This document shows, piece after piece, positions 1-64,000 of a DNA stretch of 64,000 nt (positions are counted from its first letter, which is position 1; each line of letters begins with the position of its first letter). The stretch lies in assembly GCA_015501585.1 (NCBI GenBank), contig JADNRY010000238.1, positions 31,467 through 95,466 on the forward strand, given 5' to 3'. This stretch comes from Rhodocollybia butyracea (lineage: Eukaryota > Basidiomycota > Agaricomycetes > Agaricales > Omphalotaceae). The notes beneath the pieces were generated by a model. That model was not told the DNA's origin. It saw only the letters and a program-made list of their open reading frames with translations, and searched no databases. The translations under genes and the position numbers were made by a program.

Positions 1-1616
1 TGTCATTTTCACGCTGAACAAAGGACAATCATGTCGGCAGAGAAGTGTCATATTGGCGGTAATGTCAAAGAATTGGGTACTGCCCTTGATTTGCACTTCT
101 TCCGCCGCAGTGAATCTCGCCAGACAACCATCAAGGACTGATTTTGGTACTCGCAGATGGCCCTTGAGATGGTCATCCGCCTCTTTGGAATCTTATTTGG
201 CTCCTTTGGTCTTTTGCCATATGCAGTTATGCTGGCTTTGCTTTTTCGGGCAAACCATGTCTACATATTGTTTCCAGGCGTTTACCTCTTCTTAAGGTAT
301 AAAAAAAGTGTTGGGATGAACACAAGGGGGGTCATGACCCCCTTTGGCGGAATGTTTCTGTGAAAAACATGTGTCTGCATTGACAACAATGTCTTTACTG
401 ATGATTGAGATCAGTTTGAATTGGGAGACAAGCAAGATATGTGACATCCTTACCAATATCCTCCAAAGCACAGCAACAACACATATGAAGATATTAACTG
501 GAGTATACTGGGCATCTGAGGCGGAAGGATCCCACTCCTCATTGTCGCTGGAGTTTTCCCGGTTCCTCTTTTGTGACTAGCTTTCCTCCACTTCCTCATC
601 AACCACATCTTCTATAGTTACTTCTCTCCTCTTAGGCGTAGCAGTCTCAGTATCTGAGTCACTTTGTGGCTTGGCAGGCGCTGTAGGAGTCTTGTGGTCA
701 CAGTGAGCAGCTGGGCTTTGGTAGGTCCCGGTCACAGATGAGTTGGGTACTAGGTTGGCAGGAACTTCATGGAGAATGTTGTCTATTCTAGTGGATGTCA
801 TGTCATTGAGGGACATGAACCACTGTAGTGCATTTGCAAAATGATGCCTTAGAGGATCATCACCAGGGAGATAATATCCTTGAGTGGCAAGGAAATCAGT
901 CGCTGTGCCACACCAAGCTGTATAATTAGGCACAATTTGAAGAAAGAACCGCCATATAAAATCCAGAACACGGATATCTACAGCGAGTGTCGGAAATATG
1001 GGAGAGCATGGGAAGAGTCCACTATGGACAAGTTGGACTGATGCTTTGGTACATTCTGAAGCCCAGAGCTCAATCTGTTTGAACTCTGAATTACAACTGT
1101 GAGTTTATTTTATCATGTTTGGGCAAAGAAATCTTACTTGAGAAACGATATACCCAGATGGAGAGTTTTTGTGTGCTTTGACAGCACTCACATTTCCGCA
1201 TTTCTAGGTTAGTAGCGGCTTCATCCCGCAATGAGTGTGTTTGGCACTGTAGTTCAATGTATGTGGGGATGAGGAGAGGAATGATTTCGCTTGTCCAGCG
1301 CTCCCATTGCTTGAGCTGTTTCGCCCGATGTTTTGAAGGAGATCCAAGCTCACCTCCATCCCAAAATACCTGTTCTCTGAGCGCTGCCAAGGGTTCTATG
1401 CTTTCTACTCCAGTGCAAGAGATGTCATCTAGGCTCACTGGAGAGGGCTGGACCTTGGGTCAAGACAATGCTGTTGGGTAGTAGTACCAGGCCCTCATTG
1501 TGTGGTTTAGGGCGTCTTCTGCTAGTAGGTGTTTTGACTGGTGTAAGTTGGTATGCTGTGGCGGTTGGTGCAGGTAGGCGCATATAATCTTCCTTTAGAT
1601 GAGGACAAAGTGACAT
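1..1616 (-). pseudogene. KDZ-family transposase, N-terminal half, decayed and cut by the window edge
   Basis: Reading leftwards, the conceptual protein has the order seen in Kyakuja-Dileera-Zisupton transposases: a basic leader ending in RRRPKPHN, a W-x-x-W-x-x-EIIP-x-LIP segment (about 1220-1330), a CxxC-type pair near 1190, an FPCSP...LAVD segment (about 1000), NYTAWC and DDPLRHHFANALQWF (about 840-930). It then reaches VNADTCFSQK (about 380), where the family has its first acidic catalytic position, and STQFFD...LLCRHD near the left edge. Lesions: a frame change near 1430, an in-frame TAG at 577-579, an in-frame TAA at 292-294 and another further left. The likely start is the ATG near 1616 (MSLCPHLKEDY). 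The catalytic core lies beyond position 1. The family assignment rests on remembered motif order; the lesions are seen directly. Nothing recognisable lies between 1617 and 1921. Confidence 0.8.
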
Positions 1617-1921
1617 GGTTAGCAATGGATGAGGGAATGTGGCAGACACAGCAAGTGGGCAAAGTTCCATTGTTCGCCTAACGCTACCCCGACCGCTTGC
1701 ATCAACTATAGCTATAACTACATCTAATCTATCTACAAAGTCATAATCTACAGAAAGTCCCAAAATGGACACCAATACATTTCTATTCTATGTAGGTTCA
1801 AGCTGTACATATGGAACTCTATCTATCATCAAGATCATCTACGCAATCTAGACCTGAAATATGCAAGAAATACAGCAAGTAATTATAACAATGAAAGATA
1901 CATTAACGTCAATTTTTCTAT

Positions 1922-2440
1922 CACTACGGAAAGGAAAAACAATTAATTTGATTGTTCAAAACACAATCTAAATGATTGTCTTGCACTCATATTGATTGTC
2001 TCAACCATTCTTAATGATTGTCCAGTCTACTCAAAAGGATTGTCTGATACCTTCATATTGATTGTTTGAACCAGTCTTATTGATTGTCTGAACCAATCTC
2101 AATGATTGGCTAAATCACTCTTAAAACTTGTCTGAACTATTTTCAATGATTGTCCTAACCTTTCAATATGATAGTCTGAACCACTCTATATACCAGTTCT
2201 GAACAATCTATATGATTGTCAAAAACACTCCAAATGATGGTATGAAACACTCAAATTGACTGTTCTGGACAGTCTAAATGATTGTTTTTGGAAATGGGTC
2301 ACAGTGTCTTGAGACAATCATTTGGATTGTTCAGCAATCACTCTGAGTGCTTGATACAATCAATTGAACTGCCTTGGACACTCTATCTAAGTGTCTTGGG
2401 CAATCATTTCAAGCGTGTAGGATTCATTTGGAGTGTCTTA
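1922..2440. repeat. Left TIR and subterminal repeats of the CACTA element
   Basis: After the terminal 34 bp, motifs of the form ATGATTGTC or GACAATCA recur roughly every 15-40 bases until about 2440, alternating in orientation towards the inner edge. In CACTA elements such repeats bind the transposase. Confidence 0.75.
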
Positions 2441-4449
2441 CACCATCACTTTGATGGTTTTCAAGTTTCTGAAGGGACAATAAAAGTATATCTATTACAA
2501 TACCTACTACTTATCTCCAAATCCCACTTAGATAACAAGGCCAGAAGCAAGAGCAAAGGGTTCAATATTGACATACCAAATTGCTTACCAACACTGTAAA
2601 CGCGTCATTGATGGTGCTGGAGCAACAATGAACAGAAGAACAATAGGAGAAATAGAATGACTTACTGGATACATGTAGCGAGTTCATCAAGTAGAGACCC
2701 GGCAAGAGCGCAGAAAGAATCTCTTCAATAGTCAGATAAATCAGTAATGAAAGGGTACACGTGAGGAGCAGGACTTACGATTGAAGTCACTGAACGGGTA
2801 TGCACACATGTGTTTGCGAGCGGCGGGACTTATGACTGAAAACACTGAATGGGAGCTCTCGCATGCATTGGTATCATACTTCCGTGTGCAGAGGCAACGG
2901 CAACAGCAATGCAGGCCTCGCCGCGCCGCCAACTACCGTCACACAACGGCGAAACCTGACCCGCCGCTCAACCCCTAACTGATACTTTCAAAAATTGTAC
3001 GAAAAAATGCAATAAAAAAACCTTTACTATCACCTACGTAACGGACAAACTGTGGTCCGTCGCTTAAGACCATCATATGCATGTGACCTTTGCCTCTGTA
3101 CACAGAAATACGGCAAATCAGTAAAGAAACGATCCACGTGAGGGGCGGGAGACTTACAACTGAAGTCACTGAACGGATACGCTCACACGCGTTGGTGTAC
3201 CTGCGTGGAGCTGATGAATGTTGATTGATGAGAGCCATCGCCAAAGTTGCAAGCGTTACGGCCTTTGGGGTTGCTGGCGTTGAAACAGAATGCACCTACG
3301 CCGCGCTGCCTTGACTTGCTGTGGACGAAGAGGTAGGGCATTGAGCTGAGGGACCAGGAGCAGCATTCGGGAGGAGAACAGTTGGTAGCCTGTTCATGCG
3401 GCCTTGCGATTGCGGCTGGCAAATGCAGCTGCCAGCGGAGCATGCCATTGGAACAAAAGGGTTGGGGGAGTGAGAGCCAGGAAAGGAAGAGGATTTAAGG
3501 TGAAGCGTACCTCGATATGCTCAGAACGACCGGTAGCCGTCGACCCCGATTCCACAAGGTTTTTGAGGCCTTCAAATCGGAGATTACGTTGCCCTGGTGC
3601 TCGTCCTAACAATGGCGTCAAGTCGTGTTCGATAGTCGCGGCCCCATGTCCAAGGAAGCTGAGCTTGATGTTAAAAAATACCTAGCAAACGCCCCGTCGT
3701 GAGCAATGGCTATGTTGGCGTTGAAAGTACCTACCGAATATCGGTTATGGCTTACACTATCGAGAACAAGAAACTTGAGCAAAGGCAATCTTCAAGAAAA
3801 TGTAGATCATTAGTATAATGATTTCCGAGCGGTACGAGCGAAAAAGCCCACCTCCAAGCGACCTCCAAGCGACTCAACGAAATCGAAACCTTTGGCTCAG
3901 TATCAGAATTGCTTTGTGATACAAACTTGAAGCGGTGCGAGGGGGCAGAAAAGCTAAAGTAGAAGGTACCCATTCAGCGGTTGTGTTCACGGATATAAGA
4001 GAACAACCAGAAACCAATTGCGCATGGGTCAGTGGTGGTGGTGGTACTGCGCGAAGTTCAACTGACATGACGTGATCATGTGATCTGTCATTTCCGTTCC
4101 GTTTATTTCGATCATTCTATTCGTCCAATCCAGTGTCCTTCGAGTCCACCGACTTGAACAACGTTGCACCACCTTCAATAGTTGCGTATACCAGAATTCT
4201 CGAGAGCAAAGAAAACATTCACTCACAGGAAGTCTGGATTTGCTGATGAGCGCCCGGAGTCGAGGTAGCCGTATGAGCTGTATGACATTCTGTGATCCGA
4301 GATTTGTTAACAAAGTAATTTTTCTTCTACCAGCACATTACCTGCAACTTGAGAATAAGTAGTTTTTCTTTTGCTACGTGTTGCAATCTCAATTGATATC
4401 AATACAAAGCAAACGCTATCACTCATATGCAGAGAGTCGACACCTGTAA
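2441..4449. other. Interior CACTA sequence without a recognisable gene; local duplication
   Basis: No supported gene. A segment at about 2763-2880 recurs at about 3130-3205: CACGTGAGG, a short G-rich stretch, GACTTAC, then GAAGTCACTGAACGG and a CACACG...TTGGT segment. On the minus strand each copy carries a GTAAGT-like donor motif, so these may be duplicated exon ends of an eroded minus-strand gene. Only short reading frames exist on either strand. Confidence 0.4.
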
Positions 4450-4755
4450 CATCAGGAAAAGCTGTTTTGCTAGGTGACCCCAGAGTGGCCTAAAGCAAAC
4501 TAGGTGACCTATGAATCCTATGGCATCCTAGGAATTTGGGCTCGTCCCTTGCCAATCAAGGCTCTTGAGGATTCCCTAGGTATCCTAGGCAAACCCAGGG
4601 CAAGCCTAGGTCTGCCCAGGTTTGCCTAGAGAATCCTCAAGAGCCTTGACTGGCAAGGGACGAGCCCAAAATCCTAGGATGTCATAGGATTCATAGGTCA
4701 CCTAGTTTGCTTTAGGCCACTCTGGGTCACCTAGGCAAAAACAGCTTTCCTGATG
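4450..4755. mobile_element. Palindromic foldback element, copy 1
   Basis: The whole unit is nearly an inverted repeat, beginning CATCAGGAAAAGC and ending in its complement GCTTTCCTGATG. It is flanked by a 2-bp duplication AA (4448-4449 and 4756-4757). Arms are rich in CCTAGG and TTGCC motifs. It is 306 bp, shorter than the two 373-bp copies at 10929-11301 and 27327-27699 because its centre is shorter. It encodes nothing credible. Confidence 0.85.
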
Positions 4756-4951
4756 AATGCTAGAGTGACACAGTCACGTAGCGCAACACGGGAAATGTGA
4801 GAGAAGAGGTGTACTCGAGAGAACCGTTATAAACCGGGGGGAATTTGATTCACGGGAACCTACTATCTACCTACAGCAAAGTACTCTACCTTATATACCT
4901 TTCTTGAGATATTACTATAAGTAGATATTACTATATAAATACGAAACAATA

Positions 4952-5694
4952 GTCTCGTGATACCATCCGTTTCCGGTGAAACCCATAAATGGGTAGTACC
5001 CCGTCAACGTCTGGGCTTTTCCATGGTCGATTTGGCAGAGTGTTGCTTTCCGTGCGCATCGGACTCTCAGTTACCGTGTGGGAAACTTCGTTTGAGCTAT
5101 CGCTGCAGTGATATCAGTGCAATAGCTTGTAGTTTCTTGTAGTTTTCAAGTACGCAATGAACGATATTAAATAAACTCCAGCCTGAGAACCATAGAATGA
5201 ATGCACTTCATAGCTGCTTCTGTGAGGCATTCAAGTTGAAATAAAGTAAAGCTACTGCAAGTCATACTGCAGTGGTGCAGACTCAAGAAAGACTCAAGCA
5301 CTAAGGCAAGTTGAAGGCAAGTCCAGAGGCTACTGGTCCATCACAGACGCCGCAAGCAAGCATACCTGCAGAGGCTTGCTGCCTTTAAAGTTTAGATGGA
5401 TCCCACTTGCTTGACTCAAGATACTGTTTAAAAGCATTTAATGGCCTGCTAGTTTAATATGTTTCATTGTAAGTAGCTAATAGCTATTTTATGTACTTGA
5501 AAACTACAAGAAACTACAAGCTATTGCACTGATATCACTGCAGCGATAGCTCAAACGAAGTTTCCCACACGGTAACTGAGAGTCCGATGCGCACGGAAAG
5601 CAATGCCCGGCCAAATCGACTGTGGAAAAGCCCAGACGTTGACAGAGTACTACCCATTTATGGGTTTCACCGGAAACGGATGGTATCACGAGAG
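4952..5694. mobile_element. Long-TIR element in a TA site (Tc1/mariner-like, non-autonomous)
   Basis: Two arms of 202 bp (4952-5153 and 5493-5694) are inverted copies with only a few differences, around a 339-bp spacer. The ends read TCTCGTGATACCATCCG, preceded by G on the left and C on the right. The unit is flanked by TA on both sides (4950-4951 and 5695-5696), the target duplication of the Tc1/mariner superfamily. The spacer encodes no transposase. The matching 61-residue reading frames in the two arms only reflect arm identity. Confidence 0.75.
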
Positions 5695-5872
5695 TAATGA
5701 AACAAGTAAGTAAAGAGCAAATTATCTACTAAAGTTTGATGAGTAAAGGAAAGTGTTAGACGCCTGCGTAACGAGTCACAACTCCGTTACAACACCCTAA
5801 TACTCAGAACCAAATTCTGCATGCTGTTGGACAAGAGATTCTTGATAGACTACCATCTTCTGGCTGTTCCCT

Positions 5873-6360
5873 TTGACATATGTCAAAAAACTTTCTTCAG
5901 CTCCTTCACCATGTCCTCCAGCGCCGCCAGTCCCGCGGACTTCGACTTTTAAATCTAATTATAACAACCCGTACTCTGACTCTGACTCACGACCTCTGGG
6001 AAGCCTGGCTGCACTAAACCCGACATATCCGCCATATGTGCCGCCGGGTCCCCACCAACAGGATATTATCAATCTCCTCCTCCTCCTGCGCCATGTATAA
6101 TAATTATGGTCTGCCTCCTGCGGGACCAGTCATGGTATCAGGTTCTGCTCCACCTGCCCGCATTGATGGTGATCCACCCAAGAAAAGTAGGTTCGGTGGA
6201 ATGAGCAACACAGTAAGTATTAATAAAAACTTTTTTGGTTCTCAAATGAAAGAAATCTGAATGAACATTTTGAACAGCTGGCTATCGCTGTTGACCGCTG
6301 CTGTTGGAGGTCTTGGTTTCGGAGCTGGATCGGCTATTGGATCTGACGTTAACTTGTTAA
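5873..6360 (+). pseudogene. Remnant of a Pro/Tyr/Gly-rich small protein gene
   Basis: Successive frames give PPYVPPGP, TGYYQSPPPPAP and then, after a one-base frame change near 6095, a frame starting MYNNYGLPPAGPVM and ending KKSRFGGMSNT at a GTAAGT donor (about 6213). After the acceptor (TGAACAG, about 6279) comes a glycine-rich hydrophobic segment with GGLGFGAGSAIG. The composition resembles fungal proline-rich proteins with a glycine-zipper tail; I do not assign a family. It may be host sequence captured by the CACTA element or an older gene it landed beside. Confidence 0.4.
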
Positions 6361-6978
6361 TATTTGTTCCGCATCGGTCTCCTCTTCACGCCGCATCACT
6401 ATGCCGACAATTAAGGACTGCCAGACATTCCGTCTACCACCTCTCCTGCATTGTTCCAGCCGTCTAGGATTGTATTCAGGGGATGCGTTGCCTACTCTTG
6501 CATAGGCCCAAACCGCTAGGCCTATGAAAATCCAGTATTTCAGAATTGGTTGTTTATTATCTGACACAGACTGACAGGTTTTATCCCATCAATTGTTTGA
6601 TCTTACTATTTATCCTTCATCAATTAATCCCACCTCTCTCTTCTTCCTTCTCCCAGTCGATGGCTTATATTGTGTGACTAAAATGTTGCCGGCGAGTGCA
6701 ACAAGTGTTGAGCAGGTGTTAAGCTTGTTGTATTATTCTTATCTATCTACTCTAGACTAGTCTCTAGCCCACATCTTAGATTTAATATCTTCAAACTGAG
6801 ATATATCATTACCACCACATTGGACCAGACTGGAAGACCCCACCGTCCTCGCTAACACCAATATTTCTTACTTCAGTGGTGACCACTGCAGGGGAATCAG
6901 TTTTCCAAGGTCCTCTCCTATAAAGCTATGTGTTTCGTTACTTTCTAGTTCAGTTACTTTCATTTCAAACACATAAAA

Positions 6979-7628
6979 ATGTCGCTCTATCCGCCGCCGG
7001 ATGGAGTGTACAATGTACGCGTTCCTATGCTGATGCCATGCAAACAACAGGTTAGGTCGCCAACTCACCGCATTACCCTCACTAGGTTGCTGAGTGGTGA
7101 TTCCACACCTCTCACCTACCAGGCAGCCCCACTGTCTAGACAGCCACTGGGCAACTCTAACACCTGCTGTGCCTGTGGGATGCATCGCAAAACGCCACAA
7201 CATGTGCTCTTGCAGTGCACAAAGCCTGTCAGGGTTCCAGCCCTACGACAGGACTTCCTCAACACAATTGCTCCTTACTTTCCCCTTCCCCAGGGTAGGG
7301 CATTCTCAGATTCAGATGCCCAATTACAACTATCTTCAAAGGTTTATCTTTCATTGGACTCAGGGGGCTCCTACGGCAAGTACATTCATGAGGTAAGTGT
7401 GTGTTGGATGTGGGGCGGCGCGGAAGGCACGGAGGGTGAGAAGACGGAGGACAGCGACCACGAGTAGATAGCTACCTACACACATTTTTTTGTATATTTT
7501 CCTCCGTGGTGCACTGCAGTCTACCTTCCTCTCAGCGGGTCGAGCTCGCTGCAGCATGGCCGTGTGGGGCCGGCTGTTCCCAAGTGGGACGGCGGAGCCA
7601 AGTATTTAAATCTATCTATCTTTCTATC
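6979..7628 (+). mobile_element. 3' end of a non-LTR (LINE) retrotransposon
   Basis: The reading frame from 6979 contains RITLTRLLSGDSTPL followed by a CxxC...H...C knuckle (CCACGMHRKTPQHVLLQC), the arrangement found after the RNase H or RT domain at the C-terminus of fungal LINE polymerases. It continues to about 7467. A GC-rich 3' untranslated part follows, ending in TATTTAAATC and a (TCTA/TCTT) tail at about 7604-7628, which fits a LINE 3' terminus. The copy is strongly 5'-truncated, as expected from incomplete reverse transcription. Confidence 0.55.
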
Positions 7629-7629
7629 A

Positions 7630-8550
7630 CCTCATCACAACAGCCCGCACATCGAAGATTACCTTAACCACATCATTCTTCATGCCTCTCACGCTCTCTC
7701 ATGCCGGTGAGACAGACAAGGACCTTATGGTCAAGTATATCATCATGTATGCTTCGGCTCAGTCAAGAATATTATTAGAGACATGGACAAGTTCAACACC
7801 AACAAACCTCTCAGTTGGACAGAGGCAAGAAACACTTTATACAACCTATACGGATCTATGAACGCACCAATACAGCATTCTGAGGAGCACTTGACTGAAT
7901 TTTGTAAATTTCAATCAGCTAAGTCTTCATTTGCCTCACTAGCAGATATCAAAATGTACTACCAAGAATTTATAGCGCGGCTTGATTACTGACAAGCGTT
8001 ACAATTACTTATTTGTTCTTGGTATTCCTCGCACAATGAAACAAGATGAACTGTACTGCGGACAATCCCCCTGTGCTAGCAGACAGCCTTGATATGCTCC
8101 GTGCGAGATTTGATGAGAAATCGGTTATTTACGACGAGTGGAAGCTTGGTTCTAGCAAACAAGCTAAGTCATATTTTGGTCACAGCGTGACTATACCAGA
8201 AAATTCTTTAGTGCACACTGCAGATAAATTTACAAGTGCTAACGTTCCTTGAGCCGTTCCCCAGTCTACCAGACTCTCATCGGACATGTCCACTACGGAT
8301 GAGGTATCCCAGAGACTCAACACTCTCATGCTATCTGCGACTACTTTGATGCAAAATAACACTGGTGCGCGCCGAATTGATTTTGATCCTGTTGTGTATT
8401 TTATATGCGGTAATTCTTGTGGTCCAGACGGAGTGCATGCTGTTCAACTTCTGACCTTTGATACTCAAGAATCTAGATACATTGTGTCTAGTGGTGAACT
8501 CCCCACCGTTCCTGGCGGATGGAACGGTGGGTTAGCTGCGTACCTTTGAT
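7630..8550 (+). pseudogene. Eroded Gag of a Ty3-type retrotransposon
   Basis: Pieces in changing frames line up in the order of agaricomycete Ty3 Gag proteins: AGETDKDLMVKYI, then from 7783 an ORF with SWTEARNTLYNLYG and DIKMYYQEFIARLDY, then after a frame change near 7985 TDKRYNYLFVLGIPRTMKQ, and at 8046 a segment with LADSLDMLRARFDE. Several frameshifts and stops (for example 7990, 8250, 8547) make it non-functional. The assignment to Gag is from the W-x(n)-YYxEF and RYxYLFxxGIPR pattern. Confidence 0.5.
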
Positions 8551-8627
8551 ATCTACAGACGTCCTCTGTCACTGCGGCACCTACCCGTAATGAGCCTCCT
8601 CACTTATGAACTACTCATTCACCAGTT

Positions 8628-9850
8628 TTGATGTACAATAACTCCAAGGTACTTACAGCAACTAGACATGTGATTCCAAAGCCTGTTTCACAAATGGAGA
8701 TTTCTAAGAATTTGAGCATGAACCGTTCCGAGCAAGCCAAGACCACTGGAACGACTCCACCACTTCGGAAAATTATTACTCCGGAACCTCAGCAACCGCA
8801 CAAAGTGTCCCACCACAAGTTTCATATCACTGACAAGTCTACTGTGTGAGTCCCAGGTGTTCCAAGAGCTTTGGAAAAATTCCTAGGAGGGTCTGGGGAT
8901 GTTAAAACGATGGATATCGAGTCAACGATGCGTTCCACTAAGCCTGAAGAAGCGCCAGAATTAATTTGTGAGCCCCCATCTGGACTGGATAAGTACTTTG
9001 AATATCACTACATGTGAGCCCATTATTTGATATGCCGTTCCCGAGAGAGCCATGGACACCAGCTTGACGCCACCATCTCCATCTCAGAAAATTACTCCCC
9101 CAGCATTATAGCAACCCTGCATAGTGCATCAGCAACAAGTTCAAGCTTCTAACAAGTCTACAGTGATCCTAGGGTGTCCCTACTACTGTCTCGGAAAATT
9201 TCCTAGGAGGTTCTAGGGATGTGCGGAAGACGGATATTGAGTTGACATCGAGTTTTGAGCCAGCTAAGTGTTATTTTACTTTGGATGTGCAAAGGCTAGT
9301 TGACATCTCAGACATTGCCCGAGTTTAATCCCCAGCCACTGGCACCAAGACTTTTGGTGGAGGATATGCGCATCAAATCTGACGAGTACTGAAGCTATGA
9401 TATCAGCTACATGCAATTCTGCTAATTTAATTCATGATTCTACTGTGTTGTCTTCTCCAGATGCTATTTTCGAGTCTGAACCTCGTTCAAGTGCAACTGT
9501 GTGCATACCCCAAATGTGTTTGATTACTGCAACTTCCCTCTAGCACTTACTACTCTACCATTGTGTTTCGAGACGCTACACTTGTCCCTAATGTTGTAAA
9601 AATTGCTAAGTTGTTATGTGTGTGGTTTCTTTGGCTCAAATTCAGATTCTGATACCAGATGGGTACAAACTCGTCCACGGCCTCAACAACCACTGAGGAT
9701 TATCGCTCCAGTGTACCACCAACCCAGCAAAGTGTCCCAGCGCAACTTACAGATTATTGACAGGTCTAGTATGATCCTAGCTGCCCCAAGAGCTCCAGAA
9801 ATTTTGTACAAGGTGTTAGGAATGTTACAACAAATCCACGAAGCAATCTG
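8628..9850 (+). repeat. Three diverged copies of a 150-bp coding-like segment
   Basis: A segment translating to KIITPEPQQPHKVSHHKFHITDKS followed by GVPRALEKFLGGS occurs at about 8767-8930. Diverged copies lie at about 9087-9245 and 9690-9840. They share the blocks AAAATTA(T)TACTCC, CAACAAGTT/CCACAAGTTT, GACAAGTCTA and TTCCTAGGAGG. Stops interrupt all copies. It probably belongs to the same eroded retroelement as the Gag remnant upstream (linker between gag and protease), but that is inference. Confidence 0.4.
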
Positions 9851-10477
9851 ATTACCCTGAGTATCACTCCACTTCGCATGTGCAAAGAAAGCTCACACTA
9901 GTTTGATTTTACTTATAGGAGATATTCCACTCACAGCCGCTTTGTTGCAGTCCATCAAGTTTAATTCCAAATCATTGAGACTCCGGCTGGAGAACGTGCA
10001 TATCATTGGAGCAATCCCACCAAGGATGTCAGACAGCTAAGTATTATTCTGTTAGCCCAATTCGTGATTTTGCACTGTCATCATTTATCGGAGCTGTTTT
10101 CAACCCTCAAGAGTGTTTGAGTGCAACCTTGGAAATATCTGTCTATTGTGATTGCTGTTAAATCTCTCACCTACGACCATCAGCGAGGACAGGACAGGTT
10201 GCCAGTGTCAACGCCACGATGTAGATGTGCACCTACGTGCACCAGATCAAGTGTTGAATCATGAGACTCATTGGAAGCAGGAAGGAATAGTGATCAAGTG
10301 AAACAGAAATCAAGGAAATTAAAATTAAGGAACAACTTATACCAAAAATAAACCGAACCCATAAAACAGTTACAGCCTTCCCATGGCTAAACCGAAGAGT
10401 GGGTTCAATAGAATACATGCTAAGGGTCCTGCAGAAATGTATTTTGGGTGGATCAGGTGCATTGATAGGTGGAGGAA

Positions 10478-11672
10478 TGGCCAGTAAATAATAATGGCCA
10501 TCAGTGATTTTAGGGTTTGAAGGTCTAATTCAATGGACTGCAGAAAACTGATGAATTGCACTGAACTGAACCGCAAAATGAACTGATGATAGATGGACCG
10601 GTCCATGATTTAAACCTGGTCCAGTTCATGGTTCATCAAAATCTCAGAAAAAAAGTGAACCACAAAGAATCAGTTTAAACCGGTCTAAACCGGTACAGCC
10701 ACATAGCAAAAATAATTTAGATAAATGAGTATATTTTCTCCAATTTTGATCAATAAAATTAATATTTTCTAATGGTCTCAAGCAATAAGCTTATACAAAA
10801 CTGGAAAGACTACTCATAACCTATTGAACAGTACCATGCAACAAGTCTGAGAGCCTGACATGATGCAATACACTATCCATGGTCTGTTTTAACAGATGAC
10901 CAATGACTGCCAAACCTGGAAAGCATTTCATCAGGAAAAGCCGTTTTTGCCTAGGTGACCCCAGAATGGCCTAAAGCAAACTAGGTGACCTATGAATCCT
11001 ATGGCATCCTAGGAATTTGGGCTCGTCCCTTGCCAGTCAAGGCTCTTGAGGATTCCCTAGGGTATCCTAGGCAAACCCAGGGCAAGCCTAGGTTTGCCCA
11101 GGTTTGCCCAGGTGTTCCCCAGGTGTTCCCCAGGAGCACCTGGGCAAACCTGGGCAAACCTAGGCTTGCCTAGGGAATCCTCAAGAGCCTTGACTGGCAA
11201 GGGACGAGCCCAAATTCCTAGGATGCCATAGGATTCATAGGTCACCTAGTTTGCTTTAGGTCACTCTGGGTTCACCTAGGCAAAAACGGCTTTTCCTGAT
11301 GTTCTGCATGGTAAAGAGCAGTGTAAGGCAGCCTAGAGCATATATTGAATGTTTTATATTGATTTATAGTAGTTTCTTACATGGTCTCACTTGTTACATA
11401 TCTGAATATCTTTCATGCATGTGCAGTTTAAATCAGTTTAAACCGGTATGCACCAGTTTAAATTTGCACTGATTTAAACTGCATGAACCAGGATGAATTG
11501 GACCAGTGGACCAGTGCAATCAGTGCAGGTCCATGGTTCATACAGATTTAGGTTTTTTATGGACTGGTCCAATTCATGATTCATTGAATTTTTGGTAAAT
11601 AAACTGAATTGGATTGGACCTTCAAACCCTAAGTGATTTTGATGGGCCAAATCACTGATGGCCATTTCTGGC
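10478..11672. mobile_element. Degenerate inverted-repeat element containing foldback copy 2
   Basis: The left part (about 10478-10700) and right part (about 11420-11672) are diverged inverted copies. Shared blocks are TGGCCATCAGTGATTT, AGGGTTTGAAGGTC, AATTCA...TGGACC and multiple GTTTAAACCGGT-type motifs. The middle holds the palindromic element at 10929-11301, so the inverted-repeat element was there first. No coding sequence is recognised. Limits are approximate because the arms are diverged. The stretch 9851-10477 to its left holds nothing I recognise. Confidence 0.5.
10929..11301. mobile_element. Palindromic foldback element, copy 2
   Basis: Begins CATCAGGAAAAGCCG and ends CGGCTTTTCCTGATG; 373 bp; flanked by TT (10927-10928 and 11302-11303). 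The arms match copies 1 and 3. The centre is the reverse complement of the centre of copy 3, so the two lie in opposite orientation. Confidence 0.85.
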
Positions 11673-11784
11673 TTGCTGAAAGTGATGTGTCTTCATGTCC
11701 AGAAGGCAACTAGATCCTATTTTCTCTGAGGATTAAATAAATTACCTTCACTCAGACATTAGTCAAAATAATTGTCTTAACTCT

Positions 11785-12137
11785 TGGCACTCTAAATGAT
11801 TGTTTACTCAAAGGCAATCCAAATAATTGTCCTCAATAGGAGACAATCTCAGTGATTGTCTTGGGTTGGGCACCCTAAATGATTGTTTGCTCAAGACAAT
11901 CATTTTGATTGTCCTTAATAGTAGGCAATCCAAATGATTGTCTTAAATTGGGCACTCTAAATGATTGCTTACTCAAGACAATCATTTTGATTGTCCTCAA
12001 TACTAGGCAATCCAAATGATTGTCCTAACTTGTGGGCATTCTAAATGAGTGTTTGGCAAAAAAACATCTAAATGATTGTTTTTTCAAAAAATGATTGCCT
12101 CAGACAATCAAATTCATTGTTTTTCCTTCCCGTAGTG
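11785..12137. repeat. Right TIR and subterminal repeats of the CACTA element
   Basis: A dense run of CTAAATGATTGT, GACAATC and AGGCAATCCAAATGATTGTC motifs, some in near-exact tandem (about 11870-12030), ends in the terminal CCCGTAGTG. It mirrors the left end. Confidence 0.75.
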
Positions 12138-12149
12138 TCTAGTATCTCC

Positions 12150-13310
12150 ATATTGTAGCCATGCTTGTCTGAAGGAAACGGCTGATGAGTTGCTGTTGCA
12201 TGACGATTCATCCTCTTGCCCAGAATAGCTAAACGATGTGTCCTGGGCGTGAAGTGTTTTTTGGTGATCTTACCACCTTGTCAGCGAGAAGGCGGCATGA
12301 GGGGATCCAAAGAGACACTGGAACAAGAGCAAGAGCTTTTGGCGGGTGAGCTGCCCAGACTGAGGCGCGCACAAAGACGGCTCAAAGCGTTTTTGGAAGG
12401 CGTTGAAGGAGGTGAGGAAACTTGAATCTGAAGCTAAATTTGAAAATTGATACATTAAAGAAATAAAATAAAATGCTTACCTGACTGGATCGCAAATCCA
12501 TGTCCATATTGTTGTCATCCTTGTGGCCAGCGACAATGCCAGGGGCGTCATTGTCCTCATCCTCATTGTTGCCGCGACACTCTGCTTGATGGTGCTCATT
12601 GTCAGAGCCACTGCCTAAAGTTGCACAAGAGCATAAGGTCTGGTAGTAGAAAAAAAAAGTTGCAATTACCTTCAAAGGTTTCCTGGAATAACAGAGCATC
12701 TGGGTACTTGTCAAGAGGACCATCCAGATCTTGGTCGTCCTGTTCCTCTTCGTCAAGAAGAGGAACTGGGCTATTGCATTGACTGTCAAGGTCATTGCTG
12801 CCATCAAGTCCTTCAAGGTCTTGGCCGGCAGTGTTGTCATTGTCATTGTCATTGTCCCCTTGGGCCTCTCGCATGGCCCTAGCACGTTCATGAATGGCTA
12901 TGTAGGGAAGTTAGAAAAAAGTAAATAAAATACCAATAAAACATACCTGCGTCTCAGGCTTGTTGAGCCTTTTGCTGAGACTTTTGTTGGGCCTCCTTCT
13001 TTTGCAAAAGCGCCAAAGCCTCGAGGTCAACCTCCTTCTTCTTGGCAGGAGCGTTGGCACTGACTACTTGCGCTGCTGCTCGAGTCCTTGCTTTCGGTCC
13101 AGAATTGGCGGCGGCGGCAGCAGCAGAAGCTCGTGTCTTCTTGACAGCTAATAAAATTGAGGAAAAGAATATGTAAAAAAATTAGCCAACAGGAAAGAGC
13201 AATGATACTAAGACACTCACTTGGAGTAACGGTGGCAGTAGAAGCTAGGACAGGAACAATAAGCAGGTGAAATATACATACACTACAAGAAACTTACCAG
13301 GCATTTTGGT
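12150..13310 (-). pseudogene. 5' part of a DUF6532-type gene, broken and truncated
   Basis: On the minus strand a start ATG near 13306 is followed by a GTAAGT donor. Exons joined at canonical sites then give a basic Ala-rich segment (VKKTRASAAAAAANSGPKA), a charged coil (KKKEVDLEALALLQKKEAQQ), an acidic segment with repeated DND near 12840, and later KITKKHFTPRTHRLAILGKR. This order is what I know from the N-terminal halves of agaricomycete DUF6532 proteins. An in-frame TGA at 12954-12956 and a second TGA near 12280 interrupt it, and the reading frame ends at the CACTA terminus (12137). The missing C-terminal domain is not found on the far side of the CACTA element. 13311-13654 shows nothing recognisable. 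Confidence 0.55.
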
Positions 13311-13654
13311 TTGGTTTGAGGGACAAGGAGTGAGTGTAAAAAAGAGCGAGTGGAAGCAGAAAGGAAAAGAGAAAGACCAACAAACCCAGGGTTGCGGACA
13401 CACCTTTTATATGCCACCTTTTGGCACCCTGATTGGTATCAGTATCATGCCTGAATCGAGTGGAACTGCTGCAATGGTATTAAAGAAGACTAAAACAAAA
13501 TATAAAAAACGCATACTAAATCTGTCCAGCACTATCCGTCAGATCCCAAAGTCAGGCCCTCTGGACAGGGCTGGACATAGCCATGAAACAAGAACAAAGA
13601 AAGATTAAACAAAGTGGGGCATAGTCGGAGCCCTGCAAAAAAACTAGCAAACAT

Positions 13655-14583
13655 TATTTGGGTATTTGTGTGTAAGTATGCGAAAGGTGCTATAAAACAA
13701 ACTAACAAAAACACTACTGCACCTAACTAGACTATCAATATGTAAGGGAGCGAGGGCGGGTTGTCAGAGATTCCCCAAGGGAAAGTCTTGTAATATCGGA
13801 TGTACGCGCGTGACTGCTCCAGGTTCAAGACTGTAGCGCTAATGTGGGTAACTAAGCTTAGACAACTCTTAGAACTAAGTCGAGAGAAGCCTAGTTGGGG
13901 TGTATGAGTGTACGAGGGAACCAGATGTGTATGTCCAAATCAATTAACCAAAACCAAAACCAATACAATGAAACTAAGATTCTCCTAGGCAAACTCTGGC
14001 TCTAGCTAGAATAGTAATCTCAAGGTTTGTCAAAAACCCTAGGCAAACTCTGGCACTAGCTGCTGTGACGCCATAAAGTCCTCGATCAAACTCTGGGCCA
14101 AGCTACGATATTGTGAGTGAACTTAATCACTATGAACTTGTACCACAATCTTAGTGGCTCATCTAACTTCATGAAGAAGTCAACTAAGGAACCCTCACTC
14201 TGGAGCTGAATAATCCCTTACTAGAAGCCATCCCTCTAAGGAAGCAACTAGATTTGAGTTGATCTGGAGTTCTAGGGAACTCTACACACTTAAATTTGAT
14301 CAAGATATAAATGGGCTTGGCAAAGCACGTGAAGTTAGATTACTTTCTAAAGATCACCAAGTCAGGAGGCGTCACGCTACTGATCCCGTGGGGACGTTCT
14401 ACGGAGCACTGGTCTTAGCAGTCAAGTCAAGGGCAAGAAACTTGTCTTTATTGAATAAATATGTCTGGCTTATATACTGAGTAGAGAGAGTTTAATACAA
14501 AAAATAGATGAAACAGATACGGAGAGAGACAGAAAGAGAGTGGAACAGAGGAATCTGGCTTGGAAAGGAAACTCTAGCCTATA
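13655..14583 (-). mobile_element. Truncated, diverged LTR related to the 46-kb retrotransposon
   Basis: This is the reverse complement of the right half of the LTR at 46014-47855. It starts TATTTGGGTATTT (13655) and covers the segments with AGCTTAGACAACTCTTAGAAC and TCTTTCTGTCTCTCTC, ending abruptly at 14583 (LTR position about 46925) where an unrelated element begins. It carries many substitutions. Its outer edge coincides exactly with the proposed LTR end, which independently fixes that end at AATA. It is too diverged to have come from the same recent burst as the intact element. Confidence 0.8.
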
Positions 14584-15090
14584 CATCCGGAAAAACACTT
14601 TTTTGCCAGGGAAGACCCAAACCTTCCTAAGGTGTCCCCAGGTGCCCCTGGTAGCCTAGGTGCTCTATGGTCTCTAGGCTTCCTAAAGATATGTGCCCAA
14701 TCCTCAAGCTCCTCAATTTCCTGGGAAACCATGGAGACCCCAGGTGCAGTCAATGATCTCCTTTGCACCTCCTTCAGAATTCTTTCAGGGCAGTTTGTAG
14801 CTACCAACTGGTGCTCTCTGGTAGTACCAGCACCATCCAATGGAGCCCAAGCTTCTCCTGGATAGCTCTTTGAAAATCTTTTGGGGGAATGTTCTAGCAC
14901 TCTGTGAGCAACTGGTGTTTACCAGAGAGCTCACTGGCTTTTCCCTCAGCTGTGTTAGCGGTGTCCTGGGGTATCCTGATATTGTCCTAGGGAATCCTAA
15001 TGCTGTCCTAGGATATCCTAGCGCTGTCCTGGGATATCCTAGTGCTGTCCTAGGATATCCTAGCGCTGTCCTGGGATAACACACAGGATA
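14584..15090. mobile_element. Element with foldback-like end and a 21-bp tandem array
   Basis: It starts CATCCGGAAAAACACTTTTTT, reminiscent of the CATCAGGAAAAGC terminus of the palindromic family, and interrupts the LTR fragment. At about 14971-15079 a 21-bp unit (GCTGTCCTAGGATATCCTAGC, alternating AGG/GGG) is repeated about five times; the unit itself is largely palindromic and shares the CCTAGG theme of the foldback family. The other end is not recognised. 15091-15329 contains nothing I can name. Confidence 0.4.
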
Positions 15091-15329
15091 TACCAGGGCG
15101 GAGCTCAGGCAGAACCACTGGGGTTTTATAAATTGACATTGGTTCTATGTACTCCAGTAGTAAATTCAATAGAAATGAGCAAAAAGCAAATATAAAAGGC
15201 AGATAATAAAGCGACGAGATGAGACAGAGAGATGAGGCAGACAGCAGATGAATGAACAGCAGGTACGAAAAGCGCAGACATCTCAGGCATCAACATCACC
15301 TACATTGTTTCCAGGCTGCGCCCTGGATC

Positions 15330-18115
15330 TCAACATTCTCCCCCCAGGGTCACCCTGGTAGTGCTGTCTGTCCTCGCTTTGGGTTTCACCCCTTTGCGCG
15401 CACCTCGCCCCCTCGGGCTCCCCTTCTTTCTTGCACTCTTATCTGCAGCCACCTCATCGCCATCGTCATCAAGCTCTACAAACTGGGGCGGCACGTCCGA
15501 ACCTGCTGCCTCCGCCTCCGCCTTACTCCCAGTATCCAGCTTCCTGCTGTTGTCTCCAGCATCATCTGATGCCTCCATGTGCCGCTTGCTGACCTCTGCT
15601 CTGCTGCTGTTGAACGCCGCTTTGTAGGCGCTAAGTGGCTTCTTGTCGCTGGTTGACCCAGCGTAGGTCCGGCGGTCACGACTGCTGCTAGGCCCCTCGC
15701 CGCCACCATGGAGCCCTTCTTCAAACCTTTTGCCGTTGGATCCTTTGTCACTACTGGGCCCTTCGTCACTGTTGGCTCCTTCGTCGCTACTGGGTCCTTT
15801 GTCGCCGTTGGATCTTTCATTGCTGCTGGCCCGGTCACCGCTGCTGGGTCCTTCTTCGAGCTCCTCTCTGTCATTGCTGAGCCTTTCGTCGCTGCTGGAT
15901 CCCTCATCAGCCCCCTCGCCACTGCATTCAGACTCTTTGCTCGACTCCTCGCCCCCATTGTCGCTGGAGGAGCCTGCATCAGACCCCTTGCCGCGCCCTT
16001 TTTTGCTGTTCGAAACCTTTCTGGCAGGCTTTTCCTTCTCCGCCTTCTTCTTCTGCTCTACATCCCGCTTTTCCTCCCCGCTTCTCTTCTCTGCCGCCTT
16101 CCCCTCCTCTTCCTTCTTCTTATTGCCCTCCCTCTTCTTCTTGATGATGCGCTCACCTTCTGCTTTCTTCGGCATCTTTGCTAGCTTCTTCTCCTCCACA
16201 CCCTTCTTCTTCGCTACCTTCGCTGCCTTCTTTGGCTCCTCCTCTTTCTTCTTTGGCTCCTTCTTCTTTGCGCTGTTCTTCCTTGCGTTGTTCTTCTTTG
16301 CGTCCTCCCTCTCCTCCTCCTCCTGTGCAAAAGCAGACAAAGCCGCGTAGTCGAACGTTTGAGGAACAGCCGATCGCCGAGCACTTGTTCTAAGACGTCG
16401 TTAGACATGGCCTAGAGAAGGGCAACCAGCAGCTTACTTCATATTTTTGTAAGCCTGTTTCTCCAGAAAATCAAAGTAGGCTGGGGAGTGCGTGCGAATT
16501 CCCTCGAGGCTTGCCACTATAGAGCCGTAGCTAAAACAAGATTAGGACCAAGCGAGTTAGCAACGGCAATCTAGTGTTCACTGACTGTTCCGTAAGATTT
16601 TTGCTAGATAGGGATGTTGCACTTCATCCCACCTGCGTGCTCCGCGATACAGTGATATATCTGCAAGCGAGGGTTTGAGCAAGTTGAGAAGAACAAACTA
16701 GAACAAATACAGTAGCTGTCACCATAGCTATGAGACGTGCTGGTACGCGTTTCAGCTCATGGAGCTCTGCAACGAGCAGTAGATCAGCCTTGCTCCGCCT
16801 ATCATCAAGCAAGAACATGCGAAGGGTTTGTGGGATGAGTGAAGAGTAGAAAGGTTGGCTGGTAATTTTCTTCTCCTAAACAAAACAAAAAAAGTGACAA
16901 AAAGTGAGAGAGGAGAGAAAAGACTTGCGTCGACGTTCACATCACTATGGTGATATCTACCTTCCGCCATCAGCCAGACGACATGCTCGGCCTCCAAAAA
17001 AAATATCCTCAGCATAACTCAAAGAGACAGAAAGGATGAAGCCACTACACTTGGCCCTCCTTCAGCCACTGAGCCGAGCTCAAAGTACTGGTCGACCAGT
17101 ATCCGGGCAGCCTGTGCAAGGGTGTAGCGTACATCTGACTCTCCATACTTCATCTGAAAGAATATCAAGGAGAGGAGCCGAAGAGCGGAAGGAACTCACC
17201 CAGGCCAGCAGGTCCTCCACCTTCTGAGGATCCTTCTGAGTCTCGATGAGATCCTCCAGCACCGCATCATCACCGTTTTCTTTCTGGCGGACCAGCTCTT
17301 TCTCTAATATCTCCCATGCGAGCATCTTGTCGTCTGGAAACATATCCAACAGGCACTTGAGGCCTGTTTACTTATCTTAGCAAGTGCGGAGGAAGCAATG
17401 TCACTTTCTAGCACGTTCCCCCTCCCTGTAGACTCTCCATCCCGGTTCTTCTTCTTCCCCTTCTGTTTCGTTGCGTCCTCAACAACCACCTGAAAAAATA
17501 GAGGGCATGGACGTCAGCGGAAAGATGAGCAGGTTTTAGCTCACATAACCTGCTTCATCGTCTTCCATCGTAATGTCACTGTTGCCCTCGCCCTCGCTGC
17601 CACCTTTGTCTTGATCCTGCATCTCATCATCAGTCGCAGTACGCGGGCCATCTCTCCCGCTATCTTTTGGGCGAGGAAACGATGTTGAACAAAAATCATC
17701 AAAGAGTTGAAGCACAAAGTACCCACTGCTTCGCGAGCTGTTCTTGATTTGCCTAAGGTAAGCTTCCTCTTGTTCGTTTTAACCTGGGCCTAGCTGCGAA
17801 GCTGAGCATGCGTGCACAGATCCCTTGCGGCACACCTACCAGGTTTTTTTGGCCCTGGATGGTTGTGAGGACGACAGAGCTAACTACCTGTTAAAGAAGC
17901 TCCAACAACTTACTTATGGACGCTGCGCCCTCTGCCGAGGCGTCAAACGTCCTGACGTAGGCCTGAAGGTTGCCAACGGGCTTGTCTCCCTGACGTTTGT
18001 CTTTTCCATTTGCATTTTTTCTTGAGCCTTGAGAGTGAGAGTTTGAAATTTTCAGCTTTTTCTGAGCAGGAGCAACAGCAGAGCTGCTTTCAGAATGACG
18101 TCTAGGTTGCGACAT
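15330..18115 (-). CDS. DUF6532-type nuclear protein with long Lys/Glu/Ser-rich tail
   Basis: Multi-exon gene. Exon 1 (about 17914-18115) starts at MSQPRRHSES and is basic. Later exons carry an acidic stretch (17560-17660), KQKGKKKNRDGE (near 17460), KMLAWEILEKELV (near 17300), YGESDVRYTLAQAARILVDQYF (near 17090-17150), AEHVVWLMAEGRYHHSDVNVD (near 16940), ITSQPFYSSLIPQTLRMFLLDD (near 16830) and YGSIVASLEGIR (near 16500). That order fits the DUF6532 domain of agaricomycetes, whose function is unknown. The last exon (to 15330) adds about 330 residues of KKK/EEE and SSSDE/SNDE-type low complexity, typical of nuclear proteins. Splice sites look normal except one possible GC-AG intron near 16925. 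I see no lesion but did not verify every junction; tail length is unusual for the family. Confidence 0.6.
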
Positions 18116-20264
18116 GAGAGAAGGGATGAAGATGCGAAACAATCACGTGACGGCGTTCAGCGCTACAAGTCGTCATAGCCTGCTAGATGTCTTATAGCTC
18201 ACGAAGAAACGTCATTAAATTAGGTGCTGCTACTTTAAAAACGTTTAGACGCAACGACAAGTCTGGTGAACAGGAATGGACTGCTGTTTTCTTAAAAGAA
18301 TTCACTATAAGCGTTTTTACTTAATAACTATCCAAGGGCCCGGTCCTCAGCGTTCTGAGGCGCCGTCAACAAAAGGGCTTTACAAATGAAGCTAGTGAGG
18401 CTCTGGATCATGACCAACTTCTTTACCTTGATGAGCTCCCTTACATTTGGTCGAGATGAAGCTGGCTTGGAAACGTGGTGAGCAGATCTCCAGCATCGAA
18501 AGACCAGACGGTGCTGCCCGATTCTTGGGAGCCTGCGGACTACATAAGCGGCTTTGGTCTCTGGCCCATTTCTCAAGCACACAGGCATCGACCAGACCGA
18601 CAAGAGGTTTGGGCACGTCCTGGTTTCCAGAAAACTTGTTCGATTGTGACAGCCAGGTTTGAACGTCATCCAGGCCCGCTGCAAGCCTCATTGCAACATC
18701 GCAAGCCAGCACGAGCGCTGGATGGCAGGGCAGAGTAGATCACCCGCAGCTACAGAGCCTTCTTCCTGTCTACATCGCAGCGGCGCTCGCCACATCTGCC
18801 GCCTGTCCAAAGACAATCAAGAGGAGAGCCTGCTGCACCTCCGTAAAGCTCTGCGGAAAGGGACAGCCAGGACGCTGTGCTGGAAACATCGCGCAAAACG
18901 CCTAACCGCAGGCGCCGGAGGAAAAGCTTGCATCTTCACTCGTCGTGGAGCTGCTTTTGATGGCTGGCCTCTCACGGCGGTTACTCCCTTGCAGTACGAG
19001 CGGTGGGCACGTTGCACTCAGCGCTGTTATAGGGATGTTAGGAAAGAGCTGTTGAAGGACGTGGAGCTTCTGGTAGCCCGATCTAGAAATATAGAACAGA
19101 AAGTGGTGCAGCTACCGGAAATTATATCCTAGTTGTGACGCGCAGCGGGCTTTGTTAATCACGACATGGGCTACGAGGACAAGGTGATCAGCTGTTTGAA
19201 CACAGCGGAGCGGTTGACCCACTCAACCTATCTGCATCCGAGAATTTCTGGAGAAGTGACGCGAACCGCTTGCTCTTCGCAACCTTCTTGGGCTAAAGGC
19301 TGGTAGAAGTGAGCCGTTGGTGAAGGGGAAGAGTACTGTACAATGCAGCAGCTTGATATCTTTTCCTCCGTTTGACGGCCCTCATCCTGAAGTGTTTGCC
19401 ATGCTACCTAGCCGGGCATTAGCTGAACCCTTGCTCTCCCCTGAGGGTACTGCCAGTTAGTTTTACTCTAAAACAAGCCATCAGGAAACGATGAACGAAA
19501 TAAAGATCTAGAACTATTACCGCCAGGATCTTGGGCATGCATGATCTGGTCGCTTATTAGTGGCATCAATGGGGAAATGGCCAGCGTAGCTCCTGGAGTG
19601 AACACGGCAGGAAGTTGGTAAGCTAGAAGTTCGACTCCGCCTATGAAAACGGTAATTAACCCGGTGTATAAATGTAGGGTAAGATTATGCACCGGTTGGC
19701 ATGACCACAACGACGTCCCTTCTGCCCGTGTTCGAACTACACACGCTACTGCGTATACCGTTAGATAACCGCGCTGGCTCATGCTAAACAGCAAAGACTC
19801 ACCCTCTCAGGCACAACCGAAAATCCTTGACGTCGAACACCTTCCTCATCGTATCCTTCAGGACCTCATCCCGCTCGAACACATTTTTGATGCGATCTAT
19901 ACATCTGTTCTTTTTCTTCCCCGACTCTGACCAAAGGGAAGGGAGGGTCTTGTAGGTGTCAAATGAGTGTTGGATTCTTCCAAAACCGCCAGATCGGGTA
20001 TTTCTTTCCCACCTGATGTTGAACCGACATGCCAGCTAATCTTGTGATCCCTATTTGATACGGTCATCGGCTCCTATTGAATCCTATAGCACCAACTGCC
20101 GTGGCTGTGGTGTTCATGACCACAAGGCCTGCCCAGAGCGGCGCATGCGCTTTGGATTTTGCAGCACTTGAGGACCCTTGCCCTCCGCTGGGACTTCTTT
20201 TGAGACAATAGCAAACAATAATCATGGTGAAGATATGCTTTTTGATTCTTCAAATCAGAGCTTT
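18116..20264. other. No recognised gene
   Basis: Only short overlapping frames. A 157-codon plus-strand frame (18659-19132) and an overlapping minus-strand frame (18392-18712, containing GLDDVQTWLSQSNKF) have protein-like composition but no family I recognise. 19133-20264 shows nothing. Confidence 0.3.
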
Positions 20265-21208
20265 CACACTAGCCAAAACAGGACAAAGTAGAGGTAGAGG
20301 TAGAGGTAGACCTAGAAGTAGAGCTTGTTTTAAAAGTGGAGCTCTATTTTTTGCCTGAAAGTAGATTTGATCGCAAAGTGGGGCACTACTTTTTCTTGAG
20401 CACGTGCCGCTCTTCCAGTATTCACCGGAGGCATCGGTCGGCGCACGACGCATCCCTAGCAGCTAGCTGCCCTTTTTGGACATGGATACTTGCCCAATAC
20501 TTTGAACAATGCAAACAATGGATTAATTTGTTCATATAATAATTATTGTCAAAAGTACTTAAGCGATTACTTTCAATTTTGTATGTGTTTCTACCTGGTG
20601 ACTCGAGCTACTGGTTATCGCCGAAAGCCCTCCAATATTCCACCGAAATTCCAAATCCATAATGATGTAGAAGTAATGTAGAAGGGTTTGAACTTTGCAC
20701 GGTTCAATATATACAATTTCCGTGTCTACTGCATCGAATAGACAATGGAATATGTGACCACATTGAGCGAACAATGAATGGACACCAGATACTTAGTACA
20801 TCGACAAATACTGTTAGTTCACTGGACAGTTGAATCAAAGAGAATAACACACCTTAGAGCCCTGCCCAGTCCCCCCAACTTTTTCACCCAGTCAAGAAAG
20901 GCATCATGCAACAGTGGAGCCACAGTCAATATAAGTTGAACTTGATGGAGGACTAGGTACCGCCGTTGATGCGTGCAGATTATCTGAAAGCAATGTGCAT
21001 CAACTTGAATGGCGGTACCAAGATCAAGTGACCAGCCGGCGCCGGGGTCCGGAATCGAGGTCATAAGTTAGAGCTCAGGTAGAGCTCTACATTTGGCTTA
21101 GCTCTACTTTCTTGAACAGCTGAAAAAGTAGATTTGGGGCACCTCTACCTTGCCCTCTACCTCTACCTCTACCTCTACTTTGCAGGTAGAGCTGTTTCTG
21201 CTACTGTG
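20265..21208. mobile_element. Inverted-repeat element with GTAGAG hexamer arrays
   Basis: The left end CACACTAGCCAAAACAG and the right end, on the minus strand, CACAGTAGCAGAAACAG are followed inwards by tandem GTAGAG units (20290-20325) and their complement CTCTAC (about 21150-21190). Further complementary blocks (AAGTAGATTTG, AGAGCTC) extend the arms to about 130 bp. The 0.6-kb centre has only an 81-codon minus-strand frame (20819-21064) of unknown nature. No clear target duplication. Confidence 0.5.
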
Positions 21209-23660
21209 AATGTCCTCCTTCAAATGATGGTTCAACTATTCCAAGGCCTTTGATCACCTCAAGAATATTTGTCAAAGGGAGTATCTTCGGAGTAAGGAGT
21301 CCCGCCCTTCGCCTCTTTCGGCTTCCGTTGTAGGTGGGACGTGTTTCGTCTGGGGTATGGTTTATCCTCCCGGAGGGGGGTATTATTTTCCTTGATTTCT
21401 ATATTATTTATCTTACCTATTTCGTTTATCCGAGTGCCTATCTCTGACTTGGCAGTTTCGTGTATTGACTTATATACAGGTCATGTTGTCCTAATCCCTC
21501 AGTCGTTGTCTTGCACACTTCTGAGGGTACGTCTACTTTATTTATATTTCTGTGATACTCATACTTACGCTTATGTACTTAGTTAAGCTTATACGCGTTT
21601 CACAGGTACTTACCGATCTCAAGATGAGTCGTTGTCTTGCACACTTCTGAGGTTAAGCTTATACGTGTTTCACAATATTGTGGTGCACCTTCCACAGAGT
21701 AGAGTTGTAGACTCCATTATTATACCCAATCAGGCTGGCATAGCATGAGCTATGCCTGACTGAGATTGCATTCCGCTGGTGAAAACACCTCCTGAGTCCT
21801 CACTTACCCTCCATGGTGTTGCGGATCCATCCAGTAACCAGTTTGGCTTGGATAATAGAAGTCCCGCCACCGTGTTTGACTTCGGGATAAGTATCATGTA
21901 TGCGGGTAATGCTTGATCCCATCGTTTATTTTATTCCTCGATCTTCTTTGGTCCATTATTTTCACATCTTATCTCTCATCCGAGCTTGCATATTTAACTT
22001 GTTACGAAGAAGCACCCCAGTTGTTGCACTCGACGTGTTCCTGGGTGCATATTTATTCTTTTACTTTACCTACTATATCCAGTTGTTGTCATGGCTTTGG
22101 CAAGTGCGCCGTTTGTCTGGAATTATCTCGCTGTGAGAGGAGATGTTAGTGTGGTTAGGGCATTTCCGGATCTGGCGGTTGGTTCAAGTCGGTTTTTTCA
22201 GGTATTTGTTCACATGAAGTGCCCATTACTTATTTATATTCAACCCGGATTTTTTTTGTTGATTGATATTATCATATTTGGTTCTAGCGACTTGTCGGTC
22301 AGCGCAGTACATCATCGGGACCAAATACTAGACCTTGCGACTGGCTGGTTTTAGATTTTATCTAGGGATTATTGACTATGCTATTCTCCAGACCACCATC
22401 GTCCCCTTTGTTCTCCGGGTATCTTTCTGATGCCTGTGAAGTGCCAGGATGTGGTACTCCTAAAGGGCTTCATGAAATGAGCGAAGATCAAGAAGGAGAG
22501 AGTAGAGAAGAAAGGAGGGAAAGAGAGGGCAGGAAATAAAGAATGGAAATAGACAAAAAAGCAAAAGAAACCATTGTATCCGCATTGGCCGTATCCCTTG
22601 TCCCTACTGACTACTGTACCAATTTAGATATACTGAGTAGTTCTACAGGTACAGTCTTTATCAATATACAAGTTGTTGCACTCTATGTGTTCCTGGGATA
22701 TTATACTGAGTAGGTCTACACATGGATGAACATCATTTCTCATACTTGGAGGCTTACTTTTATCTGCAGCACAGGTTGTTCCAACACCTGAGTTGATTTG
22801 CAATGTGACAGTGTGACGCTGGTGCAGGTTCACTGAGAGCAGCTCTAAAGTCAGTGGCAAGACAGCAGTGGTAGTTGACAACTTGCTCTTCTCTGTTCAG
22901 TGTTATTACCCTTGAAATCAACTTGAAAATTCTTGATTTTTTCCTACTTTGTCTCACTTATTAAGTGATGTGAGAGCTAGGGCCAGAGCCGTTGGGCAGC
23001 CTAGGCTATTTGAGCTAGGTCTGGCCAGACTACTTATGTACTTAGAAGTTAGTGAAGCAAAATTTTCATGAAAAATTTGAGGGTCAGTATTAAGTAAGCT
23101 GCAGTAGGACTATAGGATACAATCAAATGTATGTGCTGATGCTGCCGAGCAGTGCTAGGACATAGGATGATTTATATGTATACTCAGAGAGACATGTCAT
23201 CAAATTAGTGGAGCCTGGAAAGTTGTAGACAGGTGAAAAAGATACAAGTCCCTGAAGTCAACTGTCAAACTCAGTACATTGCCAGAAACTGCCCCCGCTG
23301 CAGGTGTAGCGTTTTAGTAGAACAATAAAGTCACCTATTAAAGTGTATACCTGTGGGTGCAGGTAGAGACCCTGAAGTTACGAGAGGCTATGAGGACTAT
23401 CCAAGTTGGCAGTTTACAATTTTCTGAGATGGTATTGGCTGGGCTTGCTAGAGCTTACTTACTAGGTGAACTGAGGCATTAGGCTGCACTGTCTTGTAGG
23501 TGGGCAGCGCTAAAAGCGAGTTCCAGGTGTGCTGAACAATGAAACGATGAAATCAGTAATCAATTTCTATTGTTTTGTTGCAGGAAGACCTGAGAAAGTG
23601 AGCAGCTTACATCCTCAGATCAGCAAAGCGTGGGTGAACTGGAGCCGCTGTCAAGGCACC
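21209..23660. other. Intergenic, no recognised gene; small local duplications
   Basis: TCGTTGTCTTGCACACTTCTG occurs at about 21504 and again near 21630, each followed by a GCTTATACGYGTTTCACA block. A GTTGTTGCACTC...GTGTTCCTGGG block at about 22020 recurs near 22675. Reading frames are short and without family resemblance. Confidence 0.35.
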
Positions 23661-24739
23661 ATACAGCCGGTTCCAGCGCCCCCCAGCACTGTACGGTGTC
23701 AGAAAGTGGCTTTCCGTTCATACATTTTGCTGATCAGCGGCAGCCTCTAGATATAAAGAAAGCGGCTGGTCCATAGCCAGTAGATTGTTGACACTTGCAA
23801 GTTTAACATCAACTCCCAAAGCAAAGCTATGGTACAACTTGGTTGAAGCCTTTGACCAAGTTGTAATTGGGTGAGCAAAGCGAAACCCATTGATGGAGGT
23901 GCCGCTGTGAACAAGCACAGCCTCAATCTACAGAGGCTGGAATGCTTTGACCGGCCAAAGCTAGTATGCGCAGCGCCCGAGCCGCCTGCTGACATGGATG
24001 TACTTCGCTCACCCACTCTGCATTACCTGGAGCCATAGGCTTGTAATGCAAAATTCATATTCTAACTTGACTCAGACCGCTTAACAGAAGGAAGTGACAA
24101 TGACTCATTTGTCCTGTAGTCGGGGATTGCTGCGCAGCAGCGTTAAGGATGAGACTCTGCACCACCGCTGTGCCGCTTTTCCCAGCATTCAAGAATGCGC
24201 GGCGTTTCGCCTTTCTTTCGCCACCCTCAAATTCGAGCGATGATATGAGCCCTTTGTTTCTCTCGAGCTCTTCTCATAAAGAAGAATTCTCCCAGCGGAG
24301 AGCAGAATATCGGCTTCGTTCTGCGTTTTCCATCTGGGGTGCTCTGGGTTGCCGTACGTATGAGGACCTGTGATGGAGGGGGACAGAATCGGACAAGAGG
24401 ACGGGCTGGAGACAGCAGAAGCCATGAAAGACATTTAAGCTTGGGACATTTTCTTCGATTGCTCAGACACGAGGTCATTTTCACCGGTGGAAATTAGGGG
24501 CTTGAAGCCATAGCTGGTCGGTTATAGGGATCTCCTCAAGCTACAGAATGATGAGCCGGCATCTGATATAAACAAACAAAATATAGAACATACGCAGCAA
24601 AATATAGAATACACCGCAGGATCATCGGAAGCCAACAAGTCGCTATCAGCTACATTTCTTCTTCTCATATAAGAGATAAGAACATCGGCAGCTGAAAGAA
24701 AGTTGAAAGAAAGCTGACGCGGCGAACGGAGACGAGACG

Positions 24740-25160
24740 ATGAATGTTCCGTTCATAAAGGCAGGCTCTGACTCTGAGGTGAGCGCTAAAATGCATGATC
24801 TGATGACTCAGAGGGGCGTGTTGCAGCTGCTACGGCGCATGCAGCTTCAAGTTACTTCAACCTCAACAAGTCTGTCAGCACGTTCCACGAGGACTTCCTC
24901 AATGTTCTCTTTGCTATGTGTGCCATATAAATCAGCGGAAAATTCGACTTCACTCGCGGGGGCCGTAGTGGCCGAACGACCCAGGTTCTCCCCTCGGCCT
25001 TCGTCACTCATGGAAACACCCCCATAGCTGAGGACAAGGTGCGCTCCTCCATCGTGTTCTTCATGTTGTCCGGTTTAGCTAGGTGGTTTCAAAACGGCTA
25101 CATGTCTGATAAAGAGTTCAACGTTCAAAGCGCGCGCATCGCCAGAGCAGCTTAAAGCAT
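24740..25160 (+). pseudogene. Decayed reading frame of unknown family
   Basis: After the start at 24740 (MNVPFIKAGSDSEVSAKMHD) a one-base frame change near 24845 leads into a frame with SYFNLNKSVSTFHEDFLNVLF, an in-frame TAA near 24930, then VLPSAFVTHGNTPIAEDKVR and MLSGLARWFQNGYMSDKEF, ending about 25150. The C-terminal part looks like genuine protein (alternating hydrophobic and charged residues). I do not recognise it. Confidence 0.35.
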
Positions 25161-25492
25161 GGCTCGACTGCAGGTCAAAGCTGTGGCAGACAGGCATGGA
25201 GCTCTTGCAGCATGACGATGAGATGCAGCCAGCACAAACGCTACCTCAGCTACTGCCGTATGTTCTAATCTATACCTAAAATTAAAATTGCAGTGCTCAT
25301 GTTATGACTCGATCAATTGTCTCGTCCAAACCTTCACAGTACGTAACTCAGCAGTAAAAATGATAAGAGAAATTAATGAGATTATAGAGCAAGCCTTTCC
25401 GTTTGTTGAAACCGCTAGGCAAAAAATATATACTCAAACAACTAGGCTCAAGTAAAGTTAGTAACTAGTTTGTAATACGAAACTCACAGAAG

Positions 25493-25806
25493 TTATTATT
25501 TGGAGATAGCTCGACAAATAATAATATGATTACCCTTGGAGATAGCTCAACAAGCAGTAATATGAACCAGAACTAGTACTCGGAGATGGCTCAACAAGTA
25601 GTAGTGAGTGTGGTGTCTAGTACTCGGAGATAGCTCAACAAGTAATAGGAAGTTGCAACTCGGAGATAGCTCAACAAGTGGCAATTAAAGAAGTATTCAC
25701 TAGGAGATAGCTCAACAGGTGAATGTTAGTGGATACAACTTGGAGTTAGCTCAACAAGATGTATAAATGTGTATTGTAGCTTGGAGATAGCTCAACAAGA
25801 TACAAT
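25493..25806 (+). repeat. Array of eight hairpins with constant loop and variable stems
   Basis: The core GGAGATAGCTCAACAAG (minor variants) recurs eight times at intervals of about 36-45 bases, with cores starting near 25502, 25538, 25582, 25625, 25661, 25703, 25742 and 25782. Each copy is flanked by an inverted pair that differs from copy to copy: TTATTATTTG/CAAATAATAA (copy 1, 10 perfect pairs), TTAC/GTAA (2), TACT/AGTA (3, 4), TTGC/GCAA (5), ATTCAC/GTGAAT (6), ATACA/TGTAT (7), ATTGTA/TACAAT (8). The loop GAGATAGCTCAA stays constant and contains a small GAG/CTC pair. Sequence changes in one arm are matched in the other, so the fold rather than the sequence is conserved. Confidence 0.8.
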
Positions 25807-25939
25807 GAGTTGGTCTGGTGATTCAAACAAGTGATAACAGCAAACAAGTGGGGGTTTGGATTTAAGAAAATAATACGTCTCCTATACATTGGTAAATCTA
25901 GCCTCCTTATATACTGTTGAGTATGTATTATTTAGGAAA

Positions 25940-26110
25940 TGCTGCAGAATGACATCATAACTGTGGAGCACTGGAATGATGTCATAACTGCGGAGCACTG
26001 GAATGATATCATAACTGTGGAGCTGGAATGATGTCATAACTGCGGAGCAGTAAGATGACATCATAACTGTGGAGCATCAGAACTGCGGAGTAGTAGAATG
26101 ATGTCATGGT
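25940..26110. repeat. 27-bp tandem repeat
   Basis: CATAACTGYGGAGCACTGGAATGATRT-type units, about five imperfect copies, some shortened. The edge motif ATGACATCAT/ATGATGTCAT is palindromic. On the minus strand it reads SYDIIPVL repeats, which I take as chance. Might be a subterminal repeat of the enclosing element. Confidence 0.6.
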
Positions 26111-27326
26111 GTAACATGCAGTGACTGGTGTTCAATCATTCTAGTGGAACCGAAGTTGATTAACAGTATGTTCATGTGTGCAACATTATGCCAAATAATG
26201 TAGAGAAAATGAGTAATGAACGTAAAATGTATATGATAAGTAGAAATCTTAATGATAGTAGTAGTAGTTGGTTAATAATAATAGAAAAAGATGTGTATAT
26301 GCTTATAGTTTGGGTATGGGTCATAACAGCTCATCCAATGAACCGCCGTGTAGCCCGCTCATCATAATAGAGATGCGTTACGCCATTCTTCTTTATGTAC
26401 TGCCAGGTTGATTCCGCGCCTTTGGTAGTGGCTGCAAACCTCACTGTAGGCGCCAAAATTGTAACATTGTAGAATGGCAAAAAAGCCTGATTGTCATTCC
26501 GAGCCACTACGAATATAATAAGTTGGAGATGAGAATGAGTGATTAGAAGGGGGCCGTTAGATGAACTCTTCCACATTGGAGGGCTGAAGCCTGAGCTGTC
26601 CCACACAGCAACTGCTGCTATGACAGCACAGCACTGAGGAATGACTCTGTCATAAGCATTACTGACATGAGTGGAAGCAAAAGTCTCACAAGACTCAAAG
26701 CAGCAAAAAGCTATGCATATTTGCGTCTCGTGGATCAATAAATAAGGCAAGGTGGCTTTTGATCTGCATCTGCGTGAAATTTTGTAGCTGAGCTCACATC
26801 TGCTTTGAGTGGGTTTTGGTATGCACTAGTGCTTTACCACCCCCACACATTGTGTTAATCTCCTGGTTAATCTTCAGCTCATGAAATTTAAAACAGATTG
26901 ATAATTAATATATTGTCTGATACGTATATTTACTCTGAAAGTTATTCACAAAAAATGAGGGACATTCATCCAGAATATTGTCTGAAGTCCAACTTCTGCT
27001 CCACTCATTTGAGCTTGGGACCAACATACAGCTCTGCCTAATATCTGACAAAGAGATAATTCCACCTTGCGGAATGCCGTTCAAGGCTGAGGGTTTTACA
27101 TGATACATCCCATTTTTACTATCAGGTCCACTTTTAAAGTGAGAAAACCATGTAATGTATGCAAGAGGGGTTCTGGGCCAGTTTGAGGGAGCAGGCTCTT
27201 CTAGTATTCCAAATCCTTGCCCGAGTCTTTTTACTTTTTCAGGAAGCTGAAATATGACCCTAAGCCTGGCAACTCTATGACCTATTACTGCTGTAGATTC
27301 GGCTTCATTGTTGACTAACACTATCA

Positions 27327-27699
27327 CATCAGGAAAAGCCGTTTTTGCCTAGGTGACCCCAGAGTGGCCTAAAGCAAACTAGGTGACCTATGAATCCTAT
27401 GGCATCCTAAGAATTTGGGCTCGTCCCTTGCCAGTCAAGGCTCTTGAGGATTCCCTAGGCAAGCCTAGGTTTGCCCAGGTTTGCCCAGGTGCTCCTGGGA
27501 AACACCTGGGGAACACCTGGGCAAACCTGGGCAAACCTAGGCTTGCCCTGGGTTTGCCTAGGATACCCTAGGGAATCCTCAAGAGCCTTGATTGGCAAGG
27601 GACGAGCCCAAATTCCTAGGATGCCATAGGATTCATAGGTCACCTAGTTTGCTTTAGGCCATTCTGGGGTCACCTAGGCAAAAATGGCTTTTCCTGATG
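27327..27699. mobile_element. Palindromic foldback element, copy 3, inside the Plavaka gene
   Basis: 373 bp, CATCAGGAAAAGCCG to its complement, with the 2-bp duplication CA at 27325-27326 and 27700-27701. Removing the element and one CA joins the codons for RYDTV and IVLVNNEAES of the transposase in frame. This proves the element limits and shows that it inserted into a then-open gene. Confidence 0.95.
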
Positions 27700-29822
27700 C
27701 ACTGTATCATATCTAGGTCCTGACTGAGAGGTTCTCAAGTTGGTGCCAGACGGGATGGCTTTTACTATTTCTTTTGGCACATCTGAGTCATCATTGAACA
27801 GATTAACTGGTGTAAATTTGAAATGGTGCCAAACGTCAAGCAAAGTAAAAGGAAGACATCCATTTGCTATAGCTTCTTTTTTTGTAGCCTGTTCTTCTTT
27901 CGGAAGATGAGAGTTTATATAGAGCTTCAGTGCTGGTATAAAACCAGGCACATTATGAGAATTAACAATTGCGTTAAGACTTTTTCTTTTCTCATGCGGA
28001 TGTTTAGCTATTCAGATGTTGGTCTGCAGCAGTTCGGACCCAGATTGGGTTTCAACTTTTCTAGCAGCATCAGCAGTGGGAGCTCTTTTAACCTGAGTCT
28101 GTCTCTTTTTGCCAAGTTTGGCAACATCAAGGATAAGAGCAGTAGTATCCTCTTCCGACTTGTCTTCTTCAGTATCTTCATCATGTGCCATAGTAGTCGA
28201 ATCAATCCAGTTTCTATAAAACTCATATGACATCCTTTTTTCTTGTCTTGAAAGCCATTGGGTCATCTGAGGGAAGTGATCATGTTTATTGGTTGCATCC
28301 CAGGCTTCTTTTGCCATATCTATGTGCAAACGCTCAAATGCTTCTGTGTTGTAGTTATCAGTTGTGCCAAGCCACTTGATGGAATCTACATAATGAACCA
28401 GAGAGTGAAATTTGGGAATGTTCAAGTGATCTCGAACACCTTCCGTGACAAAGTAGGCCTTGTTTTTGTGCCATGTTTGTAGCTCTGCATCCATATAGTC
28501 TAGAGTCTCCTGGTCATGTGAAGGGTACTGAGCAAGATGAATGAAATTCAACAAAGCTTTGCAAGCCGCGATGCCTTTTGCATCAACTTTTCCTGTTAGA
28601 GATGCGAGGAGAATATGTGCTATGTGCTTATGCTCAGTCTCAGTTATCTGGCTGAAATCTGCTATCCCTTTTTTGAAATGACGGACACCACATGTAGGCG
28701 GTAGCACTTGAAATCGCTCATCAAGTTCATTCACACCTACAATTTCTTGTACCCATTTATGCAGATGCACAAAGACTCCTTGGTAGCATTGGTGAAGAAT
28801 ATCAGGTGTAATGCACCAATGTATGTCTGTTAGAGGAAATCCTGCCCAAAAAGGTTCAAATCCCCCAGCAACATTGTGCTCCTTCATAGCAGATGTATGT
28901 GCATGACTTTTTGCCCTTGATACAGTAGCAGAAGACTGATTAGCTACAGCGTCCTTATAAGCTTTATTGATTATTTTTTGAGTCCATGACTGTGTCCATA
29001 GATCTCCAGTTACTGCATGGGACAGCTCTTGTGCTTTTTTTTTGCACTTTGGACAGGTGCCATACTTGGTGCATGTTACAAGACACTGCTCAGGATAGTC
29101 TGCCACATATATAGAAAGCAGGGATAGACCATCCTCACATCACCATCACCTCCAACCATTTCTATTCCCCCTGTTTGCGGATTTCCAGCGGATTTTAATG
29201 GTGCCAATACATGAGCCATAGAACAATGAAAAATCTCATACGCTCTTAATTTGGAATCTTTTTTTGTGATGCATTTTTTATCAGGCTTATCAACAGAGAG
29301 ATAAGCAATAAGCACACATGCCCGAGCACTGGGCTTTCGCCTCAATGCCTTGGGCAAATTTCCAATGGTGAGATAGACAGGATATGCAGATTTGTTCCCT
29401 GAGAACCTGGTTAGGTTAGTTTTATCAGAGGCTATAATCACAGGGCAGACTGTTCCTCCTTCTGGAATTGCATGCTAGTTTGAGATAAGTTCAAGTAGGA
29501 TGTCCCATGCTAAGTTCAATTTATCTTAGTAGTAATGCTGGCAGTACATACCTGTACTGCGTTCCAGAAACCTGCAGTCCACATTTCGGAGAAGATACGG
29601 TTATCTTCAGTCTTTGCTTCCCCTCCACGAAAAAGCTTTCCTGGCCTATACACCAAGTTTTCGGCAAAGGCGGGATCACCCCACAGTGCTTTGATGGCTT
29701 CTACAGGGTTCCGATGATGCACAGTAAACTGTTCATCAGGTTTATCGCAGAATGAGAATTGCTTAGTGTACCAATTGCCGCATCTCTCAGGAATTTCATC
29801 AATGCACTTCAGCATACCTTTA

Positions 29823-31085
29823 GAGTCAGTTCGGCCACTTCAGTTTTCAGGAATCAGAATCAGGATTCAGGAATCCTGAAACATTAATAAGTGGATCATG
29901 TCATAAGTTTTGTGCGAAATAACTTGCCGCGTATACGAGCCTACTTGCTCCTGCCTGTATCTTGTTGTTCTTGCTCACATTCCACGCGTTTTTACGCGTT
30001 TTCGATGAAAAACACGAAGCCTTAAGCTTAATAGGAATGATGAAACACTATAATCAAATCTCGTGATTTTTCTTGCGTGAATTAGCTCAAAATTATCGCG
30101 CGGTGCAGTGTGTTAATCGATAAACTATTCCCTCGATGCAACCATCAGATAGCCTTGTGCCAGAGCAAGCACAACTTATCCTTCTCTCCGCAGCTTTCGT
30201 TATGCACACAGTCACTGCTGCAGTGAACATCTATGGTTCTTCTTACTACTGGAAACAGGACTATCACACTTCTTCTCTCTCAGGGCATGCTCGGGTTGAG
30301 GAACTGAAGGCAGGCCATCCAGACCGTATACACACAGAGTTGGGGGTTCAACTCCATGTTTTTCTCGGCCTGGTGCATGAGTTAAAGCTCCTGGGCTTTG
30401 AAACATCAAGATATGGCATAACCGTTGATGAGCAACTTGCCATTTTCTTGTACACCTGCGTGACTGGGTTGTCGATCCGGCATGTTGGCGAGAGGTTCCA
30501 GCACTCGAACGAGACTATCTCTCAGTATGTCCTTTGTTTATCTCTCTCTTTTTTTGTTATCTAATAATGCATAATAAAAGCTATTTCCGAGAAGTCTGTA
30601 CAACATTCTCGTCTCCTGGATTCTATGATAAGATGGTCCATCTTCCCACTCCCAATGATCCACCACACAGCTGCTTATTCAAAAGCTCAACAGCAGAGTT
30701 CATTACAGAAGCCTTGAACTTTTTTGTATCACCAGCAGCGGCTACGTGAGGCACCAAGTGGTCACAGAGCTCTTGACAGTCAGAAAGTAGCTAAATACTG
30801 TTGCCTTCAGCTGTATTTGGTGAAATAAAGACATCGTTGGATGCACCTTTCGGGAGCAATTGATAGCAAGGTGCTTTACAGGCCGAAGGTTTTTTTTTCT
30901 CCATCGAAAACACATAAAAACACGTGGAATATGAACGAGAACGACAAGAAAGGGCAGGAGCAGATAGGCGCGGATGCGCGGCAAGTTATTTCACACGACA
31001 CTTATGACATGATCCGCTTATTAATGTTTCAGGATTCCTGAATCCTGATTCTGATTCCTGAAAACTGAGGTGGCCGAACTGACTC
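29823..31085. mobile_element. PIF/Harbinger element, internally deleted, inside the Plavaka gene
   Basis: Terminal inverted repeats GAGTCAGTTCGGCCAC...GTGGCCGAACTGACTC extend about 100 bp inwards with few differences. The element is flanked by TTA (29820-29822 and 31086-31088), the usual Harbinger target duplication. Removing it with one TTA rejoins the transposase codons for NSK and GMLKC. Length 1263 bp, too short for a full element; it carries only the start of a transposase. Confidence 0.9.
30136..30749 (+). pseudogene. N-terminal fragment of a Harbinger transposase
   Basis: The ORF starts at MQPSDSLVPEQ and contains GITVDEQLAIFLYTCVTGLSI and HVGERFQHSNETISQ, the helix-turn-helix region (DUF8040-like) that precedes the DDE nuclease in PIF/Harbinger transposases. 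A putative intron (GTATGTCC from about 30524 to TAAAAG near 30580) leads to YFREVCTTFSSPGFYDK and PTPNDPPHSC, after which the expected IDGTH nuclease core is missing; the frame ends at 30749. Without the DDE residues it cannot catalyse transposition. The element would depend on a full-length relative. Similarity judged from motifs I know, not from a search. Confidence 0.8.
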
Positions 31086-32891
31086 TTAGAGTTTTTGTAG
31101 GTTAGGCCTAATTTTTGCTGTACCTGTCAGTGAAAGTTGAAAAGTCAGCCAGCTTGAATATTATAACTTCTCAACAACTACCAAGCAGTGGCAAGTCGGA
31201 TGGCAAGTCACCGAAATTGAAGAACTGAGAGACTGAGTTACCTGAGGAACTTGAAGCAGACGATCAAGAGCCTTTTGAAAAATCTTTTCTGTGACTGCCC
31301 AGTGCACTATTTCCCAATCCAACCGGGAAGTAAAAGGTTTGTAGCACTCATGATCAGCTTGAACATCAGCTTGAACATGATCTTGAAGGCTAGTACTTTG
31401 TTGCTTCTTTGATTGCAAAATATTTTTCCACTGCTGATGAATGTTGTATTGCTGGCCAATCACCTTACCAGCAGTAGAATGCCACAGCCATTCCCTTGGC
31501 TTATCTTCATCATTATCAGCACTGCTGAGGGTGCGGCCCAAATTGTAACTTGGATGAGCTGCCAGAGAAGCCTCAGATTCTGAGGCATTGGCGTGAGAAG
31601 AGGCCTCTAGTAGTACTAGGTCTGAACCTGAAGAATCAGAGGAGACTTCACCCATGTCCAAGTCAGAGTCAGACGAGACCTCTGCCATCTCCAAATCTGA
31701 AGAATAAGAGAAATCAGAGTGAGTGTCACTCTGAAGTGTTGAAATATCAAAGTTTGAACTGGCCGGTTTCAAGTGAGGTAGGAAGTCAAACCTGGCTTCC
31801 GCTTCCTCTGGCATTGACACATCTGGTTCTGTAATGTAGGCCTCTTCCATTTCTTTTTCAGACAAGTCCTGAGCACACTCTGAGACTGTATTCATGATTC
31901 ATTCAATTAGTTGCCAACCAGTACCACGAGAAGATATTCAAATAAAGCTGGACATAACAGAGTCAGGAGACGATAGTAAAGTTGCACAATCGTCACTGTC
32001 AAGTTCATCATCCTCTTCCATGTCATCTCCTTCCAAGCAGGCTTCAATATCCCCACTCTCAGGCTGACCGTCATCAAGTCCATAGGCTTCGAGTTCAAAG
32101 TTGTAATCTTTGCCTTCAACATCTTCATATTTTTTTATTGTCAGCATGATCCAAATCCATTGCATTGGGAACTGCATCATGAAACAATGCCGGTTGTAAA
32201 GCCTGGGCTCGCTGCGCCGGGCCAGCTTGGCGAGAAACAGCCTGATGGGATACCATTACTCTGTTAACAGTTTCTGAGATCCTAGCCATATGGGACTCAG
32301 TTTGCCTCAAGTAATACTGTCGATGGGCAATATCCTTCACAGCCTTGATGTGTCTTTCTCGATTGCCAGGTCTGGTAAAGGCTTTGCCGCAGACGAGACA
32401 TGCCCATGCTGAGTTCATGGTCAGAACGCTTGGAGGCCAAAGTTGGAGGGGTAAAAACGCCCAAACTGCACTGAGGAACAGTTATATAAGAGTGCCCAGC
32501 GAGAATATCAGATGACCATGATACTATCAAGTGATCAATCTACTATGTCAATACAACGTGAGAATCGGCACAGTATATTTAGCCCCCATCCCCGTTTCTA
32601 TTTTTTTCAAGCCATTTAGGACCATGATTCAGGAGTCAGAAGAGGTTCAAGTCTTTATAACCGCCTTTTGAACACGACTCAGGGCCCATCAGCAAGTTTC
32701 CAGCGCTGTAGTGCAGCGCTGGGGGCCGCTGGAAACGGCTGTATAGCGCTCACCGACATTTTGCCGATGGTCAGAAGACGCTCAGGTACACTAACTCCCC
32801 TTGCAACGATGTCTTCTCTCGATCACCGCTGGAATAAGTGGATGACAAGGCTGATATGTCAAAATCGCAGATTGTGTAGCATCGCCAGTCA

Positions 32892-33197
32892 TCAATCTCC
32901 CCACTCACCAGAATATAGGTCAGGAGAGCGATGAGAATGAGGACCTCTGATGAAACAATTGCCATTTAATCCCAGGGTCACTAACTCTCTCATACTTCTG
33001 CTTCTTATCTGCTTTTTTGCGAGGTCATTCCAAAAGTAAGTCTTTACCACGCGATCCTTGCCTTCTCTTATGTTTTCCTTGAAGTCACGAACACTCCGAC
33101 CTTTGCCTTCAAACTTACATCCATCGTTGAGAACATCTCGGTTGAAGATTTTTGTAGGACTTGTTGGCTTAGGTGCGTTGTTGAACGCCAATATCAT
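32892..33197 (-). CDS. Short hypothetical protein or exon
   Basis: A 101-codon frame from the ATG at 33197 (MILAFNNAPKPTSPTKIFNRD) with plausible composition and a basic, charged middle (FKENIREGKDRVVKTYFWNDL). It faces away from the coiled-coil gene, start codons 47 bases apart, so the two might share a promoter. The end, with repeated RSRS and SHRSPD, may be past a splice site. No family recognised. It could equally be an unspliced remnant. Confidence 0.3.
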   Translation of the reverse strand: MILAFNNAPKPTSPTKIFNRDVLNDGCKFEGKGRSVRDFKENIREGKDRVVKTYFWNDLAKKQIRSRSMRELVTLGLNGNCFIRGPHSHRSPDLYSGEWGD

Positions 33198-33243
33198 TGA
33201 TTGTTGAACTGTTACTAACCAGTCTGTTTCAGTATACTAAAAC

Positions 33244-33612
33244 ATGAGAGGTCCCAAGCGTACAGCCAAGGCGAGGCCCGAGTCAGTGCCCGAGGTGGAT
33301 GTGGCGAACCAATATCTTGCTAATCTTGAAGATACGAACAATATGAATGCAGAAACACTGGAAGCGCAGAATAGGCGACTGCGGGAGGTCAACAGTGGCC
33401 TGGTACAATTGCTTCAACAGAGTATCGCGATGAACGACGAGAAAGAGGAGCGGGAAGTACGGCACAAGGAAACCAATGGACATCTGATGAATCAATTGGA
33501 AAGCCAGCTCGCCGCTACCCGATCGTTGAACTCGGAAGTTCGACGACTCGAAGCTCTCAGTGAACAGCTGGCCGAGGAAAACTGGGCATTGATTCAGTTG
33601 TTGGAAGATTGA
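33244..33612 (+). CDS. Small coiled-coil protein (122 aa)
   Basis: A single-exon frame from ATG to TGA with no lesion. After a short basic N-terminus (MRGPKRTAKARPESVPEVDV) about residues 15-120 show heptad spacing of Leu/Val with many Glu, Gln and Arg (AQNRRLREVNSGLVQLLQQS, LESQLAATRSLNSEVRRLEA), that is, a long coiled coil without other domain. Codon positions look coding. I do not recognise the family; small coiled-coil proteins like this are common in agaricomycete genomes. It lies 0.5 kb outside the proposed Plavaka right end. Confidence 0.55.
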   Translation: MRGPKRTAKARPESVPEVDVANQYLANLEDTNNMNAETLEAQNRRLREVNSGLVQLLQQSIAMNDEKEEREVRHKETNGHLMNQLESQLAATRSLNSEVRRLEALSEQLAEENWALIQLLED

Positions 33613-34055
33613 CGTCGACGCTGAGCGCTGATGTTGCATGCATGAAGCGCCTCAGGCAATGAACAATTTGCTATGCAGTGTGTAATTAATAATCATGTAT
33701 CTTTGCAATTCAGTGTGTATACGAGGTCTTTGAATCTACTGATCATCCTGGTGTTTGTGCATGTATTGAAGCCACTAAGCTACAGTAAGTTAGATATCCA
33801 ACCACTACCAGCTACCAAAAGGTGAAGGAACAATGAGAATCAAGCCTGGATATTTTGATGTCAAACTGTGTACTTCCAGTACCATAGTAGGCGCTTATCA
33901 TTCTTGTTTCAACCATGAGTCACAACGACAAACTTCACTACAACAACACCCCTGAAATTATCAAAAACTTTCATGAAACTTGGGCCCCACTTTAGTGGCA
34001 CGGGATGAAGCAACCGAGGAGATGTTAGCGATAGCAGATAAAAAAAATCAAGGGT

Positions 34056-35569
34056 TTGGATGATGAAATCAGTGAACTTGAAGCCTGCAGAAGTTCCAAA
34101 TGGAATGAAAGAAAAAAATGGGAGCAATGGAAAAACAAGCTGCACGCGTTACAATCCCCCATAAGAAAGCTCCCAGATGAACTGCTATCTGAGATACTCC
34201 AGCATCAGGATAATCTCATATACATCCACTACAAATCGCACAGTGACATCTTTTGTAAAGCTCCAATGACCGTCGTTGCAAGTTAGGTTTGTTTTCAATG
34301 GCGAAAGCTTGTCCAGGGATCCCCAATTTTATGGTCAAAGTTGACCGTGGATATCTCCATGCTGGCATGGTCAAATGGCTTGGCTGTGCCCAATTTTGAA
34401 GACACCATTCGTTGATTCTTGAACAGGTCTGGCAGGCATCCTTTGGACCTCTCATTGACTCTCAACCTTCCTCTGTACACAAACACGAACACAAATGCAG
34501 GGGGAATTCCTGGGCTCTTCCTTCTTGCAGAGCAAGCTTATTGGTGGAAAAATTTTAAATATGTTGGGGAGCAGTCAGTGTGGGCTGATGAAGCACTAGC
34601 GAAAAAATTGGATTTTCCACTGCTTATGGAACTCGACTGGGAGGCCGCATGTGATATACCAGAGGGGATTGAAAGAGAGGCTTTTAATCGCTTCGTGCGG
34701 CATTCTCCAAGACTCTACTCAATCAGAGTGAACTTCATTCCAGAATTACCACTCTCCATCTCTGTGCTTAATCTCGATTCCCTCATAACTTCGCAATCAG
34801 ATTTAAAGGGAGTTTTGGACAACTTCCCCTCTCTGAAATCCCTCGATATCAGGTTTTACGGGGAAGAGGATTCAGAGGAACCTTTAGAGCAGCAACAGAT
34901 GTGTGGCTCTTGGCCTAACATCACATCACTCAGTATCACTGATGCTTTCAGGCAAGGGGCGTCACTAAAAGTGATATTTACATTCTTCAGTTTTCCTTGT
35001 TTGAGGGAGCTTATCGTTGACCATTCAAAATGCGAATGGCCCACTGAGGCCTTCAAATCATTTATATCCAGCTCGGGCTGTAGGATACAGTCCCTTGTTC
35101 TTGGAGGGGAGATGTATCTCGAACTATCAGATGAGGACCTCTTTCAAACACTTCAATGTGTACCAGAACTTTCATTGTTACAACTCCATGTCCCAGATGA
35201 TTATAACCCATATTCCCTTCCATCACATAGACCGTTTTCTGCGTATCTATTGGAAAAGCTCATGCTCAATGGCAAGAACCCTGATTCCGATATCATTGCA
35301 AACCTAGAAAATCTCTCTATAACTAATGTCGGGGTGAGTTTGATGACCACGCTGCTATTACCATGGTCCAATCACGTTGGTCCAGGCCTGGACGACTGCA
35401 CACTATAAAGTCTTTCATGCTTAAATTTGCCTATCAAGAAATTGATCCCAGGACTATGAATATGTACAATGCTTTACAGATTTTGGATGGGGAGGGTTTG
35501 AAAGTGGTAGTGTATTCGGAAGTTCCTTCTAAAGGAAGCAAGCAAGCAAGGAAAGAAGTGTTGGTATGA
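34056..35569 (+). pseudogene. F-box / LRR-like protein pseudogene
   Basis: Starts in a coiled segment (MDDEISELEACRSSKWNERKKW) followed by the F-box core IRKLPDELLSEI (residues about 38-50), as in basidiomycete F-box-like proteins. The C-terminal two thirds are irregular leucine-rich segments (FPSLKSLDIRFYGEE, PNITSLSITDAF, FPCLRELIVDHSK). F-box proteins recruit substrates to SCF ubiquitin ligases. Lesions in the same frame: TAG at 34284-34286, just before VCFQWRKLVQGSPILW, and TGA at 34413-34415 (where the family has Trp, before FLNRSG). A frame change near 35400 moves the C-terminus to the frame ending at 35569. The start could lie further upstream. Confidence 0.75.
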
Positions 35570-36776
35570 CAAGTATTTCACTACTGGCTAAAATGTAAGA
35601 GCCCTGACTCTTGATGCCTCAGACCATGAGCAAGATCTCGTTCTATTAGAGAAATAGACCGAAACGAGTATGTGGTACGAGGATAAGAGTAGACTAATTA
35701 TGTAATATCGGCGCTAACGGCAATGAACGTGCCGTAGGCGTTACATAAAAGGTATATCGTAGTACATTTTTTGGAGATACTGTAGATACTTCAACAGTGG
35801 CTTGGAGTAATTATATTATACTAGTGAGTCGCTTTGCTATCATATTCTCTTTCCAAGATAAGCCACAGCTTATCAGAGGAAAGATATTGAGCTACTATTA
35901 GACCTCTCGCCGCTTCACACAAAATACTCTCAAATTCGCGTCATTAGACTCGGAAATACTCATATTATCAACGGAAGTGTTATGAGATGGATAAATTCAC
36001 GCGATTTCGCACTGTTTCCTTCAGTCCTTCAGTGACAGTTGAATGACTTATCTTCGCTAACTACATGCCGGCTATTTCATATTAGGCTTTGGCCTTTGGT
36101 ATAGTTTTCGTAAATAGGTTAATCAAAAGCATTCTGCATTCTTTTCTGCACAAAAAAAAACCAGAGTAAAGTGTACTGAACTCGCGACCACGACCTAAGC
36201 ACATTGATTGAGTTACTGTGGTTCAAAAACATCAGTTCCCGTCACTCTACAGATTTGATGATTACTTTATAATGATTCTACTCAGATTGATCCTTTTGCG
36301 AACACGGCTCGAATACTGAGCAGAATGTTCAGAACGGCGAGTGTGGTTTTTGCATCAATCATCAGGAGCATATAAAATATGTATTGAGACCGCTGAGATT
36401 ACTTCGGAAGGTTATTCACTATTCTAATAACAGGCCAAATTTTAATTCCTACAAGAATCCGTAAAGTATTCATGAAACAAGAAGCAAAATAATGAGCAAT
36501 AGGTGAGAGATTTGGCGGCTAAGCGCCCAGTTGCACTTCTTCGGACACTGCCCGACGCAGGCAATAAAATCTTTAAAAATGCAGGAAATTCAAGGTAGAG
36601 ATTTCATCTACTACAAACTGATCCATGTATTCAGAAGTTTGAGTAGTATCTAGTCGTTGCGAACTTATTAGCAATTTATCAAAAAGACTGCACTATTGAC
36701 GTCAGTCAAGTCAGGTCAGGTGGCGAGCTACGACGCCCACAATGTTATACAGGTCACATTGTTCCGTTTTTCCACC
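35570..36776. other. No recognised gene
   Basis: AT-rich, only very short frames on both strands, no repeat structure that I can see. Confidence 0.5.
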
Positions 36777-39700
36777 ATGAGCAGCGACAGCGAAAACATT
36801 GAAAAGAGCAAAAACATCAGCAAAAACATTGAAAACAACAAAAAAATCGAAAACAGCGATGATATCTACCGGGTCTTCTACGATGTTAACGGGACGCTAG
36901 AGCGCAATCCTGTTATCTACCGCCGAGATCCCGTCATTAGTTGTCGACCTTGTTATCCGCGAAATCATATACCCTCGCATCTGTGAAAGACACGGCTACA
37001 CACAGGCAGATGTCGAACAAACAGATATCAGCGTTTACAATGTCTCCGCGGAGGATTTCAAAGCCATTCAAATTCAGGCCAAGAGGGACTCAGCCGTAAC
37101 CCTTCCTACAAATGGTTTGATTGTAGATGAAGATGAAATTGGTAAACACTGCCTGGTGGTTTTGCAAGATCGTAAGTAGTTTCCAGCATCGCTATAGGAG
37201 CAGAGGCTCATCATGTCGCAGGCTCCCACTCCGTCGCAAGCTGTCCTGCGCTAGGCGTATGATTTCGTTATGGTGCAAGTCTACCTGTTGGAATTTGTGC
37301 AAGTCGGCCATATGGATGAAAGAGCGCAAGTGCGGACCCTCTCCCAAATCAAGCAGCACGGACACTCTGTCAGGTTCGATAAAAAAAGACCGAAATTAGT
37401 TGCGAAAAATGTATTGTAAATAATAGACTTTTTCACCGAAAATTTCACCTGCAAAAAAAATAAGATTTCAATTGAAAAACAAATCGCAAAAGATAAAAAA
37501 TTTCGTCTATAATCTCACCCAAAAAAGTTGTAGTAATCTAATCTATATCTCGCTGGGAAAAAAAGGTTGAATTTCGCCTGGTAAATTAGTCCAATTTCCA
37601 CCGAAAAAGGAATCAAGATTGATTTTCTTTTTCAGACTGAATTGCATCAGTGAAATAGCATGTTTTACGTTGGTGACCTTTATTCTTTCACGTTCGTGAT
37701 TAATAAAATTTTACAAGCAAAATGATCCAGACCCCAGTAATTACCCAGTAACTGGGCAATTACTGGGGAAACTGGGCAGCAACTTCCCAGTCACTGGTGA
37801 TTTATATATATATTATGCTCAAGCGCTGCGAGCTCTAGTTGTCTATTGCTGTCTGCAATTAATCTACTTACCATCCACCGGCAATCCCGCACAGTTATTG
37901 ATGGGATTAGTGGAGGCAACACTATGCTATGAGAGAATGTCCAGAACAAACTTGCAGTGTACTCGCGAGGTTGTAGTGTGCTTCAAATTGAGTGACAACT
38001 AGCGCTCGCAGCGCTTGAGCATAATATATATATAAATCACCAGTGACTGGGCAGTTGCTGCCCAGTTTCCCCAGTACTTGCCCAGTAACTGGGCAGTCAC
38101 TGGGGTCTGGATCATTTTGCTCGTAAAATTTTATTAATCACAAACGTGAAAGAACAAAGGTCACCAACATAAAACTTGCTATTTCACTGATGCAATTCAG
38201 TCCGAAAAAGAATATCAATCTTAATTCCTTTTTCGGTGGAAATTGGACTAATTTACCAGGCGAAATTCAACCTTTTTTCCCAGCGAGATATAGATTAGAT
38301 TACTACAACTTTTTTGGGTGAGATTATAGACGAAATTTTTTATCTTTTGCGATTTGTTTTTCAATTGAAATCTTATTTTTTTTGCAGGTGAAATTTTCGG
38401 TGAAAAAGTCTATTATTTACAATACATTTTTTGCAACTAATTTCGGTCTTTTTTTATCGAACCCGATGGAGTGTCCGTGCTGCTTGATTTGGGAGAGGGT
38501 CCGCACTTGCGCTCTTTCATCCATATGGCCGACTTGCACAAATTCCAACAGGTAGACTTGCACCATAACGAAATCATATGCCTAGCGCAGGACAGCTTGC
38601 CAAGCTTTGTCAGGACATTCCTCGAGACTCTTGGCAGCAAGCGCTTCTTTCCAGAAGATGTAAGGCTTACCAGGGATGCGTTACGGCTCGTCGCTAATTT
38701 TGATTTAAACTGAAGGAACACGCGCGGCTTTCAAAAGAGCTCAAAAAGACAGGCCACCAGACTACCAAGCTCTTTGCTGCTTCAGACATCTCTATCGAAG
38801 ACAGCGCTGTCTCTCTCGAAAACAACACCATCCCTCTCAAATCTCTCGAAAACAGCATCGTCTCTCTCGAAGACAATGCCGCTCACCAAGCCTCCGCTCG
38901 CAAAGTTGACCATTACATCTCTTTGCATAAATTCCTTGTTGCTCTAGATCGCATCTCCACCCTAATCCAGACCAATGGCCTTCAGGAAGTCACTTCGCAG
39001 GTCTTTTTTGTAGATCTAGGTATCAATTTACTCCTGAGCATGAAGAGCTTTTGCCGGGATCAAAGAGTAGCCAAGCCTACATCAGCCTTCGTCAGCTGAA
39101 AGCATTGGCCGATTAAGCAGCTAGTGCTTACTGTTGTAGATCAAACACCGCCCACATACTTCTCCTATAAGCCGAAAAGCGATTTTGGCATTTGGGAGGT
39201 TTTGCCGCGACTTTTGACTGAAACTCAATCCCAAGCGGACAAAGAAGATTACTATCGGCTGCTTTTGCAAGGAGGAAGCATTGTACGGCTTGTGTCCGCG
39301 GTCCAGAAGGAGGACAAAAAGCCCAGGCAGTTCATTCTTCCCTTGGTATACGTCAACCAGCTCTGGCAAGATGTAAGGTTTTTGCTGATGTTTCAGCAAG
39401 ATGGTGAGGTTGGTTAATAGCAATTGAGGGACATAACGAAGCCCTGATTGAATATTTTAGGTCTGCTACTTTGAAAAGGTGTTCAATCTTACCCTGATGG
39501 ACGATTCGCTCTGCTTCTTACTACACCTATATAACCTCCTGGACTACATCCACTCTGTCAATGATGAAGCCTTGCGAAACCATGTCAGCAATGCATTTGC
39601 CAGACTCTCCAGCATTCAGACCAGCGGGTCGAAGACTCGGTTTAAACGTAAAAACTGAGGACAACAATCAAAGTCCAAGGAAGCGGAATCGTGATGAAGA

Positions 39701-40531
39701 AAGTTGGCAGATTGGGGAGCTGGTGAGGCAGCACAGGTATAGGCTTGAAATTGAGCATGAAGTAGGCTTTAATCGCTGTCAGTGGCGAGCTCCAAGCTGA
39801 ATTTTGACAGGGCTCAGGCGTTCACTTCGGCACCTCTCCAGATGGCATTAAGGTTGCGGTAAAGAGGGGGGTGCAGTGTAGAATTGGCGATCTATGACTA
39901 CTTGCACGAACTCAAAGATTCTCTGCGCTACGTTCTGCCCATTTTTGATGTTCTGACCACCCCCACTGCCTCCTTCCTTGTCTTTCCATGGCTGGAGTCA
40001 ATGCGCGATGTCATTAACAGCAGCAGCAAAAAGCTGTCGTCCAACGATTTCTTGGCGTTGAGCTTGGATCTGGCTTCAGGGCTTTGCTTCTTACACAGAC
40101 ATCTCGTGGCGCATCTTGACATCAAACCAGACAACTTGGTGCTTGCCACAGACCACCCAGACAGCCTGATGTTTTTTGCGACCCAACCTGTTCTCAAAAT
40201 CATCGACTTTAACTTGGCAGCCCGCGTTGCGTGCGAGGATGAGCTGCTCACCCTTTTCCAAGGGACAGAAGGGTACATGGCTCCCGAGGTATGCCGTGGA
40301 GAGCCGTTTCTCCCATTCAAGGCGGACCTCTTCTCTTGCAGTCGAGTGTTCCTGGATTTCTCCCAGCGTATGTGCGGCAGTGACCAGCAAACGGTAGTAG
40401 CTTTTGCAGAAGGCTTGACTGCTAATGACCCACAGAAGAGGCCCCACCTTGAACAGTGGCTCTCTAGCTGCTCTGTCGCGTCCTCTCGTTTGAAAGAATC
40501 TCCGACTCTTGCTCAAGCTCATCTTGCTTGA
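36777..40531 (+). pseudogene. Protein-kinase-domain gene, decayed, split by a palindrome
   Basis: N-terminal part from 36777 (MSSDSENIEKSKN) with YRVFYDVNGTLERNP, a one-base frame change near 36940, then VVDLVIREIIYPRICERHG and a GTAAGT intron near 37171-37219. Coding sequence resumes at 38470 (VSVLLDLGEGPHLRSFIHMA). After charged SLENN repeats comes a middle domain with LWQDVRFLLMFQQDGE (39400). The C-terminal kinase domain shows GSGVHFG (glycine loop, 39808), KVAVKRG (ATP lysine, 39853), HLDIKPDN (catalytic loop, 40113), IIDFNLA (DFN instead of DFG, 40200) and GTEGYMAPEV (40264), ending at 40531. Frame changes near 39880 and stops near 39098 and 39656 show decay. A middle-plus-kinase layout of this sort recalls Crinkler-type proteins, but I cannot confirm that. 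Confidence 0.6.
37236..38600. repeat. Large palindrome (arms 608 bp, spacer 150 bp)
   Basis: 37236-37843 and 37994-38600 are inverted copies with few differences; the spacer is 37844-37993. The outer about 150 bp of each arm is coding sequence of the surrounding kinase gene (forward in the right arm, reversed in the left). The inner part is AT-rich non-coding sequence with GCCCAGT and ACTGGG blocks near the centre. The left arm therefore is an inverted duplicate of a gene segment rather than a simple insertion with its own ends. Confidence 0.9.
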
Positions 40532-41245
40532 ACACGGCATACACGTTTGTAGCATTTGGCCAGCTGTGAACGCTGAAAGTGTCTTCGACCTGAGGCTGGT
40601 CTCTATCGGGATTTGAGACCCTGACACGGCCGGAATATACAGTGTTTGTCTCGTTCAAAGCTTGCTAATAGCCGCTATATGGCATACTGCGCTGATTTGT
40701 AATTTGTATAATTGTTTTTGTATATTGTCCTCGTTTTACAGCTGCGCTCTTTTTCTGATTCATACTTTTTTTTTGCAATTTGTTTTTTTTGTATACTACC
40801 TTGCTAGTTTTATTGTTGTGCTCTTTCTTTTCAAAGCACCTTACCACGATTGGTAAACAGGCTGGATATGTTTATGAAGCGTATGAGGCGTTGATTGAAG
40901 CGCGTGGACACATGCAGGCACCGTTTTCTTCGCCGCAAGCAATAGCAAGAGCAAGCTCTTAGGTGGGTGACCGCAAGTCATAAGGCAGTGACCCCGCTCC
41001 AGCTGTGAATGACCCTGTGGGGAAGGATAGTATCATCGGAGTAAAATACAGTGATAAGTGGTGCTAGCTAATGGGTTGCGGGATTTCAATAAAGCGTTAA
41101 AGCATTTAGCAGAAAAAGAAACGGATAAACGCTTGAAGCAAGAAAGATAAAAGAGTGGGAATCTCGATGACCGCTGAGGTCTCAACGCCCGATTGTCAAA
41201 GGAACCCAAAGGTTGAACGCGTTGCTTGGAGTACACTATCAGTGA

Positions 41246-42406
41246 TCAAACAGATAGCAAGTTTAACATATGCCTACCAGTGGCAGCGACCGATGGGCCT
41301 GCTGGAGAAAGGGGCCAAACGTACTCTTCAAAGTCAAAAGACAACGGTGGCAAGGCAACGTAGTTGTTGAGCTGGTCCTGAGAAGGCCAAGTGGGAAATT
41401 CCCCTGGTGGATTCGTCTCGGAAAAAAATTGGGAATGATGTGAAGCAGAATCTTCAACGGAGAGCACGAAGCTACGACCAATATCTTCCATTCTCGTATC
41501 AGGGTATTCTTCGGGGTCAGTGTCAGTAGACGCGGGGGTCGAGTGTCAAAGAAGCTCTTCCCGAAGGCAGGGGCTCTCTTCCTTGTGGCGGAGGCTCTCT
41601 TCCATGTCACTGAGAACTTTTAGCCTGGGAGTGACTTGCTGTTCTATGGCATGGAGGCTTTTTTGCTCAGTTTCAGACTGAGTCCCTGCATTATACCATG
41701 ACAATAAAGTAGCATATTGCTCATCACTTATATTTATAGTTTCTTGCACCCTGATCTTCTGGAGGATGGCCACCCTCGAGCAACGCATGGAATACGTGCA
41801 AGTATCGCATTGGAAAGAGTTCTTTCGGGTACTACTGCATTCGTTGCCTTTCAATTGGCATCGGTCGCATACCTGGTTGTAAGTATTAGTAAATAGGTAT
41901 GCCAAAATGTTTTGGATACAAACAAGATGACTGTATCGCATGTTTAAGTCGCGTCGTTCTTCTTTCGTGCCGCGTTTTTTGATCACTGTCTTGAATCTTT
42001 CTTTCATTTCATCACCAATTTTGAGAGTCTCCTCATTCAATTTCTGAATAGGAGTTTCCGACATTTCCCCAACTTGCAAACCGCTCTTCAATACCTCTGT
42101 TGGAAATTTGAGTGTCCTAAGATCATCGCTCGGTGCTCGCATCGACCGATGACGATCTTCATCTATAAAGCCCCAGCTGAGAAGAGGAGAATAAAAAAAT
42201 CGCTGGGGCCTAGGATGAAACAGGGGAGCCGGGGCATACGTCCGTGGTTGATTGTTCTGACTAGATGCCAGAACACCCTCCTCACCTTCCTCACAGATAA
42301 GGCAATCCATAAGTTGACCAGGTGCGAGTTTTCTCTCCAAAAGGTGGGGACTTTGTAGTCGTGGCAGATGCAAGAACAAGAACTTTCGAGAAAAGAAATC
42401 TGTCAC
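41246..42406 (-). CDS. Basidiomycete Cys-cluster protein, possible in-frame stop
   Basis: An open frame to 41546 encodes a protein with a helical charged region (LNEETLKIGDEMKERFKTVI) and then CDRC-x6-C-x9-CDTC-x5-C (about 41795-41870), a spacing close to the fungal Zn2Cys6 cluster. Downstream comes a coiled segment (EEQYATLLSWYNAG, SLHAIEQQVTPRLKVLSDME). Past the TGA at 41546-41548 the same frame continues with TPASTDTDPEEYPDTR and then MEDIGRSFVL to 41246, again protein-like. The TGA may be a nonsense mutation, the true end, or lie in an unrecognised intron. The start is uncertain; MDCLICEEG near 42310 is the best ATG. I infer a DNA- or zinc-binding nuclear role. Confidence 0.5.
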
Positions 42407-42757
42407 TTATGTAACCAGTGGCTCAGTAACTAGGAAGAAGTAAGGAATAATCGACATAATAATAGATTTCGGTTCGAGGCAAAGAGATATCCTTAATAGA
42501 CCAGCAAGCAAAGTAATGACAAATATTGATCAAGTGCCTACACACATCAGTTACTTAGCTACAACGATGAGGACCTGGCAATGCAGCTTCTGCTGCCCAC
42601 ATATTTGGTCCTCTTGCGCAATGAAGCTGGTGCATGTGTATGTTTCAAAGCATTGCACCTATTCATCTTTTTGCTAGGGCAGCTCCACCTGATGGGGTTC
42701 GTATTTTAGTCTGAGCTCAGCTGTAGTAATGCAGTTGGGGATTGCTCTTGTGAGATT

Positions 42758-43115
42758 AAACGGTGCGTGCTATTCTATGCAAGATATCGTGCTAATGCCT
42801 CGTGTTCAGAAACGTGCAACAAAGATATAGGTTGGGCTTTTCTTTCTAATACGCCTTTGTGCACCGAATTGCTTACCAATGCTGGCTTTTCTCCGGACGA
42901 AGTTGCAGCTATCTAAACGGTGCGTGCTGCTCTACGCAAGATATCGCGCTAATGCTCCGTGTTCAGAAACACGCAGCAAAGGTATAGGTTGGGATTTTCT
43001 AATACGCTGCGGCAGCATGATGTTCATGCGGGTGGAGGCTGCGGCGGCATGCTGCCTTTGTGGACCAAACTGCTTACCGACGCTGGTTTTGCACCGGACG
43101 AAGTTGCGGCTATTC
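42758..43115. repeat. Tandem duplication of about 157 bp
   Basis: 42758-42914 and 42915-43115 start with the same AAACGGTGCGTGCT and share the sequence through CCGGACGAAGTTGC. The second copy holds about 44 extra GC-rich bases in the middle. Some arms read protein-like (LWTKLLTDAGFAPDEVAAIRS), suggesting duplicated coding sequence of an eroded gene. Confidence 0.7.
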
Positions 43116-43356
43116 GTTCGCGAAAAGCAGCTGGAGGGCTGATCTTAGAGCAGGGGACGAGCCAGAGGTTGGTTGTCGTTTGAACCGCAGTCACAAATCT
43201 AGCCCGCTTGGAGACGGATGTCATCGAGAGTCCTGCTCCGTCCCCCCTCCCTGGCGAGCTTGTTATGCTTCCAGCTCCAATCCCATGCCTTCGCCGCTGC
43301 ATGCGTATGGCGATAGCCTGGGAGCCGTTAAGAATGAAGGATGACGAAGGGTAGAC

Positions 43357-44573
43357 ATGCGAGGGTGTGGAGGTTGTGGAGCCGTGCTTAAACGGCAGCT
43401 CTCAAAGCGGCAGACAGAGCAAGAACAATGGTCGCGGCAGCTCACAGCCCATCACCCCCTTGCTCCTCTCGCCTTACCCAAGATTGGCGCGGGGTTGGGC
43501 CTGGGTAGCCTTGGTTTTGGCTTTTCCTACCTGGAGTTCTCAGACAGCGCTAGCTTTACATTGACATCTTCGCCAGCTGACAAAGCTACTGGCGAAGCTA
43601 CAGCAGACCGAATGGCCATTATATCTTCCAACCTTAACCCTTTCAACTCAAACGCGACTCGCGGCTCCGTTATTCACGACTGGCCTTCCTGCCTCACCAA
43701 CGCTTCCTTTTCCTCAATCTCCTCTCGATCTTCTTCGCCTCCTCTATCTCCTTCGCCTTTCCCGCTCATCATACCACTCAAAGACTCTCCACTAACTGCA
43801 GCAACAAGAAACGCAACCGCCTCCACATTCGTTCCTGGTTCTGGGCTTTTTAGGGGGTGCTTGTCCCTGGGGCATGATGCATGAGGTCTAGAAATTCTGC
43901 CGCTTCGTGGATGCGGAGAAAAAGATCAAGAAAGCTAAACGGTGGGGAGAAGGAGAGGGTGCGATGGCTCCTATGAGGATGAGGGCTGCTACGGCGATGG
44001 GTTGGATGGTCAGCATTGAGAGGCTCTAGCAGGAGAGGCTCTAGCAGAGGATGCGCTTTTGCTTGCAATTAAGAGCCAGAGCCTAGCGCTGGCCCTCTCT
44101 CATATGCGTAAACTCCGGGAGACGTGGGTCAGCTTAGTGCTTAGCGGGTGTCGCGTCAGATTCAGGATAGCGAGCTCCTAGGTCCAAATCGCGGTGAAAA
44201 TCCCTCGTGTGGCTCGCTGGCTTGTTCAGTAAAAGGTTACAACTGCTGTAGCTCGACCAGGAGCAGTGTTTCCGCCGTCTCCGCTTTGATCACTATCGCC
44301 ACATCCCAGGCAATGTGCCAAAGCTACGGCTGCTGTCGTCCAACTGCTGCAGAGGTTGCAGTTGGCACCTCGGCTTTAAAATTTAAAGGTTCAGGTCCTT
44401 CCTTGCCTTCCACATCGCAGCAGATGCCCCCTCTACACCCTCACCTGCTTCATTGCTTGCGCCATCTCTCAACAAGCGCAATCGCCTTTAATCATTCCTC
44501 CATCTCCGCAGAGCTCCGCGTTTGGAGGATGGTGGGAGCTAACGTGTTGCACAGGCAGTCCGTTCCAGCATGA
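43357..44573 (+). other. Ser/Pro-rich frames without recognised gene
   Basis: Overlapping frames of 175 and 141 codons rich in Ser, Pro and Ala (43357-43884, 44148-44573). Composition alone does not establish coding; no domain and no splice pattern that convinced me. Confidence 0.2.
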
Positions 44574-44922
44574 GCAGAGCCTTGGCTCATCCGAAAAAGC
44601 CTGAGCAGCCTGTGCTTCGCCAGCCACGCCGGCTGTTAGTTTCAGCGTTGGATGCCTTTGGAGGCGTAGACCCTAATGGCGAAGGCGAAGAAGAAAACGA
44701 AGCGAAGGCGGCCACCCCTTAAGAGGAGGAGGAGGGAGCTTTATTGCCGCCGCTTATGACGCTATTCGATGGCAGCATGGCTGAGGAAATGGTTGAGGAT
44801 GGCGTCTCAAAAGAAGGTGAGGACAGAGGCGGCGAAGAAGGCCTATCTACTTCGGTGGGTACCGCGTTGAGCTTTGCAAACAATGAGGATGCTCGATTCT
44901 GCCAGCCCGCTCATTGCCCGTA
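44571..44922 (+). pseudogene. Acidic gene fragment with internal stop
   Basis: A frame starts MSRALAHPKKPEQPVLRQP, continues LLVSALDAFGGVDPNGEGEE, meets an in-frame TAA near 44719 inside a Glu run and goes on with LMTLFDGSMAEEMVEDG to a TAG near 44920. Composition is that of a basidiomycete acidic linker region; the family is unknown. It may join the frame at 45155. Confidence 0.3.
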
Positions 44923-45154
44923 GTTTAGTAATGTATCTTGGCATGTATGCAGTATGCTTTAAGTCAGATGAATAACAAATGATCTAACATGTCACGCGGC
45001 AAAACAGAGTCGTTTCTCAATCCTTTCCGTCATGTCTGTATCAACCACAAGGTGGGCTCTCAGTCTTCTCCTCAACACCCAGCTCTCAAACCTTGAGCTA
45101 ATTAGAAAAATGTGTCAAAACCTGTACTGACCCCACAAGCTGCACAAAGACTGC

Positions 45155-45667
45155 GTGATCGTCCACTACGAACCATTTGGAGTCACTCGAAGCTGCACGC
45201 ACATGCTCCTTAAAAAGATACACGAGATCATAGATAGTTGCCAGATGTTTGTCCCATCTCTCTCCCTACACCAGCTTTTGAACCCGGCAGCCAAAGACCA
45301 GCTCGATGCTCTTGTTGACACACAATTTCCAACGCCGTCTGCATCCAACAGCCGGTTCTACTCAGACTCAGCGTTCCAGATGAACCAGCTACAAGAAGCC
45401 GCCAGGATCCTTGTGACAGTTGCTCACGTTAAATCAAAACTCACCTTATATCTAACAGTCCACAGCACCCTTCTTTCCGATAACGCCGCTTTGTGTGTGC
45501 TCAAGAGCTTGAAGCATCTTCGAGGATGTATCGGTATGAAGAGGATGGCCATAGAAAGCGCTTTGTGCAAAGGCCTTGACGACTACCCAGAGGAGACGGA
45601 GGCAAAGCTAAGAGATTTGCTGGACCAGGTGTGTAGGAAATACCTCCTCTCCCAGCCCTTTGTCTGA
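45155..45667 (+). CDS. Hypothetical protein or terminal exon (170 codons)
   Basis: An uninterrupted frame with strongly protein-like, helical composition (CTHMLLKKIHEIIDSCQMF, MNQLQEAARILVTVAHVKS, YPEETEAKLRDLLDQVCRKY). No ATG context stands out at the start (the frame opens after an intron-like GTGGGC...stretch at 45051-45150), so it is probably a terminal exon. It ends with TGA at 45667, 350 bp before the retrotransposon. No family recognised. Confidence 0.35.
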   Translation: MIVHYEPFGVTRSCTHMLLKKIHEIIDSCQMFVPSLSLHQLLNPAAKDQLDALVDTQFPTPSASNSRFYSDSAFQMNQLQEAARILVTVAHVKSKLTLYLTVHSTLLSDNAALCVLKSLKHLRGCIGMKRMAIESALCKGLDDYPEETEAKLRDLLDQVCRKYLLSQPFV

Positions 45668-46013
45668 ATCACGCTAGTCGTCATATAGCCCTGGCATTTT
45701 CACTTCAAAATTTAGCTCTGTTAAGCTCTCAGACTTTCGAACGCTTGGCGTTGAGCGTTGGATCAACGACAAAATTGTCAACTATTTTGTCAGCAAGTGG
45801 TGCGCCCAGTCAGGCACTACTCTTGGGCTGAGCTCATTTTTTGCTCCTAAATGTCTTTTTATCCAGAGCATGACCGCCTGCATTCCCAAGAGCGGAGTTC
45901 TGACTAAAGCAGAGGAGAACACGGTTGAGAGGTGGTGTCGTAAAGCCATAGTAAGTGGTGGGCTTTTGCCGCATGCGCTTGTACGAGCTCTCAATGTTTT
46001 TGATAGGCAGCGC

Positions 46014-47855
46014 TATTAGGCCTAAAATTGGCCTAAGGCGTGTAACCGTACATTTTGACACTTTGTACGTGTTATACAATGCAATAAGAGAGTTATACGG
46101 AGCCCGAGCGTGATAGCTGTTGCCGAGGCAAAGAACTTAACAATAATACTCAGCGAGCCGTGAAGGTACGCCCACAAGCGTAGCCTAGAGCCAAGCTAGC
46201 GAGGATACCTGGGCTGCCCGGAGATGTGACGCTAGACGGTCAATCTAGTTATACCCAAGAGTGTATACTCTCTAAACTACAGGACATCTCGAAGCGGGAT
46301 AAGTACTAAGCCAACGCGTTACTCGAGGGAAGGAATTATGAGGGAAGGCATCCCTCGCACTAAGACCCCCAACGAGCTATGTTAAGATGTGGACTTTACA
46401 GTCCGTAACAATGGACCAGAACAATCCCGAGGGAAACCGTAGAGGTCTATTCGCGGCACCGGTCGCGACCGTGAGGACGGTAGAAACATGCTTAGCGGAC
46501 CTACGGAAAGCTACGCGCCGGGATAGCCTTGGCAAATCGAAACATTTGATCTTAGAAATCATACACGGAAGGTCTTATCCGTTAAAGCCGACTATCGGGA
46601 ATCACTTGTACATACTCAGCGCAGTTGCTCGAGATTATCATAAGTGGTGTCGTTGGAAAGCTAGATAACAGGTCTTCTCGAGAGAATGTTAATCACACTC
46701 AGGATGGACAGAACTATCCGAGGAATAGAATGAAACTCACCCAAGGGAAACCGGGCGGCGAGTGATCATGAAGCGTAAAGGTACTCCTGACCCCGGAGAA
46801 TTGTGGAGTAATCGGAGAAACCTCGCTCGGATCAAAACACTCTAAAACTATGTTAATCCTCACGAAATCATATTTTACCTCTAATATATACCCAAGAATG
46901 GACTATTTCTTTATCGTGTGTACCATATATAGGCTGGAGTTTCCTTTCCGAGCCAGATTCCTCTGTTCCACTCTCTTTCCGTCTCTCTCCGTGTCTGTTT
47001 CATCTATTTTTCGTATTAAACTCTCTCTACTCAGTATATAAGCCAGATATATTTATTCAATAAGACAAGTTTCTTGCCCTTGACTTGACTGCTAAGACCA
47101 GTGCTCCGTAGAACGTCCCCACGGGATCAGTAGCGTGACGCCTCCTGACTTGGTTATCTTAAGAAAGTAATAAACTTCACGCGCTTCGCAAAGCCCATTT
47201 ATATCTTGATCGAATTTAAGTGTGTAGAGTTCTCTCGAACTCCAGATCAACTCAAATCTAGTTGCTTCCTTAGAGGGGACGGTTTCTAGTAAGGGATTAT
47301 TCGGCTCCAGAGTGAGGGTTCCTTAGTTGACTTCTTCACGAAGTTAGACGAGCCACTAAGATTGTGGTACGAGTTCCTAGTGATTAAGTTCACTCACAAT
47401 ATCGTAGCTTGGCCCAGAGTTTGGTCGAGGACTTTACGGCGTCACAGCAGCTAGTGCCAGAGTTTGCCTAGGGTTGTTGACAAACCTCGAGATTACTATT
47501 CTAGCTAGAGCCAGAGTTTGCCTAGGAGAATCTTAGTTTCGTTGTATTGGTTTTGGTTTTGGTTAATTGATTTGGACATACATACCCGGTTCCCTCGTAC
47601 ACTCGTACACCTCAACTAGGCTTCTCTCGACTTAGTTCTAAGAGTTGTCTAAGCTTAGTTACCCACGTTAGCGCTACAGTCTTGAACCTGGAGCAGTCGC
47701 GCGCGTACATCCGATATTACAAAGCTTTCCCTCGGGGAATCTCTGACAACCCGCCCTCGCTCCCTTACATATCGATAGTCTGGTTAGGTGCGGTAGTGTT
47801 TTTGTTAGGTTGTTTTATAGCACCTTTCGCATACCTACACGTAAATACCCAAATA
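46014..47855 (+). repeat. 5' LTR (1842 bp)
   Basis: Identical to 62160-64000 apart from the three differences noted. It begins TATTAGGCC and ends CCCAAATA; the ends TATT...AATA form a 4-bp inverted repeat in place of the usual TG...CA. The right limit is confirmed by the diverged LTR copy at 13655, which departs from this one exactly after AATA. Short frames inside it recur in both LTRs and are not considered genes. Confidence 0.92.
47035..47042 (+). promoter_or_regulatory. LTR TATA box
   Basis: TATATAAG follows a pyrimidine-rich stretch (CTCTCTTTCCGTCTCTCTCC). A transcription start about 25-30 bases downstream would place U3 at about 46014-47065. The AATAAA at 47169-47174 is then in position to act as polyadenylation signal near the R-U5 border. 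Confidence 0.55.
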
Positions 47856-47857
47856 TC

Positions 47858-47875
47858 TGGAGCCCACCGCGAGGG
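47858..47875 (+). promoter_or_regulatory. Candidate primer-binding site
   Basis: Two bases (TC) after the LTR the sequence TGGAGCCCACCGCGAGGG begins with TGG, the complement of a tRNA 3' CCA, at the standard place. It implies a primer tRNA ending ...GGTGGGCTCCA. I could not assign the tRNA. Confidence 0.55.
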
Positions 47876-48428
47876 CTGGAATCTAATTTTATCGGATTTT
47901 ACTACAAACCTAGTCCTTGGGTTAGTAGAGTTCATCTTCTTTGTCCTTCGTTCGCTAGTCCACAAGATTAGTGATCCCTCGGATAATACACCTGATTCAG
48001 AGTCAACTCTTTCCGGAGTAGGCGAACTTCCTGATCCGGGAACATCTGAATTAAGACGCAGTAAAAGAGTACCTAAACCTCGAGAACGATATAATAGTAG
48101 TGTCGAACCCGAACGTCGACCTCCTTTTTCTGTCACTCGAGCAGGATCTAACACTCCGTCTTCACGCGGATCTAAACCAAGCATAGTCCGTGCGACTTCT
48201 GAAACAACTCACGTTGCCAAGAAGTCTTTAAAAGGGAAAGCGAAAGCAGATCCCACTGATACTACTCAAGCCAGTTCACGTACAAGGGGTGCTCCAGCCC
48301 GTGTGCAAGACAATTTGACTAGTCAACCTTCATCTTCATCTTCATCTCTTCCTCGTATTCCCGAGGAAATCTCTCAGTTAGCTACAGCAGTTAACCAACT
48401 CTCGTCTTCTATTTTAAACAATCTTACA

Positions 48429-49952
48429 ATGAGTACTACTACAAGCAATAACAACCCGGGTTCGAGCGGGAACGCTGGAGGCTCTAGTGGAAACGCTGGA
48501 GGTTCGAGTGGTTCTGGCGGATCTGGTGGCGCAGCTCCCACGGGAACGAATGCTACGGTTGCGCAATTGTTTGGAGACAAAATTAAGTTAACACAAGATG
48601 AGCTCGATGAATATAACTCGAAGTACCTTCCTAAGCGTAGTAAAACGGCGACACTATTCAATAAAGATGATCCGTCTATGTTGAATGGTTGGATTGAGGA
48701 TACTACTCGATTCATTGCCGCGGCAAACATTACCAAGGAAGCAGCGAAAGTGGCGTTGGCGTTGGACTGGATGACTTATTCCACTCGGGAAGCATACAAG
48801 TATCTACCCTCCGTCGAAACTCCTAATTTGCAACAGTTCTTCAGAGATTTACGAGCAATCTTCTCGGAATCGGTAGATAGTGAGCTTGGTTCACGCCAAG
48901 AGCTCGAGATCTTAACCGGGAAGTTCACACCTCTGGACATTGGTAAACATCAAAAGATCATGATGTATAACCGAGAGTTTAAGAATCTCGTGGATAAGCT
49001 GATGAAACCGCCGGCAATCCTTTCCAACGCTGAAGCTGTCAAGGCATATCTTGTGCCCATGAGCGAAAGGTTGTATTTAGCGATTTCCGCGCGTTTGTCA
49101 CAGAATGTTACGCATGTTCAGTTGTTGTCTCGTCGCCGTGAAGATCCTTATCTACTTTCAGAAGTCATGGAAGCAGCCGAGAGTCCCGATTTCAGAACCC
49201 TCGATACCTATTATGGTAACGGAGCTCGTCCAACTGGATCTCAAGGTGTTCCTGACTCTGCCGAAACTTATAGTCGAGGTGCATTATCGTTCAGATTCTC
49301 TCCTCATCTTCCAGAGACCACTCCCGCGGATCCCGTGAAAGTGGAACCTAAGCAGGAAGAAGTGTCGGAAGTTCTCGCGGGAATCGCCTCGATTAAAGAT
49401 ACTATCGCTCTGAACAGGAAAGAGACTAATTTAGTCTTGGATGGTCACCAAAAGGCTATCTCCTCGATGATGAGCTTAATGAAGGATAATATAGAATCCA
49501 AACGCTCAGGATACACGTCAACGCAAGTTACTGCGCCGCCGAATACCTCGAAGACCATTCCGGATTGGGGGCAGGGTTGTTTTATGTGCGGGTCACTAGA
49601 ACATCGCATGTCGGAGTGCCAATTCTTTAATTCCTACAAGGATAAAGGATGGTTAGTTCCTGACACTACTCCCGGGTCGAAGAAGTATACTTTGCGCGAT
49701 GGTACGCCGTTGCCGAGGAACGACCCTAGTGAATCTCGCCCAGAAAAGATTGCAAGGATTGCAAAATCTAAAGGCTGGGATAAGGGTGGAACCAATGCAT
49801 TCTTTGTCGAGGAAGAAGACTACTTGGATACCGAGGAGCAAGAGCCTCACCTCACTTCGTTTTTGGCTTCCATGAAAAAGCTAATGGAGGAACATGAGAC
49901 GAACGGTCGTTATATCGCCGGCTCCGGGGAATCCAAGGAGTCGGGAAACTAA
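48429..49952 (+). CDS. gag: Gag (507 aa from the first ATG)
   Basis: The structural capsid-nucleocapsid protein. ATG 48429 is the first ATG downstream of the LTR promoter and has A at -3. A Gly/Ser/Asn-rich N-terminus (GSSGNAGG repeats) is followed by a helical capsid-like domain (residues about 90-230, with SMLNGWIEDTTRFIAAANIT and MSERLYLAISARLSQ). A CCHC knuckle C-x2-C-x4-H-x4-C lies at residues 384-397 (49578-49619), then a charged tail to the TAA. The frame is open without ATG for another 249 codons upstream (to 47682), running through the LTR and primer site, with a Pro/Ser/Arg-rich protein-like segment; an upstream non-AUG start cannot be excluded. The last sense codons form the slippery site that leads to protease. 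Confidence 0.85.
   Translation: MSTTTSNNNPGSSGNAGGSSGNAGGSSGSGGSGGAAPTGTNATVAQLFGDKIKLTQDELDEYNSKYLPKRSKTATLFNKDDPSMLNGWIEDTTRFIAAANITKEAAKVALALDWMTYSTREAYKYLPSVETPNLQQFFRDLRAIFSESVDSELGSRQELEILTGKFTPLDIGKHQKIMMYNREFKNLVDKLMKPPAILSNAEAVKAYLVPMSERLYLAISARLSQNVTHVQLLSRRREDPYLLSEVMEAAESPDFRTLDTYYGNGARPTGSQGVPDSAETYSRGALSFRFSPHLPETTPADPVKVEPKQEEVSEVLAGIASIKDTIALNRKETNLVLDGHQKAISSMMSLMKDNIESKRSGYTSTQVTAPPNTSKTIPDWGQGCFMCGSLEHRMSECQFFNSYKDKGWLVPDTTPGSKKYTLRDGTPLPRNDPSESRPEKIARIAKSKGWDKGGTNAFFVEEEDYLDTEEQEPHLTSFLASMKKLMEEHETNGRYIAGSGESKESGN
49943..49949 (+). promoter_or_regulatory. -1 frameshift site 1 (gag-pro), GGGAAAC
   Basis: In the gag frame the end reads TCG GGA AAC TAA, that is X XXY YYZ (G GGA AAC) immediately before the stop. 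A -1 slip enters the frame GGG AAA CTA ATT GCT TCG GCG ATG, open into the protease ORF. GGGAAAC is a slippery heptamer known from luteovirus-type viruses. A 6-bp hairpin (CTAGAG/CTCTAG, 49980-49997) lies 30 bases downstream. Confidence 0.8.
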
Positions 49953-49963
49953 TTGCTTCGGCG

Positions 49964-51388
49964 ATGCAGGGTAGAGTCACTAGAGGAAATACTCTAGGCA
50001 AGCAGGCAGACTCGAAAAAGCCCACATCTACGAAGGAATTGGTTAAGAAGGTAGGCCCGCCAACGAAAGGTACCCTTAGGGAGCCCCTAATTGAAAAGCC
50101 ACCACCTAAAAGCCCTGCTATTAAAGAGAAACATAAACAAGTGGAAGTCGTGATTCCCGTGAAAAAGAAGTTTGTTGAGAAAGCTGTTGTCGGCGACGAT
50201 GACGAGTTCTCTCGAGATGGAACTGGAATTATCCTTGATAAGGAAGCTGACGAAGAGTTCGCTCGGAGTCTGGCTGAATTAAGGGAAGAAGCTCCTATTC
50301 CCGAGATAACTAAGGTTACTCATAGACCATTCGACGCGGTGAAACCACATGCGGTTCATCCCATTCCACGCAATCAACCACGTCTAGAAACCCAAGATAA
50401 AGACAGTCCTGTCAAGGAGAAGTCTGTCGAGGATAATGGACCCAAATTTAATATTAGAAGTGGATTTCACTTACCTGGAGTCGAGGAAGAAGTCGCTCGA
50501 AAGTTGTTCGATGCAGAAGTAACGCTGACATCAGAGGAGCTATTAGCGCTGAGCCGGCCTCTCCAGAAAATTATGTTAAGGAAAGCTAGGAACGTCAGGG
50601 TAACTCCTACTAAGAGGAAGAATGCTTATGTTAGTACTCTCCTCGAAGATGGCACTGAAGTACCTGAGGAGCTGGAACTTCCTCGCGGGAACGAATTCGA
50701 TAGTTATATCTCCATGGATAGCATTAAGCTTGATAGTGAAGAAATCTTCGAAGTCCTCGAGCATAACCATAATGGTTTGAAGGCCGGTTCTATTGTACAA
50801 CGGGACCCTGTTGAAGCCTTTAAAGCAGACTTACCCGAGGGTGACGAGCGCCGTAATTTGGTAATTGTCGCGGGAAGATCTAGTAGTCTCCGGTGTATTA
50901 ACACGAAGATCAATCATCAGGATGGAACAACCGAGGCAATCCTCGACAGTGGCTGTCAGATCGTAGCAATAGATCGTCAGACTGCTGTAGAGTTGAATTT
51001 GGTCTGGGATCCTACTGTAACGATTCGTCTGCAGGATGTACACGGAGGTCTCGAGGAAACCGCAGGTCTTGCGAGAAATGTTCCTTTCCAGATTGGTGAA
51101 ATTACAATCTATCTGCAACTGCATGTGCAACAGCGGGCACCATTCGAAGTGCTGATTGGTAGGCCATTTGACGTTCTCACGGAATCCGTGATAAAGAATC
51201 ATGCGGATGGTAGCCAAGAGGTGACGATTACGGACCCCAACACCGGGAATAAATGTACTATGGGTACACATATTCGCTCTACGAGACGAAGACTTAGGAC
51301 TGACAATCCCGAGTTCAAACCCAAACTAGTTCCGGAGCATGCAGGAAGTAGTAACAATCCCGTCAAGGAGGAACAGGGAAATTTTTAA
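49964..51388 (+). CDS. pro: Protease ORF (Pro), expressed by -1 frameshift
   Basis: 474 codons from the first ATG, but the frame is open from the slippery site at 49943, so the expected product is a Gag-Pro fusion. The N-terminal 260 residues are charged and without recognisable fold. The retropepsin-like aspartic protease has its catalytic triplet at ILDSGCQIVAIDRQTA (Asp residue 328) and the flap/C-terminal motif LIGRPFDVL at about residues 397-405. It cleaves the polyproteins during particle maturation. The frame is -1 to gag and +1 to pol. It ends in the sequence GGA AAT TTT TAA. Separate coding of protease in its own frame between gag and pol is unusual in Ty3 elements. Confidence 0.85.
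   Translation: MQGRVTRGNTLGKQADSKKPTSTKELVKKVGPPTKGTLREPLIEKPPPKSPAIKEKHKQVEVVIPVKKKFVEKAVVGDDDEFSRDGTGIILDKEADEEFARSLAELREEAPIPEITKVTHRPFDAVKPHAVHPIPRNQPRLETQDKDSPVKEKSVEDNGPKFNIRSGFHLPGVEEEVARKLFDAEVTLTSEELLALSRPLQKIMLRKARNVRVTPTKRKNAYVSTLLEDGTEVPEELELPRGNEFDSYISMDSIKLDSEEIFEVLEHNHNGLKAGSIVQRDPVEAFKADLPEGDERRNLVIVAGRSSSLRCINTKINHQDGTTEAILDSGCQIVAIDRQTAVELNLVWDPTVTIRLQDVHGGLEETAGLARNVPFQIGEITIYLQLHVQQRAPFEVLIGRPFDVLTESVIKNHADGSQEVTITDPNTGNKCTMGTHIRSTRRRLRTDNPEFKPKLVPEHAGSSNNPVKEEQGNF
51376..51382 (+). promoter_or_regulatory. -1 frameshift site 2 (pro-pol), GGGAAAT
   Basis: In the pro frame G GGA AAT is in X XXY YYZ phase, one codon before TAA (51386-51388). The -1 frame reads GGG AAA TTT TTA AAC CTC GAG GAT and stays open to the pol ATG at 51433. 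Starting 6 bases after the heptamer, ACCTC (51389-51393) can pair with GAGGT (51418-51422), and inside that loop two GATC copies (51397-51400, 51409-51412) can pair, giving a stacked hairpin at the spacing typical of frameshift stimulators. Confidence 0.75.
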
Positions 51389-51432
51389 ACCTCGAGGATC
51401 TGAGTAGCGATCAAGGAGAGGTAGAATTTGCT

Positions 51433-54400
51433 ATGAGTTTCCATTTTGACGATAATAGTGATATTGTATGTGATGGATATAAGTTCGCAGAAACGGGTCA
51501 GTTTTCCGAGCAGGAGTTAAGCGAGGCCTATGTCATGGCTTCGAGAAATTTCATTGCGCAGAAAGCTCCCGAGGACGATGAGCTTATTGAAGCCTACGTA
51601 AATAAACAACTAGTGGATGGAAATAGACGAGTATTCAACGCTCACAAAGAAGGCTTGGACTACGAAGAACCCGAGGAAGGTCCTGTACTAGTAAATAGAG
51701 AGGAATTGCCCGACTTTGATGACCACGCGAAAGCCTTCGCCGGATTCACTACGAAACCGGGAACTAATGAGCGGCATGCTGTCTTCAGGAAGGGTGATGC
51801 TAAAAGTACGAAAAGGGAGACTCCTAAGTTTCCTGGTTCCCCGAAATTTGTAAAAGGTGGAAAACCTCGTCGCAGCATACCCAAATTGCCTCCTAGGCCT
51901 CTGTCTGACCTTCCACGAGTAAAAGATTATACCTATACGCCGTATACAAAGCCCGAGAGTTATGAACCGCGCAAGAATTCAATTCCTCGGAAAAGAACTG
52001 CGATTAAAGATCCCAAGAATGGGAAGGTTTATGATTTGGTCGATGCTTTTGGCGCAAAGAAATACAAACCAGTTGGTGTCAAAGTACATCCTGTGAAAGC
52101 GGATCTACCCGAGGAATACAGAGTTCGACGGTGTATCACCGGCAATCCTCTCGAGGGAATGCCTGAATTATCACCCAATCCGCCTGAGTTCACTCCAACC
52201 GGACGCTACACACAGGAAAGAAAAGAGATTATCGACGAAAATCACTCAGAGGATTTCCTATGGCCGGAAGAAAGGAAGTTGATTCATCACTTCATGATGC
52301 TTCAGGAACAAGCGTTTGCCTGGAATGCAGAGGAAGCTGGTACCTTCAAGGAAGAATTCTTCCCCGCGGTTAAAATTCCAGTACTCCCGCATGTTCCGTG
52401 GGTCATTCGTAACATTCCAATACCACCCGGGATCTTTGAGGACGTGTGTAAGATAATAAAACAAAAGATTGATGCAGGAGTTTACGAACCTAGTAGTGCC
52501 TCTTATCGCTCAAAGTGGTTTTGCGTAGTTAAAAAGGATGGAAAAAGTTTACGTTTGGTCCATAGTCTGGAACCGTTGAATGAAGTTACTATACAACATT
52601 CTGGTGTACCGCCGGCCCCGGCTGAAGTCTCTAGGGACTTCTGTAGTCGAGCTTGTGGAGCTACTTTTGATCTCTATGTCGGATACGATGAGAGGCCATT
52701 AGCAGTTTCCTCGAGGGATCTAACGACCTTTCAAACACCTTTTGGACCACACAGGCTCGTGAAATTACCAATGGGATGGACAAATTCCGTACCAATCTTC
52801 CACGACGATGTAACCTATATCCTACAAGACGAAATTCCACATGTTACCGTCCCCTATATCGACGATGTTCCCGTAAAAGGTCCGAATACTAGGTACGAAC
52901 TTCCAGACGGAGGTTACGAGACCATATCAGAGAACGCCGGGATTCGACGATTTGTTTGGGAACACATGCAGAATGTTAACCGGGTGTGTCAACGGATGAA
53001 ATATGCCGGGGGTACTTTCTCGGGGAAAAAGTCTTTCATTTGTAATCCTGAAATTATCGTCCTAGGACACCGTTGTACTTACGAAGGCAGGATGCCTGAG
53101 GCTGGGATTGCTGAATCAATCTTGACTTGGCCCGAATGCAAGAATAAGCACGACGTACGAGCTTTTCTTGGGACTGCTGGACAGTTGCGAATGTTTATCG
53201 AGAACTACGCAAAGAAGGCAATGCCCTTGACAAAGTTAACTAGTGACATGGATTGGGAATGGGGAGATGAACAACGGGAAGCAATGGACGCTCTCAAGGA
53301 TGGTGTAAGGAATGCCCCGGCACTCCGAAACATTAACTATGAGTGGGACGTTTGTCTCGCAGTTGACACTTCTTACAAAGCAGTGGGATGGTTTATTTAT
53401 CAAATAGATCCTGACGATCCTAAAAAGAAGTATTTTAATTACTTTGGATCAACTACGTTAAACGAGCGGGAAGCCCGGTTCTCTCAGTCTAAGAGAGAAC
53501 TCTATGGTCTCAAACTATCATTACAATCAAGCTATTACTTAGTCTATGGCTCTCGACGAATGACCGTGGAGACTGATGCAAGCTACATCAAGGGTATGTT
53601 AGATCATCCCAGCTGTGGTCCGAACGCTACAATCAATAGATGGATTGAGGAGATCCGTAAGTTCCACTTCAAGATTTTACATGTGAAGGGTATTTTGCAC
53701 GGACCAGATGGTTTGTCACGGAGACCTCCAGGCGGATATCAGTCCCCTCGACCACCAATCGACCCAGATGACTATGAAGATTACGATGATGGAGCTCCCG
53801 TTGAGCTTATCATGGGTGAAGGGGCCAAAGAACCTTTAGACTTTGAGTCCTTCAAGGACGACATTGACCCACGCAGTGGTTACCTCGGTGAGCTAGCTTG
53901 TCATCCTGAGGACATCCAGGAAGAACTCCAGGAAGCCCTCGATGACGAGAAAGCATCCGAACGTCACCGAAAATCGCTGATCAAAAGTCACGGTGAAATC
54001 TACTCTTCGTTCAGTCAAACACTTCATATTCCACAAGACTCCGCGGAATGGAGGGCTGATAACCCTTACCCTCGGGAACGTCGGTCGGAATGGGGAAATA
54101 AACTAGATGATATGTTACCTACTATTGCCAAGTGGCATACAGGTGATGAGAAGGATATCACAGAAAACATGAGCGCACCGGAAGCCCGAAGCTTTTTGCG
54201 TCAAGCAAAGAAATTCTTCGTGGATAAGAAAGGTCGGCTTTATAAGAAAGCTACTGAGGAAGGTGCTCAGCATCAATTAGTGGTTAGTCCTGACCGTCGA
54301 ATGTATATGCTACATTGCGCACATGATAGCTTAGCACATAAAGGAACGTTTGCTACCCGCGAGTTCCTGGATCGACGTTTTTGGTGGCCTGATATGGAAA

Positions 54401-55677
54401 GCGACGTACATTGGTATGTTGGCTCTTGCATTCCTTGTCAGAACCGTCAATTACGCCTTCTGAAGATTCCCCCGGTCGTAACACATACTCCCTCATTGTT
54501 CCAGAAAGTGCATGTTGATACTATCAATATCACACCCGCGAGCAATAGGTGTAAGTATATTGTTCACGCTAGGGATTCTCTGTCAAGTTGGTCAGAAGCC
54601 CGGGCCTTACCGCAAGAAAACGCGAAGTCCCTGGCCGAGTGGTTCTTTGATGACATAATCTGTCGTTGGGGATGTCCTGAGGAAGTTGTCACGGATAACG
54701 CCCCGGTGATGTTAGCCATGGTTAACTGGCTCGAGAATAAATATGGAATTCGAGGGATCCGGGTCTCGCCATATAATTCCCAAGGGAATGGCAAAATTGA
54801 AAGAGCGCACTTTGATATTCGACAGGCTCTGGTAAAAGCGACGGGCGGCGATATCAAGAAGTGGTTCTACTTCCTTAAACATGTATTATGGGCTGATAGA
54901 ATAACGGCGAGGAGAGGTTTTGGTTGTTCACCATTCTTCTTGGTAACCGGCGCGGAACCATTATTACCTTTTGACATCGTTGAGTCTACATGGTTGGTAA
55001 ACCCACCAGATCGTATCTTGACGACCGAGGAATTATTGGGTTATCGTGCACAGGCCTTGTCAAAACATAGAACCTTTGTCGAGGACATGCGAGAGCGTGT
55101 CACTGAAAATAAGAGAAGAGACCTAAGGGAGTTCGAGAAGAAGTATCGCCATGTCATCTTCGACTACGATTTCAAACCCGGGACGCTTGTTCAGGTTAGA
55201 AATACAGCAATCGAAAAGAATCTTGACAGGAAGATGTTCCCTAGATATATGGGACCGATGGTCGTTATCCGTAGAACTAGGGGAGGTTCTTACATTATCG
55301 CGGAAATGGATGGTACCGTGTTGAAAAGCAAAGTTGGTGCATTTAGGGTCTTACCCCACCGTTCCCGATACGAACCTATGGACTTACCTGAGGATATACA
55401 TGATCTCATCGACTTGACCAAGGATCAGTTAGACACCATGGTAAACGATGGTGATGACGATGAGGATGTGGAATTTATCCGTAAAGGGGGGGACCCCTTG
55501 TTTGATCAAATCCCTACCTTGAGAAAACCAGTAGACGGTAATGAAGTGGTTTATAACCCTGAAGACCCGGACTCTGACGAAGATTCAAGCGAGGAAGAGA
55601 TTATACCGGAGACAGACGAAGCTCCTCGTGTCAGAACACGCGCGATGCGAAAAGTGATACCTAATAATGAACGCTAA
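51433..55677 (+). CDS. pol: Pol: reverse transcriptase, RNase H, integrase (1414 codons)
   Basis: Expressed as a Gag-Pro-Pol fusion via site 2; the ATG at 51433 may not be used. Residues 1-310 are a charged linker. The RT domain holds SKWFCVVKKDGKSLRLVHS and the active site YIDD (residues 475-478, 52855-52866). RNase H shows LAVDTSYKAVGWF, SKRELYGLKL and TVETDAS. Integrase has an HHCC finger (HDSLAHKG...CIPCQ, about residues 963-1002) and the catalytic residues Asp1029 (HVDT), Asp1088 (TDNAP) and Glu1123 (KIERAH), by my count 34 residues between the last two instead of 35. A GPY/F-like module (FPRYMGPMVVIRR) follows near residue 1275. There is no chromodomain; the tail is acidic (DPDSDEDSSEEE). 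Intact and presumably functional. Confidence 0.95.
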   Translation: MSFHFDDNSDIVCDGYKFAETGQFSEQELSEAYVMASRNFIAQKAPEDDELIEAYVNKQLVDGNRRVFNAHKEGLDYEEPEEGPVLVNREELPDFDDHAKAFAGFTTKPGTNERHAVFRKGDAKSTKRETPKFPGSPKFVKGGKPRRSIPKLPPRPLSDLPRVKDYTYTPYTKPESYEPRKNSIPRKRTAIKDPKNGKVYDLVDAFGAKKYKPVGVKVHPVKADLPEEYRVRRCITGNPLEGMPELSPNPPEFTPTGRYTQERKEIIDENHSEDFLWPEERKLIHHFMMLQEQAFAWNAEEAGTFKEEFFPAVKIPVLPHVPWVIRNIPIPPGIFEDVCKIIKQKIDAGVYEPSSASYRSKWFCVVKKDGKSLRLVHSLEPLNEVTIQHSGVPPAPAEVSRDFCSRACGATFDLYVGYDERPLAVSSRDLTTFQTPFGPHRLVKLPMGWTNSVPIFHDDVTYILQDEIPHVTVPYIDDVPVKGPNTRYELPDGGYETISENAGIRRFVWEHMQNVNRVCQRMKYAGGTFSGKKSFICNPEIIVLGHRCTYEGRMPEAGIAESILTWPECKNKHDVRAFLGTAGQLRMFIENYAKKAMPLTKLTSDMDWEWGDEQREAMDALKDGVRNAPALRNINYEWDVCLAVDTSYKAVGWFIYQIDPDDPKKKYFNYFGSTTLNEREARFSQSKRELYGLKLSLQSSYYLVYGSRRMTVETDASYIKGMLDHPSCGPNATINRWIEEIRKFHFKILHVKGILHGPDGLSRRPPGGYQSPRPPIDPDDYEDYDDGAPVELIMGEGAKEPLDFESFKDDIDPRSGYLGELACHPEDIQEELQEALDDEKASERHRKSLIKSHGEIYSSFSQTLHIPQDSAEWRADNPYPRERRSEWGNKLDDMLPTIAKWHTGDEKDITENMSAPEARSFLRQAKKFFVDKKGRLYKKATEEGAQHQLVVSPDRRMYMLHCAHDSLAHKGTFATREFLDRRFWWPDMESDVHWYVGSCIPCQNRQLRLLKIPPVVTHTPSLFQKVHVDTINITPASNRCKYIVHARDSLSSWSEARALPQENAKSLAEWFFDDIICRWGCPEEVVTDNAPVMLAMVNWLENKYGIRGIRVSPYNSQGNGKIERAHFDIRQALVKATGGDIKKWFYFLKHVLWADRITARRGFGCSPFFLVTGAEPLLPFDIVESTWLVNPPDRILTTEELLGYRAQALSKHRTFVEDMRERVTENKRRDLREFEKKYRHVIFDYDFKPGTLVQVRNTAIEKNLDRKMFPRYMGPMVVIRRTRGGSYIIAEMDGTVLKSKVGAFRVLPHRSRYEPMDLPEDIHDLIDLTKDQLDTMVNDGDDDEDVEFIRKGGDPLFDQIPTLRKPVDGNEVVYNPEDPDSDEDSSEEEIIPETDEAPRVRTRAMRKVIPNNER

Positions 55678-56122
55678 CGTGTTCGAGGGATTTATAACAC
55701 TATGCATTTCCTTGCCGTGGAAAGAAACTTACCTTTGTGTCGGAGTTATGTTAATCTCGAGAACTCCGTGTTATCATCAATACACGTGGATTTATTGGGC
55801 TTTTAAGATTGTAATAGTCAGAGGCCTATGTTAAAGATATAAACGAGTGACTATAGGCTTAACTAGTACTGGAATCGAATTGCCGGAGCTCACAGGCTAC
55901 CAGGCGAAGAAGATAAAGAGACTGTAAAGACTGTGGTTTCTCGAGAGAAAGTTTATTTAAAGAATTCGACTAGAAGCTCGGTTCAGACAACGATATAGTA
56001 TCCGGAGAGAAAAACTTACAAGTTATTTACCACTCCAACGATGCTAACAGGGAGGATTGACACATCGCACACTCCATCCCTGTACATTCACAACAACCAA
56101 TGCTCACTGAAGGCATAGTGGA
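55678..56122. other. Spacer between pol and antisense gene B
   Basis: No reading frame of interest. It would contain the end of pol mRNA on one strand and the 3' untranslated region of gene B on the other. Confidence 0.5.
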
Positions 56123-57756
56123 TTAACGCCCGCTTGTCTGACGATGTTCAAGGGAAAGTTGACGTACACCTTCTACCATTTCTGAGTCCTCTCTGAACTT
56201 CAAAAGGTGGACCAAGCTGTCTGTGACTTTCTGAGCTTGGAGAGCACGAGCGTAAAAGACCTGGGTCTTGCTCAGGTTCCCGAGATACTCGTTCCTATGA
56301 ATATTCAAGAGAACATTGAGATTGGTATCGGTCATCGAGGCAAAGTCGAGTTCGCCAAATTGGCCGGTCAAAGAAGCAAGGAATTGCTTGGCCACAACGC
56401 ATTCGCGTCGCGCACGGGTAACTGCGCAACAGATGTAAGCCGGATTTGTTAAAACACGTTATAAATACTCACCAGCATCCTCGGGAGAGCTATCAATGAG
56501 TTCAGCGTCGAAACGCATGCGCTTTCCGTACTCATTGACAAGACTGGCCGCTTCATTGGCAACCGGCGTTTCCTCGACTTTCCTCTTAAGTGATGAAGTA
56601 CTCACTTCACCGGAAGCCTATGTGGAGACGTCAGCCAAAGTGTTTACAGGGCCCGAGGAAAGGATCTAAGTACCTTGGCCTTCGAGGACTTCCTAGACTC
56701 TCGGGTCTTCTTCCTCGAAGCCTGAGCGCGAGCCAGCGCGTCAGTAATTTCCGGGGGATCCTGGAACTCTTTAGTCAGTACGACCGCTCGTTGATTCCAA
56801 GCCCGAGAGCCAAATGGTCCTTTTGGGAGAGGCAAGCCCGAGCGTGAATGGTAACCCTACGGTTCCTTCAGCACAGTTATCGTGGGATCCGTACAGGCGC
56901 ACGCTTCATGGATTTTATAATATATGTTAAGAAAAGAGAACTTACAAATGCGATCTGCGTAGCGGGATGATCTTCCTCCATGGGTTCATCCTCGTCGTCG
57001 ATGAGAATGGTACCTTTAGAGCTACTAGAGCTTTTAGTCGACTTCGAGGGTTCTTTGGACTCCTTGGAGAACGAGATGGTAGAAAGAGCGGCGGATTTTG
57101 CCGCATAATCGGTGGTCTTGTCATCGTTGGCAGCACTGGAAGCCCCTACTACATCGTGTTTAGACGAAAGACAGTAGTCCAGGATGGTAGCATAGCGAGG
57201 AGGCTTACCGCGGGTAGTGGTGAAAGGGCCCGGCCCTGTAGTACCAGTGACCCCCGAGGAAACCTTCTTCGACGCCGCCTGGGTCGGTATCTATAAGTGT
57301 TTGTTCTCGGATATGCTAAACCGGGCTTACCAGCGCAAGGTTGAGCTCGTTGATGAAATTGCCGAGGCGCACAGCAGTCGCAGAATGAGCAGTCTTAGCG
57401 CTGGGACAGATCTTCATCGCGCGGAGAAGGAGATCATGTCCTTGTTCAAGGACACCAACGTTCGCGGGGAATTTGAGTACTTTCTCCTTATGAAAAGACG
57501 TGGTCTATGGAGGCAGGATATCAAGGTCAGGCTCCCGTGGAAAAGGCGAAAAGAGGCTCACAAGAAGATCGACGTGCTTTTGTACAGTACTAAGAACCTC
57601 TGCCTGAAGGAGCGTCTGATCCTCGACGTACTCGATTGCATCACGGAGCCGACTGGTAGCCTCTTTGAGTGTTCTGGTGGAGGCGACGATGGCTTCCATA
57701 GTATTCTTCATGAACTGCGGTTTGTCATCGGTATTTTGGGTGTTCTTGGAAGACAT
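56123..57756 (-). CDS. Antisense gene B: spliced accessory gene (about 446 aa)
   Basis: Minus-strand gene from ATG 57756 to the stop at 56123. Proposed exons: 57562-57756, 57331-57504, 56946-57290, 56674-56856, 56473-56617, 56123-56421. The five GT-AG introns are 57, 40, 89, 56 and 51 nt, and all joins keep phase. Intron 1 removes the only apparent in-frame stop (TAG, the acceptor itself). Exon 1 is helical (MEAIVASTRTLKEATSRLRD). Exon 3 is Ser/Lys-rich, then acidic (LIDDEDEPMEEDH). Exons 4-5 are basic, with KKTRESRKSSKAK and GKRMRFDAEL as possible nuclear signals. The last exon is helical (RRECVVAKQFLASLTGQFGE). No family recognised. It has no env-like signal peptide or membrane segment. I infer a nuclear accessory protein of the element. 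Confidence 0.75.
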
Positions 57757-58832
57757 TGTAGAGAGACTTGTAGTTCGAGGAAAAGTTTTCTGAGAACTGG
57801 GTCTTGAAATGTTTTTCGCGGACGCTTTTATAGGTTAATGTCTTAGAGCGACGGAGTCCTACGGGTCCCCGGCGCGTTCTGAAACCCAAGTGCTCAACTG
57901 AGGACAGTTGATATCATTAGTTTGGGGGAGGGAAGCGCATGGTGCCAAGACACCATAGCTCCAGGCAGTCCACCATCACGAGGAGAATTTTGAATTTATT
58001 CAACGACATCTATGACCAAAATAGGAACCATAACATTGCTCAACAAAAGGGAGAACACTAGGCAAAACATAAAGCGAACGCTTAAAGAGTATTAGAAGCG
58101 GCACGGGGAAACCTAACGCAGGTACCTCACTGCGATAATTCTCCGGAAAACAAAAACGCTAGGAAAAACCTTACACCCATAATATTGAGCATCAATGGAT
58201 TTCATTTTGACGGTCATCACTATGCCCTAAACAGGACCTGATCCAAGATTGGATGTTGTATTGAAAGAATGTCAATATCTAGGGAAAGATTGCATCACAC
58301 CCAGCTTACTTAGGGATGATAAGTCTTCTCTAGGCTTTCCCTCGAAGACTTGATTACACCGTTAACGAACCATATAGGTTCCCAAGGGCGGGAATTCGAG
58401 TCATAAAAAGCTTTCCGCGAGTATACTCTAACATGCTACACAGAGCTGGTACGGTACTCAAGGAAAAACTTATGCTATTATAACAAAACTCTCGAGAATA
58501 GGCGATCGCGCTGAAAGCCTTCCCGAGAATTCAACTTATGAAAACTTAAGACTTAGGAAAGTCACTCGAGTATGATAGGTACACGTTTGACCCGAAGGTC
58601 TTGTTATTTTATAGGCTTTAGTCTACTATATTCTAAAGGTGCCTATATACCTAAAGAATACTACGATACTGCCCCAGAGAGGGGAGACAATAGAGAAATC
58701 CCCATGCGAGGGGCGAGCAACAAAACACAATATAAAAAGAAAAATTATTTAACGTCCGAGGACGAACAGCAATGCCCACGGCAGACCCAGACCCGAGAAG
58801 ACCACAAACTTAGGAGGAGTGATCTTGGCATC
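57757..58832. other. Region between the two antisense genes, with internal PPT copy
   Basis: No gene. It probably holds the promoter of gene B (just right of 57756), the 3' untranslated region of gene A and, at 57913-57930, the second copy of the polypurine tract. Confidence 0.5.
57913..57930 (+). promoter_or_regulatory. Internal copy of the polypurine tract
   Basis: ATCATTAGTTTGGGGGAG is identical to 62141-62158, the tract that precedes the 3' LTR, and the similarity extends a few bases upstream (GGACAGTTGAT against GGACGGTCAG). It is followed by GGAAGCGCATGG, not by LTR sequence. Confidence 0.7.
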
Positions 58833-61692
58833 TTACGATGTCTCAACTCCCTCCATAAGTTCGTCCTGGGCTTCATCCCGGTCACCGCCAGACGACGTAC
58901 GAAGAGAACGAGGACTCCCGCGAGGACTAACCATGACCGGCGACTGTTCACCTCGAGGACTCCCTGGAGAAAGAATGACCGAATCTTCCACTGGAAGACT
59001 GGTTGTTGAACGAGTTGGAGAGTCCAGAGGAGGAGTAGTAGCCGGAGGGACTTCGAGCGTATCCTCGGGAACAGACTCATCGGGCGCTGGAACAACGGCG
59101 ACTCGGATGTTCTTGCTAAGGAACTGTTCATACCGTTCATTAGTCTTGAAACGGAAGTCCGAGTCCCATCCCATGAAGGAGCACAAAAAGCTCCAGTGCG
59201 TGAGGTCCAACTGGTTCTCGGGGAATGTTGGAACATAGGATTCCACGAAAACGAGCGGGTCCTTGCCAATGTGACGGAGCTCCTGAACTTCGCTCTGCAG
59301 AGAGGTAAACAGCTTCTCGACCGTGCGGTTGAGTTGGTTGCGGGTCTCGATGGCAGCGTCATAAGCCTCGCGAATACGAAGGACAGTGCTGACTTGCCGG
59401 GCCACGTCTATGATAATGTTAGTTAGTAGGAAGTCAGGAAGCATTAATTAGTACTCACTAATCGGTGCGTTCTCTGCCGACTTGTACGTATTGTTGAGCA
59501 CCTCGACTAGTTCCGGCACACGAAAGGTGTCTGAACAAGGTTGGTGCGACGTAGCACAGTTTGGACATCCAGTCCCATACTTACGGTTACCGTGTTCGTC
59601 ACAGGCATACGAGCAGTCCGGCTTATCCTGCTTATCCTCTCCCTTGGTACCCTTGGTACGGCGACCGCCACACTGGATGCAAGGGTTCTCACGGATAACA
59701 GCCGGAGTCTGAAAATCATGTTAAAATCTAAATTATCGATAAACTGAAAACTTACTCGACACAATGCGCGGTTCGCTCGGACAAAGTCCAACCAAGACAT
59801 TTGGTGATCGCCCGTGCTGAGTGCAGGAAGATCCTTGAAGGCATCTAACTCAGGAGTAAGGCCCCAAGTGAGCTCAGCCTTAAAGAGTTCCTTTGGCTTC
59901 TGCAATAAAAAGGCCGAAGCGTTAGTCTTGAAGGGTAGAGAAAAACGGAATAGAACTTACTTGGGTCCCCTTGGGGACAATCTCGTCAAAAGACGGCAGA
60001 TCCATGGCATCACGCTCGAAACGAACAATCACGGTGCGGTATTCTCGAGATCCACTCTTTGCAAACTCTTTGGATGATTGTGCAGCGAGTCTCTTGAAGA
60101 TGTTGTCGAGGTCAACGTTTCCCACATCTCCCTCGGGAACAAGGAAAACCAAGTTCTCGGGCGGAGTATGCACAGGTGTAGGCTCACGAGAAGACTCCGC
60201 AAGTGGGGCCCCCTTGATCTTAGAACTGGAAGCCACGGGAACGGGGATCTCGACAACCGGATTGGACTTCTTGACAGTCTTGAGTTTAGGAGCGGGACGA
60301 GGGACAGGAAGGGATGCAGCCTCGATTTCTTCCGTGGGCTCATTCTGACGTTTGCGTTTCAGTTTGGGCTAGGAAAAATGAGACAGTCAGAATCCGGGAA
60401 AAGAGAAAGGAGAGTAGGAACTCACGGTGATCACGGAGGGGTCCCCCTCTTTGCCTTTGCCTTTGCCTTTCGGCTCTACTATCCTATCCTTTCCTTTAGT
60501 CGAGACTGAAGCATTGCTCCCTCTCGCCGGACCTTTTGCTTTCAGAGCCTTCGAGGTCATCGAAGGTCTGGTCGCCGAACTAGTTGCCAATTTAGATGTG
60601 ACAGTCGCTGGTTTAGCCTTGGGCTCAGCTTTCACTTTGACCTCAGCCTTTGAGGGAAGTGGAGGTTTAGACGACGTCTTCTTGGCGACTGTAGCACTGC
60701 GAGTAGAATGACGAGGGATCTTGCGGGATTCCGAGGAGTCCTAAAAAGAAATATTAAAAGTTAAAAGGATAACGATATAAATAAAACGGGGAAAAGGTAC
60801 CTCTGAGTTCACGGAAATAGCCTCGTAAGGCGATGCCCTGTCCTCGGAAGGACCGTCTTCATCTGAGGCTTCTTCCTCCTCCTCCTCGTCGGTAGGTTCA
60901 CCGGTGTCCAGCCGACTAAAGTGGAGGTCACCTTGAGTTAATAACCACGCCGATTCACGACATCCCTGGTCAAAAGGGAGAGGAATGGGAAGGTCGGGTG
61001 TCTGTCCGCGATGGAGGGCGCTTGCCTAGGAAAAGTTAATAAAAAGAAAAGATAAAGTTAGGGCGAGCCACGTACCAGGATCCGGTCAATAAGAGCCCCA
61101 TCCAAGTACCAGCTTGGTTCCGTGTCGTTGAGCTGTAAAGCACTTCGGACAGCGGCGGAAAGGCGTTGGGCAGCAGCAAAAATGCCTTCGATAATTAAAG
61201 GAACATTCTTACGTCCCACAACATGGGTACGGAGGAATTTCTATCATAACATAAGATAATACGTTAATAAAGGACAAAAAGGGGGCTTACCAGTCGATTA
61301 GCGAGAGCAATAAAACTGGTACGGTATTCTTTAGCCTTGGGCAAAGACGGAGTCCACTCGGGGTCCTTGGCTGCCTCGAAGAGTTGAGGGTTAAAGCGTT
61401 GCTGAACAGCAGTAGCACAGGCCCATATCATCCGTGCAGAATAAGCCGAGGGGACGTCCCTTTTGTCGAAACCAAGACCCCCGGGTTGTTGGAAAAAGAA
61501 AGAATTGGTTTGCGTAGCGTCGGCGGCATTGTCGAATCTCGCAACAAGATGGCTGGCCAGTTCATAGAAGGATGGAAGTACGCTTTTAAAGTCATCTAGA
61601 ATGTCCGAGGAATCGTCTTCACATGTTATGGACAAGTACATATCGACGAGCGAGTCGGGAAGAAGGTCACACTGCTCTCGGTCGGCAAGCAT
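58833..61692 (-). CDS. Antisense gene A: spliced accessory gene with Cys cluster (about 827 aa)
   Basis: Minus-strand gene from ATG 61692 to the stop at 58833. Proposed exons: 61291-61692, 61076-61240, 60801-61025, 60426-60740, 59961-60368, 59756-59899, 59459-59708, 58833-59407. Seven introns of 47-61 nt, all GT-AG, keep phase. The N-terminus is helical (SVLPSFYELASHLVARFD). Exon 3 ends in an acidic run (DEEEEEEASDEDG). Exons 4-5 are Lys/Ser-rich with KLKRKRQ as a nuclear-signal candidate. Exon 7 has a cysteine cluster CIQC...CSYAC...CPNC...C (about 59530-59690) likely to bind zinc. Exon 8 has a coiled segment (IREAYDAAIETRNQLNR) and a Ser/Pro-rich tail. A possible extra intron (59507-59584) is in phase either way; leaving it in completes the cluster. 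No family recognised; I infer nuclear, nucleic-acid-related function. Confidence 0.75.
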
Positions 61693-62140
61693 GGTGGTAA
61701 GAGACGATGATGGGACTTGTTGAAAATTTCCAACATTGTCTTATTAATAGGTCATTGCCCGAAGCCGTAGCCGAAGTGACCGGCATCTGTCTTAAGACGT
61801 AAAACAAACATATCACAAAATACGAATGTGATAGAGGCGTTTTCAGAGTTCTCGGAGACTTAACACGTTAAACTTAAAAGAAAATGTTATCGAGGAAATG
61901 ATTGGAACCCCCAATCAGGAGTCTAGGCGCCCGCGGCATATGTTGTCTTGTAGATCAATTCAATTGTTGACACCTGATTCACATAAGCGCCCGACGTCGA
62001 GAATGATCCCAGTTAAACTTAGGGGTAGTACGTCCAGACTAGTCCGCGGGAAAGGAATTAGAATGCTAAATGCCGAGAACATAAAAGGGATTGCTAGCAG
62101 AGTCGATCCTAGGCTTGGTGGGCTGACCGGGGACGGTCAG
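61693..62140. other. Promoter side of gene A, before the 3' PPT
   Basis: No gene recognised. It must contain the promoter of antisense gene A unless that gene is transcribed from the 3' LTR in reverse. Confidence 0.4.
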
Positions 62141-62159
62141 ATCATTAGTTTGGGGGAGA
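62141..62159 (+). promoter_or_regulatory. 3' polypurine tract
   Basis: TTTGGGGGAGA directly precedes the 3' LTR, the position of the plus-strand primer in LTR elements. Confidence 0.85.
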
Positions 62160-64000
62160 TATTAGGCCTAAAATTGGCCTAAGGCGTGTAACCGTACATT
62201 TTGACACTTTGTACGTGTTATACAATGCAATAAGAGAGTTATACGGAGCCCGAGCGTGATAGCTGTTGCCGAGGCAAAGAACTTAACAATAATACTCAGC
62301 GAGCCGTGAAGGTACGCCCACAAGCGTAGCCTAGAGCCAAGCTAGCGAGGATACCTGGGCTGCCCGGAGATGTGACGCTAGACGGTCAATCTAGTTATAC
62401 CCAAGAGTGTATACTCTCTAAACTACAGGACATCTCGAAGCGGGATAAGTACTAAGCCAACGCGTTACTCGAGGGAAGGAATTATGAGGGAAGGCATCCC
62501 TCGCACTAAGACCCCCAACGAGCTATGTTAAGATGTGGACTTTACAGTCCGTAACAATGGACCAGAACAATCCCGAGGGAAACCGTAGAGGTCTATTCGC
62601 GGCACCGGTCGCGACCGTGAGGACGGTAGAAACATGCTTAGCGGACCTACGGAAAGCTACGCGCCGGGATAGCCTTGGCAAATCGAAACATTTGATCTTA
62701 GAAATCATACACGGAAGGTCTTATCCGTTAAAGCCGACTATCGGGAATCACTTGTACATACTCAGCGCAGTTGCTCGAGATTATCATAAGTGGTGTCGTT
62801 GGAAAGCTAGATAACAGGTCTTCTCGAGAGAATGTTAATCACACTCAGGATGGACAGAACTATCCGAGGAATAGAATGAAACTCACCCAAGGGAAACCGG
62901 GCGGCGAGTGATCATGAAGCGTAAAGGTACTCCTGACCCCGGAGAATTGTGGAGTAATCGGAGAAACCTCGCTCGGATCAAAACACTCTAAAACTATGTT
63001 AATCCTCACGAAATCATATTTTACCTCTAATATATACCCAAGAATGGACTATTTCTTTATCGTGTGTACCATATATAGGCTGGAGTTTCCTTTCCGAGCC
63101 AGATTCCTCTGTTCCACTCTCTTTCCGTCTCTCTCCGTGTCTGTTTCATCTATTTTTCGTATTAAACTCTCTCTACTCAGTATATAAGCCAGATATATTT
63201 ATTCAATAAGACAAGTTTCTTGCCCTCGACTTGACCGCTAAGACCAGTGCTCCGTAGAACGTCCCCACGGGATCAGTAGCGTGACGCCTCCTGACTTGGT
63301 TATCTTAAGAAAGTAATAAACTTCACGCGCTTCGCAAAGCCCATTTATATCTTGATCGAATTTAAGTGTGTAGAGTTCTCTCGAACTCCAGATCAACTCA
63401 AATCTAGTTGCTTCCTTAGAGGGGACGGCTTTCTAGTAAGGGATTATTCGGCTCCAGAGTGAGGGTTCCTTAGTTGACTTCTTCACGAAGTTAGACGAGC
63501 CACTAAGATTGTGGTACGAGTTCCTAGTGATTAAGTTCACTCACAATATCGTAGCTTGGCCCAGAGTTTGGTCGAGGACTTTACGGCGTCACAGCAGCTA
63601 GTGCCAGAGTTTGCCTAGGGTTGTTGACAAACCTCGAGATTACTATTCTAGCTAGAGCCAGAGTTTGCCTAGGAGAATCTTAGTTTCGTTGTATTGGTTT
63701 TGGTTTTGGTTAATTGATTTGGACATACATACCCGGTTCCCTCGTACACTCGTACACCTCAACTAGGCTTCTCTCGACTTAGTTCTAAGAGTTGTCTAAG
63801 CTTAGTTACCCACGTTAGCGCTACAGTCTTGAACCTGGAGCAGTCGCGCGCGTACATCCGATATTACAAAGCTTTCCCTCGGGGAATCTCTGACAACCCG
63901 CCCTCGCTCCCTTACATATCGATAGTCTGGTTAGGTGCGGTAGTGTTTTTGTTAGGTTGTTTTATAGCACCTTTCGCATACCTACACGTAAATACCCAAA
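62160..64000 (+). repeat. 3' LTR, missing its last two bases
   Basis: Begins TATTAGGCC and follows the 5' LTR at an offset of 16146, or 16147 after a one-base insertion near 63429. The window ends at CCCAAA; TA is expected next. Confidence 0.92.

Follow-up and report, generated by a model that had tools for sequence, protein, structure and literature searches.

Organization of the element and gene models

The window, by which we mean the whole stretch of 64,000 nucleotides of Rhodocollybia butyracea DNA that was analysed, contains a young Ty3-type LTR retrotransposon that runs from position 46014 to beyond 64000, with LTRs 99.84% identical in a self-alignment. Two genes, designated A and B, are located on the minus strand between pol and the 3′ LTR. 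The features are the following:

46014..47855, plus strand: 5′ LTR, ~1.84 kb, ends TATT...AATA; 46014-47853 aligns with 62160-64000
47859..47875, plus strand: putative primer-binding-site-like sequence, TGG-starting, assigned by its position after the 5′ LTR
48429..49952, plus strand: gag, counted from the first ATG; the open frame extends back to 47571
49898..51388, plus strand: protease frame, −1 relative to gag
51355..55677, plus strand: pol (RT, RNase H, integrase), −1 relative to the protease
56123..57756, minus strand: gene A, 6 exons, 442 aa (57756-57562, 57504-57331, 57278-56946, 56856-56674, 56617-56473, 56421-56123)
57825..57832, minus strand: TATAAAAG box upstream of gene A
57913..57930, plus strand: internal polypurine-tract-like motif ATCATTAGTTTGGGGGAG, an 18-nt exact repeat of the 3′ polypurine tract
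58833..61692, minus strand: gene B, 8 exons, 827 aa (61692-61291, 61240-61076, 61025-60801, 60740-60426, 60368-59961, 59899-59756, 59708-59459, 59407-58833)
58900..61690, no strand: hypervariable stretch, in which ten type-2 loci show mostly 45-65% identity to the window (range 38-68)
61740..61749, minus strand: TATA-like TATTAATAAG upstream of gene B, in the window sequence
62141..62158, plus strand: 3′ polypurine tract ATCATTAGTTTGGGGGAG, immediately 5′ of the 3′ LTR
62160..64000, plus strand: 3′ LTR from the self-alignment, reaching the end of the contig and of the window

The end of the 5′ LTR was placed at 47855 from the comparison with other copies. In Pfam the gag product matched Ty3_capsid and zf-CCHC only weakly, with scores below cut-off, and a heptamer GGGAAAC is present in the gag frame at 49943. 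The protease frame matched Asp_protease_2 above cut-off, and in pol RT_RNaseH_2, RT_RNaseH and Integrase_H2C2 were above cut-off, with RVT_1 and rve below it. Comparison of pol with the solved Ty3 Gag-Pol (7q5b) gave an E value of 6.8e-36. The two LTRs, the polypurine tract and the order PR-RT-RH-IN are those of Ty3/Gypsy (Metaviridae) elements; a chromodomain, which marks the chromovirus branch that includes Boty, was not found in pol in a Pfam search up to E 1.

Two minus-strand genes of six and eight exons had been proposed by the first-pass annotation, and the gene models bore them out. The best model score at B was 85.0 on the minus strand (for a model whose last exon is still wrong) vs 22.2 on the plus strand, with a maximum of 36.8 in 60 dinucleotide shuffles, and at A it was 39.7 vs 21.8, with a maximum of 16.7 in 60 shuffles. 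Chance open reading frames are thus ruled out by the shuffles (60 of 60 beaten for each gene), as well as by intron conservation and dN/dS, as had been anticipated from the length of the frames. The 12 introns have GT-AG ends as first described, with sizes of 47-89 nt instead of 40-89 nt; likewise, the 827 aa of B stood, and the ~446 aa given for A became 442 aa. The gene-model script recovered all junctions but one, choosing an alternative site for the last acceptor of B (851 codons with stop). This acceptor was set by eye at 59407, from which the frame is open to 58833; position 59408 reads out of frame.

The seven introns of B have the same position and phase in the window and in locus L030, the one full pair compared, with one position shifted by a single column where the alignment contains gaps. 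The two proteins are 49% identical (397/817), and their intron sequences look unrelated. In addition, P0001, a deposited R. butyracea gene prediction, has junctions that coincide at least with introns 1, 5 and 6 of B, and departs from our model at introns 2 and 7.

Pfam searches of A and B up to E 1, and of P0001 and L030 B up to E 10, detected no domain; within these searches there was no match to TRP28 (PF04195) and no match to bZIP in A or B. B, the only one of the two queried, had no sequence relative in PDB up to E 1. A helical N-terminus, a basic linker with KRKR and a six-cysteine cluster can be read in B, either by eye or from a low-quality model. The spacing of Zn2Cys6 clusters is C-x2-C-x6-C-x(5-12)-C-x2-C-x6-8-C, which the B cluster resembles, by eye, only in its last part (C-x2-C-x6-C), and Zn_clus gave no Pfam match in type-1 B up to E 1 or in P0001 and L030 B up to E 10. 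The single fold prediction attempted, for P0001 with nine other rows, had a mean pLDDT of 45, and no fold search was based on it.

Distribution and coding constraint of genes A and B

Forty loci, corresponding to 33 distinct places, were fetched from one genome of 1381 contigs, and 20 of them (L021-L040) were chosen for carrying A. B was present through its start in 17 of these 20 loci; two others (L031 and L037) stop at contig ends and the remaining one (L039) is cut within B. Besides the window, 17 distinct type-1 copies were recognized (20 loci, three repeating one place), of which only three are intact through B, exon indels being present in 13 and an early stop in one. A diverged family (C357) carries A and B in the same order and orientation as the window, with identities of 85% for RT, 55% for A exon 6 and 34% for B exon 8 in comparison with the window, and of 38% for B exon 1 in comparison with P0001. 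These data support the proposal that the genes are stable cargo of the element.

B-like matches of 28-41% were observed on five contigs (C1072, C1325, C205, C1116 and C1094) without RT among the matches listed, and these are possibly host genes. A search of a protein collection returned as relatives of B only the R. butyracea entries P0001-P0003, and none for A; part of this search scored only the ~8,000 candidates with the most words in common, and relatives may have been missed.

The dN/dS analysis across copies that the first-pass annotation had suggested revealed purifying selection on both genes, with omega values of ~0.36 for A and 0.45-0.51 for B among the copies of this genome. Treating sites as independent, the distribution of segregating sites over codon positions was 20/13/37 for A (21 sequences; 33 nonsynonymous and 37 synonymous; P 1.6e-5) and 100/79/137 for type-1 B (17 sequences; P 3.2e-9), and 65/49/101 when the two most diverged copies of B were removed (15 sequences; P 9.4e-9). 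Between the first exons of B from L025 and L030, 97 of 133 residues were the same, with a dN of 0.17 and a dS of 1.84. This low amino-acid divergence relative to synonymous divergence between B versions gives no sign of positive selection. Altogether, the sequence comparisons show A and B to be genes of the spliced type under purifying selection. Related elements lacking both genes and neutral decay had been named beforehand as observations that would speak against the reading. The former was encountered in part, in a related family (19 RT matches of 70-72%) with no A exon 6 or B exon 8 detectable nearby; the latter does not describe the family, given its coding constraint, though many single copies are broken.

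Divergent versions of gene B in near-identical elements

Identity profiles were obtained for 18 of the 20 fetched loci over 7.1 kb per locus, with gag and most of pol lying outside. For the type-2 loci, identity to the window was 96-100% in the bins spanning 55900-58100 and dropped to mostly 45-65% inside B; A and the LTR start were mostly 95-100% identical between copies that differ to this extent in B. Within the 7.1 kb compared, none of the ten type-2 loci was deeply divergent outside B and its immediate flanks, and the dS between B versions was about 2. Exon 1 is intact in five of the ten type-2 loci (L025, L027, L030, L033 and L038), four of which entered the dN/dS pairs. Only L030 was used as a full type-2 B model, models of broken type-2 copies being excluded for bridging frame breaks with false introns. 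As far as the aligned copies show, B is present as several old, divergent versions inside otherwise nearly identical elements.

Recombination between these versions was examined in the deposited prediction P0002. Its N part agrees with L025 in 113 of 118 aligned residues; further on, the agreement is of 50 of 83 columns in the linker and 106 of 137 in exon 5, and exon 6 is the same as in L030 (26/26), not L025 (22/26). Pieces of P0002 are exact in L028 (33/33, 31/31, 83/83, 134/134 and 26/26). The 5′ halves of L028, L029 and L032 contain 15-19 gap openings per ~950 letters relative to the nearest fetched haplotype, vs 0-3 in L033, L038 and L027 in the same comparison; over the 3′ 2 kb, 0-6 bases and 1-3 gaps separate L029, L032 and L035 from L028. 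In the alignment, L032 switches back and forth between two haplotypes near its switch point. The gap-rich 5′ halves look like mixed or collapsed sequence, which makes the mosaics of L028, L029 and L032 doubtful; since these are three of the four candidates (L028, L029, L032 and L035), the mosaic claim rests on P0002. Recombination between B versions is thus partly shown, by one in-frame case (P0002 vs L025 and L030), and further B mosaics rest on loci of doubtful quality and may in part reflect poor assembly.

Sequence motifs bordering the genes

B sits between two polypurine-tract-like motifs ~4.2 kb apart. A search for this motif gave 122 matches, vs one with a reversed control; among the 100 matches listed there were 28 pairs, 25 of them spaced 4.06-4.26 kb. 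The TATAAAAG box was found 5′ of A in 19 of the 19 loci (of L021-L040) where the script located the start context.

Discussion

The data described above are best explained, as a whole, by antisense genes A and B owned by the element, with old B versions residing in near-identical elements, exchange of B and a regulatory role of B, and we consider this explanation probable. Minus-strand transcription of A and B would start at TATA-type promoters of their own, and the mRNAs would then be spliced. Their introns would persist in the packaged genomic RNA, which is of opposite sense to A and B and would therefore leave them invisible to the spliceosome. We infer this survival from retrotransposon biology, from which it follows, and it agrees with the data. 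B versions may pass from one element to another when reverse transcription switches template between co-packaged genomic RNAs, and the two bracketing polypurine-tract-like motifs may make B a separate plus-strand segment. A would be a second accessory protein. For the products of both genes the first-pass annotation suggested control of silencing, transcription or integration, a role that stays conjectural, as neither A nor B had a Pfam match. In the weakest step of the explanation, B would be a nuclear regulatory protein, as its helical N-terminus, KRKR linker and six-cysteine cluster suggest, and its old diversity may have been kept because B acts in recognition or anti-silencing, where difference pays.

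The old versions of B hint at help for the element in living with its host or its relatives. One specific form of this idea, in which B is a diversity module whose old alleles are under selection and are exchanged by reverse-transcriptase recombination within the two polypurine tracts, for element-to-element recognition or escape from silencing, is put forward tentatively, as a rather improbable proposal; its evolutionary pattern would be comparable to that of incompatibility or mating-type alleles. The diversity of B could also correspond to introgression without selection. A young backbone (LTR, gag, pol and A) would then have spread through older elements by template switching, capturing B segments by chance, and we regard this neutral origin as the most credible of the alternatives, while still judging it less than even. 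The lack of a positive-selection signal and the in-frame mosaic P0002 are in line with it; on the contrary, random exchange should have left old segments also in A, the end of pol or the start of the LTR, and in the ten type-2 loci deep divergence was confined to B and its flanks over the 7.1 kb compared. A direct role of A and B in the replication cycle, such as guiding integration or bringing the preintegration complex into the nucleus, with B diversity reflecting different chromosomal targets, appears unlikely: it would fit the basic KRKR motif recognized by eye and a pol without a chromodomain in the Pfam search, for which targeting would need another factor, and neither A nor B had a domain match to sustain it.

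The divergent versions might also be chimeric or mixed sequences from collapsed repeats of a draft assembly. The number of contigs, the scattered one-base indels in copies otherwise identical, the excess of gaps in the 5′ halves of L028, L029 and L032 next to clean 3′ halves, and the haplotype alternation in L032 are of the kind expected from such an artefact. Nevertheless, divergent versions occur in loci with clean frames (L030, L038, L027 and exon 1 of L025) and in the deposited P0001-P0003, though these perhaps derive from the same raw data, the P0002 mosaic is in frame with pieces exact in L028, and intron places are conserved, so we hold this origin to be quite unlikely. Even less credit is given to a passenger origin, in which the element acquired a cluster of host genes once, in antisense orientation, and derives no function from it. 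The absence of Pfam domains, the possible host B-like genes on contigs without RT among the matches listed and the failure to detect A and B in the RT 70-72% family point towards it, whereas dN/dS well below 1, with constraint both across copies and between old versions, the finding of B in 17 of the 20 loci fetched for A, none of the other three being a clean absence, and the same layout in the diverged family argue against it. A single transduced host gene is disfavoured by copy number and constraint.

HBZ, an antisense gene of HTLV-1, is spliced and has a bZIP domain; no bZIP was found in A or B, which contain many introns. HBZ lies at the 3′ end of the virus and its product localizes to the nucleus (PMC11963269). 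The HTLV antisense promoter is located in the 3′ LTR according to the available text of PMC7264820, whereas the TATA-like boxes described here are in the internal region of the element. Plant Ty3 elements of the Retand/Tat type (Retand, Grande with gene23, and RIRE2) carry, in most copies, antisense ORFs in a long region between pol and the 3′ LTR, the position also occupied in R. butyracea, and nuclear or DNA-binding functions were proposed for their products, as described in the available parts of PMC11963269 and PMC7264820. These elements differ from ours in their plant hosts and in the typical TRP28 domain, which was not found in A or B. The word "intron" appears nowhere in the main text of either paper, whereas the R. 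butyracea pair is intron-rich, and no hypervariable module comparable to B was met in their descriptions of Retand-type elements, as available.

Among fungi, Boty-like Ty3 elements of Botrytis cinerea contain an extra antisense gene, brtn, between pol and the 3′ LTR (PMC7264820, PMC8365987, PMC4227169). According to these citing papers, from which Boty is known here, it resembles our element in being a fungal Ty3-type element with an antisense gene, and differs from it in the CHROMO domain of its gag-pol (PMC4227169) and in the single antisense gene named, as compared with two genes and no chromodomain found in R. butyracea. Group I introns can harbour homing endonuclease genes that are antisense and interrupted by spliceosomal introns (PMC9548176, as available). 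Like A and B, these are intron-containing coding genes lying opposite to the sense of their mobile element, which is of another kind and has no packaged RNA genome. Plant elements and the fungal Boty (brtn, PMC7264820) were thus already known to carry antisense genes in the pol-3′ LTR interval, and the novelty claimed by the first-pass annotation narrows to the intron-rich pair. Searches of open-access papers gave no report of two multi-intron genes lying antisense in an LTR element of a fungus, and such a pair with a hypervariable member looks new.

Retrotransposons are expected to lose introns because of their passage through RNA. The R. butyracea family shows that intron-rich genes can be kept in the long term via the other strand. 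Furthermore, the old, constrained versions of B in near-identical elements offer a handle on the roles of antisense accessory genes, including those of the plant Retand and Grande elements. If the diversity of B is selected, a transposon population would hold an allelic recognition or anti-silencing system.

Structure of the element and its antisense genes

The window ends at the contig end, in a genome assembly of 95.6 Mb and 1381 contigs. Between the two LTRs of the element (about 1.84 kb each, 99.84% identical), the order is gag, a protease frame, pol (RT, RNase H and integrase) and 6.5 kb with genes A and B on the minus strand.

46014-47855, 5′ LTR
49943-49949, heptamer GGGAAAC in slippery register, immediately 5′ of the gag stop codon
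51379-51385, heptamer AAATTTT in slippery register, immediately 5′ of the protease stop codon
56123-57756, minus strand, gene A (6 exons, 442 aa)
57913-57930, exact repeat of the 18-mer of the 3′ polypurine tract (PPT), between A and B
58833-61692, minus strand, gene B (8 exons, 827 aa)
62141-62158, 18-mer of the 3′ PPT
62160-64000+, 3′ LTR

The closest solved structure to pol was that of Ty3 Gag-Pol (7q5b, E 6.8e-36), and no chromodomain was detected in pol up to E 1. Since gag, protease and pol occupy three frames, each at −1 with respect to the preceding one, with slippery heptamers directly before the stops, the coding sequence suggests two −1 frameshifts. Two such frameshifts also occur in betaretroviruses. 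Upstream of its first ATG, gag stays open in frame for another 858 nt (47571-48428), reaching into the 5′ LTR through a primer-binding-like site; this extension contains hydrophobic stretches and is possibly a spliced or non-AUG leader. Elsewhere in the window, 13657-14586 is a piece of this LTR in inverted orientation, at about 95% identity, and 37236-37843 and 37994-38600 form an inverted repeat whose arms of about 608 nt are 96.5% identical and lie about 150 nt apart.

The first-pass annotation had proposed two antisense multi-intron genes in this element, and this proposal was borne out. Gene models were built with our own dynamic-programming script with simple splice scores, which recovered A in full, with its six exons, and B up to exon 7. 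The last B acceptor of the script differed from that of the final model, which was placed by eye at 59407, with the frame open to 58833; an acceptor at 59408 was discarded as out of frame. For A and B alike, the minus-strand score exceeded that of the plus strand and of 60/60 shuffles, the score for B being that of the best script model, whose last exon is wrong. The strongest test of gene reality is the comparison of window B with the second-type B of locus L030: with 397 of 817 residues identical, the seven introns keep the same aligned place and phase (one off by one column, in a gapped stretch), and the intron sequences as printed have no evident similarity. A and B are thus real genes. 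The B relatives found in the protein collection were all from R. butyracea; one of these deposited predictions, P0001, matched contig C1371 at 97-99% in the larger pieces and at 88-89% in two smaller ones.

Conservation of A and B across element copies

With 2 kb of B as query, at least 41 matches were obtained in the genome after scoring 40 of 61 candidates; 18 ran the full length, at 94-100% identity. Gene A matched at least 41 times (40 of 50 scored) and A exon 6 54 times (56 of 56 scored), some matches being pieces of one copy. Among 20 A-bearing loci fetched, seven carried the B version of the window (type 1) and ten a divergent one (type 2); L031 and L037 reached the contig end before B, and similarity was lost inside B in L039. 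A clean absence of B was observed in none of the 20.

The dN/dS check across copies, named beforehand, revealed coding constraint on both genes. In gene A (window plus 20 loci), the three codon positions had 20, 13 and 37 segregating sites, with 33 nonsynonymous and 37 synonymous changes (omega about 0.36); 25 of 306 intron columns were variable. In type-1 B (17 sequences, the window plus 16 of 17 loci supplied, L011 being excluded as short), the values were 100, 79 and 137, with 180 nonsynonymous and 142 synonymous changes and an omega of about 0.51, which drops to 0.45 when L017 and L018 are left out. In contrast to this constraint, individual copies are frequently broken. The 20 type-1 loci correspond to 17 distinct places (L008/L034, L013/L023 and L014/L040 being pairwise identical in place). 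Three of the 17 (L021, L022 and L024) are intact through B and equal to the window, 13 have exon indels, including L011 and L018 with additional splice-site gaps or changes, and L012 has an early stop and no indel. Where copies are otherwise identical, some of the one-base indels may be sequencing errors.

Divergence and probable recombination of B versions

An identity profile was obtained for the window against 18 of the 20 A-bearing loci (L022 and L024 excluded). The ten type-2 loci were 96-100% identical to the window in bins 55900 to 58100, L035 and L038 being rearranged before bin 55900. On the 3′ side of B, identity dropped stepwise to 96-97% (58100), 89-91% (58500) and 75-77% (58700); inside B it was mostly 45-65% (range 38-68), and 5′ of the B start it recovered to 84-95% (bin 61700), 89-99% (bin 61900) and then 93-100%. 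Over the 7.1 kb compared per locus, from the pol end through A and B to the LTR start, the deep divergence is thus confined to B and the sequence directly next to it. Contigs with divergent B, such as C91, C712 and C379, contain pol matches of 97-100%.

The B versions are old. The whole-gene comparison (NG86) of window and L030 gave dN 0.46 and a saturated dS of 2.7; for exon 1, dN and dS were 0.17 and 1.84 between L025 and L030, and 0.013 and 0.066 between L027 and L030, which share one version, dS estimates being obtained for only part of the pairs and domains, as several gave none.

In the 3′ 2 kb of the alignment, identity among loci L028, L029, L032 and L035 is 98-100% (1, 0 and 6 base differences from L028 for L029, L032 and L035, respectively). 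The four loci split into four groups over the next 500 columns, and farther 5′ L028 and L029 cluster together again. The switch occurs at about the same columns (~2000-2060), where L028 and L030 are 55-75% identical. Gap openings in the 5′ kilobase against the nearest fetched haplotype numbered 19, 15 and 18 in L028, L029 and L032, and 0, 2 and 3 in L033, L038 and L027. Genuine decay would affect both halves, yet the 3′ halves are near-identical, so the 5′ halves of L028, L029 and L032 may be several haplotypes collapsed by the assembler, and we did not rely on them as mosaics. Cleaner evidence came from P0002, a deposited in-frame protein. Against L025, it matched 113 of 118 aligned residues in the N part (one 18-residue gap) and 27/27 in the next piece, but agreement fell to 50 of 83 linker columns and to 106/137 in exon 5; in exon 6, it matched 26/26 residues of L030 and 22/26 of L025. 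Its pieces are identical to L028 wherever L028 is readable. The agreement with L025 in the N part and with L030 in exon 6 supports real mosaics among B versions.

Polypurine tracts and related families

Allowing up to 2 mismatches, the PPT 18-mer matched 122 times genome-wide, vs once for the reversed pattern. Among 100 matches listed, at least 28 same-strand pairs lay on one contig, 25 of them spaced by 4059-4255 bases and the others by 3498, 5218 and 7310. On C1371, the contig closest to P0001, the 3′ PPT motif lies about 450 bases before the B start, as in the window, which places the P0001-type B version inside such an element as well. In lentiviruses and Ty1, plus-strand synthesis has an additional start at a central PPT; the internal tract of the present element might turn B into a separate plus-strand segment.

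Contig C357 carries RT (112671, plus strand, 85%), A exon 6 (116464, minus, 55%), B exon 8 (119214, minus, 34% to the window) and B exon 1 (121431, minus, 38% to P0001) with a spacing resembling that of the window; judged by these matches, it represents a diverged family sharing the same plan. In C555, RT (84%), A exon 6 (56%) and B exon 8 (29%) follow in order, B exon 1 being absent among the matches listed. Counting against generality, a second Ty3 family was represented by at least 19 RT matches (70-72% identity over 224 or more of 238 residues; 150 of 326 candidates scored), and neither A exon 6 nor B exon 8 was matched within 15 kb of these 19; A and B would be either absent from this family or too diverged to detect. 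Its members include C600, C739:309444, C972:40197, C451, C476 and C680, several with long open pol frames. B-like exons of 28-41% identity also occur at C1072:246774, C1325:16353, C205:11384, C1116:51307 and C1094:11517, with no RT among the matches listed for these contigs; they could be host genes or another element type, and a possible source of B.

Novelty and possible function

It is established that plant elements can carry additional antisense ORFs in the stretch from pol to the 3′ LTR (PMC7264820, PMC11963269), and papers citing the work on Boty of Botrytis report such an ORF, brtn, for that element. For a multi-intron antisense pair with an old divergent member, no report was found in the open-access literature searched, which leaves out most subscription papers.

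A and B are laid out antisense in the element. The sequence TATAAAAG precedes A in all 19 loci that show the start context, and TATTAATAAG lies 5′ of B in the window. Separate promoters would drive the two genes and yield spliced antisense mRNAs, in the genomic RNA their introns would go unrecognised by the spliceosome, and B versions may be exchanged by template switching. No domain was recognised in B in Pfam or PDB sequence searches, and its predicted structure model was uninformative; inspection by eye pointed to a basic KRKR motif and a cluster of six cysteines, and a nuclear role is conceivable. Altogether, a pair of multi-intron antisense genes of which one member occurs in old, divergent versions although the elements that carry it are near-identical appears to be new. 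We favour, with low confidence, a nuclear regulator whose diversity would be due to anti-silencing or recognition.
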